Source: Oxalobacteraceae bacterium (lineage in GTDB: Bacteria; Pseudomonadota; Gammaproteobacteria; Burkholderiales; Burkholderiaceae_D). From it: DNA of 64,000 nucleotides. The stretch spans positions 62,001 through 126,000 of the forward strand of contig JAJTGD010000013.1 of the NCBI GenBank assembly GCA_021299035.1, read 5' to 3'. A model generated the notes under the pieces. It saw only the letters and a program-made list of their open reading frames with translations. It did not search any database and had not been told where the DNA came from. Both the position numbers and the translations under genes were made by a program. Shown in pieces: positions 1-64,000 of this stretch. The stretch's first letter is position 1, and each line of letters starts with the position of its first letter.

Positions 1-24
1 CACCAGTAGACGTCATTTAATCCT

Positions 25-636
25 ATGAGCTCGCTCGATGACCTAGAAGACAAAGTTGCGATGCTCAATGAGGCTGAGCGGGTCGAGTACAACCGTCGCC
101 TGCAACTGGCAAAGGCAACCAAGGAACTTGCCTCAAGACTTTCTCAGGACATAAAAACACTTGACCGCCTGATCTCTCAGCTGAGGCTATTCTCTACAAC
201 CGCTCGAACCATATTTTTCTCTCTTTTTTGCTCGATCTTTGTGATCGCAGCCAATACCGATGGCCGTCTGCTCTGGCTCGGATCCATGGTGGTATTGGGT
301 GTAGTTGTTGTGCTGATCGATAATCAAAAAAATGGAAACACCACTCAGCGATCGGTTCTACAGCAGCAGAGTGCCGTTGCCGAACGCGACTGGGCTGCAA
401 TTGGGCTCGAGATCGGCTTTTTGCACGCCATTCTCGAAATGGAAGCCAATATTCACTTGAAAGATGCCAATTTTCAAAACCTCCAGAACATCAACAGCTC
501 GCAGGCAGAAAGAAAACGTACACTATCCCACTACGACTACCAGATACGGAATGAAATTTTGCTCAATATCCAAAATGAGAAGAACTGGTGGTCAAAGATC
601 GATGTGCTTACCAATCGCTGGTTCAACTTGAAATAG
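25..636 (+). CDS. Two-TM membrane protein of unknown function
   Basis: A 203-residue protein that I do not recognise as a named family. Residues 1-58 are charged and helical (coiled-coil-like). Two hydrophobic segments follow at about 62-77 and 82-98, separated by a short NTDGR turn. A long polar helical tail (about 100-203) ends in a tryptophan-containing segment. The layout (helix, TM hairpin, helix) resembles SLATT-type two-TM effector proteins, but this is shape only; no motif proves it. The ATG at 25 is the first start after an in-frame TAG at positions 7-9, so the gene is complete. The downstream gene begins 27 bp after its stop on the same strand. Confidence 0.7.
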   Translation: MSSLDDLEDKVAMLNEAERVEYNRRLQLAKATKELASRLSQDIKTLDRLISQLRLFSTTARTIFFSLFCSIFVIAANTDGRLLWLGSMVVLGVVVVLIDNQKNGNTTQRSVLQQQSAVAERDWAAIGLEIGFLHAILEMEANIHLKDANFQNLQNINSSQAERKRTLSHYDYQIRNEILLNIQNEKNWWSKIDVLTNRWFNLK

Positions 637-663
637 GTCGTTTTTTTACCGACATCCTCCTCC

Positions 664-1680
664 TTGAAATCTGCTGAATCCCCAGAAATCCTAAAAGTGC
701 TATTTGATGGCGGCTGCCCTCTGTGCCGCCGAGAGATCGCCCATGTAAAAGGCCTCGCTGAAAAGCATCAGGAAAGTGCCTTATGTTTTGTTGACGTTAG
801 CGACGCTACCTCAGCTGACCCCACCTATGCCCATGATCGCGCCCAACTGCTCGCGCGCTTTCATGTTGAACGCGCCGATGGCTCTCGCTTGGATGGCGCG
901 GCAGCCTTTATCGCCATGTGGCGACGCCTGCCCGGCTGGCGGTGGCTGGCAAGAATCGCACAGCTACCGGGCATGCCCTTCCTGTTCGAGGTGGCCTACC
1001 GGGGATTTTTGCGCGTTCGCCCTACTATGCAGCGTATTGCCGTCCATCTGGAGAAGACATCACGTCCAGTGCCTGTCACAGCGAATATTCCTACGAACGA
1101 ACCGGCAAAGAATACGCTTCAAAGCACAATCGATGGTACGGCGAATGTCGCAACCACCTTACCGCTACATCTCTTGCGAGAGTTGCGCTCGGATCACGCA
1201 GGAGAAACCGGCGCTGTCTACATCTATCGCGGCATTGTGGCCGTCGCCAGACGACGCGGCTATCCCGAGCTGATCTCATTCGCGCAGCGTCATGGCGAGA
1301 CGGAGTCAGAACATTTACGTCTGATTGAGGCTTGGTTGCCGCCGCCGCTTCAGAGCCGCCTGCTCGGCCCTTGGCGTATCGCTGGCTGGCTGACGGGTGC
1401 ATTGCCTGCGCTATTTGGCCCGCGCGCCGTATACGCCACGATTGCCGCCGTTGAAACCTTTGTGGATCACCACTATCAACAACAAATCGACTACTTGAAT
1501 CAGCATGGCGGACCTGAGGGGCTGCTTGAGCTGCTAATTCGATGCCAGGCAGATGAATGTCACCACCGCGATGAGGCGGCTGAATTAGCTGGAGCGCCCG
1601 CCTCCTGGATATTGCGCGGCTGGTGCGGGCTCGTTGGCTCTGGCTCAGCAACAGCGGTCAAGATCGCTCGCCGCTGGTGA
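664..1680 (+). CDS. DCC-family thiol-disulfide domain fused to COQ7-type demethoxyubiquinone hydroxylase
   Basis: A 338-residue two-domain protein. Residues 10-130 form a DCC (DUF393) domain with the DGGCPLC motif (Cys18, Cys21). Residues 165-338 form a COQ7-type di-iron hydroxylase, the family that hydroxylates demethoxyubiquinone in ubiquinone biosynthesis. The expected ligands are present: Glu181 (GETGAVYIYRG), Glu214 and His217 (ExxH), Glu264 (AAVETF), and Glu298 and His301 (ExxH). COQ7 proteins are usually about 200 residues without the DCC part, so the fusion is the oddity. Start codon TTG at 664; no in-frame ATG lies near the domain start. COQ7 activity is a confident family inference; the role of the DCC thiols (redox tuning, assembly) is speculation. 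Confidence 0.88.
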   Translation: MKSAESPEILKVLFDGGCPLCRREIAHVKGLAEKHQESALCFVDVSDATSADPTYAHDRAQLLARFHVERADGSRLDGAAAFIAMWRRLPGWRWLARIAQLPGMPFLFEVAYRGFLRVRPTMQRIAVHLEKTSRPVPVTANIPTNEPAKNTLQSTIDGTANVATTLPLHLLRELRSDHAGETGAVYIYRGIVAVARRRGYPELISFAQRHGETESEHLRLIEAWLPPPLQSRLLGPWRIAGWLTGALPALFGPRAVYATIAAVETFVDHHYQQQIDYLNQHGGPEGLLELLIRCQADECHHRDEAAELAGAPASWILRGWCGLVGSGSATAVKIARRW

Positions 1681-1742
1681 AGCGGTGATGTATTAGTTGA
1701 CCATGGAATATGATTCACGAGGCATCGATATCACCTTTAAAT

Positions 1743-2066
1743 TCACGGATTACAGTAGTCGCAGCGTGAAGGGTCTGCCGTCTTGTCCGGTGGTTCGCGC
1801 CTTTCGTCCGCATGGGCACAGACATCACAGCGCCAGATAAATGCGAAGGGCAAGCGCGTTGGCTGATGACACAGTCCGCACGGCAAGCCCGATACACGAT
1901 CCTTCAACCAAAATCCCGGGGTATCGCAGCTAGGGCAAGTTGATGCGATCTTCGAGATAAGGTCTTCCGCCGCCTGCACGATCATCCGCTGACGCGAAGG
2001 GTTCATATGCGCGCGCTGGTCTACCTCGGCCTTGTGCGGATTGAGGGATCCAACGGGGATGAACAC
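1743..2066 (-). pseudogene. C-terminal remnant of a DUF6671-like zinc-ribbon protein
   Basis: A 107-residue reading frame with four Cys pairs typical of a double zinc ribbon (CPSC, CGLC, CDVC, CDYC), ending CDYCNP. From memory, the MNPSRQRMI segment followed by this ribbon matches the C-terminal part of DUF6671 proteins, which are normally about twice as long. The N-terminal domain is missing: only 15 bp separate this start from the histidine kinase stop upstream. The most likely reading is a gene truncated when the regulator operon was placed next to it. A small intact ribbon protein is possible but less likely. Confidence 0.55.
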
Positions 2067-2081
2067 GATAAGCGTAGATGC

Positions 2082-3443
2082 CTAGCGGTGAAGGGGCATG
2101 CAAAGTTCAACAACGACTTGGGTTTGCCCCAGCACGCGAAACTCTAGCGATCCGCCATTAGCCAAGGCAATTTCCCTACAAAGACTAAGGCCAAGGCCTG
2201 TACCATCGACTTGTCTGCTGTGCGATAGGTCGGCACGGGAAAATCTATCAAAAACCTTCGACACGAATGCCGGATCGATAGGCTGACTTGGGTTCGAGAA
2301 TAGAACATGCAGGTGGCCAGCTTCGCTCCAGGCAGAAATGTCAATCCACCCGTCCGCCTCATTGTATTTAACCGCATTACTGAATAGATTATTCAGCAAT
2401 TGTTGGAGCAGCGCGCGGTCGGTCAACACAATGAGCTCTTTCTCGACCCTCCCGCGCAAGTCTAATGGCGGATCAAGCAGAGCGAGATCGGATCGCATTT
2501 CATCCAGCAAATCGCTGACATTAACGACTTCAAAGTCCATGCGCAATCGACCGGCATCAGCCTGTGCCAGCAATAACAATTTATGGGTGATGGAAGTGAG
2601 TCGCTCGATTTCATCGGAAATCATTCGCAGTTGTATCTGCGAACGCGATCCAGGCACTGCCTCATTGATCGCACGCTCGGTATACCCCTGCATGATGGTG
2701 AGTGGCGTTCGTAACTCGTGCGCCGCATCGCTAGAAAATCGAGACGCCTGCTGAAAGCCCTTTTCTAATCGCTCGAGCATGCCGTTCAAGTTGACGATGA
2801 AATCACGAAACTCGTTATCTTCGCCACGCACCGGTATACGTACGCTCAGATCCCGATTGTCTAAGCTATGCAACGAATTCTGTACACGCCTGATCGGCGC
2901 CAGCACGCGGCGGGTCAGCAAGATTGCGCAAATGATTGCAAGCAGCAAACTCAGTGGCGCAATCTGGCGCACCATGCGCGAGCGAAAGTTCAGAAACTCT
3001 TCGATGCCACGCTCATTCGCGGCCTGATTCACAAGGCTTAAGACGATTTGATCGGATGAGATCAGGCGCGTCGCATCCCAATGCGTATCGTCGATATCGA
3101 CTACCGCATATGAAATTAACGGGAAATACTTGTCTGCCGGAGTTAAGGTGACATGGCTCCCACCAATAGCAGCGGGAAGCGGAAATTGATTTGACTGGCC
3201 CGGAGGTAGCGTACCGAGCGGCTGGGTAAACACCATCACCTCATCCGGATGGGTACCGCGCATAGTGCCTAATAACTCTCGCTTTAGTTCGCCGGCATCG
3301 GTGGAGAGTGATTCGCGCGAATTCCATCGCAGGTTCTGCTCAAGATGGCGCTCATGAAATATCTTCCTGACTTCCGGGTTACCCAGCAGAAAAATCATGC
3401 TCTGATTGAACGTATACAGTACCAACATACTGCCGACGAACAT
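2082..3443 (-). CDS. HAMP-type sensor histidine kinase
   Basis: A membrane histidine kinase, partner of the adjacent OmpR-type regulator. Residues 1-20 are an N-terminal TM, about 21-160 a periplasmic sensor region, 161-180 a second TM, then HAMP (about 180-235), the HisKA H-box with phospho-acceptor His242 (AAHELRTPLT), the N box with Asn356 (NLFSNAVKY), and G boxes (DGTGLGLSL). The listed start is ATG 3443. However, the frame is open back to the regulator stop at 3486, and the upstream residues (TLTRSFYAKVFL) look like a normal kinase N-terminus. The true start may therefore be a rare codon near 3485. The ligand is unknown; the pair resembles CusS/CusR-type metal systems only in general form. 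Confidence 0.9.
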   Translation of the reverse strand: MFVGSMLVLYTFNQSMIFLLGNPEVRKIFHERHLEQNLRWNSRESLSTDAGELKRELLGTMRGTHPDEVMVFTQPLGTLPPGQSNQFPLPAAIGGSHVTLTPADKYFPLISYAVVDIDDTHWDATRLISSDQIVLSLVNQAANERGIEEFLNFRSRMVRQIAPLSLLLAIICAILLTRRVLAPIRRVQNSLHSLDNRDLSVRIPVRGEDNEFRDFIVNLNGMLERLEKGFQQASRFSSDAAHELRTPLTIMQGYTERAINEAVPGSRSQIQLRMISDEIERLTSITHKLLLLAQADAGRLRMDFEVVNVSDLLDEMRSDLALLDPPLDLRGRVEKELIVLTDRALLQQLLNNLFSNAVKYNEADGWIDISAWSEAGHLHVLFSNPSQPIDPAFVSKVFDRFSRADLSHSRQVDGTGLGLSLCREIALANGGSLEFRVLGQTQVVVELCMPLHR

Positions 3444-3485
3444 CAGAAAAACCTTGGCATAAAACGAGCGAGTGAGCGTACTAAT

Positions 3486-4169
3486 TTATATCTCCCTGAA
3501 GCGGTAGCCGATGCCGCGAATCGCCTCAATCGGAAAATCCTTCGGATCAGGGCCATGGGTCGGGATAAGCTTTTTTCGGACCCGCTGTATGCAGACATCG
3601 ACCACATTCGTCTTCGGGTCAAAATCTAATCCCCATACATGCTTAAGAATCTGCGTGCGGGAAAAGATATGACCTGGGCTTCGCATCAGATATTCAATTA
3701 GCGTGAATTCGCGCTGACTCAGTACGACACCACATCCGGCCCAATTTGCCTCACGGCTTATTCGGTTCAGTTGCAGTCCGCTCTGTAGCATCACCGTATC
3801 GTTCTGGCCGCGCTGGCGAGCGACCAACGCGCGAACGCGCACTACCAACTCTTCCACAAAAAAAGGCTTAGGCAGGTAGTCGTCGGCACCAGCATTGAAA
3901 CCGGCCAAACGATCCGGCAGCTCGGCTCTCGCAGTCAAGACGATCACCGGGGTAAGCTTTCCCCGCTCACGCACGGCTCGCAAGATATCAATCCCATTGA
4001 CCCCTGGTAGCATCAGGTCAAGAACGATCGCATCAAAGCCATCCGATAAAGCTTTGCTTAAAGCGATGTTGCCGTCGCTGCAGCATTCGTATTGCATACC
4101 TGCACTGCGGAAACCGGCGACAATCAATTCGGCAATCTTTGCCTCGTCTTCAATCAAAAGAATCTTCAT
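3486..4169 (-). CDS. OmpR/PhoB-family response regulator
   Basis: A 227-residue two-component regulator. The receiver domain (1-115) has the acidic pair Glu8/Asp9, phospho-acceptor Asp51 (IVLDLMLPG), Thr79 and Lys101 (YLPKPF). The C-terminal winged helix (about 130-225) has the Trans_reg_C signature ending GYRFREI. It lies 14 bp downstream of the ArsR-like gene and directly upstream of the kinase; its TAA stop is in the same frame as the kinase. It should bind DNA when phosphorylated by that kinase. No target site can be assigned here. Confidence 0.93.
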   Translation of the reverse strand: MKILLIEDEAKIAELIVAGFRSAGMQYECCSDGNIALSKALSDGFDAIVLDLMLPGVNGIDILRAVRERGKLTPVIVLTARAELPDRLAGFNAGADDYLPKPFFVEELVVRVRALVARQRGQNDTVMLQSGLQLNRISREANWAGCGVVLSQREFTLIEYLMRSPGHIFSRTQILKHVWGLDFDPKTNVVDVCIQRVRKKLIPTHGPDPKDFPIEAIRGIGYRFREI

Positions 4170-4183
4170 GGTTTTGGGTCGGG

Positions 4184-4588
4184 TCAGTCAGGCAAAGCCT
4201 CCGTCGCGTCAATCCGCTCTGCTTGGGTGCGGTGCATCAGACGCATGCCCGCACCGTAGTTCTGGTTCATGAAATTGAACAGTTTCTCGAGCAACTCCAG
4301 ATCGGCACTGTAAACCTTACCCGTGCTGGTGTAGCGGAGCGAGACCATGCCGGTACTTTCCATGTAATCGACATGAATGGGTATCGAGGAATGTGGCAGC
4401 CCAGTCATTTCTGCCATCTGCTGTGTACTCAAGCCATCATGGCCGGGCGTGATGAGCGCGCCGATGATCTCCAATCGCTCTTCAAAGCAAAGCGCCCCTA
4501 GCAGACGTGCGAGTTGTCGGATTTCCATGCGGTTTTCATGCCAGAGTTTGTGCGATGCCAGGTTCCGTAATTCTCGGAATCCGCTCAA
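4184..4588 (-). CDS. ArsR-like winged-helix transcriptional regulator
   Basis: A 134-residue protein. Residues 20-95 read as a winged helix of the ArsR type: ARLLGALCFEERLEIIGALI, then LSTQQMAEMTGLPHSSIPIHVDYMESTGMV (helix-turn-helix and recognition helix) and a short wing. No obvious metal-binding Cys pair is present, so a metal sensor of the classic kind is not supported. It is the first gene of the minus-strand operon that continues into the response regulator and kinase. The C-terminal helix (LELLEKLFNFMNQNY) would form the dimer interface. Confidence 0.75.
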   Translation of the reverse strand: MSGFRELRNLASHKLWHENRMEIRQLARLLGALCFEERLEIIGALITPGHDGLSTQQMAEMTGLPHSSIPIHVDYMESTGMVSLRYTSTGKVYSADLELLEKLFNFMNQNYGAGMRLMHRTQAERIDATEALPD

Positions 4589-4734
4589 GTGAATTTAGTA
4601 ACGGTTGCGTCACTGCAATCAACCGAATCATAAAAACACATAGCTAGTGGCAGCTGCTCACAATAACTCTTAATTTTTCACATTGGCATCGAAGCCACTG
4701 CAAATTACAAAGCCGTAATCCAAGTCAAAAGGGA

Positions 4735-5628
4735 ATGACAGCTTTGGAAACTTACGTTCAACTTGTGGCTTCAGCGACCACGCGATTATTCAATGATCCA
4801 CTTCATCGGGAAATCCGACGCCAGATGACAACCATATTACTGAATACATATCTTCAAGATCCAACGTTCGAAAGCATTATTCACCAGATCCATGATGCGG
4901 TCTGTAACAATGATTTTGTTAAGCATTATTTCGTGCTCGCGAAGAAGAGCGCAATTATTCAGGATATAAAGCGCTATCGAAACTATCTCGCACCAAAGTC
5001 TGCGCTAGATTATCGTCGACCTGCCACGCCATCCGCATCATCTGATATTCAGCTACCCGATTCTCAGTTCTCGGAAATTATCCTGATCATGTCGCGTGTA
5101 TTTCGTGACTACAAGATAACCCCCGAGCATGTACCGCAACTGACGCATGAAATTCTTGAGCTGATGGAGGAGTCCCGCTCCCAGACCAACGACACCGTTT
5201 CGTCAAAGCTGGAGGCGAAAGAAGTTAGCGTCGATAAAATTCAGTATTTTCTAAAACGCTACAAAATCATTTCTGAAGTAATGCCCTCAAAAGCGCTCAT
5301 GGCTGAGCGTGGTCTATCCCACAAATTGTGGTTACGTATCGAAGCTGACCAGCAAGAGATCCATATCGAGGGCAGGATTGTCATATTAGATGCCGCCTTC
5401 GATGATCAAATCGACGAGATTCTCGAGCGACAAGCTGATCGAGACAGTGTCATCAACCTGCAGCGGGAGACCGACGATTCCGGACGCAGGCGTTTACTGG
5501 CCCGGCACGCGCTCCCCTACTCATATGGCGTTCCCATGCGCCTATTCGTTCGCTACCTAAACCGATTCAGCATGGACTTCAACAACGTCCATTCATTGGA
5601 CAAGGAGAATATTCTTCGACCGGCCTGA
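4735..5628 (+). CDS. Hypothetical protein, 297 aa, mostly helical
   Basis: I do not recognise this protein. It is soluble, mostly helical and charged, with no signal peptide or TM. A segment around residues 100-185 alternates helices and polar loops, and a possible beta-rich stretch lies near 200-225 (LWLRIEADQQEIHIEGRI). The SD-like AAGGGA (4729-4734) directly abuts the ATG at 4735. A TTG at 4744 has the better spacing (9 nt), so the real start may be three codons later. It stands alone between the divergent regulator operon and a 100-residue orphan, and its base usage looks slightly more AT-rich than the efflux genes. Confidence 0.7.
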   Translation: MTALETYVQLVASATTRLFNDPLHREIRRQMTTILLNTYLQDPTFESIIHQIHDAVCNNDFVKHYFVLAKKSAIIQDIKRYRNYLAPKSALDYRRPATPSASSDIQLPDSQFSEIILIMSRVFRDYKITPEHVPQLTHEILELMEESRSQTNDTVSSKLEAKEVSVDKIQYFLKRYKIISEVMPSKALMAERGLSHKLWLRIEADQQEIHIEGRIVILDAAFDDQIDEILERQADRDSVINLQRETDDSGRRRLLARHALPYSYGVPMRLFVRYLNRFSMDFNNVHSLDKENILRPA

Positions 5629-5725
5629 ACACTTCGACCTGCTTGAAACGATAGCAAGCTGACACCATCTGCCGAGATTATGGGAAACGTGTATAAGGAA
5701 GAGCTAGCAAATCAATGCCCACCCC

Positions 5726-6028
5726 ATGTCCGTATTGCGATCAGCACTACTTGCCATGCTGTACGACGGACAAAAGGTCCGTGACCCTTACATCGATTTG
5801 GTGAAATCGCTGATCGATACCGAGTTTGAAATCGCACGTACCTATGCGTTTTACGATGGCACTATTCGACGCGAAGGGGTTGTTTATATTCTGGGTACAC
5901 AGGAGGTGTACTGGATGGAGGCAACCTCGGATTGGCCAAGGATGCTGATTGTCCGCGACGCATCGCTGCGCGAGAACATCCTGGATTTGCTCTCGCTTAA
6001 TCCGCTTTACGCAAAATGGTTTGGCTGA
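5726..6028 (+). CDS. Hypothetical protein, 100 aa
   Basis: A small soluble protein I cannot assign. It has alternating acidic and aromatic residues (DTEFEIARTYAFYDGTIRREG) and a conserved-looking C-terminus (LLSLNPLYAKWFG). It follows the 297-residue orphan by about 100 bp on the same strand and may share its transcript. Its last 32 bases overlap the 3' end of the convergent RND permease gene, so one of the two 3' ends serves both strands. Confidence 0.55.
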   Translation: MSVLRSALLAMLYDGQKVRDPYIDLVKSLIDTEFEIARTYAFYDGTIRREGVVYILGTQEVYWMEATSDWPRMLIVRDASLRENILDLLSLNPLYAKWFG

Positions 6029-9000
6029 ATCTCCGCAACAGGCCTTGTGCATCATCCACGAAGGTATAAACGGCGGGTACCACCAGCAGTGACAACAAGG
6101 TTGAGGTGATCAAGCCTCCAATCACAGTCACCGCCATCGGCGAACGAAAACTCGGGTCAGCACCGAAACCAAGTGCCAATGGCAGCATGCCCGCCCCCAT
6201 CGCGATGGTCGTCATCAAAATCGGGCGGCTACGCTTGTGACAAGCATCGACCAGCGCCTCAAACCGGGGCATGCCCGCGCGGCGCGCGAGAATCGCATAA
6301 TCCACCAGCAGAATCGAGTTCTTGGTGACGATACCCATCAGCATGATCAAGCCGATCATAGACGGCATTGACAGCGCCTTGTGGGTGACGAGGAGACCCA
6401 CAAACGCACCACCGATCGACAGCGGCAACGCTGCGAGAATCGTCATCGGCTGCATGAAGTCGTGGAATAACAGCACCAGCACGCCATAGATGCAAAGCAC
6501 GCCGATCAGCATGGCGATCCCGAAGCTCTCGAACAGTGCCTGCATTTCTTGTGCATCACCCAGCTCGGCGATCGTAACTGAAGGCGGCAGGTTTTTCATG
6601 CTGGGCAGCGCGCGCGCTTCTTCATTCAACTCGCCCAGCGAGCGACCACCCAACTCCACTTCCAAGGTGACATTTCGGCTGCGGTTTAGTCTGTCGATTT
6701 GGGCTGGGCCGCTGTCCATGCTCACGCTGGCCACCGTACCGAGCATCACCGGACCCTGCCGCCCGGGTACTGACAGACGCTCAATCGCTGCGAGATCAGC
6801 GCGCACATCAGTCGGCAACTGCACGCGAATCGGTACCTGACGTTCCGATAAATTCAACTTCGGCAGGTTGACGTCATAGTCACCCGCAGTAGCAACACGT
6901 ACCGTCTCTGCAATGCTCGCGGTGGTTACACCAAGGTCAGCAGCGCGCGCGGCGTCGGGACGAACGATGATCTCTGGCCTGACCAATGATGCGCTTGAGT
7001 TGACATTGCCAATGCCATTCAGCGTTCGCAATTCACGCTCGACCATGCGCGCTGCGGTCGTCAGCGCGACCGGGTCATCACTCTTTAAGACCAGCTGCAT
7101 CTTGACGCCAGTATCCGGCGGGCCGACGGTGAAGCGCGCACCGGGGATTTCATCTAGCTTGGCACGTATTTGATTCTCCAGATCTTGCAATGACTCAGTA
7201 CGCTTATCACGATGAATCACGTTCAGCGTCAGCACAGCACGCCGTGCCTCGGCAGCAGCACCGGGGGCGAATGCATCGCCACTGGAACCGCCACCGATCG
7301 AGCTAAAGATACTCTCGACACCTTTTACCTTCATCGCAGCGAGCCTTGCCTGTTCGGCTGCTGCGGTCGTCTCAGCCAAGGTACTACCTGGCGGCAGCTC
7401 GACCGTGATCTGCGTCTGCCCGCGATCAGCCGGCGGTATGAAGCCCGTTGGCAGCAAAGGTACTAGCGACAATGAAGCCATAAAGAAAAGCGCCGATGCG
7501 ATCGCTGTCACCCACCGATAACGCAGGCACCAGCGCATGATGCGCAAGTAGTTGCGCATCAGCCAACCGTCTTCTATCTGCACATGCTTCGCTGGTTTAA
7601 GCAAGTAGGCTGACATCATGGGTGTCAGTAACCTTGCCACCACCAGTGATGACAACACAGCCACGGCAGCAGTCCATCCAAACTGTTTGAAGAACAAGCC
7701 CGGCACACCACCCATGAATGCGGTTGGCAAAAACACTGCGACCAAGGTGAACGTAGTGGCAATCACTGCCATGCCGATCTCATCTGCGGCTTCAAGGGCG
7801 GCTTGCATGGGTGTTTTACCCATTTGCAGATGTCGCGCGATATTTTCGATCTCGACAATCGCGTCATCTACCAGAACACCTACTACCAGCGCTAACGAAA
7901 GCAATGTGACGGTATTGATGGTATAGCCGAACCATGACATCGCGAGAAAGGTCGGGATTACCGACAGTGGCAAAGCAGATGCCGCCACCAAGGTCGCACG
8001 CCAATCACGTAAAAACCAGAGCACCACGAGCACCGCCAACAGAGCACCTTCGTACAGCAGAATCATTGAACCTTCGTAGTTCTCTTCTACCGGTTGCGCG
8101 TTATCGATCACCTCCGCAAAACGCAGATGTGGATTATCTGACTCAAGCGCACTCACAACCTCGCGAACGCCTTTCGCCACCATCAATTCGCCATAGCCCT
8201 TGGTGCGCGATATCTCGAAGCCAACCACTAATTTGCCATCTTGAGTGGCAATGGCGCGTGGCTCGGCGACGGTGTCTTTAACACTCGCGATTTGATCGAG
8301 CCTTACCCGCCTGCCATCGTCGAGCGAAATTTCAATCAGCGCTAATTCAGCGGCGGTCTTGACGGTAGCAATCGTACGAACCGACTGCTCTGCACCGGAT
8401 ACATCACCGCGTCCGCCCGGCGCCTCTTGCTGCACCTGACGCAGCCTGCGAGAGACATCAATCGCAGTGACGCGCAGCGCGTTCATACGCGCCGTATCCA
8501 ACTCGATACGAACCTCACGTGTGACACCACCAATCCGCTTGATGGCACCCACCCCTTTGACGGTGAGCAAACGCTTGGTGACCGTATTGTCGATGAACCA
8601 GGAGATTTCCTGTAAGTCAGGGGCGCTACCGGGAGCATTCGGTGCGGCGGCTACGCTAAAGGTGAGAATCGGTCGACCGGCAGTTGAGACTTTGGTCACC
8701 GAGGGATCGCGCATGTCGGCCGGTAGGTCGGCGCGTACGCGCGCTACCGCATCGCGTACATCATTAACCGCATCCGAGAGATTTTTTTCCAGGACAAACT
8801 CAACCGTGACAGTCACCTGCCCGTCGAGCACCTTGGTGAAAATGTTTTTGACGCCCTGGAGGCTGGCGACCGAGCCTTCAATCTTGCGCGCCACCTCGGT
8901 CTCGAGCTGTGCTGGCGCTGCGCCCGGCAGCGAGGCCACCACGTTTACGATGGGCAGCTCGATGTCCGGAAAATCCTGAATCGCATTCGAGCGAAACGCG

Positions 9001-9080
9001 AGCAAGCCTGCCAGCGTCAACAGCGCGAATAACAAAATTGCGGGTATCGGGCTGCGAATCGAGAGCGCAGAAAAATTCAC
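5997..9080 (-). CDS. RND efflux pump inner-membrane permease (AcrB/HAE1 type)
   Basis: A 1027-residue proton-driven drug/solvent exporter of the RND superfamily, usual length. The N-terminal TM (about 10-30) is followed by the porter domain (DFPDIELPIVNVVASLPGA), then TM2-6 (about 335-540), a second periplasmic half beginning VPLLPTGFIPPADRGQ, and TM8-12 with GIVTKNSILLVDYA. The TM4 proton-relay region reads LALVVGVLVDDAIVEIEN, with the Asp pair. It overlaps the adaptor gene by 4 bp (ATGA), forming a permease-adaptor-outer-membrane operon. Substrate cannot be read from sequence. Confidence 0.95.
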   Translation of the reverse strand: MNFSALSIRSPIPAILLFALLTLAGLLAFRSNAIQDFPDIELPIVNVVASLPGAAPAQLETEVARKIEGSVASLQGVKNIFTKVLDGQVTVTVEFVLEKNLSDAVNDVRDAVARVRADLPADMRDPSVTKVSTAGRPILTFSVAAAPNAPGSAPDLQEISWFIDNTVTKRLLTVKGVGAIKRIGGVTREVRIELDTARMNALRVTAIDVSRRLRQVQQEAPGGRGDVSGAEQSVRTIATVKTAAELALIEISLDDGRRVRLDQIASVKDTVAEPRAIATQDGKLVVGFEISRTKGYGELMVAKGVREVVSALESDNPHLRFAEVIDNAQPVEENYEGSMILLYEGALLAVLVVLWFLRDWRATLVAASALPLSVIPTFLAMSWFGYTINTVTLLSLALVVGVLVDDAIVEIENIARHLQMGKTPMQAALEAADEIGMAVIATTFTLVAVFLPTAFMGGVPGLFFKQFGWTAAVAVLSSLVVARLLTPMMSAYLLKPAKHVQIEDGWLMRNYLRIMRWCLRYRWVTAIASALFFMASLSLVPLLPTGFIPPADRGQTQITVELPPGSTLAETTAAAEQARLAAMKVKGVESIFSSIGGGSSGDAFAPGAAAEARRAVLTLNVIHRDKRTESLQDLENQIRAKLDEIPGARFTVGPPDTGVKMQLVLKSDDPVALTTAARMVERELRTLNGIGNVNSSASLVRPEIIVRPDAARAADLGVTTASIAETVRVATAGDYDVNLPKLNLSERQVPIRVQLPTDVRADLAAIERLSVPGRQGPVMLGTVASVSMDSGPAQIDRLNRSRNVTLEVELGGRSLGELNEEARALPSMKNLPPSVTIAELGDAQEMQALFESFGIAMLIGVLCIYGVLVLLFHDFMQPMTILAALPLSIGGAFVGLLVTHKALSMPSMIGLIMLMGIVTKNSILLVDYAILARRAGMPRFEALVDACHKRSRPILMTTIAMGAGMLPLALGFGADPSFRSPMAVTVIGGLITSTLLSLLVVPAVYTFVDDAQGLLRRFSQTILRKAD

Positions 9081-10294
9081 TGGGCGTCCTTCGTCTCGCG
9101 CTTGTTGTCACGCGCTACCGTATTGCTACGCGTCACGCGTACCAGATCACCATCGTTTAAGAAACCGGCACCGGCCACCACAATCTCATCTTGCAGCGAA
9201 ATGCCTTCGGTAATCTCGACCTGGTCCTGCAGATAACGCCCGGTCTTCACCTTCAGCTGCGCCACGCGCCCATCGGGCTTGATCTGAAACACATAGCTAA
9301 ATCCATCGCGTACAACCACAGCCTGCTGCGGCAGCGTGACACCATTGCCGCTGCCGAGCGTAAATTCGCCGCGCGCAAACATACCGGGTTTAGCGGCAGC
9401 TCCACCGGAGACACTGGAAAGCAGATCGACATACACCAGTGCTGATCGGTTTTGCGGATTGACGGTGGGCCCGATCATGCGCACCTTGCCGTTCAAGCGC
9501 GTGCCGTTCGCGGCCACTAATGTCACGCTCGAGCCAACTCGTATGCGTGACAGCTCGCTCGCCATCACCTCGGCGCGCCACTCCAGCCTGCCCTTGCGAA
9601 TCATTCGAAATAGCTCGGTACCATTTGCAACGACTGCACCTACTGTCGCGCTACGTGAAGAAATAACACCACTATCCGGCGCGAGGAGTTGGGTGAACTT
9701 GAGGCGCAACTTTTGTGCGCTGACGTTCGCCTCAGCCGCTGCAACGCGAGCGCGCGCAGTTTGCTCAGCGGTGAGAAATTGATTGATCTGCTGGGTACTG
9801 ATGGCACCCGTATTGACTAAAGATCGTGCGCGCTCAGCATTCGAACTTGCTTCGGCGAGTGTCGCTTGGGCTTCCAGCAAAGCGGCATTGGTCTGGGCAA
9901 GATCGGCTTGCACGGTCTCATCAGAAAAACGCGCCAGGGTTTGACCGACACGCACAACATCACCGACATTCACCAGCACCTCGATCAAGCGCAGCCCATT
10001 GGCCTCGCTACCGATACTCGCCTCCTGCCAAGCGGCGATATCACCATTAGCCGCCAGTGTTTGCGAGAGGCGGGCTAGCTGTGGGCGGGCTGTGCTGACG
10101 GTCAATGCCGCCTTCGCTGTGGATGCGGGCTTGTTGGCTGCTACTTTGTCACTAGTCGCTTTGTCAGTCGCCTTGCTGCTCGGGGTGGGCAACAGCCAGA
10201 CGGCTAGCACCAGTAGCAACATCATGGCCAGACTTGCGACTGCCGGTCGCGGAACATGACGCGGGATCTGTCGGATCAAGTGCAAGGGATTCAT
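9077..10294 (-). CDS. RND efflux periplasmic adaptor (membrane fusion protein)
   Basis: A 405-residue HlyD/AcrA-type adaptor linking the RND permease to the outer-membrane channel. An N-terminal TM or signal anchor (about 18-36) precedes a Lys/Ala/Thr-rich linker. A lipoyl half-motif (GLRLIEVLVNVGDVVRVGQTLARF) brackets an alpha-hairpin (about 130-190), and beta-barrel and membrane-proximal domains follow (GMFARGEFTLG). There are 4-bp overlaps with both neighbours, consistent with translational coupling. No lipobox was seen, so it is anchored by its N-terminal helix. Confidence 0.93.
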   Translation of the reverse strand: MNPLHLIRQIPRHVPRPAVASLAMMLLLVLAVWLLPTPSSKATDKATSDKVAANKPASTAKAALTVSTARPQLARLSQTLAANGDIAAWQEASIGSEANGLRLIEVLVNVGDVVRVGQTLARFSDETVQADLAQTNAALLEAQATLAEASSNAERARSLVNTGAISTQQINQFLTAEQTARARVAAAEANVSAQKLRLKFTQLLAPDSGVISSRSATVGAVVANGTELFRMIRKGRLEWRAEVMASELSRIRVGSSVTLVAANGTRLNGKVRMIGPTVNPQNRSALVYVDLLSSVSGGAAAKPGMFARGEFTLGSGNGVTLPQQAVVVRDGFSYVFQIKPDGRVAQLKVKTGRYLQDQVEITEGISLQDEIVVAGAGFLNDGDLVRVTRSNTVARDNKRETKDAQ

Positions 10295-11772
10295 GGTTTC
10301 GGCTCCGAGAGGGCTTTATCGGATGATAGGGATGGTGTGGGTGATTGCCAGCCGCCACCAGCGGCACGGTACAACGCGATCCATGCCGAGATACGTTCAC
10401 GCTGCAGGCTGATGAGCGCGGTCTCTGCGCCGAGTTTGCTGCGACGCGCCTCCTCCAAATCGATCAGGCTGCCCAAGCCTTTTTCATAGCGTAGCTGGGC
10501 AGCATCGAGCGAGGTCATGAAACCATCGATAGCGATCTGAGCATCATCGCTGCGCGCCGCGATGCTATCGAGGTTGACCAGGCTTTCTTCGACCTCGCGT
10601 ACTGCACGTCGCACCGTGGCGCGGTACTCGGTGGCAGCTTCCTCATACCGGGCTGCAGCTGCAGCGATATTCGCGCGTCGCCGATCACCGTCAAAAATAG
10701 GCAAGCTCAGCGCAACAGGACCTACGCTCCAACTGTTCAGGTTGAATGTGCCATCGCCGGTCTCAAATCGATTGCGACCAATGTTTCCGGATAGCGATAG
10801 CCGCGGGTAGCGTCGCGCTTCTGCGCTGCCGACATCGCTACTCGCGGCAGCAACCTGCTGCGCGGCTGCGTAAACATCGGGACGTTGCGCCAGCGTCGCT
10901 GCCGGAAGCGCTGCCAAGGGTACCGGGGTCGGTAGTGGCAGCGTAGGGGGTACGCCGTCGAGTTTGGCTCGCAGGTCTCGTTCATCCAGACCGGTCAGCA
11001 TGACCAGCGCTTTGATATCCACATCACACTGTGCACGCAGTGCAGTCACACGGCTGCGGCCCTCTGCTGCACTGGCCCGCGCCAGCGCTGAATTTGCCGG
11101 CGGCTGAAAGCCCGCTTTTACTGCCAGCTCGGTCAGGCGCGTAATTTCTGTACGTGAGGCAGCATCAGCCTCTGCGACCATCTGCAAGCGCCTGCAGCCT
11201 CGCAAGGCGTAATATTGATTGGCCGTCTCTGCTGCCACCGAGACACGCGCTTCATGCCAATTGGCCTCAGCACCTTGTGTGCGGCGTTGTGCTGCATCGC
11301 GCGCCAAGCGGTTTGCACCAAACAGGTCAATCTCCCAACTGGCTTGCAACGAGCCCTGGTACACATTACCACCCGGGAAAGGCGGAAACGCGCTGCGGCG
11401 CTGCGCGCTAACGCCAGCATCCAGCGTTGGCTGCAATGCGCCACCTGCCGCCAGTCGTTCCGCATTGGCTTGCTCGATCCTCGAGCGCGCGGCACTCACG
11501 CTACTGCTCACGTTCTGGGCAGCATCGATCAGATCAATTAGCAGCGGGTCTTGTTGCTGTCGCCACCACTCAGCCAGGGCCGCCACTTGGCCGTCGTGTG
11601 CCAAGGCGCCCTCACCGGGCATAGGGGCGATCCACTGAGCGGGAGGGACAGGATCAGGCTTAGCCGTTGGCAGCAGCGCGCTGACGCTACCGCAGCCACT
11701 CAGTTGCAGGCACAGCAGTAGGGGTAAACAGAGCGCGCACCGAGCGCGGCTATGGGTGTGGATTAAACGCAT
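10291..11772 (-). CDS. RND outer-membrane efflux lipoprotein (NodT/TolC type)
   Basis: First gene of the efflux operon. The start at 11772 gives a lipoprotein signal peptide (CLPLLLCLQLSGC) whose lipobox Cys would be acylated; a longer reading to 11946 lacks any signal and is rejected. The mature protein shows two OEP repeats of long helices, with typical WEIDLFG and LSLPIFDGDRR motifs, as in NodT-family channels. It provides the exit duct for the pump encoded downstream. No regulator lies directly beside the operon. Confidence 0.92.
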   Translation of the reverse strand: MRLIHTHSRARCALCLPLLLCLQLSGCGSVSALLPTAKPDPVPPAQWIAPMPGEGALAHDGQVAALAEWWRQQQDPLLIDLIDAAQNVSSSVSAARSRIEQANAERLAAGGALQPTLDAGVSAQRRSAFPPFPGGNVYQGSLQASWEIDLFGANRLARDAAQRRTQGAEANWHEARVSVAAETANQYYALRGCRRLQMVAEADAASRTEITRLTELAVKAGFQPPANSALARASAAEGRSRVTALRAQCDVDIKALVMLTGLDERDLRAKLDGVPPTLPLPTPVPLAALPAATLAQRPDVYAAAQQVAAASSDVGSAEARRYPRLSLSGNIGRNRFETGDGTFNLNSWSVGPVALSLPIFDGDRRRANIAAAAARYEEAATEYRATVRRAVREVEESLVNLDSIAARSDDAQIAIDGFMTSLDAAQLRYEKGLGSLIDLEEARRSKLGAETALISLQRERISAWIALYRAAGGGWQSPTPSLSSDKALSEPKP

Positions 11773-11925
11773 TTTTTTCAAATCTGAAAACCGTGCGCAC
11801 GATACCAGAATCTCCCGTTCAATGACCGTGACGAGAGGAAGGATCCGAACCCAGGCGCAAGACTGGCGGGTGAGCGAATGATCGCGGTAACATGGGATCT
11901 CTGACTGTCGAAAAAGGAGCCTGTC

Positions 11926-12132
11926 ATGATGAAGAATGTCGGACACACAGACCGCGCCATCCGCGTGTTCATTGGCGCCCTGCTGATCTTGCTCTCGTTG
12001 CTGAACGTGATCGGCCCATGGGGATGGATCGGCTTATTGCCCATCGCCACCGGCCTGCTTAGATTCTGTCCAGCGTACACCGTACTTGGCCTGCGCTCAT
12101 GTCCGGTGGAGCAAAGCAGCGAAAGCGCCTGA
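11926..12132 (+). CDS. DUF2892 (YgaP-type TM) inner-membrane protein
   Basis: A 68-residue protein. It matches the short YgaP transmembrane family: NVGHTDRAIRVFIGALLI, then GWIGLLPIATGLLRFCPAYTVLG. Two TM helices form a hairpin, with the conserved FCPAY Cys-Pro just after the second. In larger relatives this module anchors a rhodanese domain, which is absent here. RBS-like AAGGAG precedes the ATG (alternative ATG three bases later). It is divergent from the efflux operon and followed by two palindromic repeats. Confidence 0.85.
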   Translation: MMKNVGHTDRAIRVFIGALLILLSLLNVIGPWGWIGLLPIATGLLRFCPAYTVLGLRSCPVEQSSESA

Positions 12133-12140
12133 GAGTGACC

Positions 12141-12212
12141 GCCGCTGGCTAGGCGTTGGTGCCGAAGACAGTACTGGACGTACGGCAAGGCGACACCAAC
12201 AACGCCAGCGGC
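12141..12212. repeat. 72-bp palindromic intergenic repeat, copy 1
   Basis: An imperfect nested hairpin. The outer arms GCCGCTGGC / GCCAGCGGC pair, then GTTGGTG / CACCAAC, then GCCG / CGGC around a core AGACAGTACTGGACGTACGG. It is followed by ATTTTTAT, so it could act as a terminator for the DUF2892 gene. Related to the copy at 12267 and to three copies at 29508-29781. Confidence 0.85.
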
Positions 12213-12247
12213 ATTTTTATAAACACCGAGCCTCTCATTAAAAATAA

Positions 12248-12265
12248 GCGTCGCTTATGCGACGC
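12248..12265. repeat. Short perfect hairpin between the two 72-bp repeats
   Basis: GCGTCGC-TTAT-GCGACGC, a 7-bp perfect stem with a 4-base loop, immediately before repeat copy 2. Confidence 0.6.
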
Positions 12266-12266
12266 G

Positions 12267-12338
12267 ACCGCTGGCTAGGCGGTGGTGCCGAAGACAGTAC
12301 TGGACGTACGGCAAGGCGGCACCAACAACGCCAGCGGC
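12267..12338. repeat. 72-bp palindromic intergenic repeat, copy 2
   Basis: Almost identical to the copy at 12141. The differences are compensatory in part (GGTGGTGCC pairs with GGCACC), which supports a conserved stem rather than simple sequence identity. Followed by ATTTTTAAT at the 3' end of the convergent UPF0114 gene, so it probably also helps end transcription there. Confidence 0.85.
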
Positions 12339-12342
12339 ATTT

Positions 12343-12831
12343 TTAATGGGAAGCTAGTGGTGGCTCTTTTCGGTTCAAGTTGCCTTTATCCATCTCATCG
12401 ATCGACATAAATGATTTCAGCAGATGGATGCCAGAAATCGCGACGATCGACGCAATCAGTTTCAGTTTCAGGCCACTAAAGTCCACTGTGCCCATCCAAT
12501 CCGGCCGATCCTTATGTGAGGCAACGTCGATCTTGGAGACGAAGTTTTCGTAGCCCGAGAAAATCACCATCAGCACCAGATTACCCGCCAACGACAAGTC
12601 GATCAGGGTCAACACCCACAGAATGACTTGCGACTCATCTGCACTGGCGACCAGCGGAAAGAAGTGAATCAACTCCTGAATGAATTTAAACATCAGGACG
12701 GCTAGGCTGCCGATCAAGCCCAGATAAAACGGCGCCATTAACCAGCGCGCACCGAAAATAATGCGCTCGAGCGGGCTTTCAAAGCGCTTTAGTCCGTGTT
12801 CGACGCTATCGAGTTGTTTATCAATTGGCAT
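12343..12831 (-). CDS. UPF0114/YqhA (TIGR00645) family membrane protein
   Basis: A 162-residue inner-membrane protein of the YqhA family, whose function is not established. Typical features are the N-terminal LERIIFGARWLMAPFYLGLI, TM segments at about 25-50, 70-95 and 125-145, and the GYENFVSKID motif after TM2. The start is affected by a 35-bp tandem duplication that carries a second copy of the ATG and the first ten codons upstream, out of frame. I keep ATG 12831 because only it reads through the gene. No clear SD is visible. Confidence 0.88.
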   Translation of the reverse strand: MPIDKQLDSVEHGLKRFESPLERIIFGARWLMAPFYLGLIGSLAVLMFKFIQELIHFFPLVASADESQVILWVLTLIDLSLAGNLVLMVIFSGYENFVSKIDVASHKDRPDWMGTVDFSGLKLKLIASIVAISGIHLLKSFMSIDEMDKGNLNRKEPPLASH

Positions 12832-12868
12832 AATTCGACGCTATCGAGTTGTTTATCAATTGGCATAA
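12799..12868. repeat. Perfect 35-bp tandem duplication over the start of the UPF0114 gene
   Basis: Units 12799-12833 and 12834-12868 are identical. Each contains the start codon and the codons for MPIDKQLDS on the minus strand. Because 35 is not a multiple of 3, initiation at the upstream copy (12866) gives a frameshifted peptide of about 24 residues. The duplication therefore creates an overlapping decoy start. Confidence 0.9.
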
Positions 12869-12991
12869 GGCTTGAATGTCGGTGATGGAAGCGTGAAAGG
12901 ATACTACCTTTATATCACTTGCTTAAATCGAGCCGTCGCTCGTCTCAGCAGCGCGCCAAGCACCGAGGCTTTAGTGCGCTGCCGAGGCGCA

Positions 12992-13939
12992 TTAGATTCG
13001 GATGCCCTCGATCTCGATCAAGCGCGCCAAGCTGTCTTCCAAAATCCCTCGCGCCATACCCGCCGATTGATTCAGCTGCGCATGCAGCTGCGCATCTTCG
13101 ACGTTGCGGCTGGCACATTCACTACTGTACTGCTCGAAAGCCGCCAGATTAATAATCAGCTCTGCCAAGTGGTTCGGGCATTCACAGGCAATGGTTCCCG
13201 ATAAAGTCGCCACGCGAGCCAGCTGGGCATTATCGAAGCGACGCGGCCTACTCGTGACGGCTGCGGGGATCGGTGTTGTTTGCGTTGTGCCCAGGGTTCC
13301 GCTCGGTAGGGCGCGACATGCACGATGCACCTCTGAAGCAGTGACCAGCCCTTTGAGGCAAATAATGCCGGCGCGCTCCAACTGCTCTATTGAGGCACGG
13401 GTCGAGAATTTATAGAGCACCAAGGCGTTGATGCCACCGGTGTCGAGTAGCGCACGTCTGACCTGATCGAGCGATTTTTCATTGATCGTCACAATATCGA
13501 ACACCACGACATCCGCCTGCTTCTCGCCGGTCGCTGAGCGATGCGCATCATTACGATCAACGATCTCGATATCCTCGAAACGCAGCAAGTCGCGACCGAG
13601 TCTCACTCGAAGCGCGTCGTCTAGAAACATCACGCGGCGCCTGAAGCGCGGCGGCGCCTTCTGCTCGACCACCGCACTACCAGAGGCGCTTAACAATTCT
13701 TTGAGGCGATCTATCGATAGCTTTGCAACGCTGCTCACCGCATGGCCGCGCTCAGTCAATTGCTTCACCAAAGAGACCTTCAAGATGTCGACCTCTGAGT
13801 ACAAGCGTCGGCCCGTCTCTGTGCGCCCCGGCACGATCAGCTCATAACGCCGCTCCCAAACCCGCAAGGTTTCCGGATGCATGTGGGTGCGGCGTGCGAC
13901 GACGCCGATGCTGTACTGATGCTTACTGTCTGCGTCCAT
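12992..13939 (-). CDS. MerR-family transcriptional regulator
   Basis: A protein of about 315 residues. The N-terminal MerR winged helix is clear: YSIGVVARRTHMHPETLRVW, RRYELIVPGR, and RLYSEVDILK. The remaining about 200 residues have a Rossmann-like segment (ADVVVFDIVTINEKSLDQVRRALL...ALVLYKFSTRASIEQLERAGI) in the position where CarH/LitR-type regulators carry a B12 domain. No DxHxxG cobalamin motif is visible. Start 13939 has a good SD (GAGG, 6 nt); a longer frame to 13996 adds only a polar leader. It is divergent from an exported-protein gene across an AT-rich gap. Confidence 0.85.
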   Translation of the reverse strand: MDADSKHQYSIGVVARRTHMHPETLRVWERRYELIVPGRTETGRRLYSEVDILKVSLVKQLTERGHAVSSVAKLSIDRLKELLSASGSAVVEQKAPPRFRRRVMFLDDALRVRLGRDLLRFEDIEIVDRNDAHRSATGEKQADVVVFDIVTINEKSLDQVRRALLDTGGINALVLYKFSTRASIEQLERAGIICLKGLVTASEVHRACRALPSGTLGTTQTTPIPAAVTSRPRRFDNAQLARVATLSGTIACECPNHLAELIINLAAFEQYSSECASRNVEDAQLHAQLNQSAGMARGILEDSLARLIEIEGIRI

Positions 13940-14195
13940 CTTGACCTCGGTCTCGGGATATTGCCTTTGCGAGGAAACCGGCCAGTCGGTTTGCAAAGGT
14001 TCTGTTTATATTTATGGGGCAACTGACCTGATATTAGCACTCCGCGCGGGAATTTCTCAATAAATTCTCGACACCTCCGGTGAAATATTTTATTTTAAAT
14101 AACTTTAATCTCTAAATTGACCCTATTATTGTGGTCTTAATTGAAACTTTTTAGCCTTTTGTCCGGATTGTTTTAGTTTTTGTTTAAATTAGATA

Positions 14196-14223
14196 TTGAC
14201 ATAAGCTGTTCAGGTGATAAAGT
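14196..14223 (+). promoter_or_regulatory. Candidate sigma-70 promoter for the exported protein gene
   Basis: TTGACA (14196-14201), 16-nt spacer, TAAAGT (14218-14223), about 55 bp before the ATG at 14279. It sits in the AT-rich 13940-14278 gap, which otherwise holds no gene. Confidence 0.4.
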
Positions 14224-14278
14224 TCACTCAGTTGTTTTACTTCGCACTTACTTTCCCCCTAATTTGATGGAGTACCCC

Positions 14279-14701
14279 ATGTTCAAGAACCTCGTAATTG
14301 TCGCAGCACTCGCCTCGGCTTCAACTGCATTTGCGGGCAACTCGCAAAACGCCGCCATCATCTCCGACAAAGAAGAAATCATCACTGTCGTAGTGGCCGA
14401 GAACACCTGGGCAGTCGTTGCAACCAATAGCAACAAGGGCCTGACCAAACTGCGCGAGTTTCATGACATGGGCGATGCTGGCGTTCAGCAAATTGATTAC
14501 GTCGTCAATTGCAGCAACCGCAAACTGTCGATGGCCGACTTCAGGGTCCTGAAGGGCATGGCGACACAAAATGCGAAAGATTCTGAGCGTGAAGTTGCTG
14601 ATTTAAGCTTTTATCAGCCGGTGATCCAGCACGACATCAACATCGTTGATAATGTCTGCGGTGGCAAATTGGCGATGGGTAAAGCCTCTTCGGTCAACTA
14701 A
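14279..14701 (+). CDS. Exported small protein, possibly surface-adhesin E-like
   Basis: A 140-residue protein with a clean Sec signal peptide (NLVIVAALASASTAFA, cleavage near residue 19) and a GATGGAG SD before the ATG. The mature part resembles surface-adhesin E-type domains: a WAVVATNSNKGLTKLREFHDM strand pair, a conserved Cys near VVNCSNRK and another near DNVCGGK that could form a disulfide. The similarity is weak and judged by eye. Strong promoter, SD and terminator suggest a highly expressed monocistronic gene. Confidence 0.78.
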   Translation: MFKNLVIVAALASASTAFAGNSQNAAIISDKEEIITVVVAENTWAVVATNSNKGLTKLREFHDMGDAGVQQIDYVVNCSNRKLSMADFRVLKGMATQNAKDSEREVADLSFYQPVIQHDINIVDNVCGGKLAMGKASSVN

Positions 14702-14712
14702 GACCTCCATGC

Positions 14713-14744
14713 AAAACGCCGCCTGATTTATTGGCGGCGTTTTT
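14713..14744 (+). terminator. Rho-independent terminator
   Basis: AAAACGCCGCC, 9-nt loop, GGCGGCGTTTTT: an 11-bp perfect stem with a U tract, 12 bp after the exported-protein stop. Confidence 0.93.
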
Positions 14745-14823
14745 GTTTTTGGGGTGTACGTTTTGCTACGCGTAAGCAAAACGCTGTCCGACTAATTTTC
14801 TGCTCGACCAGTTTTCTGCACAC

Positions 14824-15186
14824 TTATTGCTGATGCTGGTACTCCAGCAGGTGTGCCAGGTCAACATATTGAAGCGCATTAATATGCGTGCTTTCCAAGA
14901 CCACGTTGGGTGCGACGCCCGCATCAAATGCCTCTTTCCATCGCAGTGCACACAGACACCAGCGGTCTCCTGCAACCAGCCCTGGAAACCGATATTCCGG
15001 GCGTGGCGTCGACAAATCATTACCGCGTTGGCGCGAGAATGTCAGAAACTCATCCGTCACCTCTGCGCAGATAACATGCGAACCTCTGTCAGTGGCATCG
15101 GTATTACAGCAGCCGTCACGGTAGTAGCCCGTCATCGGCTCTGTGGAACACACTTGCAGCGGCGTACCGAGTACATTGATGGCCAT
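14824..15186 (-). CDS. DUF2237 family protein
   Basis: A 120-residue protein. It is recognised by the DUF2237 pattern NVLGTPLQVCSTEPMTGYYRDGCC, then DRGSHVICAEVTDEFLTFSRQRGNDLSTPRPEYRFPGL, GDRWCLCALRWKEA and the C-terminal HINALQYVDL. Several invariant Cys residues (GCC, WCLC) are present. The family is widespread and its function is unknown. It is divergent from the MORN-repeat gene. Confidence 0.9.
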   Translation of the reverse strand: MAINVLGTPLQVCSTEPMTGYYRDGCCNTDATDRGSHVICAEVTDEFLTFSRQRGNDLSTPRPEYRFPGLVAGDRWCLCALRWKEAFDAGVAPNVVLESTHINALQYVDLAHLLEYQHQQ

Positions 15187-15215
15187 GACGCATTTTCCTT
15201 TAACGAGACATCACT

Positions 15216-15707
15216 ATGAACAAACTGCTAAGACTATGGTTATTGTTGGTGTGTGTGGCGCTGCCCAATCTTCTACTCGCGCAGGAAAGTAGCTGGATCA
15301 CCGATAAAAAAGGTTGCAGGATAGCGAATCTTGCGCCACAAGATGGCGAGAGCGCGGATTGGACCGGCCCTTGCCGCCAGGGTCTTGCAAACGGCGATGG
15401 TACGCTGACCTGGTCGATGTCTGGTGTCGTGACCGAAATTTACCAAGGGAGTATGGTCGATGGCTATGCCGAGGGTCAGGGAAAACTCTGGCGACGGGGC
15501 GGCGCCTATGTCGGCGAGTGGAAACGCAGCATGCAACACGGCCGCGGCCGCTACGAGGATGAAGACGGCAGTTGGTACCAGGGAGAATGGGCCGAAGGCG
15601 TACCGCATGGCGTCGGCAAAATGCGAACGCCGGATGGCCAAGTGTTGGAAGGCAACTGGATTCACGGCGATCTCGAGGCGCCCGACGCGATGCCCAATAA
15701 AACCTGA
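15216..15707 (+). CDS. Secreted MORN-repeat protein
   Basis: A 163-residue protein. A Sec signal peptide (WLLLVCVALPNLLLA, cleavage before QES) is followed by a Cys pair (KGCRI, GPCRQG) and about five MORN repeats: GLANGDGTLTW, YAEGQGKLW, GGAYVGEWKRSMQHGRGRY, GSWYQGEWAEGVPHGVGKM, GQVLEGNW. MORN repeats form extended beta-hairpin surfaces for protein or lipid contacts; no enzymatic domain is present. Periplasmic or exported localisation is inferred from the signal peptide. Confidence 0.88.
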   Translation: MNKLLRLWLLLVCVALPNLLLAQESSWITDKKGCRIANLAPQDGESADWTGPCRQGLANGDGTLTWSMSGVVTEIYQGSMVDGYAEGQGKLWRRGGAYVGEWKRSMQHGRGRYEDEDGSWYQGEWAEGVPHGVGKMRTPDGQVLEGNWIHGDLEAPDAMPNKT

Positions 15708-15749
15708 CTCAGTCAGTCCAATTCGATCTAACCTAACCGCCTGAACTCA

Positions 15750-16997
15750 GTGCAAGCAACGCAGCATAGCGATGTGGTTGTGATTGGCGCCGGCATTGTT
15801 GGCACTACGCTCGCGCTCAAGCTGCAAGAGCACGGCCATGCTGTCACCTTAATCGATCGCGATCACCCGGGTGCAGCGACCAGTTTCGGTAACGCCGGGC
15901 TGATCGAACGTTCGGCCGTTTTTCCGTATGCATTTCCGCGCGACCTTCGCACCTTGCTGGCCTATGCATTGCAGCGGTCCCCCGCCGCGCATTATCACTG
16001 GCAGGCTCTACCTTCCCTACTCCCTTATCTCGGTGCTTATTGGCAGTACTCATCTGCGCGCAATTATCCGGCCGCGATTATGGGCGCGCTGCCCTTGATC
16101 GAGCATAGTTGGTCAGAACACGTACCGCTGATAGAAGCGGCTGGCGCAAGTGCATTAGTGAATCAACATGGATGGATCAAGGTTTGGCGCAGCGCGCGCG
16201 CTGAGCGTATCGCTTTGCGGCAAGCAGAACAAAGCCGCGACTACGGATTAAGCGTGCGAGTGTTGTCGAGTGCAGAGCTACGAACGGCAGAACCTAACCT
16301 GAGTGCGGTCGCTCAAGGCGGTGTGCATTATCCGGATTCGCGACAAATTCAAGACCCGTATGACCTCACGCTGGCCTACTTGAAGTTGTTCGAGCAACGT
16401 GGTGGCCGCTTTCTGCGGGGTGATGCTGAAACACTGATCGCCGATGGTGACGGCTGGCAGATCAATACCAGCATTGGCAAGGTTCACACAGCGCAGGCTG
16501 CGATTGCATTGGGCCCATGGGGCGAATCGCTAGCACGTCGCCTGGGCTACCGTTTGAACATGGGTGTCAAGCGTGGCTACCATATGCATTTCGATAGCAG
16601 CACTGCATCGCTCTCGCATGTGGTGGTCGATGTGGACAATGGCTACGCGCTGGCACCGATGAAAAAAGGGATACGCCTAACCACGGGTGCCGAGTTTGCC
16701 CGACGCGACGCCCCATCCACCCCGGTCCAGCTCGAAACACTCGAGCCCATCGCACGTCGCCTTCTGCCTATTGGCGCCCGCATGGAGGCCTCGCCTTGGC
16801 TAGGGGCGCGCCCTTGCACCGCAGACATGCTGCCCGTGATCGGCGCTGCGCCGGCGCATCGGGGCTTATGGTTCTGCTTTGGTCACGCACATCATGGTCT
16901 GACGCAAGCAGCGTCAAGTGGCCGACTACTGGCAGAAATGATTAGCGGCAAAGACACCTACATCGACCCGAAGCCTTATCGCGTAGAGCGGTTTTGA
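15750..16997 (+). CDS. FAD-dependent D-amino-acid dehydrogenase-like oxidoreductase (DadA family)
   Basis: A 415-residue DAO-family flavoprotein. The N-terminal dinucleotide fold is VVVIGAGIVGTTLALKLQEHGHAVTLIDRD; the GAATSFGNAGLI loop is typical of DadA. The C-terminal GLWFCFGHAHHGLTQAASSGRLLAEM closes the FAD site. It would oxidise a D-amino acid or related secondary amine and pass electrons to a membrane acceptor. GTG start at 15750. No alanine racemase or permease lies beside it, so the substrate is open. Confidence 0.88.
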   Translation: MQATQHSDVVVIGAGIVGTTLALKLQEHGHAVTLIDRDHPGAATSFGNAGLIERSAVFPYAFPRDLRTLLAYALQRSPAAHYHWQALPSLLPYLGAYWQYSSARNYPAAIMGALPLIEHSWSEHVPLIEAAGASALVNQHGWIKVWRSARAERIALRQAEQSRDYGLSVRVLSSAELRTAEPNLSAVAQGGVHYPDSRQIQDPYDLTLAYLKLFEQRGGRFLRGDAETLIADGDGWQINTSIGKVHTAQAAIALGPWGESLARRLGYRLNMGVKRGYHMHFDSSTASLSHVVVDVDNGYALAPMKKGIRLTTGAEFARRDAPSTPVQLETLEPIARRLLPIGARMEASPWLGARPCTADMLPVIGAAPAHRGLWFCFGHAHHGLTQAASSGRLLAEMISGKDTYIDPKPYRVERF

Positions 16998-17220
16998 TCG
17001 TGGCTCTCGGTGGTGAACGAGACTCGCAGAGCTTGTAATAGAGATCGTGGCGAAGATCGAAACTGGCGTCAAACAATCAACAGGTCCCCGACCGAGATTT
17101 TATGTTGACTAATTACGTTGGCGTATCATCCCCAATTAATGACTCGCCAGGGAAGTAGCGAGCAGTTAATCGCTAGGACTCTGACAGCGTAGCTAGCGCC
17201 TACTGAAGTAACTAATACTC

Positions 17221-17832
17221 ATGATGAAGCAAACCATTATTACCCTGGATATGGAAGGCGTACTGACGCCGGAGGTCTGGATTGCCGTCGCCGAAAAAAC
17301 AGGGATTGCCGAGCTGCGCCGTACGACGCGCGATGAGCCTGACTATGACAAGCTGATGAAAGGCCGTCTCGCGCTGCTCGATCAGCACGGCCTTAAGCTG
17401 TCGGATATTCAGTCGGTGATTGCGACCCTGCCACTGCTCGATGGCGCAAAGTCATTCATGGACAAGCTGCGGGCCGAGTTTCAGGTCGTGATCCTGTCCG
17501 ACACCTTCGAGCAATTCGCGTCACACTTCATGCGTCAGTTGGGTATGCCGGCCCTGCTATGCCATACGCTGATTATCGAAAATGATCGAATCACCGACTA
17601 CCAATTACGTATACCCGATCAAAAACGCAAAGCAGTTGCTGCATTCAAGGGTTTGAATTACCGGGTGATTGCCGCCGGTGACTCATTTAATGACACCACT
17701 ATGCTGGCAGAAGCCGATGCCGGCTTCCTGTTCCATGCGCCGCAGAATGTGATTGCACAATTTCCGCAATTTCAAGCGGTGGATGACTTTGACGATTTGC
17801 TGCACCTGATTCTGAATGCAGCGCAATCGTAG
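17221..17832 (+). CDS. thrH: ThrH: phosphoserine phosphatase / homoserine phosphotransferase
   Basis: A 203-residue HAD-superfamily enzyme. The signature TLDMEGVLTPEVW holds the nucleophile Asp and the ThrH-specific DMEG in place of the usual DxDxT. Motif II is LSDTFEQF, and motif III/IV is AAGDSFNDTTMLAEAD. Known ThrH hydrolyses phosphoserine and can transfer phosphate to homoserine. Usual length is about 205. It stands alone, with a 220-bp upstream gap where I saw no convincing promoter. Confidence 0.93.
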   Translation: MMKQTIITLDMEGVLTPEVWIAVAEKTGIAELRRTTRDEPDYDKLMKGRLALLDQHGLKLSDIQSVIATLPLLDGAKSFMDKLRAEFQVVILSDTFEQFASHFMRQLGMPALLCHTLIIENDRITDYQLRIPDQKRKAVAAFKGLNYRVIAAGDSFNDTTMLAEADAGFLFHAPQNVIAQFPQFQAVDDFDDLLHLILNAAQS

Positions 17833-17942
17833 TAGTCGCACGTATAACATAGCGCTGACTGTGTTGGTGGCAACTGGCTACCGGTCTCTATCATCGGTAT
17901 CGATCATCGCGCTCCATCACGACGACTAGCCAGACAATTCAG

Positions 17943-19346
17943 ATGACATCACCGGCACCTGCTGATACCGCACTGTGGCGGCCACCTGCGCCACCGCTGC
18001 GATCGAACCTGCGCATTGGTTTGCAGTTGCTGCTTGGCCGCCCGCCAGATTTATTGTTCACCCTGCCCAAGGACTGCTACACCAAAGACGTCGTCAGCGT
18101 GCCCGTTGGGAAACGTCCGGTGTTCATCGTTAATCATCCAGAGACACTCCGACGCTTGTTCAGCGAAGATCGGGAGTCTTACCCAAAGAGCGACCTGATG
18201 ATCTCAACGCTAGCACCGCTGCTCGGTGACGGCGTGTTGCTGTCAGCAGGTAGGCGCTGGGAACACGACCGCAAGATGCTGGAACCCGCCTTCATGCAAA
18301 TGCGGCTTGAAGCCCTATTCCCGAAAATGCTGAGCGCCATACACGACTGGATTGAACGCTTGGATTCGCTGGCAGGCGATCACATAGTGAGCTTGGAGTC
18401 CGAACTCAGCCGTGTGACTGCTGACGTGATGTTCAGAATCTTGTTTTCACAAGCGATTGAAGGTGAAGCTGCGACAACGATTTACCATGCATTCACACGT
18501 TTCCAGCAACATAGCCCGCAATTCAATCTGAGGGTCGTACTCGCCAGTGATCCGGCACGGCCTGAACCGCTATCGCCCGTATTGCAAGAAGAAGCAAGCA
18601 AGATTCGCGGCACCATCGAACAGTTGTTGATACAGCGTGAGACGCAGCTTGGCGAAGGCAAGGTTTTTTTCGACTTCACGCAGGCACTGATTGATGCGCG
18701 AGATGCTGCAGGAAACGCGTTCACGCGTAGCGAGCTAATCGATCAGCTCGCTGTGTTTTTTCTGGCGGGTCATGAGACAACAGCGAGTGCGCTCGCCTGG
18801 TGCTTTTTTATTTTGTCGCAGCAGCCCTATTGGTTATCGCAATTGCAGTCTGAGATCGATCAGCAGCTCGCTGACAAACCATTTACCTACTCAGATTTCA
18901 AGCAAATGCCACTAACACGGGCGATTTTCCGGGAAAGCATGCGGCTGTATCCACCGGTGGCGTTCCTTACTCGACGCGCCCTGCGTGAAGATAATTTTGG
19001 CAGGCTGCGCATTCCTAAAGATAGCTTCATCGTCGCCTCACCTTGGCTGGTGCATCGGCACCATAGGTTTTGGTCGCAAGCTGATCGCTTCGACCCGTCA
19101 CGATTTATCGACCAAGATAACGCTCCATTGGCCGGTAGCTATATGCCGTTCGGCCTGGGGCCGCGGGCCTGCACCGGTGCGATGATTGCGCAGCTTGAGG
19201 CAACGCTGATCTTGTGTGAAGTATTGCGTCGGTTCTCTGTTAAGCCGATGAATCCAGAGCGGGTGTTCCCGGTGTCGCGAGTCAGCGTGCGCAGCGATTG
19301 CGGCATGCCGGTCCAGTTTATTCGCCGGTACACACGATTAAACTGA
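17943..19346 (+). CDS. Cytochrome P450
   Basis: A 467-residue soluble bacterial P450. The I-helix oxygen-activation motif is FFLAGHETTASALAW, the K-helix ExxR is in FRESMRLYPP, the PERF-like region is SQADRFDPSRF, and the haem loop is MPFGLGPRACTGAMIAQLEA with axial Cys410. No redox partner (ferredoxin or reductase) is encoded next to it. Sequence style is that of AGHETT-containing monooxygenases that hydroxylate fatty acids or terpenoids, but the substrate cannot be set. Confidence 0.94.
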   Translation: MTSPAPADTALWRPPAPPLRSNLRIGLQLLLGRPPDLLFTLPKDCYTKDVVSVPVGKRPVFIVNHPETLRRLFSEDRESYPKSDLMISTLAPLLGDGVLLSAGRRWEHDRKMLEPAFMQMRLEALFPKMLSAIHDWIERLDSLAGDHIVSLESELSRVTADVMFRILFSQAIEGEAATTIYHAFTRFQQHSPQFNLRVVLASDPARPEPLSPVLQEEASKIRGTIEQLLIQRETQLGEGKVFFDFTQALIDARDAAGNAFTRSELIDQLAVFFLAGHETTASALAWCFFILSQQPYWLSQLQSEIDQQLADKPFTYSDFKQMPLTRAIFRESMRLYPPVAFLTRRALREDNFGRLRIPKDSFIVASPWLVHRHHRFWSQADRFDPSRFIDQDNAPLAGSYMPFGLGPRACTGAMIAQLEATLILCEVLRRFSVKPMNPERVFPVSRVSVRSDCGMPVQFIRRYTRLN

Positions 19347-19553
19347 AGTTCAGATTAGACCAGCGCCGCTCGCCACCTTGGCGCAGAATCAATCCTCGAG
19401 AGCAGCCGAGACCTAACCATATGCTGTAGCCGTCTGTTTTATTATCATTATGGAAAAGTTAGTGCACGAATCCCGGAAAATCTTGAACTCGGCGTGCATA
19501 TCGGGCATAAACTTACGTCATCGATTGCGCCAACGTTCCGCCAGATCCCAAAG

Positions 19554-19976
19554 ATGAATATCGTCGTCGACAAGCCCTCAGTCAATCCAGCAGCAGCCTC
19601 TCTGGCCAAAGCGCCTGCGATGCCCGCGCCTGCGAGTGCCATGACAACGCAGGCACGTAAAGCAGCTAGTGCTCAGGGGATGCTAACGCCGCCCAGAACA
19701 CCGGTCGAGGTTCCGTCACCCCGACCGACACTGCCCACCGATGCGCAAAAAATGGTGCAGGAGTACCAGCAGGTGGTTGACCAACTCAACCGTCAGATGC
19801 AGGCGGATGACCGCAACCTACGGTTTGGGGTAGACCGCAAAATCAATACCTTTGTCATCACCGTCACAGACAAACTGAGCGGCGAAGTGGTACGCCAAAT
19901 TCCGCCCGAGTCGGTCATCCGCGTAGCGCATTCCATCGAGAACTTGAAAGGCGTGCTGTATAGCGCCGACGCGTGA
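19554..19976 (+). CDS. FlaG family flagellar protein
   Basis: A 140-residue protein. The first about 60 residues are Ala/Pro-rich and disordered. Residues 70-140 form the FlaG domain (LNRQMQADDRNLRFGVDRKINTFVITVTDKLSGEVVRQIPPE). FlaG proteins affect flagellar filament length or assembly. The start at 19554 (MNIVVDKPSV) is chosen because upstream in-frame residues are unlike the family. No other flagellar gene is adjacent; the flagellin lies 36 kb away at 56359. Confidence 0.85.
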   Translation: MNIVVDKPSVNPAAASLAKAPAMPAPASAMTTQARKAASAQGMLTPPRTPVEVPSPRPTLPTDAQKMVQEYQQVVDQLNRQMQADDRNLRFGVDRKINTFVITVTDKLSGEVVRQIPPESVIRVAHSIENLKGVLYSADA

Positions 19977-20044
19977 GAACCATCGCTTTCGTACGCCGTA
20001 GGGTTGATTGCAAACAGCGGCTAATGCCACTCGCCAGATAATCC

Positions 20045-21040
20045 GTGCGACTCCTCCTGCTCGGTGCTTCTGGCACCATCGGACAAGCCGTTGCAAGCGC
20101 TCTACTTGACCGTGGCTATCAGGTTGTGTGTCCGCTGCGGCAGCATGCTGACCACAAACGCGGCGGGAGTGTGGCCGATAGAGAAGCAGGCCTGGTGGGT
20201 ACCGATGTGCGTGCCGATGTGCGTACCGGTAGTGCGGGTACAGCACTACTGACGCAATTGGAAGCCCTACAACACGAACGCTTCGACGCCATCGTGTCAT
20301 GCCTCGCCTCGCGTACCGGCGCACCCAAAGATGCCTGGGCGGTTGATTACGGGATGAATTCCGGCTTGCTCAAGTTGGCGCAGCAAGCGGGTATCAATCA
20401 CTTCGTTTTGCTGTCTGCCATTTGTGTACAAAAGCCCCTGCTCGCCTTCCAACAGGCCAAGCTCGCTTTTGAGCAAGAGCTGATCAACTCCGGTCTTCAG
20501 TACAGCATCGTCAGACCAACTGCTTTTTTTAAATCGCTGTCTGGTCAAATACAGCGTGTGCGTGATGGCAAGCCATTCATGCTATTCGGTGATGGCCGGT
20601 TGACTGCTTGCAAACCGATCAGCGATGATGATCTTGCGGAATTCATCGCGCTTTGTCTTACGGATCGCAATAAATTCAACCAAATATTGCCGATTGGTGG
20701 CCCAGGTGAAGCGATCACACCGCTTGAGCAGGGTCATTATCTTTTTAACCAGCTTGGTATGCGACCGCGCTTCATGCACGTACCCGTCGCTTTACTCAGT
20801 ACCATCATTGTCGGTGTAGATGCGTTCAAGATGTTGTTGCCCTCATTGGCAGACAAAGCAGCGCTTGCAAAAATCGGCCGCTACTATGCCACTGAATCCA
20901 TGCTGGTATGGGACGCATCTCGCCAACGGTATGATGCAGATGCTACGCCCTCATTCGGTCACCAAACGCTGTTCGATCACTACGACCGCCTTATTGCAGA
21001 GGGTACGACGGTCGACCTTGGTGACCATGCTGTTTTTTGA
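20045..21040 (+). CDS. bciA: Divinyl-(proto)chlorophyllide 8-vinyl reductase-like protein (BciA type)
   Basis: A 331-residue atypical short-chain reductase. The NAD(P)-binding motif is LLLGASGTIGQAV. Strongly BciA-like stretches are SCLASRTGAPKDAWAVDYG, SAICVQKPLLAFQQAKLAFE, SIVRPTAFFKSLSGQ and GDGRLTACKPISDDDLAEFI. BciA reduces the 8-vinyl group in (bacterio)chlorophyll synthesis. No other bch gene lies in the window, so either the genome has a photosynthesis cluster elsewhere or this is a paralogue with another substrate. GTG start. A SOUL haem protein follows about 100 bp downstream. Confidence 0.75.
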   Translation: MRLLLLGASGTIGQAVASALLDRGYQVVCPLRQHADHKRGGSVADREAGLVGTDVRADVRTGSAGTALLTQLEALQHERFDAIVSCLASRTGAPKDAWAVDYGMNSGLLKLAQQAGINHFVLLSAICVQKPLLAFQQAKLAFEQELINSGLQYSIVRPTAFFKSLSGQIQRVRDGKPFMLFGDGRLTACKPISDDDLAEFIALCLTDRNKFNQILPIGGPGEAITPLEQGHYLFNQLGMRPRFMHVPVALLSTIIVGVDAFKMLLPSLADKAALAKIGRYYATESMLVWDASRQRYDADATPSFGHQTLFDHYDRLIAEGTTVDLGDHAVF

Positions 21041-21143
21041 TTTTTTTCATCAGAATCTGAGGGGTGTGGTTAGTACTACCGTGTTGCAAGTACTGTACCC
21101 TCTACGATTTATAGAATCGCGCTCGTTTACTATTAAGACTCTC

Positions 21144-21737
21144 ATGCGATTGATCACTGCTTTGCTCAGCTTTTGCTGTGCTTCTCTTTTTTGGACAGGT
21201 CCTGCCATGGCGATTGAAGAGCCTCCGTTTCGCGTACTTCAATCCGATCCGCCTTTCGAGCATCGGCTGTATGCGGGTTTCGTGGTTGCCGAGACTGAAG
21301 TGGTCGGCGACTTCGACGCTGCCAGTCGTAGTGGCTTTCGACGGGTTGCGGGTTATATTTTTGGCGATAACCAAGCGCAAACCGGCGGTAACCGCAAAAT
21401 CGAGATGACGGCACCCGTCACAGTCGAACCCAAAGAGCAAGGGTGGCGGCTGCATTTTGTGATGCCCAGTGCAGAATCACTCTCCAGTCTACCCAAGCCG
21501 AATAATCCCGATATCAAGCTAAGGCAAATCCCGGAGCATGCGGTAGCAGTAGTGCGCTTCAGTGGTTTTACAACGCAAGCAGCGGTCCAGGAGCAAACCA
21601 CCAAGCTACGTAACTGGATGACGAGCAAACAACTCGACGCTAGTGGGCCGCCGCAAGTCGCACGCTACAACGATCCGTTCACTCTTCCTTGGCGAAGACG
21701 GAATGAAATTCTGATTCCGATAGCCCCAAGCCGCTAA
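21144..21737 (+). CDS. SOUL family haem-binding protein, exported
   Basis: A 197-residue protein. The start at 21144 gives a Sec signal peptide (LITALLSFCCASLFWTGPAMA). The mature part matches the SOUL/HBP fold: EEPPFRVLQSDPPFEHRLYAGFVVAETE, then RRVAGYIFGDN, KIEMTAPVTVEP and the C-terminal PPQVARYNDPFTLPWRRRNEIL. The family binds haem or porphyrins. A tetrapyrrole link with the upstream BciA-like gene is suggestive but not proven; both are on the same strand. Confidence 0.88.
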   Translation: MRLITALLSFCCASLFWTGPAMAIEEPPFRVLQSDPPFEHRLYAGFVVAETEVVGDFDAASRSGFRRVAGYIFGDNQAQTGGNRKIEMTAPVTVEPKEQGWRLHFVMPSAESLSSLPKPNNPDIKLRQIPEHAVAVVRFSGFTTQAAVQEQTTKLRNWMTSKQLDASGPPQVARYNDPFTLPWRRRNEILIPIAPSR

Positions 21738-21979
21738 AGCGATTCCTCGGCAACGAGTAGCCAAGTAATTAGGTACTCCAGCCAGTTGAGGCATTTACAC
21801 AAATGATTTCCCAAGGCAGTATTCCACCTTAGACATTCAATACCCGCGCGATTGAATAAATAGTGCAAAATAAAAAACAAATAGGGGCGACGAGATAATC
21901 GAGCCGCTATACCCGGTGTAGTTGCACTGGTTCGCCCTTCAACAAGAATAATAAATACTTTTTCTTCGACCTCATCCCC

Positions 21980-23254
21980 ATGCTGGAAATCACTGCGACC
22001 TGCCTGGTCATCACTGCATTACTCGCTTACCTGAATTTCCGATACATCGGTCTTCCCATCACTATTGGCGTGATGGCGACATCACTCGGGCTCTCTCTGC
22101 TACTGGTCGGACTGGATCTTATCGGTGTTGATTTCGGTCTGCATCTAAAAATGGAAGCGATGCTGCAAGCGATCGACTTCTCGAATGTGCTGATGCAGGG
22201 CATGCTCTCGCTGCTACTGTTTGCCGGTGCGCTACATATTGATCTATCTGAGCTCAAAGCCTACCGCTGGCAAGTGCTTGGTCTGGCATTTTTCTCGACA
22301 CTGCTGTCCACCTTTATTGTGGGGATCGCTGCCTGGCTAGTGCTGCCACTGATTGGCATACAACTTCCCCTGCTCTACTGCCTACTGTTTGGTGCATTGA
22401 TTTCGCCCACTGATCCGATTGCCGTGATGGGTATCTTGAAGTCGGCAGGTATTCCCAAAAATCTCGAACTGGTGATTGCCGGCGAGTCTTTGTTCAACGA
22501 CGGTGTGGGTGTCGTGATTTTTTCCATCCTGATGGGCATGCTGATGATGGGTAAAGTCCCGAGCTTTGACGAGGGTCTCGGGTTGCTGACCCGTGAAGCG
22601 GGTGGCGGGCTGCTATACGGGCTGATACTCGGCTACATCACGTTTCGTCTGCTGGCCAGTATCGACAACTATCAAGTCGAGGTCATGATCACACTCGCCG
22701 CGGTGATGGGTGGCTACATGCTAGCGAACAAGTTGCATGTCTCCGGCCCATTAGCGATGGTGGTCGCAGGGCTAGTGGTGGGTAACCATGGTCGCGAGTT
22801 CGCCATGTCGCACACCACGCGTCAGTATGTCGATATGTTCTGGGAAATGATCGACGATATTCTGAACGCCGTACTGTTCGTGCTGATCGGTATGGAAGTA
22901 CTGCTGATTGCGTTTTCGTTCAATCTGATGGTGGCAGCGCTCATCATGGTGTTCATGACGCTGGTTGCACGCGCCCTCACGGTGTGGGTACCCGTCACCG
23001 TGGCACCCGGCTATTTCAAACTACCGAAAGGCGCTGGCGTGGTACTGACTTGGGGCGGACTACGTGGTGGCATCTCGGTCGCCCTTGCACTGTCCTTGCC
23101 GCAAGGGCCGGAACGTGATGTGGTCTTGACCCTGACCTATGGCATCGTAGTGTTCTCAATCTTGATGCAGGGGCTCACGATCGGCCATGTTGCTAGCCGC
23201 GCTGTACGGGTCGATCCGGTGGATTCAGCGGCAGACACGCAAGCAAGGCCTTAG
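21980..23254 (+). CDS. Na+/H+ antiporter (CPA1, NhaP type)
   Basis: A 424-residue integral membrane protein with about 12 TM segments. The CPA1 core motif LISPTDPIAVMGILKSAG and the ion-site pair GESLFNDGVGVVIF (Asn-Asp) are present, with VLTWGGLRGGISVALALSLP near the C-terminus. It exchanges Na+ (or K+) for protons across the inner membrane. The C-terminal cytosolic tail is short. The upstream 240 bp holds an AT-rich stretch (21850-21890) but no clear operator. Confidence 0.94.
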   Translation: MLEITATCLVITALLAYLNFRYIGLPITIGVMATSLGLSLLLVGLDLIGVDFGLHLKMEAMLQAIDFSNVLMQGMLSLLLFAGALHIDLSELKAYRWQVLGLAFFSTLLSTFIVGIAAWLVLPLIGIQLPLLYCLLFGALISPTDPIAVMGILKSAGIPKNLELVIAGESLFNDGVGVVIFSILMGMLMMGKVPSFDEGLGLLTREAGGGLLYGLILGYITFRLLASIDNYQVEVMITLAAVMGGYMLANKLHVSGPLAMVVAGLVVGNHGREFAMSHTTRQYVDMFWEMIDDILNAVLFVLIGMEVLLIAFSFNLMVAALIMVFMTLVARALTVWVPVTVAPGYFKLPKGAGVVLTWGGLRGGISVALALSLPQGPERDVVLTLTYGIVVFSILMQGLTIGHVASRAVRVDPVDSAADTQARP

Positions 23255-23281
23255 CTTAGGGCGCAGTGGCCGTGACGGCGT

Positions 23282-23692
23282 TTACTTTGATGTGAGGCCG
23301 GTTCCTGTCAAACCGCTGGTAGCGAAGCCAACCGCCGCGCCCGCAGCGACTTCGCCGGCTATCTCAGCATTGCTTTTGCTCTCACCGCCGCAGTTTTCAG
23401 CCATCTTGGCGGCATCAACATGATCCACCGTATCAAGCCCGGCATTCGCGGCCACCACCGGAAGCAGCAAGCCGCCCGATAAAAACAGAAGTACCGGTGA
23501 GGCGACCATGCGGGTGGTCTTGATATCTCGGTGTAGTTCCGCAGCTGCCAGACTATCTTGGCAGCCCTGTGTCTTGAACTTGGGATTGCTGCGGTCGAGC
23601 CAGATCGCAGTCTGCTCAGAATGGCTCGCACAACCAGACATGCCCGCAATGAGCAAAAAGGCTGTGGCACGACGAGCGGTAAGGAATCGCAT
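23282..23692 (-). CDS. Small lipoprotein of unknown function
   Basis: A protein of about 136 residues. The start at 23692 gives a lipoprotein signal with lipobox MSGC (Cys21). Downstream is a TM-like stretch (VASPVLLFLSGGLLLPVVAANAG, about 63-85) and a Gly/Ala-rich C-terminus (GEVAAGAAVGFATSGLTGTGL) that resembles glycine-zipper segments. No family was recognised. A longer frame to 23761 adds a leader unlike a signal peptide. Confidence 0.72.
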   Translation of the reverse strand: MRFLTARRATAFLLIAGMSGCASHSEQTAIWLDRSNPKFKTQGCQDSLAAAELHRDIKTTRMVASPVLLFLSGGLLLPVVAANAGLDTVDHVDAAKMAENCGGESKSNAEIAGEVAAGAAVGFATSGLTGTGLTSK

Positions 23693-23761
23693 TAGACGAA
23701 ATACACCGTCACATCTCGGACGAGCATTCTGGCAACTTTTGGAAAAGTTGTAAACAGGCAA

Positions 23762-24433
23762 TTACTTGGCACCTATCGGGCCATCGGGTGAGGCAAGGCT
23801 CGCTGACGGCCACACCAAAGCCCGCCCGGTATCGGTCTCGAACCGTTTCAGATCCTCTGGCGTGTCCAGGTCCATCGCGTAATGGCGGTTGTCGGTCTCC
23901 AGCCATGCGATCTGCTCAGGATGCTGCTGACGCCAACGACGGCACATCCCGTCATCTGCTGCGGCCAGCCACTGCTGGCGTAAATCGGCACTCAAAATCA
24001 CTGGGTTGCCGGGCACCCAGTTGCCATCGGGCGAACTCACCCGCGGCACGACCATCGACTTGTCACCCCGATGACGGTAGGCACTGATCAGTGCCGTGAT
24101 ATCCGACGCCTCGATCATGGGCTGATCCGCCAATGCAACGATCACTGCATCCAATCGCGATGAGAGGGCTCGCAAGCCCAGACGGACCGAAGAGGCCTGC
24201 CCGTCGTCCGGCGAGGGATTGCGCACCAGAGTGACCGGCGACGACACCACAGCGGCTTCTACCTGCTCGGCATAATGGCCTAGCACCACCACCACCTCAT
24301 CGACGTCAGCACCTGCGAGTGCGATCAATTGGCGCCTCACCAAGGGCACACCAGCCAGCTCGAGCAGGCACTTCGGTCGGCTACCCATACGCGAAGCAGC
24401 GCCCGCCGCCAGGAGTACTGCGCCGATTTTCAT
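23762..24433 (-). CDS. MocA-like nucleotidyltransferase (molybdopterin cytidylyl/guanylyl type)
   Basis: A 223-residue NTP-transferase. The nucleotide motif is VLLAAGAASRMGSRPKCLLELAGVPLV, then NPSPDDGQASSVRLGL and the metal site ALADQPMIEASDI, and PGNPVILS near the substrate loop. MocA and MobA load CMP or GMP onto molybdopterin for molybdo-enzymes. No molybdoenzyme, XdhC or maturation gene is adjacent, so the partner must be elsewhere. MurNAc/GlcNAc-type NTP transferases share the fold and cannot be excluded. Confidence 0.82.
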   Translation of the reverse strand: MKIGAVLLAAGAASRMGSRPKCLLELAGVPLVRRQLIALAGADVDEVVVVLGHYAEQVEAAVVSSPVTLVRNPSPDDGQASSVRLGLRALSSRLDAVIVALADQPMIEASDITALISAYRHRGDKSMVVPRVSSPDGNWVPGNPVILSADLRQQWLAAADDGMCRRWRQQHPEQIAWLETDNRHYAMDLDTPEDLKRFETDTGRALVWPSASLASPDGPIGAK

Positions 24434-24653
24434 CGCACTCGCCTACCCGCAGAGAGATGGGTACAGCGCATTATTCAGCATCCTTCATTGATCGATACCA
24501 GGGCCATCAATGGCACCGGTGGATTGGACATCGTCAACGGCATTACCCAAGACACCCGCAAGATCTGGTGACAGGGTTTTGCTGCATCGACCTAGCCAAC
24601 TCAATGTAGCATGCAGCCGCAACGGACGCGCGACTCGCCTCGGGGGAATATCG

Positions 24654-25760
24654 ATGATTATCAGAATGAATACTTGCCGCCGGTTGGCGACTCATTGGCT
24701 CAGCCTGTGGCTTTTACTTGGTAGCGTCCAGGCGGCCGATGTGCCACGGTTCAGCGTCGACAGCAGCTGGCCCAAGCCGCTACCAAATCAATGGCTACTG
24801 GGTGACATTGGTGGTATCGCGGTCGATTCACGCGACCATGTCTGGGTGTATCAGCGCCCCCGTTCGCTAACCGAAGATGAGCGCGCCGCAACACACGAGC
24901 CACCCAGCGCGAAATGCTGCCGCCCTGCGCCACCCGTGTTGCAGTTCGATACCGACGGCAATCTGATCTCTGCCTGGGGTGGGCCAGGTCCCGGCTATGA
25001 ATGGCCAGAGCGCGAGCACGGCATTTTTGTCGATGCGCAGGATCATGTTTGGATCGCAGGCAATGGCAACACGGATGCACACGTACTGCAGTTCACGCGT
25101 GAAGGTCGCTTTGTGCAGCAGATTGGACGCGCTGGTCAAATCTCCGGCAGCAATTCTCCGACTGATCTAGGCAGACCCGCGGTGGCGATCGTCGACACAC
25201 CCACTGGCGAGTTGTATATCGCCGATGGTTACGCCAATCGACGGGTGTTGGTATTAGACGCTGCTACAGGTGCCTATAAACGCCATTGGGGTGCGTACGG
25301 CAACCGACCCGACGACACCGACCTCGGCAAATATGATCCTGCTGCACCTCCCGCGAAACAATTTCGTGGCTCGGTGCATTGTGTACGAATCTCGCATGAG
25401 GGTTTGGTATACGTGTGCGATCGGCTGAATAATCGCGTTCAAGTATTTCAGCGTGACGGTAGCTTTGTGAAGGAATATTTTCTCGAACCCACAACGCTGC
25501 ATGTAGGTTCAGTGTGGGATATCGCTTTCTCAGAAGATGCCAAGCAGCGCTACATGTATGTGGCGGATGGCTCGAACAATGAAGTGCATATTCTCTTGCG
25601 GGCAACCGGCGAACCCATTGGTGCTTTCGGCCGTAGTGGCCGTCAGGCAGGCCAGTTCCACTGGGTGCATGGCATCGCCGCAGACTCGAAAGGCAATATT
25701 TACACCGGCGAAGTCGATAGCGGTAAACGCGTACAGAAGTTCCGGCGGCTGCCGGATTAA
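24654..25760 (+). CDS. Periplasmic NHL-repeat beta-propeller protein
   Basis: A 368-residue protein. The start at 24654 follows GGGGGA with 7-nt spacing and gives a signal peptide (WLSLWLLLGSVQA). The mature protein has repeated NHL blades: GIAVDSRDHVWVYQR, GIFVDAQDHVWIAGN, GELYIADGYANRRVLV, GLVYVCDRLNNRVQVF, RYMYVADGSNNEVHIL and GIAADSKGNIYTGEV. These form a six-bladed propeller as in peptidyl-hydroxyglycine lyase-like proteins. A CC pair (KCCRP) lies in the N-terminal region. Catalytic function is not established. Convergent with the NosR-like gene. Confidence 0.88.
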   Translation: MIIRMNTCRRLATHWLSLWLLLGSVQAADVPRFSVDSSWPKPLPNQWLLGDIGGIAVDSRDHVWVYQRPRSLTEDERAATHEPPSAKCCRPAPPVLQFDTDGNLISAWGGPGPGYEWPEREHGIFVDAQDHVWIAGNGNTDAHVLQFTREGRFVQQIGRAGQISGSNSPTDLGRPAVAIVDTPTGELYIADGYANRRVLVLDAATGAYKRHWGAYGNRPDDTDLGKYDPAAPPAKQFRGSVHCVRISHEGLVYVCDRLNNRVQVFQRDGSFVKEYFLEPTTLHVGSVWDIAFSEDAKQRYMYVADGSNNEVHILLRATGEPIGAFGRSGRQAGQFHWVHGIAADSKGNIYTGEVDSGKRVQKFRRLPD

Positions 25761-25764
25761 TAGC

Positions 25765-27888
25765 CTAGCTCGCAAGAATCGGGATCACAGGTCGCCGCTT
25801 CTCTTGAATGAGTGGTAAGCAACGTTTGTCATCCTGATAGATAGCGACGCAGTCCAGACATTGGAAGCATTCGCTGTAGCTGATCTGACCAGCGGGTGAG
25901 ATCGACTGATAGTCGCAACGGTGACGACAAGTTTGACACGGCGTACCACAGGCCTCGCGACGTGCGATCCAGCCCCAGCGACGCAGGGGATTGAGTACCG
26001 CCAGCGCGGCACCCAAAGGACAGATGTAGCGGCAGTAGCCGCGGTATACCAGTACGCTAAGCGACAGCAAAGCAATCGCCCACACCAGATACGGCCAGTC
26101 GCGCACGAAATACAAGCTAATGGCCGTTTTGAACGGTTCAACCTCAACGGCGAGCTCGGTTGAATTTGGTGCCGCCCAAATCGATCCGATCACAGCCGCC
26201 AGTACGACGTACTTGATCCATTTCAGCCGACGATCAACGCTAGCTCGCAAACGCCGCGGTTTGATACCAATCCGCCGCGTGACGAGACTAATCAATTCTT
26301 GCAGTGCACCGAAGGGGCACAACCATCCGCAAAACGTGCCGCGACCCCAAACAAGCAAAGTGAAACCCACGAAGATCCAGAGAATCACGGTCATCGGATC
26401 CACCAGCAAGAAGCTCAGGTCATTGCCCGTTGTAAGCGCATCGAGCGAGGCGGTAATGTTGACGATACTGAGCTGGCCTTGCGCATACCAACCGATAAAG
26501 CCCAGTGTGAACAGCAGATAGCCAACGCGGAATCCCCGCAGTCGGCGATTGCTCGCTGCAGTGGTGCGTTGCCGGATCAGTGCAATACTCAAGACCACCA
26601 ACCCACTCAGTAAGACGGCAATATCGACTGCACGACGATCCCAAGCCTCAACCCATGGCGCCTCCAGCCCACGTGATAATGTGGCGCGCCAACCATGAAA
26701 GACATACGGCAGCTCAAACTCGGTATACGCCACTTGATTCGGAAACGTACCGAAGCGCCGACCCAACCGAAAACGCAGCTCGAAAGACTGATCGGGTTTT
26801 AGCGGCGTTGCGCTATCCACAATCAGTACATGCGCGCGGGCTCCGGTTGGATAACCCGGCTTCGCCATCGATTTGTCATAGGCGATTGAGCGCAGGTTAA
26901 TCTCTTTGCCATCCTGTTTCAGTATGAATGGCAAGCTATCGTCGATGCGCTGGCTCTCGTACATCATGTTATACAGCGGCCCACTCTCAATGACGACGAT
27001 GGCCTGACTGTCGCGCATATTCGCCACCAGCAAACGCCATCCATCTTCACCCATCAAATTACGGCCGATGGATGGCAGGCTCGCCAGTGCTATATGAAAC
27101 TGCAGCGCGACTTCATCCGGCTTGGAAGCGGCTGCTTTATCAGCACCCGCGGCACGCGTACCTGCAAAGGCTTTTTCGATTTGTCCGCGCGTGAGTGTCA
27201 TTGGCTCGACCATACGGCGCGCCAGGAGTTGATCCCAACTGAGTGGTCGGATGTCTTGCTTCAGCAAATCGCCGCGTGTCAGCGAGACTGCATTGCCCTG
27301 ACCAAGAATGCTCCCTTTACTAGCGGCATCGAGATGGGCACGTGCTACCGAGGCAGCGGATTGCATGATGGTTCGGTCCATCGCCTTTACCGTCACCGTG
27401 CCAGCTTGCACACCATGGAACGTGGCGCGCTTTTCATCAAATGACGTACGTGCGCGAAAATCCAGAATATGAGTCTCGTGTCGAACCGTGATACCCACGT
27501 ATTGATTCGCGAAGTCTGTGAGTTTCGCAATGCCCGCTTCCGAGCGAAACAAGGGCTCACGATGATCAATCAACCGGGAGAGTAAAAATTTTCCTTCGGT
27601 ATCGATCGCCACCAAGATATTGATGGGCTTACCGCCGTAGCCGCGTACCGGTTCGAAGTCGATCGACTCGAATGCGTAACCAACTAGTTTCGGCTTTTCG
27701 TCTTCAGCAACTGGATCCCGCGAGAACAAAGGCCAGACCGGCACACTGGGGTTGATTTCACCGATCTGGTACTGGTTCGACAGATAGGTGTCGACATCAG
27801 TTTTTTTTAGCGTGACCGCCATCGCCGCTGTCGGCAGCAGAAGTGCGACCAAACACCACCGGACTAACCGGAGCCCCCAATGTCCCAT
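25765..27888 (-). CDS. NosR/NirI-like FMN-binding polyferredoxin membrane protein
   Basis: A 707-residue protein. A signal peptide (LVALLLPTAAMA) leads into a periplasmic FMN-binding domain (about 80-200; GYGGKPINILVAIDTEGKF and the Thr-containing GTVTVKAMDRTIMQSA). Six TM helices begin at about 420. The conserved FCGWLCPFGALQE and CRYICPLGAAL stretches mark the fold. Two C-terminal cytoplasmic Cys clusters (CGTPCQTCRHRC, CFQCLDC) should bind 4Fe-4S. NosR supplies electrons to nitrous oxide reductase, but no nosZ, nosD or nir gene is near. A truncated haemoglobin is divergent. The role here is therefore an open electron-transfer or maturation function. Confidence 0.9.
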   Translation of the reverse strand: MGHWGLRLVRWCLVALLLPTAAMAVTLKKTDVDTYLSNQYQIGEINPSVPVWPLFSRDPVAEDEKPKLVGYAFESIDFEPVRGYGGKPINILVAIDTEGKFLLSRLIDHREPLFRSEAGIAKLTDFANQYVGITVRHETHILDFRARTSFDEKRATFHGVQAGTVTVKAMDRTIMQSAASVARAHLDAASKGSILGQGNAVSLTRGDLLKQDIRPLSWDQLLARRMVEPMTLTRGQIEKAFAGTRAAGADKAAASKPDEVALQFHIALASLPSIGRNLMGEDGWRLLVANMRDSQAIVVIESGPLYNMMYESQRIDDSLPFILKQDGKEINLRSIAYDKSMAKPGYPTGARAHVLIVDSATPLKPDQSFELRFRLGRRFGTFPNQVAYTEFELPYVFHGWRATLSRGLEAPWVEAWDRRAVDIAVLLSGLVVLSIALIRQRTTAASNRRLRGFRVGYLLFTLGFIGWYAQGQLSIVNITASLDALTTGNDLSFLLVDPMTVILWIFVGFTLLVWGRGTFCGWLCPFGALQELISLVTRRIGIKPRRLRASVDRRLKWIKYVVLAAVIGSIWAAPNSTELAVEVEPFKTAISLYFVRDWPYLVWAIALLSLSVLVYRGYCRYICPLGAALAVLNPLRRWGWIARREACGTPCQTCRHRCDYQSISPAGQISYSECFQCLDCVAIYQDDKRCLPLIQEKRRPVIPILAS

Positions 27889-28235
27889 CTGTCTCTATCG
27901 TTCTTGGTTTTCGGACCGCAACTGAAAATCACCACAAAAACCTTTTGCAGCTGCGGCAGCGTCCTAGATAAGCGGACTGTTTATGAACGCCATGGTAAGC
28001 GCAGGCTTGAGCAATTACCCCTGATGCCCAAGTGAATCCGAGGGTTAAATCCCGCCCAAGCGTTGTGCTTTTTGCACCATACTTTGAACTTCTATCTTCG
28101 CGTCGATCTGCGGGCCCATCGCCCCGTCGAACGCTATGGCAGTGCGGGCAATACACTGGGAGATTTTGGCGTAGAATCAAAGCAGCTTGAGTCGGATTAT
28201 TGGCTCTCCCAACGTGTAATTTCTGACTGCAAAAC
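27889..28235. other. Intergenic gap, no gene seen
   Basis: A 347-bp divergent gap between the NosR-like gene and the truncated haemoglobin. Both promoters must lie here. I looked for an FNR/Dnr-type TTGAT-N4-ATCAA site and did not find one. Short frames in it lack SD sites and coding character. Confidence 0.6.
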
Positions 28236-28598
28236 GTGGCGCAAACTCTCTTCGATAAGTACGGTGGTGTCCCAGTCGTGACCGACATCGTCCGCGATTT
28301 CTACAAGCGGGTCATGCGGCGCCCTAACCTGCGACGCTACTTTGTGAATGTGCCGCTCGAAAACGTGATTCACCACCAGATCGCATTTGTATCGATGGTG
28401 ATGGGCAAGACCCCACATGATTACTCGGGGCGCAGCATGAAAGAAGCTCACCGCGGCATCGGCATCACCTCTGCGTCATTTGAACTGGCCGCCCAGCTGC
28501 TATCCGACACCCTGGTCGCAGCCGAAGTCGAGCAAGACGATATCGACGCAATCATGAAAAAAGTGGCCTCACTGCGCGCGGATATCGTCGAGAAATAA
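28236..28598 (+). CDS. Group 1 truncated haemoglobin
   Basis: A 120-residue 2-over-2 globin. It starts TLFDKYGGVPVVTDIVRDFYKRV with the B10 Tyr23, has the HHQIAFVSMVMGK E-helix and the typical YSGRSMKEAHRGIGI, whose His72 is the proximal haem ligand. Such globins bind O2 and detoxify NO. The position opposite the NosR-like gene fits nitrogen-oxide or redox physiology, by inference. GTG start at 28236 without a good SD. Confidence 0.92.
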   Translation: MAQTLFDKYGGVPVVTDIVRDFYKRVMRRPNLRRYFVNVPLENVIHHQIAFVSMVMGKTPHDYSGRSMKEAHRGIGITSASFELAAQLLSDTLVAAEVEQDDIDAIMKKVASLRADIVEK

Positions 28599-28623
28599 GC
28601 GCAGTACCGCCAACGTACAGACT

Positions 28624-28659
28624 TAGGGTTAGTAGTAATACCCTAGCGTAACTAGGGTA
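28624..28659. promoter_or_regulatory. Three alternating TAGGGT half-sites
   Basis: TAGGGT (28624-28629), ACCCTA (28640-28645) and TAGGGT (28653-28658). The last two form the inverted repeat TACCCTAG-CGTAA-CTAGGGTA (28639-28659). It could be a weak terminator for the globin or an operator for the toxin-antitoxin genes. Confidence 0.4.
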
Positions 28660-28735
28660 CCCAAACCAATCCGTTGACTTGCCTTCCGTTTCTGAACGGT
28701 GGGGGTAGATTACTGTCTACTGTCAAATTATGGAC

Positions 28736-28764
28736 TTGACGACATATGTCATTAAGTACATAAT
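28736..28764 (+). promoter_or_regulatory. Toxin-antitoxin promoter with palindromic operator in the spacer
   Basis: TTGACG (28736-28741), 17-nt spacer, CATAAT (28759-28764). The perfect palindrome GACATATGTC (28741-28750) lies in the spacer, a good position for autorepression. The expected transcription start falls at about the toxin ATG (28772), so the mRNA may be leaderless. Confidence 0.55.
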
Positions 28765-28771
28765 TTCTCTC

Positions 28772-29161
28772 ATGCCTTGGACGGTACTTTTTCATAATGC
28801 TTTTGATCAGGAGTTTTCCGGGCTGAGCCATGATTTGCAAGACGAACTGCTAGCACACGCCCGACTACTCGCTGAGTTTGGCCCGAATCTGGGACGACCC
28901 ACGGTTGATACCCTCAAGGGATCCCGATGCCCAAACATGAAAGAGTTACGTTTTTCATTCAGCGGCCAAGTCTGGCGAGTGGCGTTTGCCTTTGACCCAA
29001 TGCGCCAAGCTATCTTGCTTGTCGGTGGCGATAAGGGAGGTGCCGATCAGCGCCGGTTTTATAAACGACTGATTCAGGTAGCGGATCAGCGATATCAAGA
29101 CTATATAAAAAGCCTCACCGAGGCGAGCAAGGAGAGACGCCATGCCAAGAAAACTCGATGA
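28772..29161 (+). CDS. HigB/RelE-type toxin (Gp49-like)
   Basis: A 129-residue RelE-superfamily toxin. Start at ATG 28772 (MPWTVLFHNAFDQEFSGLS). Family features are LHDLQDELLAHARLL-like helices, LGRPTVDTLKGSRCPNMKELRF, WRVAFAFDPMRQAILLVGGDK and a basic C-terminus (SKERRHAKKTR). Such proteins cut mRNA on the ribosome. Toxin-before-antitoxin order and a 20-bp overlap with the HTH gene are typical of higBA pairs. An upstream frame extension to 28730 would run through the promoter and is rejected. Confidence 0.88.
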   Translation: MPWTVLFHNAFDQEFSGLSHDLQDELLAHARLLAEFGPNLGRPTVDTLKGSRCPNMKELRFSFSGQVWRVAFAFDPMRQAILLVGGDKGGADQRRFYKRLIQVADQRYQDYIKSLTEASKERRHAKKTR

Positions 29162-29498
29162 ACTAATTGCCACGTTGCCCAAAGCGCGCCAAAAGCGGAT
29201 CGAAGCACGCGCCATGGAATTAGCGACCCTGAAAGACTTGCGACAGGCAGCCCAACAGACCCAAGAGCAATTAGCCGCCACATTGGGGGTGCGTCAGGAC
29301 ACCATCTCTCGTTTGGAAAAGCGCAGCGACATGTTGCTCTCCACACTAAGACATTACGTTGAAAGCATGGGCGGCAGGCTAGAGATCGTGGCTCAATTTC
29401 CAAATAGACCTGCTTTCGTGATTCAGCATCTGGGAACAGATACGGTAGCAGCACGTAAACCTGCCAGCGCGAAAATCAAGAGCCGGGCAGTAGGCTGA
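29142..29498 (+). CDS. HigA-type XRE antitoxin
   Basis: A 118-residue protein. The HTH domain at about 28-85 reads LATLKDLRQAAQQTQEQLAATLGVRQDTISRLEKRSDMLLSTLRHYVESMGG. The N-terminal helix likely contacts the toxin, and the C-terminus is basic and flexible. It overlaps the toxin gene by 20 bp (translational coupling). By family rule it neutralises the toxin and represses the shared promoter, probably through GACATATGTC at 28741. Confidence 0.9.
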   Translation: MPRKLDELIATLPKARQKRIEARAMELATLKDLRQAAQQTQEQLAATLGVRQDTISRLEKRSDMLLSTLRHYVESMGGRLEIVAQFPNRPAFVIQHLGTDTVAARKPASAKIKSRAVG

Positions 29499-29507
29499 AG
29501 TAAGAAA

Positions 29508-29781
29508 GCTGATGGCTAGCTGGGGGCAACGCAGACAGTACGAGTAGTACGGCAAGTTGCCGCCAACAACGATAGCTCAATGTGGAGTGACAAACTCGCC
29601 ACCAAAAAGCCGATGGCTAGGCGGGGGCAACGCAGACAGTACTGGCAGTACGGCAAGTTGCCACCAACAACGAGAGCCCAATGTGGAGTGACAAACTCGC
29701 CACCAAAAAGCCGATGGCTAGGCGGGGGCAACGCAGACAGTACTAGTAGTACGGCAAGTTGCCACCAACAACGCTAGCGGC
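29508..29781. repeat. Three-copy tandem array, 101-bp period, of the palindromic repeat family
   Basis: Units start at 29508, 29609 and 29710. Each has a palindrome of about 72 bp (arms near GCCGATGGCTAG / CTAGCGGC, inner GGGGGCAAC / GTTGCC, core CAGACAGTAC...GTACGG) followed, in the first two, by a 29-bp linker beginning CAATGTGGAGTGACAAACTC. The core matches the copies at 12141 and 12267. The unit is not CRISPR-like: too long, only three copies and no variable spacers. Confidence 0.88.
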
Positions 29782-29798
29782 TTTTTGGTGGTGAGTTT
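29693..29798. terminator. Long hairpin over the last repeat unit; likely bidirectional terminator
   Basis: Left arm 29693-29712 and right arm 29779-29798 pair over 20 bp with one mismatch. The right side contains GGCTTTTTGG and the left side CCAAAAAGCC. It lies between the antitoxin gene and the convergent 29798 gene. Confidence 0.65.
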
Positions 29799-30178
29799 TA
29801 GAGTCGGACTTCGACGGGTCCGATTACATCCAGAATCTTCCAAAGCGCAATCGACACATCGTTCGACGCTTCTTCATCTTCTAACATCGTATCCAGCTCG
29901 GAAACTGTCAGTCGCTTGAACGCATGTGCGGCGGCGTCGGCTTGCTCTTCACGTAGTTGCATGGCGACGCTAAGCTCATTGACCTGCGCGTCTTGATCGA
30001 GATGTTGAACCGCACTCCGCACTGGTTTGTGCATCGCCTGCAGCGCACTGGAAAGCACTGCCGAGGAGGCCTCGAGCGACTGGGACGTCAGCACCGAACC
30101 CGAGCGTTCGAGGAAGCGCTCGAGGGCACATATCTCGCCGCGCTCTAGGTCAATAAAAAATTCGGAGGGTGTACTCAT
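29798..30178 (-). CDS. Hypothetical acidic helical protein, 126 aa
   Basis: Not recognised. A soluble, acidic, almost entirely helical protein with no TM and no signal peptide. It begins MSTPSEFFIDLERGEICALERFLERSG and contains HLDQDAQVNELSVAMQLREEQADAAAHAFKRL. A good SD (GGGGAAGC before ATG) supports the start. It is convergent with the toxin-antitoxin pair, and its stop codon lies in the right arm of the long hairpin. Confidence 0.65.
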   Translation of the reverse strand: MSTPSEFFIDLERGEICALERFLERSGSVLTSQSLEASSAVLSSALQAMHKPVRSAVQHLDQDAQVNELSVAMQLREEQADAAAHAFKRLTVSELDTMLEDEEASNDVSIALWKILDVIGPVEVRL

Positions 30179-30534
30179 GCTTCCCCGGGCTCATTGGGCG
30201 TCGCGTAGGCCGACATCGCGGCTTGGGTGGATATCCTGTGACAAGCGGAAACTACCACAGACTTTGATTACAATCCAAAGCTTAATCGGCAGCAGCAATT
30301 TGATTATTAGCCGATAATTATCGAATTTTTAATTTCCGCACTCCGAATGCCGCCGAGTGAATCTCTGATAATTATTAATAAAATAGAAAATCATTTTTTG
30401 TTTTCACCCCACCCCGCTCAAGGTTAGACTTCAATCCAGTAGCAGAGGACTCAAGCGCCGTAGCGCGATCCCCATCGCCTCGGCTCATTAGCAATACTTG
30501 GACATGATGCAGGCTTCTTTGGAGGACCCACCCC
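30179..30534. promoter_or_regulatory. AT-rich gap with two GATAATTAT sites
   Basis: A 356-bp gap without a gene. It holds the perfect palindrome CGATAATTATCG (30312-30323) and a second GATAATTAT (30367-30375) in an AT-rich stretch. The sites resemble Fur-type GATAAT hexamers, but the match is partial. The promoter of the small membrane-protein genes must lie here. Confidence 0.35.
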
Positions 30535-30732
30535 ATGGAACACCAAGCTAACGCAGCAACATCGGCTCAATCCAACGAGCCGCAAACCATTAACACTGAC
30601 AATACTGCGCCGCATAGCGTCGACCGCCCCCTGATAACGCCGAAAGAGTTTATTCGTGCGATTTACATGCTGAGTGGCGCCGCGATCGTGGTGCTCAGTT
30701 TGGCGATCTGGTTCATGATGAGCTTGGCCTGA
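30535..30732 (+). CDS. Small single-TM membrane protein, 65 aa
   Basis: A polar 37-residue N-terminal tail (MEHQANAATSAQSNEP...) is followed by LITPKEFIRAIYMLSGAAIVVLSLAIWFMMSLA with one TM at about 46-64. GGAGG lies 9 nt before the ATG in the context GGAGGACCCACCCCATGG. Family not recognised. It is followed 45 bp later by another tiny membrane-protein gene with a very similar initiation sequence; both precede the T6SS regulatory genes. Confidence 0.65.
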   Translation: MEHQANAATSAQSNEPQTINTDNTAPHSVDRPLITPKEFIRAIYMLSGAAIVVLSLAIWFMMSLA

Positions 30733-30777
30733 ACCGACCTGATCGGAATTCCAAGCCCTTACTGATGGAGGACCACC

Positions 30778-30879
30778 ATGGTCTACGCATTCTTTGCTCT
30801 GATTTTTGTCGCTCTGCTGCTGGTCATGCGGCAGACCTTTAGCCATCTCGACAACTGGCGCTCTGGCGGCGAGCACTGA
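30778..30879 (+). CDS. Very small membrane protein, 33 aa
   Basis: A frame of 33 codons with a strong SD (GGAGG, GATGGAGGACCACCATGG). The peptide starts MVYAFFALIFVALLLVMRQT (one TM) and ends in a short polar tail (HLDNWRSGGEH). The initiation context repeats that of the 30535 gene, which argues that it is translated. It is too short for standard gene calling. Function unknown; possibly a subunit or regulator of a membrane complex. Confidence 0.55.
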   Translation: MVYAFFALIFVALLLVMRQTFSHLDNWRSGGEH

Positions 30880-30964
30880 TCTTCGGCTGTTCCCTCGGGC
30901 GGCAACCAGCCGACCTTCTCCCGCTGACCAATAGAGATTAGCCCGCGGGCGGTTTTTCCTATTG

Positions 30965-30979
30965 ATACTTTAGTATAAT
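30965..30979 (+). promoter_or_regulatory. T6SS-island operator 1 overlapping a TATAAT -10 box
   Basis: ATACTTTAGTAT (30965-30976), an inverted repeat ATACT-TT-AGTAT, overlaps TATAAT (30974-30979). The ATG of the next gene is at 30987, so the transcript may be leaderless. The same element recurs at 35947 and 36659. Confidence 0.6.
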
Positions 30980-30986
30980 CCGCCGC

Positions 30987-31880
30987 ATGTCCCCCCTGGT
31001 ACCTGCAGCGGACAGGGAGCAACTCTCTCGGGTCCGGGCGTCATTGACGCAGGATGGCCTTGACTTGGCCATGATCGGTCACGACCGTCTGCAACTGCTG
31101 GCCTACGCCGCCGCCATCGCCACCGGGCTGGCAGATCAAGGCGATTGGCAGGTCCAAAAGTATGACCCGACGCAACTTGAGACCCTACTCGCCGATTTGA
31201 CGCTGGCGCGCTTCGACAGTGCACTGCATAGGCTATCTGAGCAAGCATCCGACCAGCGCGGCCGGCCACTGCACAACTGTGTGCTGTTTATCCCCGATGC
31301 GCAAAACCTCCCGCCGACACAGCTGCGTCAGCTATTGCGCCTGCTGCATGGCACCGGTCATCGTCGTCTGCGTATCGTCGCGTTGTTTAGTGGCAGTGCC
31401 CTCGCTTGCGAAGCGCAAGTAGCCGAACTGGGTAAACGAGTAGCACGCTGGTATCTGGATGAAGCGCCTAGCCATCTACCTGATCACGCCATGCAGAGCA
31501 CCATGCCTCATCAGGCAGAACGTTCTCTGCGGCAGAGATCGCCGCGCTCTCGTCAGCAGAAACCCGTACGGGCCGGCTTTACGCTTGCTGCAAGCCTCAT
31601 GCTGGCGCTTTTGTTCGGACCTACACTTTGGCCCGGCAACGATGAGGTCGCACGTCTATTCACGCAAACACTTTCGTTATCACCCGCGAATACAAGCCCA
31701 ACTTCAGCCACAAGTACGCTGGCTGGTGTGCCGGTATTCCTGGCACCAGAAAAGAAAGCGTTAGACGTCGAGCGCATTGAAACTACCGGTGCAGCCGACA
31801 TCCTCGACAAAGCCGAGACAGCCACCGACACGCTCAACAAAGCCGAAGCACCTGTTACCGACAGCGGAGCATCCAACTGA
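30987..31880 (+). CDS. Degenerate ATPase-like single-TM protein of the T6SS island
   Basis: A 297-residue protein. Residues 1-150 look like a P-loop (GspA/DamX-type) domain that has lost its Walker A: AMIGHDRLQLLAYAAAIATGL lies where GxxGxGKT would be, and the Walker B-like strand is NCVLFIPDAQNLPPTQLRQLLRLL. A basic stretch (RQRSPRSRQQKPVR) precedes one TM (about 193-212), then an Ala/Thr-rich periplasmic tail. The domain reading is inference from pattern. It is the first gene of the operon led by operator 1, and its stop overlaps the next start (TGATG). Confidence 0.7.
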   Translation: MSPLVPAADREQLSRVRASLTQDGLDLAMIGHDRLQLLAYAAAIATGLADQGDWQVQKYDPTQLETLLADLTLARFDSALHRLSEQASDQRGRPLHNCVLFIPDAQNLPPTQLRQLLRLLHGTGHRRLRIVALFSGSALACEAQVAELGKRVARWYLDEAPSHLPDHAMQSTMPHQAERSLRQRSPRSRQQKPVRAGFTLAASLMLALLFGPTLWPGNDEVARLFTQTLSLSPANTSPTSATSTLAGVPVFLAPEKKALDVERIETTGAADILDKAETATDTLNKAEAPVTDSGASN

Positions 31881-33289
31881 TGAACCTGTCGAGCGATCTG
31901 CTGCTGTTCTTCCTGCTCGCAAGCTTGGCGCTGATTGCCTTGGATGTAACACGTTACCCGATCGCACCGAGGCCGCAGGATTACGCAGTATGGGTGGCAG
32001 TATTTAGTGCGCTGGCACATCCGGTGGCGATAGTGGTCGCCGAACGTTTTGTATTGACAGGTGATTTGACCCCATTTTTGGCGTTCGACTTGATCGCTGC
32101 GGCGGCAATCGCTGTAGCAGCAGCCGGGCGCGTACCTAATGGCAAGATATTTTTTCCATTGGTTTTCCTGGTTGCGCTGACACTGGGCATCGGTGTACAG
32201 CAACTTCCCACACGCGGCTTGGGTGTTACCGGGCCACTGATGGCCGCCCTGCTCCTGTGTGCAGCATTTGCGGGGGCCGCCGCTGAGTGCAGCCGACACG
32301 CGCGCTTGCATATGATGTCGCAACGCGTCGTGATCATGCTTGCGCTGCTGTGTGGCGTCGGCGCGCTGCTGCAATTGATGATGGTACTGGTCGCTGTCGG
32401 TCTACCGCCCAACACGCCGGAGGTGGCAGATGCGCGCACACTCACGACAACGGCTGCCAGTCTGTGGCTTTTACTGAAGCTGCTGATTATCAGCTCTGTA
32501 CTCGCTCTGCGCAGCGCCAAGCACAGCGCATGGCTTGATCGGGTTGCGCGCCAACTGGTCGATAAAGCCAATGTCAGCACCAATGATCTGCTGGTGGTGT
32601 CACAGGCTTTTTATCAGTTGCCCGCCGCAATGCTGGTCACGGCGGATGACGGTCGCATCCTGTTCGCCAGCGCTCAAGCAAGGCGTCAGCTGTCTTACCC
32701 CGACACTACAGATCGTTTGCTGGAAGACCTATTCCTCGCAGCACAGCCGATCGGCCAACAACAAGTGCGCGCTCTGTTTGAACGGCCTGATCGTCAAGCC
32801 GAACTCGTACAAATCCGCATGACCAGCGTCGAATGCGGCGGACAGTCTTACCATCTGATGCAATTGGATAAGCTGCCCTTCGACTATGACATTCTGCGCA
32901 GCCTGCTAGTGGATACCCACAATGATGCGCCCCACGAAGCTAGCGGTCTGCTGGATCATCATTTTGCGATTGCGGCGATGGCCGATGGTTGGTTCCGCCT
33001 GCTCGACCCGATCGACCGCTATGCTGGCGCTGGCATGTTCTGGGACAAGCTACGACTGCTGTCGGACAACGACAGCGAAATTTCGCATCTGGAAAACGGT
33101 ATCGCGACTGCTAACGAAGCGCATGGCTGGTTGTTATTGCGGCGTGGTGGCGGGCTATCGGTGTCACTCAGAAAAATGAAAACGCCTGATTACAAACTGT
33201 TCTACCGCGTGCAGATGACGCTGGTAGACGATTTATCGCGCGCTAATGTGGATGCGCCCTACGCGGCTAGCCGTGAGGCGAGGCTATGA
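31880..33289 (+). CDS. Polytopic membrane sensor with a PAS-like domain
   Basis: A 469-residue protein. The first about 220 residues hold six or seven TM helices (LLLFFLLASLALIALDV through AASLWLLLKLLIISSVLAL). Then a PAS-like domain follows (ANVSTNDLLVVSQAFYQLPAAMLVTADDGRILFASAQAR). The remaining about 200 residues carry no kinase, cyclase or HTH motif. It therefore senses a signal but must pass it on through partners. It is coupled by overlaps to both neighbours (TGATG upstream, ATGA downstream). Confidence 0.75.
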   Translation: MNLSSDLLLFFLLASLALIALDVTRYPIAPRPQDYAVWVAVFSALAHPVAIVVAERFVLTGDLTPFLAFDLIAAAAIAVAAAGRVPNGKIFFPLVFLVALTLGIGVQQLPTRGLGVTGPLMAALLLCAAFAGAAAECSRHARLHMMSQRVVIMLALLCGVGALLQLMMVLVAVGLPPNTPEVADARTLTTTAASLWLLLKLLIISSVLALRSAKHSAWLDRVARQLVDKANVSTNDLLVVSQAFYQLPAAMLVTADDGRILFASAQARRQLSYPDTTDRLLEDLFLAAQPIGQQQVRALFERPDRQAELVQIRMTSVECGGQSYHLMQLDKLPFDYDILRSLLVDTHNDAPHEASGLLDHHFAIAAMADGWFRLLDPIDRYAGAGMFWDKLRLLSDNDSEISHLENGIATANEAHGWLLLRRGGGLSVSLRKMKTPDYKLFYRVQMTLVDDLSRANVDAPYAASREARL

Positions 33290-33768
33290 ATCGTTTCCGG
33301 CACGAGCCACAGTTGCAAACTACCGTACTCGGCAAAATGATCGAGCGGGTACGACGCGAGCATCACCTAAGTACCGTAACGCTCGCCATGCTGTCCGGCT
33401 TGAGTGATGCACAAATTCGTGCGATTGAAGAAGGCGCCTCGCATACCTTCGTCGATGAATCGCATCGTGTTGATTGCGCGCGTCGAATCGCGATTGCAAT
33501 GGGTCTACCCGAGACCTATTTTTTGCAAACAGATAACGCACCTGCCGAGCAGCGCGTGACCCCGATCGAGGCAGCGCCAGTGGACGGGATTAGTCGGGCT
33601 ATGTGGGGCCATTTACCAGTTGCCGAACTCAAAGTACTGGCATCGGTGCGCACCACGGAGGCGCTACCTGAGCTACAGCAACGTCGTAGCGGGTCGCCCA
33701 TGCTGATTGCATTGATCCTTGCGCTGCTGCTGGCAGGATTGATTCTGGGATTGAGCTTACTGCGCTAG
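33286..33768 (+). CDS. HTH protein with C-terminal TM anchor
   Basis: A 160-residue protein. Residues 15-80 form an XRE-like helix-turn-helix (LGKMIERVRREHHLSTVTLAMLSGLSDAQIRAIEEG). A linker follows, and a single C-terminal TM (PMLIALILALLLAGLILGLSLL, about 138-159) makes it tail-anchored. The layout recalls RodZ without its periplasmic domain, or a membrane-tethered regulator. It overlaps the PAS gene (ATGA) and lies directly before the LuxR regulator. It is a candidate binder of the ATACT-NN-AGTAT sites. Confidence 0.78.
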   Translation: MNRFRHEPQLQTTVLGKMIERVRREHHLSTVTLAMLSGLSDAQIRAIEEGASHTFVDESHRVDCARRIAIAMGLPETYFLQTDNAPAEQRVTPIEAAPVDGISRAMWGHLPVAELKVLASVRTTEALPELQQRRSGSPMLIALILALLLAGLILGLSLLR

Positions 33769-33790
33769 ATTGTCATTTACAATCGCGTCC

Positions 33791-34447
33791 ATGCATGCTT
33801 CCCCCTCCCTGCTGATTATTGATGATCACCCCATCATTCGGGTTGCGCTAGCCGATGCATTGCGCAAACGTTTTCCGCGCCTGCGGCTAGAGACCGTCGG
33901 CGATGCAGAATCCGGCATCGCCTTACTCAAGCAAGAAGTCAAGAAACGCAAAGCGCAGCCTTGGTTGGTGCTGATTGATCTCGGCCTTCCCGGCATTAGC
34001 GGACTCGCCGCGATCACGCAGCTACTCGCGCTGAGTGAATCGGCACAAGTGATCGCGATCTCGGGCAATGATGATGCGCTGCAAGTCGGCGCATGCCTGG
34101 GCGCTGGCGCCGCTGCCTTTATCAGTAAAGCAGCGCCTACGGATGATGCCATCACCATCGTTGCGCAGGCGGTGGAAGGCACGCTGCTCAAAGGCACCTG
34201 GTTGTCAGCGCGTGGCTTGGCAGATAGCTCGGCACTCACCCGAATCGCACTCACCGAGCGACAGGTGCAGGTACTGTCGATGATCTGCCAAGGCATGAGC
34301 AATCGCGAGATTGCCGATCAACTCGGTATCACCGAGATCACCGCAAAATCGCATGTCGGCGGTATCTTCCGCGAACTGCATGTGGCCAGTCGTACCCAAG
34401 CCGTCCTGGTGGCCCAAAAGCTCGGCCTGTTCGTGAACAACCATTAA
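33791..34447 (+). CDS. NarL/LuxR-family response regulator
   Basis: A protein of about 218 residues. The receiver has the acidic pair in LLIIDDHPIIRVAL, the phospho-acceptor Asp in VLIDLGLPG, and Lys in FISKAAP. The C-terminal LuxR HTH reads LTERQVQVLSMICQGMSNREIADQLGITEITAKSHVGGIF. I prefer the ATG at 33791 over a TTG at 33770; neither has a strong SD. It is convergent with a hybrid kinase gene, its likely partner. It may control the T6SS promoters. Confidence 0.9.
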   Translation: MHASPSLLIIDDHPIIRVALADALRKRFPRLRLETVGDAESGIALLKQEVKKRKAQPWLVLIDLGLPGISGLAAITQLLALSESAQVIAISGNDDALQVGACLGAGAAAFISKAAPTDDAITIVAQAVEGTLLKGTWLSARGLADSSALTRIALTERQVQVLSMICQGMSNREIADQLGITEITAKSHVGGIFRELHVASRTQAVLVAQKLGLFVNNH

Positions 34448-34512
34448 ATGATTACTACCACCGACAACATTGCTGGGATGTTTTTTAACCTATATCGCCA
34501 GCCAGACCGGTT

Positions 34513-35880
34513 TTATTCTGGCTCAGTAAAGAGAGTGGCATTAATCGCTGCGCGTAGCTTTTCAGTACTAAACGGACGCTGCAGCAAAGTCACTCGCGAA
34601 CCTACTTGTCTCTGCAGGTCGCTAAACGGTGATTCATCGCTACACAACAGCACCGGTAGGTTGCTGTTGAATTCATCATTCATACGCGTAATGACTTGAG
34701 CGACTGGCTCGGACTGCATTTGCGCATCCACCATCAGCAAACTAGGTATGCCGCCCTGTATGGCCAGTTGTCGTATGGCGTCATCGCTACTGCCCGCTAC
34801 GACGACTGAGATGCCAATACCCGGGGCTAGCAGGCGAAGTGCATTACCCACATCCGGGTCCGCATCGATGCACACCATCAAGGTATTCTCGGGTGGTTCG
34901 AGTAACACCTGCGGCAACAAGCGCTCAATCAAGTAAGTCTCAGCGAGCGCCACCTGTTCGCTGCCGGTAATCGCTTCGGTTACCAATGGCAGATCAATCG
35001 CAAATACCGAGCCGATACCCACATGACTACTGAGTGAGATACGGGCACCAATACGGGCGGCAAGTCGACGTGCAATCGCCAGACCCAGCCCCACACCCTG
35101 TGTCGTCATCGCAGCATGATCGCCACGCGTGAATTCGTCGAAGATTTTTTTACGTAGCCCAGCAGCAATACCAGCGCCCGTATCAATCACTGCGATACGA
35201 CAGCGCTCTCCCCGTCGTGAGATCCGTATGCGAACCCCACCCCGCTGGGTATACCGCATCGAGTTGCTGATGAAGTTACGCAGAATGCGCTCGAGCAGTC
35301 GAGGATCAGTTTGCAAGAAAAGCACTTCATGATCGGGAGCGCGCAGAGTCAACGTAAGACCCAAATCCTCTGCCATACGACGATGCTGCGCCACTATACG
35401 TTCGCAGAATTCGCGGCCATCGATTCGTTCAATGGATACTTCTAACGCACCACTATCAAGCCGGCTGACATCGAGCATGCTGTCGAACACATCATTCATA
35501 TAGCCCATGCTTTGCCTGAGACGCAGTAGGCTTTCGGTGGCGCGTGATCGCTCGGCAGTATCAAGTGAGGCATGCGCAAGACTGCGCTCGACGCTACCCA
35601 AGTAGAGATTAATGGCCTGCATCGGCTGCTTCAGGTCATGACTGAAGGCGGCCAGAAAGCGAGACCGATCGACCTCGGTATCGCGCAGCGCCAGCCGACG
35701 CTCAGCCAGCTCTTGCAGCATGTCGTCGATACGGCGTCGACGGCGCTGCTCACGTACCTGCCGAATCAGCAACCAAACCGCGAGCGCGATCAGGAGCAAG
35801 CCGATCAGCAGTACGGCCAGTGCGAGCGTCATCGTGGGAAGTAGCGCCGCCAGATCAGCCACGCGAGACCTCCTGCGCAC
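34513..35880 (-). CDS. Hybrid sensor histidine kinase with degenerate receiver
   Basis: A 455-residue protein. One N-terminal TM (about 17-38) leads into HisKA with His in FLAAFSHDLKQPMQA, HATPase with NFISNSMRYT, DTGAGI and GVGLGLAIA. A C-terminal receiver (about 330-450) keeps Asp in LMVDAQM, but the conserved Lys before Pro is Arg (LLQRPF). This suggests weak or altered receiver activity. The H-box SHDLKQPMQA is of the type seen in kinases paired with LuxR regulators. Its start at 35880 is divergent from the 35994 gene across operator 2. Confidence 0.88.
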   Translation of the reverse strand: MRRRSRVADLAALLPTMTLALAVLLIGLLLIALAVWLLIRQVREQRRRRRIDDMLQELAERRLALRDTEVDRSRFLAAFSHDLKQPMQAINLYLGSVERSLAHASLDTAERSRATESLLRLRQSMGYMNDVFDSMLDVSRLDSGALEVSIERIDGREFCERIVAQHRRMAEDLGLTLTLRAPDHEVLFLQTDPRLLERILRNFISNSMRYTQRGGVRIRISRRGERCRIAVIDTGAGIAAGLRKKIFDEFTRGDHAAMTTQGVGLGLAIARRLAARIGARISLSSHVGIGSVFAIDLPLVTEAITGSEQVALAETYLIERLLPQVLLEPPENTLMVCIDADPDVGNALRLLAPGIGISVVVAGSSDDAIRQLAIQGGIPSLLMVDAQMQSEPVAQVITRMNDEFNSNLPVLLCSDESPFSDLQRQVGSRVTLLQRPFSTEKLRAAINATLFTEPE

Positions 35881-35946
35881 CCATCCACTGCTGCGGCTGA
35901 ATAAAATTTCGCATCAGCATGTTTCCCGCAAGATATGGGCTGTATT

Positions 35947-35958
35947 ATACTTTAGTGT
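35947..35958 (+). promoter_or_regulatory. T6SS-island operator 2
   Basis: ATACTTTAGTGT (35947-35958), preceded by TATTAT (35943-35948). It matches operator 1 at 11 of 12 positions. It lies in the short divergent gap between the hybrid kinase gene and the first gene of the structural T6SS run. Confidence 0.55.
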
Positions 35959-35993
35959 GAGTGCTAGTCGTAGCCAAAGGAGCAATCAAGCCG

Positions 35994-36620
35994 ATGCAAA
36001 AGCCACCGCAGCCGCCCTTTGGCGAGCCCAGCGATGCGTGGGGAAGTACTGCGCCAGAGGATGCGCGCGGCCGCAGCAGCGGCAACCCGTTTGGGCGCGC
36101 ATTCCATGGGCCAGCTTCACCACCACCGCGTACAGGCACGCCGAGCAGTTCGCGACTGGACGCCGGCGCTAGCATGGGCGAAGACCTCGGCTTGGGTCGC
36201 CTACCGCCCGGCTTTGGCGATCTGGCGCGCCAACTCAGCGAGACCAATTTATTGGTCGATCGGGCCATCTCATCGATTAGCGCAGAGCCCGGCCAGAGCA
36301 GCCCGGCAGAGACATTGGCAGAGCTAGGCGATAGCCTCAGTCAGTTATTCACGCAGCTGGATCAAGGGGTCGGCGATGGAGACGGCCCCTGGCAAGGCAT
36401 CACCGAAGCGCTGCGCGATCTGGCCGAAAGAATTGAGCGGCGCGAGCAGCTACGCGCCGAGCTGCAGCTGACCCAGCATGCGATTGATAAGGCCAAGGCG
36501 CGCGTGATCGACCAGATTCAGGACGCCGCCCGCATCGAGCAGGAGCGGCTGTCGGTGACCCGTTTGCGCAGCCAACTGGCGTCCGTCATGGCTGACAAGC
36601 TGCTCAATAAATTGCGCTAA
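35994..36620 (+). CDS. T6SS-island protein with disordered N-terminus and coiled coil
   Basis: A protein of about 208 residues, not recognised. The first about 65 residues are Pro/Gly/Ser-rich (PPQPPFGEPSDAWG...). A helical region follows (PPGFGDLARQLSETNLLVDRAI), then a long charged coiled coil (LRDLAERIERREQLRAELQLTQHAIDKAKARVIDQIQ) to the end. SD AAGGAG (35977-35982) supports ATG 35994; a GTG at 35961 would lie on the promoter. Its place before tssB suggests a T6SS accessory role. Confidence 0.72.
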   Translation: MQKPPQPPFGEPSDAWGSTAPEDARGRSSGNPFGRAFHGPASPPPRTGTPSSSRLDAGASMGEDLGLGRLPPGFGDLARQLSETNLLVDRAISSISAEPGQSSPAETLAELGDSLSQLFTQLDQGVGDGDGPWQGITEALRDLAERIERREQLRAELQLTQHAIDKAKARVIDQIQDAARIEQERLSVTRLRSQLASVMADKLLNKLR

Positions 36621-36650
36621 GTCGGGGTGGATAAAATCTTTCTTTTCTAC

Positions 36651-36679
36651 TTGCACCAATACTAAAGTATGGTTAGTAT
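36651..36679 (+). promoter_or_regulatory. tssB promoter with T6SS-island operator 3 in its spacer
   Basis: TTGCAC (36651-36656), 17-nt spacer, TAGTAT (36674-36679). ATACTAAAGTAT (36659-36670) fills the spacer, and a further TTAGTAT at 36673 forms ATACTAA-N7-TTAGTAT. This is the clearest of the three sites. Confidence 0.65.
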
Positions 36680-36739
36680 TGCCGCGGAGAACTAATATTG
36701 CGTGGCCGGTAGTGCCCGCACCAATGGAGGTATCAAGCT

Positions 36740-37318
36740 ATGGCTGAGAGTCTGCAAAAATGGGTTGGGCGCAACCGCCCGCCCCGCGTACAGATCACCT
36801 ACGACGTCGAGATCGGTGATGCCATCGAAAAGCGTGAGTTGCCGCTGGTGGTAGGCGTCCTTGCCGATCTGGCGGGCAAGCCTGCGAGCGCGCCACCCAA
36901 AATGAAAGACCGGCGCTTCGTCGAAATCGATCGCGATAACTTCGACGAGATCATGGCCAAGATCGGTCCGCGACTCGATATGAGCGTACCGGACATGATG
37001 AAAGGTAGCGGCAACCTGAAGATCGAGCTCACGCCGAAGAAGTTTGCCGACTTCCATCCTGAGGCGATTGTTGATCAGGTACCGCGCCTGAAGAAATTAC
37101 TGGAAGCACGACTTGAGCTGCGCGATCTGCTGGCCAAACTGGACGGCAATGATGATCTCGACGGTCTGCTAGCAGGAATCGTAAAGAACACCGAAGGCCT
37201 GAAACAAATTCGTAGCGCTGCTGGTGGCGGCGCGAGCAGCGCAAACGACAAGCCCGCTGCGAAGAAAGAAGACGACAAGCCTGAGGCGAAGTCTGACGAC
37301 GCACCAAGCGCTGAATAA
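36740..37318 (+). CDS. tssB: T6SS contractile sheath small subunit TssB (VipA/IglA)
   Basis: A 192-residue sheath protein. Typical features are the VGRNRPPRVQITYDVEIGDA start, KRELPLVVGVLADLAG, and DRRFVEIDRDNFDEIMAKIGPRL. The C-terminal FHPEAIVDQVPRLKKLLEARLELRDLL helix pairs with TssC. The Lys/Asp/Ala-rich tail is somewhat long. GGAGG precedes the ATG. It is first in the structural operon, directly under operator 3. Confidence 0.96.
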   Translation: MAESLQKWVGRNRPPRVQITYDVEIGDAIEKRELPLVVGVLADLAGKPASAPPKMKDRRFVEIDRDNFDEIMAKIGPRLDMSVPDMMKGSGNLKIELTPKKFADFHPEAIVDQVPRLKKLLEARLELRDLLAKLDGNDDLDGLLAGIVKNTEGLKQIRSAAGGGASSANDKPAAKKEDDKPEAKSDDAPSAE

Positions 37319-37371
37319 CCAATAACGATCGCAGGTAATCCTCCGCATCCTGACCGAGACGAGTGACCGAC

Positions 37372-38856
37372 ATGGCAGATACTAAATCCTCCTCCTCTGG
37401 CGCTGGCGCTTCTGGCACCGGCAGCCTCCTGGACCAGATCGTCCTGAACGGCAAAATGGCCAACGAGCCTTCGCAAGAGCCGTACGCGAAGCGAATGCTG
37501 AGCCAGTTCGCCTCGCAGATTCTCGACGAAGACATGAAGTTCAGCCCTGACAAGGGCGTGGTCACGATGATCAACGAGCGTATCGCAGAGATCGATGATC
37601 TGCTGACCAAGCAGCTGAATGCCATCATGCATCACCCGGAGTTTCAGGCGCTGGAAGGCGCGTGGCACGGTCTGCACGATTTTGTGTTCGGTAGCGAGAC
37701 CAGTACCCGTCTGAAAATTCGCCTGATGAGCGTCAGCAAGCAAGAACTGCTGAATGATCTCGAAACCGCGGTCGACTATGACACCAGCGCACTGTTCAAG
37801 AAAGTGTACGAAGAAGAGTACGGCACCTTTGGTGGCTATCCCTATTCGGTACTGATCGGCGACTACTACTTTGGTCGCCATCCGCAAGATATGGCGCTGC
37901 TGGAGCGTGTTTCTAAAGTAGCAGCGGCGGCTCATGCGCCTTTCATCTCGGCGGCTTCACCTGCCTTGTTCGACATGAAGCGCTTCACCGAACTCGGTGG
38001 CCCGCGTGATCTGTCAAAGATTTTTGAGAGCGCAGAGCTAGCGACTTGGAAAGCCTTCCGCGAAGGTGAAGATTCGCGCTATGTCGCGCTGACCTTGCCA
38101 CGCTATCTGGCACGACTGCCCTACGGCAACAAGACGAAACCTGTCGAGCAGTTCGGGTTTGAAGAAGACGTAGACGGTAAAGACCACGACAAGTATCTGT
38201 GGTCGAACAGCGCCTATCAGTTAGGTTTGCGGATTACCGATGCGTTTGCCAAGTTCGGCTGGACCACTGCGATTCGTGGTGTTGAGGGCGGCGGTAAAGT
38301 TGAAGGCATGACCGCGCACACTTACCAAACTGACGAAGGTGATATCGCACTGAAATGCCCAACCGAGGTGCTGATCACTGACCGTCGTGAAAAAGAACTT
38401 AATGACCTCGGTTTCATTGGCGTCGTTAACGCTAAAGGAGCGACTTACGCTGCTTTCTTCGGCGGGCAAACGGTCAACAAACCCAAGGTCTATAACAAAG
38501 ATTTGGCAAATGCGAATGCCAACCTTTCGGCACGCCTACCTTACATGTTGGCAGCCTCGCGCTTTGCGCACTACGTAAAGGTCATCGCACGTGACAAAGT
38601 CGGTAGCTTCCAGACCCGCGACACCTTGCAAAGTTATTTGAACACCTGGATCGCGGACTATGTTTGCCTGAGCGAGTCCGCACCACAAGAGACCAAGGCG
38701 CGCCTACCATTGGCCAGCGCCCGCGTTGACGTGAGCGAGATTCCGGGGCGTCCTGGTGCTTACTCGGCGGTAGTGTTTGTACGGCCGCATTTCCAGATGG
38801 AAGAGTTGACTGCCTCGATCCGCATGGTGGCGGAATTGCCCGCGCCAGCAGCCTGA
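37372..38856 (+). CDS. tssC: T6SS contractile sheath large subunit TssC (VipB/IglB)
   Basis: A protein of about 494 residues. Conserved stretches are FQALEGAWHGLHDFVFGSETS, LKIRLMSVSKQELLNDLE, GTFGGYPYSVLIGDYYFG, FISAASPALF and the C-terminal RPHFQMEELTASIRMVAELP. It forms the sheath with TssB. A GTG three codons upstream (37363) is possible; I chose the ATG for its spacing from GAG. Usual length. Confidence 0.96.
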   Translation: MADTKSSSSGAGASGTGSLLDQIVLNGKMANEPSQEPYAKRMLSQFASQILDEDMKFSPDKGVVTMINERIAEIDDLLTKQLNAIMHHPEFQALEGAWHGLHDFVFGSETSTRLKIRLMSVSKQELLNDLETAVDYDTSALFKKVYEEEYGTFGGYPYSVLIGDYYFGRHPQDMALLERVSKVAAAAHAPFISAASPALFDMKRFTELGGPRDLSKIFESAELATWKAFREGEDSRYVALTLPRYLARLPYGNKTKPVEQFGFEEDVDGKDHDKYLWSNSAYQLGLRITDAFAKFGWTTAIRGVEGGGKVEGMTAHTYQTDEGDIALKCPTEVLITDRREKELNDLGFIGVVNAKGATYAAFFGGQTVNKPKVYNKDLANANANLSARLPYMLAASRFAHYVKVIARDKVGSFQTRDTLQSYLNTWIADYVCLSESAPQETKARLPLASARVDVSEIPGRPGAYSAVVFVRPHFQMEELTASIRMVAELPAPAA

Positions 38857-38918
38857 TCGTCAGCGCACTACCCACGCCGACCCACCATGATCGCGAACTA
38901 TTCTTAGGATAAAACACC

Positions 38919-39440
38919 ATGGATAACTGCAATATTCTGCTCCAGATCGACGGTGTCAAAGGCAGCAGCACCTTGGCCGACTATGCCGACCAAATCGAGT
39001 GCTACTCCTGGACATTCAACGTCGTGCAGCCCAGCAGTAATACCAAGTCAGGTACCGAGCGTACAGCGGCGAACCCGATGTTCTCCGACATTACGCTCAC
39101 CAAGGAGACTGATGTTTCTTCGACCGACTTACTTCGTCTATGTGCGACTGCGAAAGAAGTCGATAAGGTCACCCTGACAATGCTGCGCAAGGCGAATGAA
39201 GAAAACGCGCCACTGCTAAAGGTTGAGTTAGAGAAGGTGATCATTAGTCACTACACTATCGCCAGCGCGCATGAGCCACATCCACTTGAAACCGGTGTTG
39301 ATGGCGCGCGCCGCCCGCTAGAAACCATTTCGCTGAACTTCGTGAAAATCAAGATGGAGTACAACCATCAGGCTAACGACGGCAGCATCGCAGGCAAGAC
39401 CGATTTCGGCTACGACCTGGCGATCAACAAAAAAGCTTGA
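38919..39440 (+). CDS. hcp: T6SS inner tube protein Hcp (TssD)
   Basis: A 173-residue Hcp. Features are ILLQIDGVKGSSTLADYADQIE near the N-terminus, ITLTKETDVSSTDLLRLCATAKEVDKVTL, and the C-terminal PLETISLNFVKIKMEYNHQ. It stacks as hexameric rings inside the sheath and is secreted. AGGA lies 9 nt before the ATG. Its place between tssC and tssE is normal. Confidence 0.96.
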   Translation: MDNCNILLQIDGVKGSSTLADYADQIECYSWTFNVVQPSSNTKSGTERTAANPMFSDITLTKETDVSSTDLLRLCATAKEVDKVTLTMLRKANEENAPLLKVELEKVIISHYTIASAHEPHPLETGVDGARRPLETISLNFVKIKMEYNHQANDGSIAGKTDFGYDLAINKKA

Positions 39441-39482
39441 TCCCTTGTTACCGGCGATCCGCCACGATAGAGGTGAAGCTCG

Positions 39483-39965
39483 ATGTCATTCCTGTTCCCG
39501 GGTGGGCCCATCCCGCTGTTCGACAAGCTCGACCAGCGCGCTGCGCCGACCGGGCTTGAAGCTGGTCAGGGGCTTTCTGCCGATGGCGTCGAGGCCTCAG
39601 TTGAGCGCGAGCTGCATCGCTTACTGAACTCGCGCTCTCGAATCAATCTGTCCGAGTTCACTGAAGCAAATCTCACCGTCTGCGATTACGGCATTCCGGA
39701 CTACACCACCCTGTCAGTTCGCAGCGATACCGATCGAGTTCAGATCGCCACTGCAATCGCCTATGCGATTCAGCATTTTGAGCCGCGACTTGTCAACGCC
39801 ACAGTGACACCGCTCGGTGCTGCCAACGGTATAACGATCGCACTATTTCAAATTGATGCCGATCTACCGATTGCGAATACCGTACGTCGCGTGCGTTTCA
39901 CGCTGGCTGGCGAAACGCCACCCATTGCCCACACCGCTTCGAACACAGCGGAGGTTCTCGCATGA
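39483..39965 (+). CDS. tssE: T6SS baseplate protein TssE (gp25-like)
   Basis: A 160-residue gp25-like baseplate protein. It begins FLFPGGPIPLFDKLDQ and has LHRLLNSRSRINLSEF, VCDYGIPDYTTLSVRSDTDRVQIATAIAYAIQHFEPRL and a beta-rich end. It connects the baseplate wedge to the sheath. The stop overlaps the tssF start (ATGA, 39962-39965). Confidence 0.95.
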   Translation: MSFLFPGGPIPLFDKLDQRAAPTGLEAGQGLSADGVEASVERELHRLLNSRSRINLSEFTEANLTVCDYGIPDYTTLSVRSDTDRVQIATAIAYAIQHFEPRLVNATVTPLGAANGITIALFQIDADLPIANTVRRVRFTLAGETPPIAHTASNTAEVLA

Positions 39966-41725
39966 ATTCACGCGCGGGTGATAACGAACTGCTGGACTAC
40001 TACCTGCGCGAGCTGGATTGGTTGCGTACGCAAGGGCGCGACTTCGCGCGGCGTTACCCCAAAATCGGCGCACGTCTAGATCTGCACGGTGGCGAGTCAC
40101 ATGATCCCCATACCGAACGACTGATTGAATCCGTTGCATTTCTGGCGGCGCGGGTACGACGCGATATCGACTCAGATTTTCCGCAAGTCGCCAGCGCACT
40201 ACTGGAAAACCTCTACCCTTCGCTATTAGCACCACTGCCATCCATGACGGTGGTGCAGATGTCGCTCGGCGCAGCGCAAGGCAAGGTTACTGCCGGGCTA
40301 GGTGTGCCGCGTCACACAGCCTTAGTCACTTACGCTGATAGCGGCGAAGAAGTGCGCTTTCGTACCGCATGGGATAGCACACTATGGCCGCTGCATATCG
40401 CTGACGTAAAAGTCGATGATGAGGGCTATATCGCTCTGGTGATCAAGGCGGACGACGGCACCTCACTCGATGAGTTAGAACTCGATACCCTGCGCATTCA
40501 TCTCGCCGGTGATGCGGCTACCGTAGCGACGCTATATGAATGTATGGCGGTGCGCTTGAAGGGTATGTATGTCGCGAACGCATCTGGAACGACGATCGCA
40601 CGCTTGGCCCCCAAGCAGTGTCAGCGCATTGGTTTTGATACTGAACATGCGGTGCTACCGCAAGCGCCGGGTGCTCATCCGGCGTATGGCTTGCTGCAAG
40701 AGTATTTTGCATTTCCAGCGAAGTTCCATTTCTTCGATATTCACGGCTTTCGTGCCCTCAAGCTCAGCGGTCAGCAATTCAGCTTAAAACTAGATGTCGG
40801 TGCCGCATCCCGAAAGCTGCGCGCGCTGAATGCGGATAACTTCCGTCTTGGCTGCACGGTAGCAGTCAATCTATTCCCGCGCACCTCGGAGCCTATTCAG
40901 ATCGATCACACCCAGCATGAGGTAATGCTGGTAGGTGACCGCGCGCGTGAAGCCTCGACCGAGATTCATTCGATCCAGCAGGTCACCGCTTCTGAGCCTG
41001 GCTCGGATCAACCCATGCAGCTACGCCATATCGCTGCCATGCAAAGTGGCGAAGCCATTGATGATGTGTTCTGGGTCGCACGACGCGAGCGTAGTCTGCG
41101 CGATGACATTACCGGTACCGATTTATACCTGTCGTTTGTCGATCGACGGCAAGAGCGGCGTGCGCCCTCTGCCGTTGTGTACGCTAACACCTTATGCACC
41201 AACCGCGGCTTGGCGGAGCAGATCACACCGCAAACTCTGCTAATCGGCGAAGGTGTCTCGAATGGATTGCAGATCTGCTGTGTGAGCGAACCCTCGCGCC
41301 AGCGGATGCCGCCGATCGGTAGCGATACCTTGTGGCGGCTGATATCGCTGCTCAATCTGCAGCATCAGTCCTTGATTAACGCTGATCAAGGTCGTGATCA
41401 CCTGCGTGAATTGCTCTCTCTGTTTAGCTCAGAGCAGCAGCGCGACCTGGAGCAGATTCGCGGCATTCAACGCCTCAGCGCACGTGCAGTAACGCGGCAG
41501 ATCGGTCACGAGGCTTGGCGTGGTGTCTGCCGTGGCACAGGCGTGCGGCTTGAGATTGATCCGGATGCATTTGTCGGTAGCTCGTCGGTGTTGTTCTCTG
41601 CCGTGTTAGCGCATTTCTTTGCGCTGTACACCACCGTGAATTCCTTCGTCGAACTGGGTATTTGGCGCGGTGATGAATGTCTGGTGCAATGGCCGCCAAT
41701 GAGTGGCTCACAGGAGTTGCTCTAA
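39962..41725 (+). CDS. tssF: T6SS baseplate protein TssF
   Basis: A 587-residue wedge protein. It begins ELLDYYLRELDWLRTQGRDFARRYPKIGARL, the standard TssF opening, followed by HDPHTERLIESVAFLAARV and SLLAPLPSMTVVQM. The C-terminal SVLFSAVLAHFFALYTTVNSF is also typical. It works with TssG and TssE. tssG starts on the base after its stop. Confidence 0.96.
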   Translation: MNSRAGDNELLDYYLRELDWLRTQGRDFARRYPKIGARLDLHGGESHDPHTERLIESVAFLAARVRRDIDSDFPQVASALLENLYPSLLAPLPSMTVVQMSLGAAQGKVTAGLGVPRHTALVTYADSGEEVRFRTAWDSTLWPLHIADVKVDDEGYIALVIKADDGTSLDELELDTLRIHLAGDAATVATLYECMAVRLKGMYVANASGTTIARLAPKQCQRIGFDTEHAVLPQAPGAHPAYGLLQEYFAFPAKFHFFDIHGFRALKLSGQQFSLKLDVGAASRKLRALNADNFRLGCTVAVNLFPRTSEPIQIDHTQHEVMLVGDRAREASTEIHSIQQVTASEPGSDQPMQLRHIAAMQSGEAIDDVFWVARRERSLRDDITGTDLYLSFVDRRQERRAPSAVVYANTLCTNRGLAEQITPQTLLIGEGVSNGLQICCVSEPSRQRMPPIGSDTLWRLISLLNLQHQSLINADQGRDHLRELLSLFSSEQQRDLEQIRGIQRLSARAVTRQIGHEAWRGVCRGTGVRLEIDPDAFVGSSSVLFSAVLAHFFALYTTVNSFVELGIWRGDECLVQWPPMSGSQELL

Positions 41726-42757
41726 ATGAGCGCGCGTGACGCTGACATGCAGTTGATCCCTGCCCTGCTCGAGCAGCCGCAGGGCTTTGATCTATTCCAA
41801 GCCATCAGCCTGCTTGAGCGCGCCGGTATGGCCGATGGCCACGCGGCACTCGGCACCGACCACGGTACCGAAGCAGTTCGGCTATCTAGTCATATCTCGC
41901 TCGACTTTGACGCCAGTGATGTCCGCGATGCACGCCGCGGTGCTGTCACTGGCGAGCCATATACGCTAAGCACACCGGTACTTTCCTTGTTAGGTCAAGC
42001 AGGGCCGATGCCCTCAGCGTTTACCGAGATGGTGATCGCGCGTAATGCGGTCAGGGATTTTGCAACAGCCGAGTTTTTGGATATTTTCCATCACCGTTTG
42101 CTGTCCTTGTTCTACCTTGGTCGTAAACGTCACCGCCCTTCGGTCGGTGGCGATGCCAATACAGCCAGCATCGGTAGCGCGACGCGACGCTTATGCGGAA
42201 GCACTGAACAAGTACCGCGTGATGCAGGTCGATGGCTACGTCACGCTGGTTTACTTGCGGGTGCGCCGCGCTCAATTGCTTCGCTGTGTACCTTGCTGGC
42301 CGATCGTTTCCAGATTAGTTTTCGAAGTGAGCAATTTGTCGGCCGCTGGTTGCCGCTCGAGTCGGATGATCTCACCCTGCTAGGCGATAAAAACTGTGCG
42401 CCTGCACTGGGTCAAAACGCGCTGCTGGGCCGACAAGCCTGGGATCAGTCGGCAGCGATTCGGCTGTACGCCCATGATCTACCGCTGCCACGTGTGATGC
42501 AGCTGCTACCGGGTGGTGAGCAGCATGAAGTATTCAAAGCCACGGTGCGCGACTTCATGCCATCGGCACTCAGCGTTGAGGTCTGGCTGACACCGGCTGC
42601 GGAGACCGTCACCGCAGCATCCTTCAGCACAACGGGCCGCCCACGTCTAGGTTGGAATGCCTGGGTAGCAGAGCGCAGTGCGCGCGATACAGCAGCTTCT
42701 ACTGAAACACCGCCGCCGGCGCGTTTCTCATTTGACTGTGCGCATCATGAGCACTGA
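41726..42757 (+). CDS. tssG: T6SS baseplate protein TssG
   Basis: A 343-residue protein. Family features are EQPQGFDLFQAISLLERAG, EAVRLSSHISLDFDASDV, VLSLLGQAGPMPSAFTEMV and the FLDIFHHRLLSLFYLGRKRHRP motif. It pairs with TssF in the wedge. Its 3' end overlaps the tssH start by 11 bp. Confidence 0.95.
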   Translation: MSARDADMQLIPALLEQPQGFDLFQAISLLERAGMADGHAALGTDHGTEAVRLSSHISLDFDASDVRDARRGAVTGEPYTLSTPVLSLLGQAGPMPSAFTEMVIARNAVRDFATAEFLDIFHHRLLSLFYLGRKRHRPSVGGDANTASIGSATRRLCGSTEQVPRDAGRWLRHAGLLAGAPRSIASLCTLLADRFQISFRSEQFVGRWLPLESDDLTLLGDKNCAPALGQNALLGRQAWDQSAAIRLYAHDLPLPRVMQLLPGGEQHEVFKATVRDFMPSALSVEVWLTPAAETVTAASFSTTGRPRLGWNAWVAERSARDTAASTETPPPARFSFDCAHHEH

Positions 42758-45110
42758 ACTGCGCACCCTGATACAGCGGCTGGATGATGAAAGCCGCGCC
42801 GCTATGGAACGCGCAGCTGAGTTATGCGCGCAGCAGACGCATTTCAGTGTCGACCCCGAGCATCTATTCATAGAGCTACTGCACGATAAAGATAGCTCGC
42901 TGCAGCGGCTACTCAGCCATTTTCAAGTGTCTGGCGCACGCGCGCAGTCGCAGCTACAAGATACCCTCGATCAACTTAAACGTGGCAACGGACGTACCCC
43001 CATACTGTCCGAGCATCTGCCGCGTTTACTTGAAAATGCTTGGGTGATCGCTTCGGTACAACTGGGCGAGAGTCATATCGATGCTGCTTGTTTACTGCTC
43101 GCAGCGTTGGAATCCGACACCCTGCGTGGCATGCTGCTGGAATCTGCACCCAGCCTGCTAGACCTACCGCGCGAGAGCCTGCGCCAGCAGTTACGTAGTC
43201 TGTCGGGCTTAGGATCTACCGTGGGCGCGACGGCATCGAAGACGCTCACTTCGTCCGCACAGGGCGAACGTCAAAAGACACCGGCACTCGATCAGTACAC
43301 GCTGGATCTGACTGAACAAGCAAAACAAGGCCAGCTCGACCCTGTGATCGGACGTGACCAGGAAATCAATCAGCTGATCGAGACCCTGCTACGTCGCCGC
43401 CAGAACAACCCCATCCTGACCGGTGAAGCCGGTGTCGGTAAAACCGCCGTTGTGGAAGGTTTTGCGCAACGGGTAGTGAATGACACGGTACCAGCGCCGT
43501 TAAAAGATATTTCAGTGCGAGCACTTGATCTTGGCTTGCTCCAAGCCGGTGCCGGCATGCGCGGCGAGTTCGAGCGCCGTCTCAAAGACGTCATCCTCGA
43601 GGTGAAAGCTGCATTACCGCCCGTTGTATTGTTCATTGATGAAGCCCATCAGCTGATTGGTGCCGGCGGTAGCGAAGGCGTGGGTGATGCTGCCAACCTG
43701 CTCAAGCCTGCGCTGGCAAGAGGTGAATTGCGTACCATCGCAGCGACGACTTGGTCTGAGTACAAACAGTATATCGAGCGTGACCCAGCATTAACGCGCC
43801 GCTTTCAAGTGGTGAAAGTTGTCGAGCCCAGCACAGATACCGCTATCGCGATGCTGGCATCAATTGTGTCGCGGTTAGAAACGCATCACGGTGTCACTAT
43901 CACCGAGGGTGCGGTAAAGGATGCAGTGAATTTATCCCACCGCTATCTACGTGCACGGCAGCTGCCGGACAAAGCGATCAGCCTGTTGGATACAGCCTGT
44001 GCGCGTGTCGCGCACAGCGTTTCCGACGGCGCAGCGAATAAGGCGAGCAGCACTCACCAACAGAACACCGATAAAACTCAAGCCTGCGTCGACACTGAAG
44101 CGGTAGCCAACGTGCTGTCGAGCTGGACCGGTATACCGCTCGGTCGTATGCTGGCCGATGAGCAGCGTATGGTGCTGGAGCTGCACAAGCGTCTGCAGGA
44201 AAGAATCATCGGGCAGGATGAAGCGCTAGAGGTGATCGCACGTCGCATCCGTAGCCATCGCGCCGGACTGGATGATGAAGCAAAACCGGTCGGTGTTTTT
44301 CTACTGGTGGGCCCGAGCGGTGTCGGCAAGACCGAGACTGCGAATCAGCTTGCCGAGCTGCTGTATGGCAGCCGCGAGCACATGGTCACCATTAATCTGT
44401 CTGAGTATCAGGAGCCACATTCGGTGGCTGGCTTGAAGGGCGCGCCACCGGGCTATGTGGGCTATGGTCGCGGCGGTGTGCTAACCGAAGCGATCCGGCG
44501 TCAGCCCTACAGCCTGTTGCTACTCGATGAGATGGAAAAAGCGCATCCGGATGTGCTCGAACTGTTTTATCAAGTGTTCGACAAGGGCACGATGGAAGAT
44601 GCCGAAGGCACCTCTATCGACTTCCGTAACACCTTGATCCTGTTGACCTCAAATGCAGCACAAGAAGTGGTGGTTGACGTCTGCCAGCAGCAAGTCCATG
44701 CCAGCCTGGAGCAAATCAACGCTGCGCTGCGCCCTGCACTACTGCGCCAGTTCCCGGCGGCGTTTTTAGGTCGTCTGATCATCGTCCCCTACCGCCCTAT
44801 CGCGGATACCGAGCTACTGCGTATCACCGGGCTGAAGCTGGATCAATTGGCAGAGCGCATACAGCGTAATCACGCTGCGCACTTGCAGTGGGACGCTACC
44901 GTTGCCGATGCGATCGTTGCACGTTGCCATGAAGTCGAGAGTGGCGCGCGAAATATCGACCACATCATTACGCAGTCCTTGCTACCTGAACTCGCCGCCG
45001 AAGTACTAGCGAAGATTGCAGCCTCTGAGCATTTCAATCAGGTCACACTCGGCGTCGATCAGCACACTGGATTTCGTGTCAGTCTGAATCAAGTTGGGGA
45101 GCCCGCATGA
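42747..45110 (+). CDS. tssH: T6SS sheath-recycling AAA+ ATPase TssH (ClpV)
   Basis: A 787-residue ClpB-type unfoldase. Domains are the N-domain (1-150, HFSVDPEHLFIELL), AAA1 with Walker A GEAGVGKT (226-233) and Walker B VVLFIDEAH, and AAA2 with Walker A GPSGVGKT (522-529) and Walker B LLLLDEMEKAHP. ClpV disassembles contracted sheath. The ATG at 42747 is chosen because the N-domain begins there; an earlier ATG at 42678 adds residues that lie in the tssG frame overlap. Confidence 0.95.
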   Translation: MSTELRTLIQRLDDESRAAMERAAELCAQQTHFSVDPEHLFIELLHDKDSSLQRLLSHFQVSGARAQSQLQDTLDQLKRGNGRTPILSEHLPRLLENAWVIASVQLGESHIDAACLLLAALESDTLRGMLLESAPSLLDLPRESLRQQLRSLSGLGSTVGATASKTLTSSAQGERQKTPALDQYTLDLTEQAKQGQLDPVIGRDQEINQLIETLLRRRQNNPILTGEAGVGKTAVVEGFAQRVVNDTVPAPLKDISVRALDLGLLQAGAGMRGEFERRLKDVILEVKAALPPVVLFIDEAHQLIGAGGSEGVGDAANLLKPALARGELRTIAATTWSEYKQYIERDPALTRRFQVVKVVEPSTDTAIAMLASIVSRLETHHGVTITEGAVKDAVNLSHRYLRARQLPDKAISLLDTACARVAHSVSDGAANKASSTHQQNTDKTQACVDTEAVANVLSSWTGIPLGRMLADEQRMVLELHKRLQERIIGQDEALEVIARRIRSHRAGLDDEAKPVGVFLLVGPSGVGKTETANQLAELLYGSREHMVTINLSEYQEPHSVAGLKGAPPGYVGYGRGGVLTEAIRRQPYSLLLLDEMEKAHPDVLELFYQVFDKGTMEDAEGTSIDFRNTLILLTSNAAQEVVVDVCQQQVHASLEQINAALRPALLRQFPAAFLGRLIIVPYRPIADTELLRITGLKLDQLAERIQRNHAAHLQWDATVADAIVARCHEVESGARNIDHIITQSLLPELAAEVLAKIAASEHFNQVTLGVDQHTGFRVSLNQVGEPA

Positions 45111-47134
45111 GACAGGACTTTACCCAACAGCACGTACGCATCGCCATCACGACCGTGTTAGGCAAAGACAAGCTACTACTGGAGAGTTTTGCTGGCACCG
45201 AGGCCTTGTCGCGACCCTTTGCATTTGCGTTGACGATGAGATCATCGGAAGTTGCGCTCGACCCTGATGCCCTCATCGGCACGCTGGCCACAGTGAAGGT
45301 GATTCACGGCGACGGTATGACTCGCTACTTCCATGGCTTGATCAGCGGCTTTACGCAAGCGGGTATCGATGCGGAATTTGCCTGGTACAGCGCCGATATG
45401 GTGCCCTCGCTGTGGCTACTTTCGCTTTCGCGTGATCGTCGCATCTACCAGAACCAAAGTACGGTGCAGATTGTTGAATCGGTGCTGCAGTCGTTCGGCA
45501 TTAAGTTTAATAATCGCTTGAAATCCAGCTATGCGCCGCGTGAATACTGCGTACAGTATGACGAGACACCGCTGGATTTCATCATGCGGCTGATGGCGCA
45601 AGAAGGTATTTTTTACTTCTTCCAGTTCGCAGACGGTAGCCACACCATGGTGCTGGGCGATGACCCATCTGCGCACAGTGATTGCGCCAACAGCCAATTA
45701 ATCTACCGTGGGCGTGCTGATACCCGTGGTTGGCCCGACACTGTCTTGCGCTTCGAGGCGGGTGGTCGCTTAGTCACGCGCGACTATAACGGACGCGATT
45801 ATGACTACTTGAAGCCCAGTACCTCGCTGGCTGCAGAAGCCGCCGGCAAAGCCGGTCGCGGCAAGTTCTACGAATACCCCCATCTGCACAATACGGTGAG
45901 CGCGGGTAAGCAGCAGCAAACTGTCCATGTACAAGGTAGCCAGGCAGAGGCGTCGAGTGCTGCCGGTGAAAGCTTATGTAATAGCCTGTATGCCGGTGGT
46001 GTCTTCAAACTCGATAAGCACCCTAACGCACGACTCAATACGCGTTATGTCCTGCGCAGCGTGACCCACCGTGCGGATATCACTGGCTATACCAATCACT
46101 TTGAGTCTTTCCCTTCGACACTCGCGTTTCGGCCAACTCGTAGCGTGCCGCAGCCTGTGGTCGCGGGTAGCCACTCGGCCTTCGTGGTGGGCCCGGATGG
46201 TGAAGAGATCTGGACCGATGTGCACGGGCGCGTGAAAGTGAAATTTCACTGGGATCAGAGCGCTGCGCATGACGATAAAGCCTCGTGCTGGGTACGTGTG
46301 TCCCAGGCCTGGGCTGGTAATGGCTGGGGCGCGCTGTTTATCCCGCGGATCGGGCAGGAAGTGATCATCAGCTACCTCGATGGCAATCCTGATCGGCCGT
46401 TGATCACCGGTAGCGTCTACAACGGTGAGCAAGCAACGCCCGTCAACCTGCCGAGCAAGCAAATGCAGTCGGGATTTCGTTCACGTCCGACCAAGAGCGG
46501 CAATGGTCGCTCTAAATCGGCTGAAATTGCTGATGGTCGTATCCATGGTAATGAGCTGCGCTTCGACGACAAGATGGGCGATGAAGAACTCTATCTCCAC
46601 GCAGAGCATGACATGAAGGTCGATATTGAACACGACCTCGATACCACGCTATACAAAGGATCGGAACAACACCTGATCAAGAAAGGCAATCGCAGCATCG
46701 ATGTCACGATCGGTAACGAAACCCATACCGTCGGTGGCAAGCGCGACCTAACAGTCCATGGTGACGAAACCCATAGCGACAGCGCGAACTTCAAGCACAC
46801 CGTCAAGAAGAACTACACGCTGGAGGTAGATGGCGATCTTTCCGAGACCATCAAAGGCAATACCACCTTGAAAATCACTGGCAATTTGGTGATTGATGTC
46901 GGCGGCAGCATTACCTTCAAGTCGGGGAAAAATACCGATGTCACTGCCGGCACTGCGATCAATATGAAAGCGGGTACTGAGTTGAGTAGTAAGGCCGGTA
47001 CCAGCTATGCGATCAAGGCGGGCACCGAACTGAAGATGGATGCACTGACGCTGGCCGCCAAGGCATCGGCCTCAGGCCAGATTGATGGTGGCGGCATGCT
47101 GACCATCAAAGGCGGCATGGTGAAAATCAATTGA
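45107..47134 (+). CDS. vgrG: T6SS spike protein TssI (VgrG)
   Basis: A 675-residue VgrG. The gp27-like part (1-380) has LLESFAGTEALSRPFAF, FDETPLDFIMRLMAQEGIFYFF-type sequence and a gp5 OB fold with WVRVSQAWAGNGWGALFIPRIGQEV. A long needle of repeats follows (VTIGNETHTVGGKRDLTVHGDE). It ends GGMLTIKGGMVKIN without an added effector domain, so toxins must bind as separate cargo. The start overlaps tssH by 4 bp. Confidence 0.95.
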   Translation: MRQDFTQQHVRIAITTVLGKDKLLLESFAGTEALSRPFAFALTMRSSEVALDPDALIGTLATVKVIHGDGMTRYFHGLISGFTQAGIDAEFAWYSADMVPSLWLLSLSRDRRIYQNQSTVQIVESVLQSFGIKFNNRLKSSYAPREYCVQYDETPLDFIMRLMAQEGIFYFFQFADGSHTMVLGDDPSAHSDCANSQLIYRGRADTRGWPDTVLRFEAGGRLVTRDYNGRDYDYLKPSTSLAAEAAGKAGRGKFYEYPHLHNTVSAGKQQQTVHVQGSQAEASSAAGESLCNSLYAGGVFKLDKHPNARLNTRYVLRSVTHRADITGYTNHFESFPSTLAFRPTRSVPQPVVAGSHSAFVVGPDGEEIWTDVHGRVKVKFHWDQSAAHDDKASCWVRVSQAWAGNGWGALFIPRIGQEVIISYLDGNPDRPLITGSVYNGEQATPVNLPSKQMQSGFRSRPTKSGNGRSKSAEIADGRIHGNELRFDDKMGDEELYLHAEHDMKVDIEHDLDTTLYKGSEQHLIKKGNRSIDVTIGNETHTVGGKRDLTVHGDETHSDSANFKHTVKKNYTLEVDGDLSETIKGNTTLKITGNLVIDVGGSITFKSGKNTDVTAGTAINMKAGTELSSKAGTSYAIKAGTELKMDALTLAAKASASGQIDGGGMLTIKGGMVKIN

Positions 47135-47136
47135 GC

Positions 47137-47772
47137 ATGATGATGAATAACCAATCCTCACCGACAATCAATAGTGCGCTGCTCGAGCTGCGAGATGCCA
47201 GCGGCCTGCTACAGCACAGCATCAGCACACAGCAAGGTGCACTACACGGCGCGCTGCAAAGCTTCGATAGTGCTGGACAGACACTACAACGAGCGGCCTA
47301 TCAAAACGGTGCTCGGCACGGCTTGAGCGAGTATTACAACGGTCCCTTGCCGCAAATGCAGCAGCACTTTGCGAATGGCATTGCTCATGGCCCGACAAAA
47401 TTATTCGACGCAGCGGGTAATCTCGCCGCTGAGCTGACTTATGTCGCGGGTCAGCTGCAGGGTGAGGCACGCTACTACGCACAGGGTCGTCTGGTACGCC
47501 GGGCGAATTATCGAGCCGGCAAACTCGACGGCACAGTCGACGACTTCGGCATGGATGGCGCGCTACTGCAGCGGACTAGCTATCAAGCCAACGCCCTGCA
47601 CGGACCGTCGCTACGCTACTGGCCGAATGGGCAAGTGATGGAACGCATCGATTTCGAGCGCGGACTAATGCAAGGCGCGGCACGTCAATTTGATCAAGCC
47701 GGCAAAGCACTCGGTTCACCTGGCCCAACCTTGGTCAAACGGGTCGAGCAATTATTGCGGGGTGCGCCATGA
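47137..47772 (+). CDS. YwqK/MORN_2-like repeat protein linked to VgrG
   Basis: A protein of about 211 residues built of YwqK-type repeats. Examples are GALHGALQSFDSAGQTLQRA, GARHGLSEYYNGPLPQMQQH, GIAHGPTKLFDAAGNLAAEL, GQLQGEARYYAQGRLVRRA and NALHGPSLRYWPNGQVMERI. Such proteins often sit beside vgrG and PAAR genes and have been annotated as antitoxins. Here it may be a cargo adaptor or immunity-like protein; no partner toxin is visible. Several starts are possible (TTG 47131, ATG 47137-47143). Confidence 0.82.
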   Translation: MMMNNQSSPTINSALLELRDASGLLQHSISTQQGALHGALQSFDSAGQTLQRAAYQNGARHGLSEYYNGPLPQMQQHFANGIAHGPTKLFDAAGNLAAELTYVAGQLQGEARYYAQGRLVRRANYRAGKLDGTVDDFGMDGALLQRTSYQANALHGPSLRYWPNGQVMERIDFERGLMQGAARQFDQAGKALGSPGPTLVKRVEQLLRGAP

Positions 47773-48155
47773 GTAATCTTGTGTGCTCAGGTGCGATGCT
47801 GAAGTGTCCATTCGGCGCAGCGCCGTCTACGCTCAACGTGCTGCCCGCGAACCGTGTGCTGTCGGGTGCGCCCTCGGCCAACATCATGGACCACGTGCCT
47901 ATGTTGAACATACCGCCGTTCGGTATGTGTAACTCCTTAGCCAACCCGATGGTCGCTGCGGCGACTGCGGCGGCACTGGGTGCACTGACCCCCATGCCCT
48001 GCATACCGGCCACCAGCGCGCCGTGGGCGCCGGGCTCGCCCACAGTGCAAATCGCCAACATGCCGGCACTGAACGATAGCTCAACACTCGCGTGCAATTG
48101 GGGCGGTGTGATTCAGGTGTCGATGGCAGGACAATTCACGGTGACAGTGGCATGA
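47769..48155 (+). CDS. DUF4280 PAAR-like spike-tip protein
   Basis: A 128-residue protein. DUF4280 features are LVCSGAMLKCPFGAAPSTL, PANRVLSGAPSANIMDH, PPFGMCNSLANPMVAAATAA and the Cys pair around MPCIPATSAPWAPG. It is predicted to cap the VgrG spike in the manner of PAAR proteins. There is no C-terminal toxin extension. It overlaps both neighbours by 4 bp. Confidence 0.88.
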   Translation: MSNLVCSGAMLKCPFGAAPSTLNVLPANRVLSGAPSANIMDHVPMLNIPPFGMCNSLANPMVAAATAAALGALTPMPCIPATSAPWAPGSPTVQIANMPALNDSSTLACNWGGVIQVSMAGQFTVTVA

Positions 48156-48409
48156 AGATCTCGCTCCTGCTCACGCCACGACTGGTGGTCATCATCAGCG
48201 CCTGCGCTAGCGCCGCCGTGTTGCTGCTATTAATGCTCGGCTTCGAGTTAGGGCTACGGCAGGCACATGAAGACCAAGCGGCATATGCAAAGGCCCGTGG
48301 CGAGAATGTCTATGGCGCCGCATCGCCAGTTTCAGGCAACGCAGCAAATACTGCAGTCCATAACCGTACCGACGCTACAGCACCGGCCGCTTCGAGGGGT
48401 GCGCCATGA
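48152..48409 (+). CDS. Small single-TM protein of the T6SS operon
   Basis: An 85-residue protein. One TM lies at about 8-31 (PRLVVIISACASAAVLLLLMLGF), then a polar, probably periplasmic tail (HEDQAAYAKARGENVYGAAS...). The family is unknown. ATGA overlaps with the PAAR-like gene upstream and the TssJ gene downstream tie its translation to the T6SS membrane genes, so an accessory membrane-complex role is plausible. Confidence 0.72.
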   Translation: MKISLLLTPRLVVIISACASAAVLLLLMLGFELGLRQAHEDQAAYAKARGENVYGAASPVSGNAANTAVHNRTDATAPAASRGAP

Positions 48410-48981
48410 GGAACACCACGCGTCTCGCCCAAATACAAGTAGCAGCACAAGCACACGCAGTAAGTATCAGCCTGTATAGGAATCTGCGCTTCAAGCAGCC
48501 TTTGTATTTGAATTTTCAGTTGTTGCTCCTGATGTTCGTGATGCTCATGCTAACGGGATGCAGCACCGTCAAGGACTATGTGATGCCTTCGGGTGTCAAG
48601 CTGGACTGGGAGTCAGTCACGTTGAGTGTTGCCGCTGGTGCCAATCGCGACTACCCGTTAGCGATTGACGTAGTGCTGGTCAATGATGAGGTCTTAGAAA
48701 AACGACTGCTCGCTATGAGTGCACGCGACTGGTTCAGTGCACGTAATGGCTTGCGTAAAACCTACCCTGATGTCCTCGGTGTCGACAGCCTCGAGTTAGC
48801 ACCGGGTGAATCGCTCACCTTACCTGGAAAGCGCTGGTCAGGGCGGCGTGTTACAGCTGCCTTGGTATTTGCAGATTACTTGGTCGCCGGCCCGCATCTT
48901 GCGCGTATCGACTCATTACGCGGTCGGGTACAGCTGACATTCGGCGCGAATGAATTCACTGCTTACCGTTTGGAGAAATAA
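48406..48981 (+). CDS. tssJ: T6SS outer-membrane lipoprotein TssJ (divergent)
   Basis: A 191-residue protein. A hydrophobic segment (LYLNFQLLLLMFVMLMLTGC) ends in a lipobox with Cys52. The mature part fits TssJ: VTLSVAAGANRDYPLAIDVVLV, ARDWFSA, and the LAPGESLTL turn. About 30 residues before the signal are unusual; the true start could be a TTG near 48502, but coupling (ATGA) favours 48406. It would tether TssM to the outer membrane. Confidence 0.75.
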   Translation: MRNTTRLAQIQVAAQAHAVSISLYRNLRFKQPLYLNFQLLLLMFVMLMLTGCSTVKDYVMPSGVKLDWESVTLSVAAGANRDYPLAIDVVLVNDEVLEKRLLAMSARDWFSARNGLRKTYPDVLGVDSLELAPGESLTLPGKRWSGRRVTAALVFADYLVAGPHLARIDSLRGRVQLTFGANEFTAYRLEK

Positions 48982-49016
48982 ATGTGCCCACAATCACATC
49001 GGTACGGAGGTCGGCG

Positions 49017-50339
49017 ATGAAGTACCCAGATCGCATACAGTGGCACGAGGGCATGCTGCTATCGCCGCAGCATTTTCAGCTGGAGTCGGCACGTGTCGAT
49101 GCCTTGATTGCATGGCACACCTTGAATAGCAGCCCCTACGGCTGGGGTGTGAAGCGACTGAAGTTCGATTTATCGCTGCTACCCGCGGGTGTTTTGCGTG
49201 TACTTGAGTTGGAAGCCATCCTGCCTGATGGCACCGCGATCATGCTCGATCCACAAGACGCACGAGCACCCGAACTGTCACTCAAGCTCGACCCGGCTCG
49301 CGATCAGCTCGCTTTGCATGCGCAAACCGTATGGCTATCACTGCCGGTATCACGCAACATGAAAACCCCAGAGATCAGTGCGCGCTTTTTGTCAGTGAAG
49401 AGCGAACTGTTGGAAGATGAAGTCTCGGATGCTGCACCGGCAGATATCCCACGTCTGATTCCCAACCTATCACTCTCGATCGGCGATGCACCACCACCAC
49501 TCGCTATCGGTATGGCGATCGCGAATGTGATGGAAGACGATGGCATGATTAAGCTCGGCCCGGCCCTGCCTGCGCTGCTAGATCTGCAGGCTACGCCTGA
49601 CTTGCTGGATGCACTGCGAGATTTCAGCCGTACGCTACGCAGCAAGGCGGCTTTCATCGCGCGACAGCTTGCTGGACTACCCGCCACCGAGCAACGTGGT
49701 GAGCGCGTCACGCTGACGCAGCGCCTTGCCTGTTTAGTGCCCGTCATGCCCGTACTTGAAGCGCAGCTGCAAAGTCCGGTGATACCGCCCTATCCGCTCT
49801 ATCTCGCGCTATGCAATTTACTCGGCCCGATGTCACTGCTGCGCCCGGGTGCATTACCCATCACACCACCGCCCTACGTGCATGCACAGCCGCATCTCAG
49901 TTTGCTGCCCTTGCTCAAAGAAATACAAGACAACCTCGCAGAGATCAGCCAAGACTATCGCGAAGTGGCTTTCGACTGGGCGAGTGGTACGTTCGAGCTG
50001 ACGCTGCGGCCCGAGTGGGTGGGCAAGCGTTTGGTAGTTGGTCTGAAAGGCGGCCTATCCAGTGAGATTGAAGATTGGATGGATAGTGCGTTGATCGGGC
50101 CCTCACATGTATTCAATGAGCTGCGCGAAAAACGGGTGCTGGGTTATCGACGCGCACGTATCGCAGCGGCGCCCGAGATGCAGTTGCACGGTTTACCCGG
50201 CGTGGTTCTTTATGAAATCGTCCCCGGACCTGAACTGATGCATGCAGATAGCCGCCTGCTGGTGGGTGGCTCCGGCCGTGCTGGTAGCAAGATGCGTCCC
50301 GGCAGTATGCAGCTGTTTATACGGACACAGGGTCGATAA
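49017..50339 (+). CDS. tssK: T6SS baseplate-membrane connector TssK
   Basis: A protein of about 440 residues. The TssK opening DRIQWHEGMLLSPQHFQ is clear, and LPILKEIQDNLAEISQ-like and RLVVGLKGGLSSEIEDWMDSALIGP stretches follow. It joins the baseplate to TssL/TssM. Start ATG 49017 has GGAGG 6 nt upstream; a GTG at 48984 adds a leader not seen in the family. Confidence 0.95.
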   Translation: MKYPDRIQWHEGMLLSPQHFQLESARVDALIAWHTLNSSPYGWGVKRLKFDLSLLPAGVLRVLELEAILPDGTAIMLDPQDARAPELSLKLDPARDQLALHAQTVWLSLPVSRNMKTPEISARFLSVKSELLEDEVSDAAPADIPRLIPNLSLSIGDAPPPLAIGMAIANVMEDDGMIKLGPALPALLDLQATPDLLDALRDFSRTLRSKAAFIARQLAGLPATEQRGERVTLTQRLACLVPVMPVLEAQLQSPVIPPYPLYLALCNLLGPMSLLRPGALPITPPPYVHAQPHLSLLPLLKEIQDNLAEISQDYREVAFDWASGTFELTLRPEWVGKRLVVGLKGGLSSEIEDWMDSALIGPSHVFNELREKRVLGYRRARIAAAPEMQLHGLPGVVLYEIVPGPELMHADSRLLVGGSGRAGSKMRPGSMQLFIRTQGR

Positions 50340-50362
50340 GGCGCTTCGCGCTACATACCGTC

Positions 50363-51268
50363 ATGGGCAAACTCTATCTTCCTGTGCCAATCAGCCAAAC
50401 GTCAGCCATGCCGGCGACGGTGGATGCACTCGCCCCGGTGACCGTATCAGCGGCAGAATATGGCGAGCGCCATAGCACCGTACTACTCAAGCAGTTACGT
50501 GATTTTGTCGCCGAAGTTCTGCAAGTGATCGCTACCTTGTCGGTACCCGCCACTACCGCCGACGAGGAACCTGCCGAGCATTCACGTCAATTGGCGCAAG
50601 AAGCGTCTGAACGTATTGCACGTATTATCAGCGCCAAGACGCTTGATCTGTCGCATAGTGAAAGCATAGCCGCACGCGCAGCAAGCGATGAGCTACGCTA
50701 CTTGATGGCCGCTATGGCCGATGAACTCTTGCTGTCGCGTGATTGGCCCGGACGCGCTCGGTTCACCGAAACCCTGATCGAAACCCGATTGTTCGGCAGC
50801 AGCGTGGCAGGTGATCAGATCTTCCAACGGATCGATGTGCTATTGAGCGGTACGAGCGATATAGCGCCACCGATGGCATCGCTGTACTTGTTTGCGATTT
50901 CTACCGGTTTTGAGGGTCGTCACCGTGGCCTGAGAGTGGATGAGGCTCTGCAGCCACTGCGCGATGCGCTGTTTCGTCTGATCTATCGGCGCGATGCACA
51001 ACTTGGACCGATCTTGGCGGGACAGCCAGACCTAAGCGAACGTGTGCTGTCACCACAAGCCTACCGCTACCCGCTGTCGAATATTGTGCCGGTACGCTTT
51101 TTCCGCTTTAGCCGCGGTACCCTGAGTTTTATCGGCACCATGCTGCTATTGATTGTGCTGTCACAGGTGGCCTGGCGCGTGACGACAGCACCCGTGCGCA
51201 AGGCGCTTGAACCCTCGCCTCCCACTCAACTCAAGCAGCGCATACCCACGGAGGCCGGTCGTGGATAA
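50363..51268 (+). CDS. tssL: T6SS inner-membrane protein TssL (DotU)
   Basis: A 301-residue protein. The cytoplasmic DotU domain contains SDELRYLMAAMADELLLSRDWPGR, ETRLFGSSVAGDQIFQRID and YLFAISTGFEGRHRG. One C-terminal TM (about 255-275, LSFIGTMLLLIVLSQVAWRV) is followed by a short tail. No peptidoglycan-binding OmpA domain is present. A later ATG at 50408 is possible. Confidence 0.93.
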   Translation: MGKLYLPVPISQTSAMPATVDALAPVTVSAAEYGERHSTVLLKQLRDFVAEVLQVIATLSVPATTADEEPAEHSRQLAQEASERIARIISAKTLDLSHSESIAARAASDELRYLMAAMADELLLSRDWPGRARFTETLIETRLFGSSVAGDQIFQRIDVLLSGTSDIAPPMASLYLFAISTGFEGRHRGLRVDEALQPLRDALFRLIYRRDAQLGPILAGQPDLSERVLSPQAYRYPLSNIVPVRFFRFSRGTLSFIGTMLLLIVLSQVAWRVTTAPVRKALEPSPPTQLKQRIPTEAGRG

Positions 51269-54200
51269 CAGCATGACCATCACGATAATTGTGGGTCTGC
51301 TGACGGTAGCGATCGGCGTGCTTATGATCGCGCTGCGCGCCGGCGTTGATCGTGAGGCTGACAAAGCGGGTACCCGCCGCGCCCTGCTCGATATCGGTCG
51401 CCTACGTGCTTCATTCGACCAAGCAATCAGTACCATCGAGCGCAATATCGCTGATCGAAGCAAACGCTATGACATTCCCTGGGTGGTGCTGCTGCATGAT
51501 GGCGATGAGGCAGTGCGTCCAGCAATTGAGCGCTGCGGACTATCGAATGTTCTGGCGGATGAATCACTCATACCGTCTCAAACCGGGCTGCATTGGCATC
51601 TATTCGATCGCGGTGTAGTGATCGAGCTGAATGCCGAGCAACTCGACGATGCCATCGCCAGCGATACCCAGGAAAAACGCTGGGAAGCCTTTATCGCCTT
51701 GTGCGGAAAGTACCGTCCGCAGCGTCCGCTGGATTCCGTCGTGATCGCAGTTCCGGCCGCCATGCTGGCCGATCGAAGCCCACAAGGACGCGAACATCTG
51801 CGTGCTCGCGCAGATGCGGCCAGTCGCCGTATTTGGATCGCACAAAATCGCTATGCCATGCGCTTCGCAGTGTATGTGGTGGTTACCGGATGCGAGCAAC
51901 TACCGGGATTCAGCGACTTTGCACAAGCGCTACCGACTTCCATGCAAGACGGTATGCTGGGCTGGTCATCACCCCATCAGCCATCCACGTTATTCCAGGC
52001 AGGATGGATCGACGAGGCATTTGATCAAGTAGAACAAAATTTAATCGAGAGTAGCGCCGAGTTATTCGCCTCACAGGCAATGCTGCGCTCAGCGACGGAT
52101 GTGTTCTTGCTGCCTTCGCAAATCGCTGCACTACGCACAGGTGCGCGGGATTATCTCGACGCCTTGATGCGCCCGAATGCTTTCCACGAGCCGTTTTTCT
52201 TGCGCGGTATTTACCTGAGTGGAAACACCGAGCGACCGATGTTCCTGCGTGGGTTAATGGAGTCCAAGGTATTCGCAGAATTTGGCTTGTCGCGCGCTGC
52301 ACACTCGCAAAAACTAGCGCGGCCACTGATGAGCCAGATCGGTCGCTGGCTAGCGGTCGGCATACCCATGGTGTATGCCTTCGGCATCATCCTCACCACG
52401 ATACAGCTACAACGCGTGCTACCAGTACTGGCAGAGGGCTTGGAGGGCTTGAAACGAGATATCGAGTACCGTGCGCAAGCGAGTAACACTGGCGAGCGCA
52501 TCGAGTTCGAGTGGTACCGTAAAACTGCCCTGCAGCTAATGATTGGCTTGGAAGAATTACAGTCACGTCGGATCAGCCGTACTACTGCGCTGTATGACCC
52601 CGGCTTCATCAACCCATTCATGCCGGGATCGTGGCCGATGTTCGACGATGTGCGCGAGCGTGCTAAGCAACGCATCGCTAATGAATTTTCTGATCTAGGT
52701 GTCCGCACACTACAACAGGCGGTATACCGACGTACTGCTGAGCTGACCAATGCACCACTGAATCCGATTACTTACCACCTCACTGGTGGCAGCACCGATT
52801 GCGATGGTCCTCAGTTATTGAGCACTTCGCCCATGACTGGTGCCGTCGCAACGGTTGCGCTTGAACGCATGAACGAGTTCGTCACACTACAGCGCTATGC
52901 CAGTGATGTGACACGTTTGGAGACGAATGTCAGCAGCTTGCTACATCTCGGTACACCGCACAAGAATAGCCAATCATCGCTGCGTATGCTGGTACTCGAT
53001 ATGCTAGGTGCCGAGTTACCCGGCGATCTCGAGGCAAGCGTCGTACTATTTCGTAATGCAGCCGCGAAAGAAATTACCCTAGTCGATCACGCTGCGGTCT
53101 CGCGCGCCGTCAGTTGTGGCTTTACGCGTGCGGCGCTGACGCTGAACCAACAGCTATTTGCCGACAACGCGCTGCTGCGTAATGAAGAGCGTGTTGTCAA
53201 CGCCCGCAACGCCGTCATGAACCTATTCGGGGGCAAAGACGCGCCTAGCAGCAGCGAAGTCATTCAGAGCTACCGCCGCTTGCGTGATTCACTCAATGAA
53301 CAACGTTCTTTACTTGCCACCGGCTACGGCGCTTGGTTACTGCATGACGAACTGAAGCTTGGTCCGTCCTATGACAAGCTGATGAAGCAATTTGCTGATA
53401 ACGATTTGATTAGCAATCCTGCAATCGCCGATATAGAACGCCGCTCGAAAGAAGATTTTTCCCGTGCTCGCCAGCGTTTTGTGGCGCTATTCGGTTCCGG
53501 TACGGAAATGGGTATCAGCGCTGAAGGCAAGCAAGGAAGCTTGCAGATGTCAGCCGAACGCTTGACCTTGCTGGCTGCACTCGATCATTTGTTAGCGCAA
53601 CCTTTCATGCAACCGGCGGTCGGTGACGCCTTGGAAGTAACACCGCGTAACACGTTGGTTCAGTGGGATACCGATCAACTCGCACGTGCTGTCAAACTAG
53701 GCGAGGGACATCGCAAGTATCTCACCGAAGACCTGCCGAAATTCCCGACTGGCATGCAAGAAGCTGTGCACGATCTGATCGACTACCAATATGCGCTAAG
53801 GCTGGTAGATTTAATTGGTCATGCCTATACCCGACTTGATCGCGGATCTGCCGCGTCCGATCACACACAGGCTTCATCGACATCCTATGAAATGGCCAGC
53901 CAGCAAGTCAGGAAGCTGGTGCTTCTCCTGAAAGGATTGGGTCAGGATGGCGAAGCCAACGCCCTACAATCGGTTCTTGTCAATGATGCTTCAGGTCGTC
54001 TAAAGCTACTTAATGATGCGTTGCAAAGCGCGCATCCCTATCAGATTCTGGACGACAGCGATGATGGGCGTAGTGAGTCGCGCGATCGCCTACAACTATT
54101 TGCACAGAGTGATGACGCTGTCGACTACCTAAGCAATCAGTTATCTTTGGTGCAGACGCTGTCTGCACAAGTACAACTACTACGTAGTGCCTTACCCGCA

Positions 54201-55250
54201 GATTCACGGACTAACGGCGATCTGACACGCTGGCAAAGTATCGCGCGCGAAATAGAGCTACATACTGCCAAGGATCCGAAAGGTAGCTTACTGAAACTGG
54301 AACGTTTCATCAATGAATTGGCACGTGAGCTTGATGCACCAACCTGCCTTGCAGTGCTGCGGGCGCATGAACCGACCAAGCGCACCAACAACTATTTTGC
54401 AGAGCGTCATGCCGAGTTGCACCGCACAGTGAGTCGGCGCTGTCTTGCACTCGATCGTCGCTCCTTCGCTGAGCAATGGCGCACTTTCGCATCCGACTTC
54501 AATAAACTGCTAAAGGGTCACCGTCCCTTTATCGGTAATCGAGCCACGCTACGACCTTCCGAGTTCCATACGATACCCCCGGCGGATCAAGCGGATGTAA
54601 GTGCATTAATGCAACGACTACCGAATGTATCGCCTGAAGTATTCGCACGCAATAACATTCCCGAAGGTGCTGCAATACCTATTCGAGACTTCGCGGCGCA
54701 GGCTGCAAAAATCAGGCAGACCATGGGATCACTGTTCCCGAATGATCCTGCTGCCCCAGCAGGCTTGGACGTGATGATTAAATTCCGTGCCAGTACCACC
54801 GGGGAACAAGACGGTAACAAGATCATTGACTGGTCGATCACGATCGGCGATCAAACCCTTAGCTTGCGCGATGCACCACGTGCGCTTCGTTGGCGAGTCG
54901 GTGAACCAGTACGAATCGCGTTGCGTTTCGCTAACGATGCACCGATCATGCCGCGCGCTGACCCGGATAATCCGTATCTGGAAGTCAGTCGTAAAACTGC
55001 GGTGTTCCGCTTTGAAGGACCTTGGGCCTTGCTCGATATGCTACAGCTGATGCGCGCTAACGAGCTTTCCGACGCACGTAACTCGCTGTTAAAACTTGAG
55101 GTGCCAGTACAGGCAGACGAGCGAGATCCGACCTCGCGTGCAAGACCGGTGCGTGTATTCGTCGGTATCACGCTATCAGAGCCCGGCAAGACCACTGCCC
55201 TGACCTGGCCTTCGTACTTCCCCGAGCGTGCACCAATACTGGAACGATGA
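51261..55250 (+). CDS. tssM: T6SS inner-membrane core protein TssM (IcmF), no Walker A
   Basis: A protein of about 1329 residues. GTG 51261 has GGAGG 6 nt upstream. Only one N-terminal TM is evident (about 5-23, MTITIIVGLLTVAIGVLMIAL), then a cytoplasmic domain, a TM near 365-385, and a large periplasmic part. Where TssM usually has GxxxxGKT the sequence is YDIPWVVLLHDGDEAVRPA, and the DTAGRY strand is replaced by VVIELNAEQ. It is therefore a degenerate-NTPase TssM. C-terminal ImcF-related and DUF1215-like regions appear intact. It overlaps tssL by 8 bp and tssA by 4 bp. Confidence 0.93.
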   Translation: MDNSMTITIIVGLLTVAIGVLMIALRAGVDREADKAGTRRALLDIGRLRASFDQAISTIERNIADRSKRYDIPWVVLLHDGDEAVRPAIERCGLSNVLADESLIPSQTGLHWHLFDRGVVIELNAEQLDDAIASDTQEKRWEAFIALCGKYRPQRPLDSVVIAVPAAMLADRSPQGREHLRARADAASRRIWIAQNRYAMRFAVYVVVTGCEQLPGFSDFAQALPTSMQDGMLGWSSPHQPSTLFQAGWIDEAFDQVEQNLIESSAELFASQAMLRSATDVFLLPSQIAALRTGARDYLDALMRPNAFHEPFFLRGIYLSGNTERPMFLRGLMESKVFAEFGLSRAAHSQKLARPLMSQIGRWLAVGIPMVYAFGIILTTIQLQRVLPVLAEGLEGLKRDIEYRAQASNTGERIEFEWYRKTALQLMIGLEELQSRRISRTTALYDPGFINPFMPGSWPMFDDVRERAKQRIANEFSDLGVRTLQQAVYRRTAELTNAPLNPITYHLTGGSTDCDGPQLLSTSPMTGAVATVALERMNEFVTLQRYASDVTRLETNVSSLLHLGTPHKNSQSSLRMLVLDMLGAELPGDLEASVVLFRNAAAKEITLVDHAAVSRAVSCGFTRAALTLNQQLFADNALLRNEERVVNARNAVMNLFGGKDAPSSSEVIQSYRRLRDSLNEQRSLLATGYGAWLLHDELKLGPSYDKLMKQFADNDLISNPAIADIERRSKEDFSRARQRFVALFGSGTEMGISAEGKQGSLQMSAERLTLLAALDHLLAQPFMQPAVGDALEVTPRNTLVQWDTDQLARAVKLGEGHRKYLTEDLPKFPTGMQEAVHDLIDYQYALRLVDLIGHAYTRLDRGSAASDHTQASSTSYEMASQQVRKLVLLLKGLGQDGEANALQSVLVNDASGRLKLLNDALQSAHPYQILDDSDDGRSESRDRLQLFAQSDDAVDYLSNQLSLVQTLSAQVQLLRSALPADSRTNGDLTRWQSIAREIELHTAKDPKGSLLKLERFINELARELDAPTCLAVLRAHEPTKRTNNYFAERHAELHRTVSRRCLALDRRSFAEQWRTFASDFNKLLKGHRPFIGNRATLRPSEFHTIPPADQADVSALMQRLPNVSPEVFARNNIPEGAAIPIRDFAAQAAKIRQTMGSLFPNDPAAPAGLDVMIKFRASTTGEQDGNKIIDWSITIGDQTLSLRDAPRALRWRVGEPVRIALRFANDAPIMPRADPDNPYLEVSRKTAVFRFEGPWALLDMLQLMRANELSDARNSLLKLEVPVQADERDPTSRARPVRVFVGITLSEPGKTTALTWPSYFPERAPILER

Positions 55251-56353
55251 TGCGCGAAATCGACTTCGACGGCTTACTTCAGCAATTGCTCCTACCGGTC
55301 TCCGCTGCTGAACCGGCAGGGCGATGGATGCGCTACGAGCCGTCCTTCAGCGAGTTGAGCCGCTTACGTGAAGAAGACGACCCAAACCTGCCCATGGGAG
55401 ATTGGGAAAGGCCGCTACAAAAAGCTAACTGGGCTGAGGTTGCTGAAGTAAGTATTCGATTGCTGGAAAAAGACAGTAAGGATTTTCAGGTGGCCGCATG
55501 GCTGACTGATGCCTGGATACGCACGCATTCCTGGCAAGGTCTGTGTGCTGGCCTACAACTACTGAATGGCATTGCCGAGCGATTCTGGCGTGCCGCCTGG
55601 CCCGCGCTGGATGATGATGACGCTGACCGTCGGTTAGCGCCCTTCATCTGGATGAACAATAACCTGCCGCGCACCATTAGCCTCAGTACCTTGCTGCTCC
55701 CAGTATCGCTGCAGCGAGAGCAAGCGCTGAGGCTAGTCGATTGGGACAGCGCGCCGCTGATCGATGACGCCAAAGCTGAGTCCAAGAATTCATCGCCTCC
55801 ACGGACTAGCCGCCGTGCGCTGCGCGAACAGGTACGCGCGAGTGATAGCACATTTCTGCAATCGATCGTCCGTCAGGCAGATGAGGCCAGCGCAGAGCTG
55901 AAGCGATTGACGCATTTTTTGGATGCGCAGCTACGTGATGAATCACCTTCGCTGTCGAAGCTCGCCACGGCGATCGACAATGCCCGTCAGGCAGCACAAG
56001 CGCTGCTGCCACCGAGTGAAGCCTTCAGCTTACCTACGCCAAGCCCCACGGATGCCGCTGGCCTGGCTGGCTTTACTAGCGGCACAGCAAACCCAACCGC
56101 AAGCTTGCCAACCACTGAGCATTTGGCATTGCTGGACCCTAGCACGCAACGCGCACAAGCCTATGCCGCGCTTACCGACATTGCGGCTTTACTCAAAAAG
56201 ATCGAGCCGACTAGCCCAACGCCTTACATGATCGAGCGCGCGCTGGCGCTGGGCGCAATGCCATTTCCCGAAATGATCGTCGCCATCAACACAAGTGCGG
56301 GATCGATCGATCGGTTTTTCGAGTTGCTAGGGATCAGCCAGCCGAAAAAGTAG
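55247..56353 (+). CDS. tssA: T6SS cap/assembly protein TssA (ImpA)
   Basis: A 368-residue protein. The ImpA_N domain covers about 10-130: RYEPSFSELSRLREEDDP, WAEVAEVSIRLLEKDSKDFQVAAWLTDAW, LNGIAERFWRAAWPALDDDDADRR. The C-terminal region has AYAALTDIAALLKKIEPTSPTPYMIERAL. TssA primes and caps tube/sheath growth. It is the last gene of the operon and convergent with the flagellin gene 5 bp away. Confidence 0.94.
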   Translation: MMREIDFDGLLQQLLLPVSAAEPAGRWMRYEPSFSELSRLREEDDPNLPMGDWERPLQKANWAEVAEVSIRLLEKDSKDFQVAAWLTDAWIRTHSWQGLCAGLQLLNGIAERFWRAAWPALDDDDADRRLAPFIWMNNNLPRTISLSTLLLPVSLQREQALRLVDWDSAPLIDDAKAESKNSSPPRTSRRALREQVRASDSTFLQSIVRQADEASAELKRLTHFLDAQLRDESPSLSKLATAIDNARQAAQALLPPSEAFSLPTPSPTDAAGLAGFTSGTANPTASLPTTEHLALLDPSTQRAQAYAALTDIAALLKKIEPTSPTPYMIERALALGAMPFPEMIVAINTSAGSIDRFFELLGISQPKK

Positions 56354-56358
56354 GCGCT

Positions 56359-58464
56359 CTAGCCGGTATAGGGCTTGAGAAGATAAGACACTACCTGTTT
56401 AGACATCAAATTGGCTTGCGCCACCATCGCCGCCGAAGCGTTCTTACGAATCTCCGCTGATGCTAGATTCGCCGCTTCAGCAGCAAGATCGGCATTCATG
56501 ACATTGCCGTATGCGGTCGAGCGAATTGTCGACTGATTGGTATTGAGCGTTTTCCGGTAATCGAGCACATTATTCTGCGCACCGACCAAAGCTTGGTAAG
56601 ACGATACCATATCAATCGCTTTATCAATCACCGTCAACGCATTACTACCGCCGGTTTGCGTGGATATATTCAACGCAGCGATTTTCGTGTCATCCGCAGA
56701 ACCGCCATAGGTACCCGCACGAAAACCCAGGGTTTGCATGTTCGTGGCACCGTTGGTGCCAGCAGCCAATGTGAATGTTGCACTTGAGCTGAGCTTGACG
56801 GTAGAAATGAAAGCCATCGCTCCTGCGGTCGTTGCTGCAGCCCCGGTCAGCCCAACGCCTCCGAGCCCTATACTCTCGCCGGAAACTGCCGCGCCACCGC
56901 TGCTAACGCCGATCGATATATTGCGTCCATCGGCAGCAGTCATTGTCAGTCCCGAACCGTTATTGGCTACGACAACACCGGTCTGACCCGCATACGGCTG
57001 AAGCGCGGTGACAATTTCATCGAGACTAGTACTGGCGGTGAAACTGACGCCAATCGTCGTGCCATTCAGATAAATCGAGTCGACGGCACCCGCACTAAAG
57101 CTCGAGCCTATCAAGGTATTGTTGTTTGCCGTTGCTGTGACACCAGTACTGGCCGACTGACGGTTGATTGCGGCCGCAATCGAAATGGCACTCGAAGCTT
57201 TGGTTGATGATGTTGTCGTTGCGACAGTACTAGTATCGTCCGAGTTGAATGCAGCACCGATCGTATAGCCGTTGATTGTCAGATCGCCGGATGACAACGT
57301 GGTGGGTGCTGTAGTTGAGCCCGAGCGTGCTGTCGATGTCACTTGCGCAGTATTCGCCGAGTAGGTTCCAGCAACCAGTCCAGCATTGCTCATGGTTTTT
57401 CCAATCTGGCTGGCAAGCGTGATGCTGCTGCTAGCTAAACTCCGCAGAGTGTAGCTACCGGAGTAGGTAGCGTTGGCTGCTAACCCTGTGACCGATGAAG
57501 CCAAGGTGCTGGCGATCGTGATGTTCCTTCCGTCAGCTGCAGTCAGTGTGACGCCGCGCGATGAATCCCCTCCGTCGCTGGCCGTGACGCCGGTCTGACC
57601 TGCATTCAGATTGATGGCAGTGATCACTGCCGCACGATTTGTGTCTAGGGTGTCGCCAGCGTTCAAGGTGAGCGCAATATCCACGCCGTTAATCGTGACA
57701 GTACCGGCAGCTGCGCCGACCGTTGACATGCTTGCGCCAGCAACCTGCGTGGTGCCAACCTTTGCCTCGACATTGGAAGTAGCACTAACTCTGTTGATTG
57801 CTGCCGCCTTGGCAATCGCGCTAGTGGATTTAGATGCAAATGAGTAGTTATCGTCGGTGGTCAGGGTGGCGCCGACTGTGACGCCATTGATCAAGACATC
57901 ACCTGAGCTGAGCGCGGATGGCGAGCTAGCACCTTGCGATGAGAGCGTAATCGTATCGCCTTTACCCAACGCGCTGGTACCCGCAGAAAAGAGTTTCACC
58001 ACGGATGTGTCGGTGCTATCCACACCGGTCTGAATTTTGAGCGATGGCGTGGAACCATCAAGTAGCGAAATGCCGTTGTAGGTAGACGCACTGACTACCG
58101 AGTTGATATCTGTCAGATAGGACTGCAGCAAGGTCTGGTTGCTGGTTCGGGTCGCGGCGCTAGTCGTACCAGTTGATGAGGATAGCGCCAGATCGCGCAT
58201 TTTGGTCAGCGTGGAAGCAATGCTGGTCAGTCCCTTGTCGGCAGACTGAACCATCGAAATGGCCGAGTTGATGTTGTCGATCGCTTTGACGTGCGAGGAA
58301 ACCTGCGCCTTCAGGCGATTCGCCAGCATCAAGCCAGCCGGATCATCTTTCGCGTTATTAATCCGTAACGTCGTACTAATCCGCTCGGTAGCCTGCGCTG
58401 CATCGCGCGTCGCATTACTCAATGCGACGGCAGAACTGCGGGCTACATCGTTCATCACGATCAT
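56359..58464 (-). CDS. Large flagellin with repeated outer-domain modules
   Basis: A protein of about 701 residues. The N-terminal D0/D1 part reads VALSNATRDAAQATERISTTLRINNAKDDPAGLMLANRLKAQV, and the C-terminal part ALVGAQNNVLDYRKTLNTNQ...SAEIRKNASAAMVAQANLMSKQVVSYLLKPY. The insert of about 400 residues repeats modules such as SSGDVLINGVTVGATL and SSGDLTINGYTIGAAF, and TAADGRNITIAS / TAADGRNISIGV. Start ATG 58464 follows GGAG by 6 nt. The opening (MIVMNDVARSS) differs from the usual MAxxINTN. Confidence 0.9.
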   Translation of the reverse strand: MIVMNDVARSSAVALSNATRDAAQATERISTTLRINNAKDDPAGLMLANRLKAQVSSHVKAIDNINSAISMVQSADKGLTSIASTLTKMRDLALSSSTGTTSAATRTSNQTLLQSYLTDINSVVSASTYNGISLLDGSTPSLKIQTGVDSTDTSVVKLFSAGTSALGKGDTITLSSQGASSPSALSSGDVLINGVTVGATLTTDDNYSFASKSTSAIAKAAAINRVSATSNVEAKVGTTQVAGASMSTVGAAAGTVTINGVDIALTLNAGDTLDTNRAAVITAINLNAGQTGVTASDGGDSSRGVTLTAADGRNITIASTLASSVTGLAANATYSGSYTLRSLASSSITLASQIGKTMSNAGLVAGTYSANTAQVTSTARSGSTTAPTTLSSGDLTINGYTIGAAFNSDDTSTVATTTSSTKASSAISIAAAINRQSASTGVTATANNNTLIGSSFSAGAVDSIYLNGTTIGVSFTASTSLDEIVTALQPYAGQTGVVVANNGSGLTMTAADGRNISIGVSSGGAAVSGESIGLGGVGLTGAAATTAGAMAFISTVKLSSSATFTLAAGTNGATNMQTLGFRAGTYGGSADDTKIAALNISTQTGGSNALTVIDKAIDMVSSYQALVGAQNNVLDYRKTLNTNQSTIRSTAYGNVMNADLAAEAANLASAEIRKNASAAMVAQANLMSKQVVSYLLKPYTG

Positions 58465-58525
58465 TGCAATCTCCACCGGGCCATCTCAACGCGGTCGAGG
58501 GTAGCAAGAAAAAACAGCAATTCGG

Positions 58526-58594
58526 AAAACTTTAGCGCTTTTTACGGCGATTACATCGATTTACGCATGTTACGGTTGAAGTCGCTAAAGTTTT
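58526..58594. promoter_or_regulatory. Inverted repeat upstream of flagellin
   Basis: AAAACTTTAGCG (58526-58537) and CGCTAAAGTTTT (58583-58594), a perfect 12-bp pair with a 45-nt gap. Read on the minus strand it contains TAAAGTTT, like a sigma-28 -35 element, but no good -10 follows. Part of a 339-bp gap (58465-58803) with no gene. Confidence 0.45.
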
Positions 58595-58672
58595 TCGATG
58601 CGGCGTTTCGGGCAATTTTTCCCAAAAAGTTAGCAATTGCGCTCATCGCAGAACCTCACAAAGCGACCAGAC

Positions 58673-58706
58673 AAAAAAAATCCCAACCGACTGGTTGGGA
58701 TTTTTT
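58673..58706. terminator. Bidirectional terminator, left copy
   Basis: TCCCAACC-GACT-GGTTGGGA with A and T tracts on both sides. It is identical over 34 bp (with the preceding C at 58672) to the copy at 59441-59474. It ends the ParE gene transcript on the minus strand. Confidence 0.9.
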
Positions 58707-58803
58707 GGGATCCTGATAGCGCTTGGACCTTAGATTGCTCTCTACTCAAATAGGATTAGGCATACCGTAACCGACAACACCAAGAAAAAGGTGACAGGGT
58801 GAG

Positions 58804-59094
58804 CTACAACTGACGCGCCACATCCATTCGATGATGCAGGACGCGAACCACGAGAATGCCATCCTGGGTCGTTTGAAAGTAGATCATGTGCCGCTCAACA
58901 CTGCGCCGCCGATAACCTTGTCGAATGTGATCGCAGGCCGGTGCAGTTTTAGGTGACTGAGACAGGGCTTCAAATGCCGCCGCCAGGGTATCGATATAGC
59001 GATCTGCCTGCTGCGCACCCCAGCGCTCAAGGGTATATGTCCAGATTAATTCGAGGTCGCGCTCGGCGGCTGGTGTCAGGCGGTACTCAGCCAT
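58804..59094 (-). CDS. ParE/RelE-family toxin
   Basis: A protein of about 96 residues. ParE features are YRLTPAAERDLELIWTYTLERWG, ADRYIDTLAAAFEALSQSP, CDHIRQGYRRRSVERHMIYF and a C-terminal VVRVLHHRMDVARQL. Start ATG 59094 lies inside the end of the antitoxin gene (overlap by 8 bp). ParE proteins poison gyrase; RelE relatives cut mRNA, and which applies is not certain. Confidence 0.9.
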   Translation of the reverse strand: MAEYRLTPAAERDLELIWTYTLERWGAQQADRYIDTLAAAFEALSQSPKTAPACDHIRQGYRRRSVERHMIYFQTTQDGILVVRVLHHRMDVARQL

Positions 59095-59332
59095 TGGCCG
59101 AGCGCATTCTTTGCTTGAAAGCGGCGGCATCAAAAGGCTTGGGCTCGCCACTAGCCTCGCCCTCGATCAGTGCGGCGCGGATGCCTTCAATCTCGAAACT
59201 GCGCTCCTGTTCCCGCCGGATCAGGTCTCGAATGTACTCGCTGTCATTGGTGTAGTGGCCCGCGTCAATCTGGGCTTTGACCCAGTGATCTTGTTGCTCT
59301 GTCAGGGTAATAGTCTTTCGAACGGTTCCCAT
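59087..59332 (-). CDS. ParD-family antitoxin
   Basis: A protein of about 81 residues. It begins GTVRKTITLTEQQDHWVKAQIDAGHYTNDSEYIRDLIRREQ, a ribbon-helix-helix with the usual SEYIRDLIR helix. The C-terminal part (IRAALIEGEASGEPKPFDAAAFKQRMR) is the toxin-binding tail. ATG 59332 has AGAGGAAG upstream; a longer frame to 59368 adds an unlikely leader. It should repress its own promoter. Confidence 0.9.
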   Translation of the reverse strand: MGTVRKTITLTEQQDHWVKAQIDAGHYTNDSEYIRDLIRREQERSFEIEGIRAALIEGEASGEPKPFDAAAFKQRMRSANG

Positions 59333-59441
59333 GGCTGGGCTTCCTCTGAAGTGATCGTTGTACAGCAATTTATCATATTATTGGTGCAAAATAGCGGACC
59401 GCGACAATCAGGCAACAGAAGGTTTACAGCAAAAAGTAGGC

Positions 59442-59474
59442 AAAAAAAATCCCAACCGACTGGTTGGGATTTTT
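59442..59474. terminator. Bidirectional terminator, right copy
   Basis: The same TCCCAACC-GACT-GGTTGGGA hairpin as at 58673, in the same orientation. It lies just after the cytochrome remnant and ends the quinoprotein/XoxJ operon on the minus strand. Confidence 0.9.
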
Positions 59475-59514
59475 GTCGTTCAGGGCGCTCGGCCCTGCGA
59501 ATTACGTATTCTGT

Positions 59515-59631
59515 TTATTTGCGCTGTATCGTCTCGAGAAACTTCACGATGTTTTGAATATCGCCATCGGATAGCGTGCCACCCCAAGTCGGCATGCCAA
59601 GATCAGGGCGGCCGTTGGTGATCGTGGTAAC
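59515..59631 (-). pseudogene. C-terminal remnant of a c-type cytochrome domain
   Basis: The minus strand reads VTTITNGRPDLGMPTW, then GGTLSDGDIQNIVKFLETIQ and a stop at 59515: the classic end of a class I cytochrome c, with the axial Met in GMP. The haem CxxCH part is absent. The frame is shifted by one base from the upstream XoxJ-like gene, whose tail ends in AMFNSRC, exactly where a CxxCH would begin. A deletion therefore joined the two ends. Confidence 0.75.
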
Positions 59632-60595
59632 AGCGGCTGTTGAACATCGCCTTCACGTCTTCAAGGTTGATGTCGTTTACCTTGATCATGTTCGCGCGCC
59701 AGTCAGCCTTGGCACCACCTGCGGCCATCATGCCCGCTGCATCTTTGTGAGCCGCTTGCGTGGCACGTGCCAGTGTGCTGCCACCAGCGACTTGATCAGT
59801 AATTGCGTTCCATGAACCTTTCGCATCCAGCATCACAGGCGCGGTTTGCGGGAAGGCGTATTTTTCCTGGAGCTTTTTGATCTCGGGTTGCAACTCGGTC
59901 AGTGCCTGATCAATCTTGGCTTTCAGCTCAGGATTTTTCTTTGAAACTGCAACAGCCACCTGCCCATTTAAACCCTGGCCTGCAACCGGCGTGACCTTCC
60001 AACGTTCAGCATACTGCTTGAGGTTAGCGTATCCCGCGCTCGGACCCCAAAGCACGGCGACATCAATCTCACCTTTATCGAGTGCTGCCAACACCGCGTC
60101 TTGTTCGCGATAATTGTGGCAGTCATAACCCGTCTCATTCGAGAGGACGATATGCGGGGTAGATCCGTGCAACACGCCAATGCGCTTGCCCTTCAGATCT
60201 TCCAAACCGCTGAATTTGAACGATGAAGGTGCCACAACGGCATAGCCGACATCGAGAAAGGCGCGGGTTTTTTCCAAACCACGCATCTTGTAATCCGCAT
60301 TTGCGGGCAAAGCAAAATAGGCGTCGCACATGTCCATGGTGTTGCGGACAGCGCGACGCTGGTTATACGTCAACCACCAAACATATTCGGCGGAAGCACC
60401 CAAGCGCTGCACAACCATATCTGCCAGCTCGACATACAGACCCTTTTCCGCACCTTCCGACTTACTGAAAGGCAGGTTGTCGGGATCAGTACAGATCTTG
60501 ATAGTGTCTGCAGACGCCAGCGGCGCAGCACACACACCCGTCACCAAAGCGACGGCAGACCAAAAGCGAGCACGGTTGTAAAGCGACTTGGGCAT
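59603..60595 (-). CDS. XoxJ/MoxJ-like periplasmic binding protein with broken cytochrome c fusion
   Basis: A protein of about 330 residues. It has a signal peptide (VALVTGVCAAPLASA), then the quinoprotein-associated binding-protein family: IKICTDPDNLPFSKSEGAEKGLYVELADMV, CDAYFALPANADYKM, LKGKRIGVLHGSTPHIVL and ALDKGEIDVAVLWGPSAGY. A linker then leads to NLEDVKAMFNSRC, the start of a cytochrome c domain, after which the frame runs into YHDHQRPP and stops. ATG 60595 has GGAGAG 5 nt upstream. It lies 14 bp behind the quinoprotein gene and probably helps its assembly or activity. Confidence 0.85.
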   Translation of the reverse strand: MPKSLYNRARFWSAVALVTGVCAAPLASADTIKICTDPDNLPFSKSEGAEKGLYVELADMVVQRLGASAEYVWWLTYNQRRAVRNTMDMCDAYFALPANADYKMRGLEKTRAFLDVGYAVVAPSSFKFSGLEDLKGKRIGVLHGSTPHIVLSNETGYDCHNYREQDAVLAALDKGEIDVAVLWGPSAGYANLKQYAERWKVTPVAGQGLNGQVAVAVSKKNPELKAKIDQALTELQPEIKKLQEKYAFPQTAPVMLDAKGSWNAITDQVAGGSTLARATQAAHKDAAGMMAAGGAKADWRANMIKVNDINLEDVKAMFNSRCYHDHQRPP

Positions 60596-60609
60596 TTCCA
60601 CTCTCCGAA

Positions 60610-62289
60610 TTAGTTCAACGCAAAGACGAACAGAGTGCCGCCTTCAGGGCTGGCATCTACCATCTTCTGACCGAGGTCACCCAGGAACGCTGGGATCGAC
60701 TGCGTACGACCCGAAACAACAGCAACATACTGCTTGCCATCGATTACATAGGTCATCGGCGCAGCAGTGATACCTGAGCCAGTGTTGAACTTCCAGAGTT
60801 CTTTACCAGTCTTGCCGTCATATGCGCGGAAGATACCTTGGATGTCACCAGCAAACACCAGACCGGATGCTGTGGTCATGGTGCCACCGTTGAACGGCAA
60901 CGGCTGCTTGTTCATCCAGACAGTCTTACCTGTCAGCGGATCAAACGCCTTCAGACCACCACCGTGACCACCAGGGCCCAGCTTGCCGAGGTCAAAGTTG
61001 ACCGACAGGTAGAACTGACCGCGCTTGTAGTCTTCCTGCACACCTTCCATGTCCATACACAGGTTCATGGTTGGGATGTAGACCAGACCAGTCTGCTTGT
61101 TGTAGCTCATCGGCATCCAGTTCTTGCCGCCGAGGAGGTTCGGGCAAACGTTCACAGCTTTACGCTTGAAGCCAGGACGGAACTTGTTGTCCGGAGCTTC
61201 GATCGGTGCGCCAGTCTTCAGATCAACGCCAGTAGCCCAGTTCACGCCATCAACGAACTGCTTGGCAGACAGCAGCTTGCCGTTTGCGCGGTTGATCACG
61301 TAGAAGAAGCCGTTACGGTTCGCAGTCATGATGACTGGAACTGTTTGGCCGTCGAATGGCAGGTCAGCAAACACCAGTTCGTTAACGCCGTCGTAGTCCC
61401 ATGCGTCATGTGGTGTGTACTGATAGTGCCACTGGATCTGACCAGTGTTGGCATTCAACGCCACAACCGAGGCGGTGTACAGGTTGCTGTACTTGCCCAC
61501 GTCGGAGCTGTCGTTGCCACGCACTGCAGCCGCCCAAGGTGCTGGGTTGGAGGTGCCGTAGTAGACCAGGTTCAGCTTCGGATCATACGAACCGATGAAC
61601 CATGCAGCACCACCGCCATGCTTGCCGGAGTCACCCTTCCAGGTATCGCCGCCTTTTTCATTTGGCTCAGGCACGGTGTGGGTACGCCAGACTTCCTTAC
61701 CAGTGTTCTGATCGTAAGCGATGATCGCGCCACGTACACCGTACTCACCGCCACCGAAACCGGTGATGACGAGGTTGCCAGCGATAGTGGGTGGCGAAGT
61801 GATGACCGAACCCTGAGTGTAGTCAACCACGGTCGAGGTCCAGAGCTCTTTGCCGGTCTTCGCGTCAAGCGCAGTCAGCTTCGAGTCAAGACGACCAAAG
61901 AAAATCTTGCCATTAGCGTGTGCAACACCACGGCTGTTGACGTCGCAGCAAGCGAACTGATCAACGTTCTTTGGCAGCTCTGGCGAATGACGCCATTTGA
62001 CATCACCCGTTTTTGCGTTAACCGCATAAACGTGTTTCGGACCGAAAGACGAGGTCACGAACATGGTGTCGCCAACTAGAATCGGTGTCGATTCTTGTGA
62101 ACGGTTGGTACCGAGTTGCAGTGCCCACTTGACCTGCAGGCTTTTGACGTTGCCAGCGTTAACTTGATTAGCAACGCTGTAGCGGGTGTTACCGGTGTCG
62201 CCACCGTACACACCCCAGTCTTTGGCCATTGCGACTGGTGCTGCTACCAGCATCGCTGCAGTGGCCATCGTTTTCATGGATAGCTTCAT
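60610..62289 (-). CDS. PQQ-dependent alcohol dehydrogenase, probably lanthanide type
   Basis: A protein of about 559 residues. Signal peptide TMATAAMLVAAPVAMA; ATG 62289 has GGAG 5 nt upstream. Eight-bladed propeller with W motifs, the PQQ disulfide Cys114-Cys115 (QFACCDVN), metal-ligand candidates Glu182 (GGGEYGVRG) and Asn248 (GTSNPAPW), and HDAWDYDGVNE, where Asp298 is catalytic and Asp300 is the extra Asp seen in lanthanide enzymes (XoxF, ExaF) in place of Ala in MxaF. The loops look closer to ExaF/PedH than to classic XoxF. It oxidises an alcohol in the periplasm and needs a cytochrome c acceptor. Confidence 0.9.
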   Translation of the reverse strand: MKLSMKTMATAAMLVAAPVAMAKDWGVYGGDTGNTRYSVANQVNAGNVKSLQVKWALQLGTNRSQESTPILVGDTMFVTSSFGPKHVYAVNAKTGDVKWRHSPELPKNVDQFACCDVNSRGVAHANGKIFFGRLDSKLTALDAKTGKELWTSTVVDYTQGSVITSPPTIAGNLVITGFGGGEYGVRGAIIAYDQNTGKEVWRTHTVPEPNEKGGDTWKGDSGKHGGGAAWFIGSYDPKLNLVYYGTSNPAPWAAAVRGNDSSDVGKYSNLYTASVVALNANTGQIQWHYQYTPHDAWDYDGVNELVFADLPFDGQTVPVIMTANRNGFFYVINRANGKLLSAKQFVDGVNWATGVDLKTGAPIEAPDNKFRPGFKRKAVNVCPNLLGGKNWMPMSYNKQTGLVYIPTMNLCMDMEGVQEDYKRGQFYLSVNFDLGKLGPGGHGGGLKAFDPLTGKTVWMNKQPLPFNGGTMTTASGLVFAGDIQGIFRAYDGKTGKELWKFNTGSGITAAPMTYVIDGKQYVAVVSGRTQSIPAFLGDLGQKMVDASPEGGTLFVFALN

Positions 62290-62615
62290 TGTGTCTCCGT
62301 TCATCGAGTGCTGGGGTTGCATAGACCCCGGTGTTATTAATTTAACAATCGCCCAACTACAGACGCTTCTTGTAAAACTTAAAATGCATGTCGAAGCATG
62401 TTGATGTTACAAGGTCTAAAAAAAAAATCAACGAATATCCCACTACCTTACTCATGGTTTTGGAGGCAGTTTTTGGGTTGTTTTTTCCCCCTTTTCGGAC
62501 TAGATGCAACACCCGCTTTAAGGCGCCGTACAGAGGGAAAAATTGAATTTGCAGCGCAGCAAATTCGATGATTCAGCAGCGCAAAAATCAGTACTCCCTT
62601 ACAAAAGCTGACAGC
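62290..62615 (-). promoter_or_regulatory. Leader and promoter region of the quinoprotein gene
   Basis: No gene seen. It contains a short stem GGGGT (62313-62317) / ACCCC (62325-62329) in the expected 5' leader, and homopolymer runs near 62418 and 62486. No confident -35/-10 pair could be chosen. Confidence 0.4.
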
Positions 62616-62640
62616 AAAAAAAAACGACCCTGGCGGGTCG
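62616..62640 (-). terminator. Rho-independent terminator
   Basis: On the minus strand CGACCC-GCCA-GGGTCG is followed by nine T. It ends the lipoprotein transcript coming from the right. Confidence 0.88.
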
Positions 62641-62830
62641 CAGATGCGTGTTCAATACTTTTATTAGCACGATTCTTACAGTGCCTTACGTAAGGATTTG
62701 CAAGCTTACGTAGCCTTACAAAAGCACGAATACAAAGGCAGCGAACCACCCCGAAAAATGCTGTTAAACGCAATCTCGCTATTCGAAAAAATACGAATAA
62801 CTAAGCGTTGGGTACAACGCTCAAAGATCG
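62641..62830. promoter_or_regulatory. Gap with TTACGTA palindromes
   Basis: CCTTACGTAAGG (62684-62695) is a perfect 12-bp palindrome; CTTACGTA recurs at about 62705. ATTCG-N8-CGAAT lies near 62781-62798. They sit in the 3' region of the lipoprotein gene; function unknown. Confidence 0.35.
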
Positions 62831-63577
62831 CTATAAGCTTTTGGTGCGCAGCAGCGTCATGCGCATGACGCCCCCTTGAAAAAATCGTGCCGTGGTCGGC
62901 TCATGACGCTCCAACTGTACTAGTCCGACGTTGGGGCAGTACCACTCGAGGTTCACCATCGGCGCTACTTTGTAGGTCATTTCTTGCTCGTGCCAGATGT
63001 GCAAAGGCGTTACGCCTTTGATCAGCACACAGCCGGCGTAATCACCGGAAGGCGTACTGACCTTCTGGTCAGTCGCCTCTACCGCATAGGTCATGGTCAG
63101 ATCACGGAAGCGATCGACATATTTGAACTCTTGTGGCCACTCGTTACGACGCTTCAGGAAGTAAGGCACCGTGGTGGTCGTCCACTTTTCTTCCTTAGTC
63201 AGCTTGGCAGGCAACACGGTGCGTGGCGCACGATCGAGTACGGCCACTTTGTCATTCGGGGTACGGCTGGCAATTCGATGCACCCCTTTGTCATCAATCT
63301 TCAGCCAGTAATCGTTACCGTAGTCACTGCGCCGGCGCCAAGTCTCAACCCCATTCAAATCCACCTTGCCAAGATTCGTCATGGTGATCGTCGATCGATC
63401 GACATAAGGCTCTGGTGCGTCGTAGCTGATCTCAATACGGTAGGTCCAACTTCTTCCTTCGCCGAGCGGGAACAAGGGATTATCGTTGGCAGGTTTTTGG
63501 CAGCCAGCGAGCAGAATCAGTACTGCCGCAACACTCATCGTTGCAATCGCGCTGGAAAAATTGTTAAGCAATCGCAT
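62831..63577 (-). CDS. Lipoprotein of unknown function
   Basis: A protein of about 248 residues. Start ATG 63577 gives a lipoprotein signal (TMSVAAVLILLAGC). The mature part is beta-rich: NPLFPLGEGRSWTYRIEISYDAP, ETWRRRSDYGNDYWLKIDDKGVHRI, then MTYAVEATDQKVSTPSGDYAGCVLIKG and LEWYCPNVGLVQLERH. This resembles periplasmic lipocalin- or LolA-like folds only vaguely. The start overlaps closely with the upstream gene stop (63579), so the two form an operon. Confidence 0.82.
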   Translation of the reverse strand: MRLLNNFSSAIATMSVAAVLILLAGCQKPANDNPLFPLGEGRSWTYRIEISYDAPEPYVDRSTITMTNLGKVDLNGVETWRRRSDYGNDYWLKIDDKGVHRIASRTPNDKVAVLDRAPRTVLPAKLTKEEKWTTTTVPYFLKRRNEWPQEFKYVDRFRDLTMTYAVEATDQKVSTPSGDYAGCVLIKGVTPLHIWHEQEMTYKVAPMVNLEWYCPNVGLVQLERHEPTTARFFQGGVMRMTLLRTKSL

Positions 63578-63578
63578 T

Positions 63579-64000
63579 TTATTTTTCCGGTACCTGAGGA
63601 GCAGGCAGATCCATGATCTTGATCTCTTGTTCATCCTTACCTGGATTCAGCCAGCTCGGTCCCGTCCCCTGCCCCGACTTCGCCTCGGCAGTGCCCATCT
63701 GACTAATACCGCGCTGACCTTTTTTCATGCCTTCGGTAATTCGCTCATGCAGCGCACGCATGTAGGGCAGCTTGTAGCCCCGCGGCTCAAGATGACGCCG
63801 GCCTTCTTCGATCGGCGTCACCCACAGATATAAAGCACCCGGATACTTTGGCGTTGGTTCTTCGATTACTGCTGCAATCAGTAAAAAGCGCGCTGGCAAG
63901 GGGTCATTAGTCGGGTAACCAATCACACTCATCACGGCGTTATGACCATAAAAGTAAAATGCACAGACGGCTAGTGTCAGCACCCCTTTTAACCAGCGCG
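63579..64000 (-). CDS. Membrane-anchored protein, partial at window edge
   Basis: The frame is open to the window edge: RWLKGVLTLAVCAFYFYGHN (TM) precedes a soluble part with VIGYPTNDPLPARFLLIAAVIEEP, YPGALYLWVTPIEEGRRHLEPRGYKLPYMRALHERI and a polar end. A GTG at 63983 could start it, but the run of sensible residues upstream suggests that the true start lies beyond 64000. It is the gene before the lipoprotein and of unknown function. Confidence 0.7.
   Translation of the reverse strand, partial: RWLKGVLTLAVCAFYFYGHNAVMSVIGYPTNDPLPARFLLIAAVIEEPTPKYPGALYLWVTPIEEGRRHLEPRGYKLPYMRALHERITEGMKKGQRGISQMGTAEAKSGQGTGPSWLNPGKDEQEIKIMDLPAPQVPEK

What the first reader, a model, noticed from the sequence alone, without database searches (positions are those of the whole stretch)
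30987..34447. Membrane-signalling module of unrecognised type heading the T6SS island
Four coupled genes encode a degenerate P-loop-like single-TM protein, a six- or seven-TM PAS protein with no output domain, a tail-anchored HTH protein and a LuxR regulator, facing a hybrid kinase. None is a known T6SS regulator (no Fha, PpkA, PppA or TagF). The PAS protein lacks a transmitter, so it probably acts with the HTH-TM or the degenerate ATPase in the membrane. This could be an undescribed route for gating T6SS.
Basis: inference. Interest (0 to 1): 0.7.

Follow-up and report, generated by a model that had tools for sequence, protein, structure and literature searches.

The report
Private control island for a weapon
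Some uncultured bacteria carry, beside the genes of their protein-injecting weapon, a dedicated sensor-and-switch set (a common type of two-part switch plus three unusual membrane proteins) with one 12-letter DNA signal in front of its three gene groups; the switch is ordinary in kind, but the set and its signal appear undescribed and are easy to test.

Summary
The genes are as described: pseudo-AAA+ single-TM protein (P1), 7-TM protein with a weak PAS match (P2), HTH tail-anchored protein (P3), REC+LuxR response regulator (P4), facing a hybrid kinase (HK). They are T6SS-linked: in two clades (21 and 26 genomes) all 21 genomes with tssB carry P2; 4 of 25 P2 carriers lack tssB, each on a contig that ends between P2 and tssB. 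A P2 profile gave only marginal matches in 80 other T6SS genomes. The window's genome holds three copies (pattern ATACTTWAGTRT), these three. Operators persist where P3 has lost its HTH, so P4 is the likely reader. Best reading: a T6SS-dedicated two-component system whose kinase lacks a recognisable sensor and takes its input from P2, with P1 and P3 as adaptors. DNA binding by P4, the sign of control and the roles of P1-P3 are inferred. New variant of a known kind.

The parts
30965..30976 (.). operator 1, ATACTTTAGTAT, 10 nt before the P1 start codon and running into TATAAT
30987..31880 (+). P1: cytoplasmic pseudo-AAA+ domain, one TM, periplasmic or outer tail (topology inferred)
31880..33289 (+). 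P2: 7 hydrophobic segments, PAS-like region about 243-313, conserved C-terminal part, no transmitter
33286..33768 (+). P3: Xre-like HTH and C-terminal TM anchor; HTH lost in the f17 genus g60
33770..34447 (+). P4: response regulator, REC plus LuxR/GerE HTH (ATG start probably 33791)
34513..35880 (-). HK: one N-terminal TM, HisKA, HATPase, weak REC, no recognisable sensor domain
35947..35958 (.). operator 2, ATACTTTAGTGT, between HK and P6
35961..36620 (+). P6: soluble protein of no known family, always between HK and tssB (start probably 35994)
36659..36670 (.). operator 3, ATACTTTAGTAT (minus-strand reading), 69 nt before tssB
36740..56353 (+). T6SS cluster tssB, C, D, E, F, G, H, I, a 213-aa ORF, a lipoprotein-like ORF at the tssJ place, tssK, L, M, A

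Best explanation
A T6SS-dedicated two-component system with extra membrane input. Shown by sequence: P4 and HK are a response regulator and a histidine kinase; the unit goes with one T6SS lineage; one palindrome marks its three promoters. Inferred: P4 reads ATACTTTAGTAT and so controls its own operon, HK, P6 and the tss cluster together. Inferred: HK, which here has one TM and no recognisable sensor domain, receives its signal from P2 (7 TM and a PAS-like part, no transmitter) in the inner membrane, with P1 (AAA+ fold without its ATP motif) and P3 (tail-anchored, HTH dispensable) as adaptors. The operator overlaps the likely core promoter, which suits a repressor, but the weak promoter elements would also suit activation; the sign is undecided.
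For: Co-occurrence: 9 of 9 tssB-positive genomes of the genus (of 21) and 12 of 12 in family f17 (of 26) carry P2. Gene order kept at 21-27% P2 identity. Module-bearing T6SSs form one clade of 13 in a 92-row TssC tree, SH-aLRT 99. Operator: 3 sites in the window against 0.11 expected, the same 3 the only ones in the genome, 68 of 68 promoters in 25 genomes, including 8 genomes fetched after the motif was fixed. Operators intact in f17 g60 where P3 has no HTH: reduced to about 67-90 residues in 5 loci, no Pfam match in L037. P4's recognition region EITAK is invariant in 7 of 7. The same palindrome stands beside P4-like regulators and kinases in two genomes without tssB. HK has one N-terminal TM and P2 no output domain.
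Against: No experiment, no direct link between P2 and HK. In f17 genus g164 HK has 5 TM segments of its own and P2 is still kept, so P2 is not simply a split-off sensor. The PAS match is weak and the P2 model failed. The loss of the P3 HTH is probably one event in one clade. P1 is not recognised in most of g60. In L006 two other genes stand between P3 and P4, so P4 need not be co-transcribed with P1-P3. Genomes are related and mostly MAGs, so counts are not independent events.
Confidence: 0.62

Rival explanations
1. P3, as a membrane-tethered regulator, reads the palindrome (in the manner of ToxR/CadC-type proteins; comparison recalled).
For: P3 has an HTH and a TM anchor in the genus and in g164; a 12-bp palindrome suits an Xre dimer (recalled).
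Against: In g60 the HTH is gone in 5 reduced P3 genes and unmatched in L037 while the operators stay; the P4-like regulators of G504 and G518 stand beside the same palindrome without P2, and no P3 was noted there.
Confidence: 0.13
2. P1, P2 and P3 act on the T6SS machine itself (assembly or firing), and only P4/HK deal with transcription.
For: All three are membrane proteins locked to the T6SS; no Fha-type post-translational control was found; P3 can lose its HTH but keeps its anchor.
Against: They share an operon and operator with P4; no homology to T6SS parts found by Pfam or NCBIfam; the 80 other T6SS loci do without them.
Confidence: 0.15
3. The palindrome is only a symmetric -10 promoter element and no protein of the module reads it.
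For: It runs into TATAAT or TATACT before P1 and holds TATACT before P6.
Against: The whole 12 bp is kept, with single changes at most, while flanks diverge; it occurs at no other place of the window's genome; before tssB in g164 two copies stand exactly 23 bp apart in 7 of 7 loci.
Confidence: 0.07

Closest known systems
VirAG two-component system in the Burkholderia T6SS-5 cluster (PMC6335564, passages seen)
   Same: A kinase and a response regulator encoded between tss genes, next to tssB, needed for transcription of that T6SS.
   Different: No P1, P2, P3 or P6 named there; VirA itself senses thiols. Sequence homology with HK/P4 was not tested.
Rcs phosphorelay acting on T6SS promoters through RcsB (PMC10482370, passages seen)
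   Same: NarL-family regulator (family of RcsB: PMC5829831, passages) that binds a T6SS promoter, with several membrane proteins upstream of the kinase.
   Different: Rcs is a global system; here the genes and operator are dedicated to one T6SS and the membrane proteins are unrelated as far as named.
AtsR/AtsT of Burkholderia (PMC10482370, passage seen)
   Same: A two-component system of the order's wider kin that controls a T6SS, there as a repressor.
   Different: No comparison of sequence or of neighbouring genes was made.
NarL and its 7-2-7 sites (PMC4549865, passages seen)
   Same: Same regulator family; inverted repeat beginning TAC and ending GTA; repression of frdA from a site near the transcription start.
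   Different: Here 12 bp (ATACT-TT-AGTAT), not 16 bp; binding not shown.
NahK/ErcS-type hybrid kinases (NCBIfam NF041832)
   Same: Best NCBIfam match of HK, E 1.3e-67 over residues 70-448.
   Different: 228 bits against a cut-off of 400; not a member by that test.

Membership tests
NarL/FixJ-family response regulators (P4) | REC domain with phospho-acceptor Asp and a C-terminal LuxR/GerE HTH | tested here: met
   Pfam REC 59 bits (cut-off 30.2), GerE 62.8 bits (23.5); Asp (position 63 of A8) and Lys (113) invariant in 7 of 7
NarL/FixJ-family response regulators (P4) | binds an inverted repeat as a dimer | not testable with these tools
   a palindrome is present at three promoters; binding needs an experiment
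hybrid histidine kinases (HK) | HisKA with His, HATPase, receiver | tested here: met
   HisKA 35 and HATPase 86 bits over cut-off; REC 24.7 bits, below its cut-off of 30.2; SHDLKQP present. REC is missing from the 346-aa kinase of G258 by motif
NahK/ErcS-family kinases | NCBIfam NF041832 cut-off | tested here: not met
   228.4 against 400 bits
AAA+ P-loop proteins (P1) | AAA+ fold | tested here: met
   predicted model only: Foldseek E 2.6e-5, VIA Z 11.8, rmsd 4.1, 146 aligned
AAA+ P-loop proteins (P1) | Walker A motif GxxxxGK[ST] | tested here: not met
   absent from 11 of 11 aligned sequences, of which L033 may be no homologue
PAS-domain proteins (P2) | Pfam PAS match over cut-off | tested here: inconclusive
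   16 bits against 22.6; weak in 9 of 14; model failed
Xre/Cro HTH (P3) | Pfam HTH match over cut-off | tested here: inconclusive
   window 21.3 against 30.2 bits; best homologue 28.2 against 30.2
Type VI secretion system (neighbouring cluster) | core set tssA-tssM | tested here: met
   tssB, C, E, F, G, H, I, K, A over NCBIfam cut-offs; D, L, M below cut-off; tssJ not named by any model
T6SS threonine-phosphorylation pathway (Fha, PpkA, PppA) | T6SS Fha protein, TIGR03354 | tested here: not met
   0 matches in the held genome, 94.9% complete
T6SS threonine-phosphorylation pathway (Fha, PpkA, PppA) | PpkA kinase and PppA phosphatase | not tested
   no search was made for them
VirAG-type T6SS-encoded two-component system | kinase and regulator genes beside tssB | tested here: met
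   gene positions here; VirAG positions from PMC6335564
VirAG-type T6SS-encoded two-component system | sequence homology of HK/P4 with VirA/VirG | not tested
   VirAG sequences were not obtained

The most novel reading that the evidence does not exclude
P1, P2, P3 and the kinase form one inner-membrane signalling complex: a two-component system whose sensing is spread over a 7-TM protein, a dead AAA+ protein and a tail-anchored HTH-fold adaptor that no longer needs DNA. The P4/HK/palindrome cassette is a portable control unit that has been attached to a T6SS in some lineages and to giant surface adhesins in others.
Probability: 0.3. Interest if true: 0.72.

Novelty: new variant of a known kind. 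Interest (0 to 1): 0.6.

Why it matters
It gives one T6SS lineage a private switch with a defined operator and a defined set of membrane partners, so that what tells the weapon to be made can be tested with purified parts. If P1-P3 feed the kinase, it is a new way of building a two-component sensor. The operator also predicts which other loci, such as adhesin clusters of T6SS-free relatives, share the control logic.

Tried and rejected
P2 structure: AlphaFold with 5 close homologues gave mean pLDDT 33.7, so a second PAS fold in the C-terminal part could not be shown; a profile comparison of the PAS part with the C-terminal part gave nothing (probability 0.1%). A PDB sequence search with the P2 profile gave only E 0.06-0.08 matches in the TM part. 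No P2 on plasmids. The sister T6SS loci L096, L098 and L132 were read by eye for a diverged module; none seen. The idea that P2 is just the split-off sensor of the kinase is weakened by g164, whose kinases have 5 TM segments. The sigma-70 scan found 0 promoters in 6.5 kb against 3.1 in shuffles. Activation from a site near -41 was considered for tssB but does not fit P1 (10 nt to the start codon) or P6 (35 nt). Paper searches: no title or abstract start in the listings describes the module; the only paper holding the string ATACTTTAGTAT concerns a human RNA. Subscription literature was not searchable.

Counting notes. L003, L004, L005 and L006 are the contigs of G505, G506, G511 and G510 (equal contig lengths) and are not counted twice. 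One search tested 80 of the 88 T6SS-positive, P2-negative genomes of the order sample (8 left out by the 80-handle limit); its 6 matches (E 5e-4 to 0.008) were 5 near the PAS part and 1 in the TM part with a stop. One search read 80 tssB loci of 78 genomes, not every T6SS locus, at HMM E<=0.01; one P4-like regulator turned up (L100). The tree is a quick one. In one search I set the tested intervals knowing where the sites lay; the loci were fetched after the motif was fixed. 17 of the 68 sites have one mismatch; in four g60 genomes (G464, G520, G523, G524) the head site lies about 1.4 kb before P2 and its link to the operon rests on the two ORFs between them in L038. Fisher P values ignore relatedness. 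The denominator of the background line wrongly includes four module loci, so I use (3 one-mismatch hits, none exact, in 1,275,609 bases). Controls (pattern read backwards): 9 hits in the 11 module genomes against 29 real sites, 10 hits in the 10 others against 4. In one search the control gave 1 hit in the 7 P2 carriers against 21; I did not total it for the other 392. Of the 29 loci scanned, the only non-module one with regulator and kinase matches near a site was L170 (G363).
Full report
What is there. The four genes and the facing kinase are real; P1/P2 and P2/P3 overlap. P1 has a predicted AAA+ fold of Cdc6/ORC/RFC type but no Walker A motif in 11 of 11 aligned sequences, then one TM segment. 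P2 has seven hydrophobic segments and a soluble half with a weak PAS match and no output domain. Among the window and its four closest relatives, 222 of 235 residues of the soluble half are invariant against 134 of 215 in the TM half. P3 is Xre-like with a C-terminal TM anchor. P4 is a full NarL-type response regulator; HK is a hybrid kinase with one N-terminal TM and no recognisable sensor domain. P6, of no known family, lies between HK and tssB. Downstream is a T6SS cluster with matches for tssB, C, D, E, F, G, H, I, K, L, M and A (D, L and M below the curated cut-offs) and a lipoprotein-like ORF at the tssJ place that no model names. No T6SS Fha protein is found in the held genome.

Where it occurs. 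P2 was found in four other MAGs whose titles say Betaproteobacteria, Burkholderiaceae and Oxalobacteraceae, with the same gene order, except for two genes between P3 and P4 in L006. In the window's genus 11 of 21 genomes have P2 and 9 of 21 have tssB; all 9 have P2. In the order sample 7 of 399 have P2 and 94 of 399 have tssB. The other six P2 carriers belong to one further family (f17), where 14 of 26 have P2 and 12 of 26 tssB; all 12 have P2, in G531 as a fragment at a contig end. The four P2 carriers without tssB (G505, G519, G464, G523) have contigs that end between P2 and tssB. The order P2-P4/HK/P6/tssB is kept in the f17 loci that span it, at P2 identities of 21-27% to the window. P1 is recognised in the genus and in f17 g164, not in most of g60. 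Among 80 other T6SS loci none gave a match to P1, P2, P3, HK or P6 and one to P4; a wider P2 profile gave 6 marginal matches in 80 T6SS genomes. The module-bearing T6SSs are one clade of 13 in a 92-row TssC tree. So the unit is neither widespread nor independent of T6SS; it belongs to one T6SS lineage, which probably moved as a whole between two families (inference).

The operator. The upstream regions share a palindrome, ATACTTTAGTAT, before P1, between HK and P6 (in the genus as ATACTTTAGTGT or a like form), and before tssB. The window holds 3 sites against 0.11 expected. In the whole held genome the pattern ATACTTWAGTRT occurs three times, at these places; in the 11 module genomes of the genus all 29 distinct sites lie at the module, while the 10 others hold 4 sites in 3 genomes, fewer than the backwards control gives there. 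Order-wide there are 60 exact sites in 35 of 399 genomes; the 7 P2 carriers hold 21 (16 at the module), the other 392 genomes 39. With the motif fixed I fetched contigs of eight more f17 genomes; each promoter that was assembled carried a site at up to one mismatch. In all, 24 of 24 operon heads, 23 of 23 HK/P6 gaps and 21 of 21 tssB upstream regions have one, 51 of the 68 exact. Within the genus the palindrome is conserved while flanks diverge: before tssB it stands between invariant CTTG and TTAGTATTG, before P1 it is the only conserved stretch and runs into TATAAT or TATACT (HK/P6). In g164 a ParA-like gene heads the operon and the site is in front of that gene; before tssB two sites stand 23 bp apart in 7 of 7 g164 loci, the weaker one with up to two mismatches.

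Which protein reads it. P3 and P4 are the module's HTH proteins. In f17 genus g60 P3 is reduced to a gene of about 67-90 codons with the TM but no HTH in L033, L038, L208, L209 and L215, and gives no Pfam match in L037, yet the operators are intact. This may be a single loss in one clade. P4 is present in the loci that span it, with EITAK in the recognition region invariant in 7 of 7. In two genomes of the genus without tssB and P2 the palindrome stands beside related parts: in G504 between a ParA-like gene and a P4-like regulator (41% identity), with a second site on a contig that carries a 5-TM hybrid kinase; in G518 65 bp before a 2322-aa two-partner-secretion adhesin that is followed by a 6-TM hybrid kinase and a P4-like regulator. 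P4 is therefore the best candidate. NarL, of the same family, reads inverted repeats and represses frdA from a site near the transcription start (PMC4549865, passages).

How it may work. HK lacks a recognisable sensor; P2 has sensor-like parts and no transmitter; both are tied to the same T6SS. I infer that P2 passes a membrane or periplasmic cue to HK, HK phosphorylates P4, and P4 sets transcription of its own operon, HK, P6 and the tss genes. P1 and P3 would be adaptors: P1 has lost its ATP motif, and P3 can lose its HTH but keeps its anchor. Against this, g164 kinases have 5 TM segments of their own, and nothing links P2 to HK directly. Whether P4 activates or represses cannot be told: the site overlaps the likely core promoter, which suits repression, while no consensus promoter was found, which suits activation.

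Comparison. A two-component pair encoded beside tssB and needed for T6SS transcription is known (VirAG; PMC6335564, passages); so is RcsB binding a T6SS promoter with several membrane partners upstream, and AtsR repressing a T6SS (PMC10482370, passages). The three membrane proteins, P6 and the private palindrome appear in no title or abstract start listed. I rate it a new variant of a known kind.

Noticed in passing
L167 (G518:C14) 5494-5505; L165 and L166 (G504:C215, C216): In T6SS-free relatives the same palindrome stands before a giant two-partner-secretion adhesin and between a ParA-like gene and a P4-like regulator, near multi-TM hybrid kinases: a possible sister cassette.
   Followed up: partly
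L034, L035, L036, L210, L211, L212, L214: In f17 genus g164 an extra ParA/MinD-like gene heads the P1-P4 operon, with the operator in front of it; a homologue (35-37% identity) stands beside the palindrome in G504.
   Followed up: partly
L168 (G047:C3:7623-7634): One palindrome copy in a genome without tssB and P2; no regulator or kinase was seen within 1.5 kb.
   Followed up: no
L170 (G363:C13:90756-90767): An exact palindrome in a family f31 genome lies within 1.5 kb of a NarL-type regulator and a kinase.
   Followed up: no
L006 10177-11678: A short-chain dehydrogenase-like gene and a TetR-like gene stand between P3 and P4 in this genome.
   Followed up: no
window 35961-36620: P6 has no family match but is among the most conserved proteins of the island (94-99% identity in four relatives) and always precedes tssB.
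   Followed up: no
L033 13850-14890: The kinase of G258 is only 346 aa and seems to have lost its receiver domain.
   Followed up: no
window 56359-58476: A 705-aa flagellin-like protein with a repetitive middle lies just after tssA on the other strand (read by eye).
   Followed up: no
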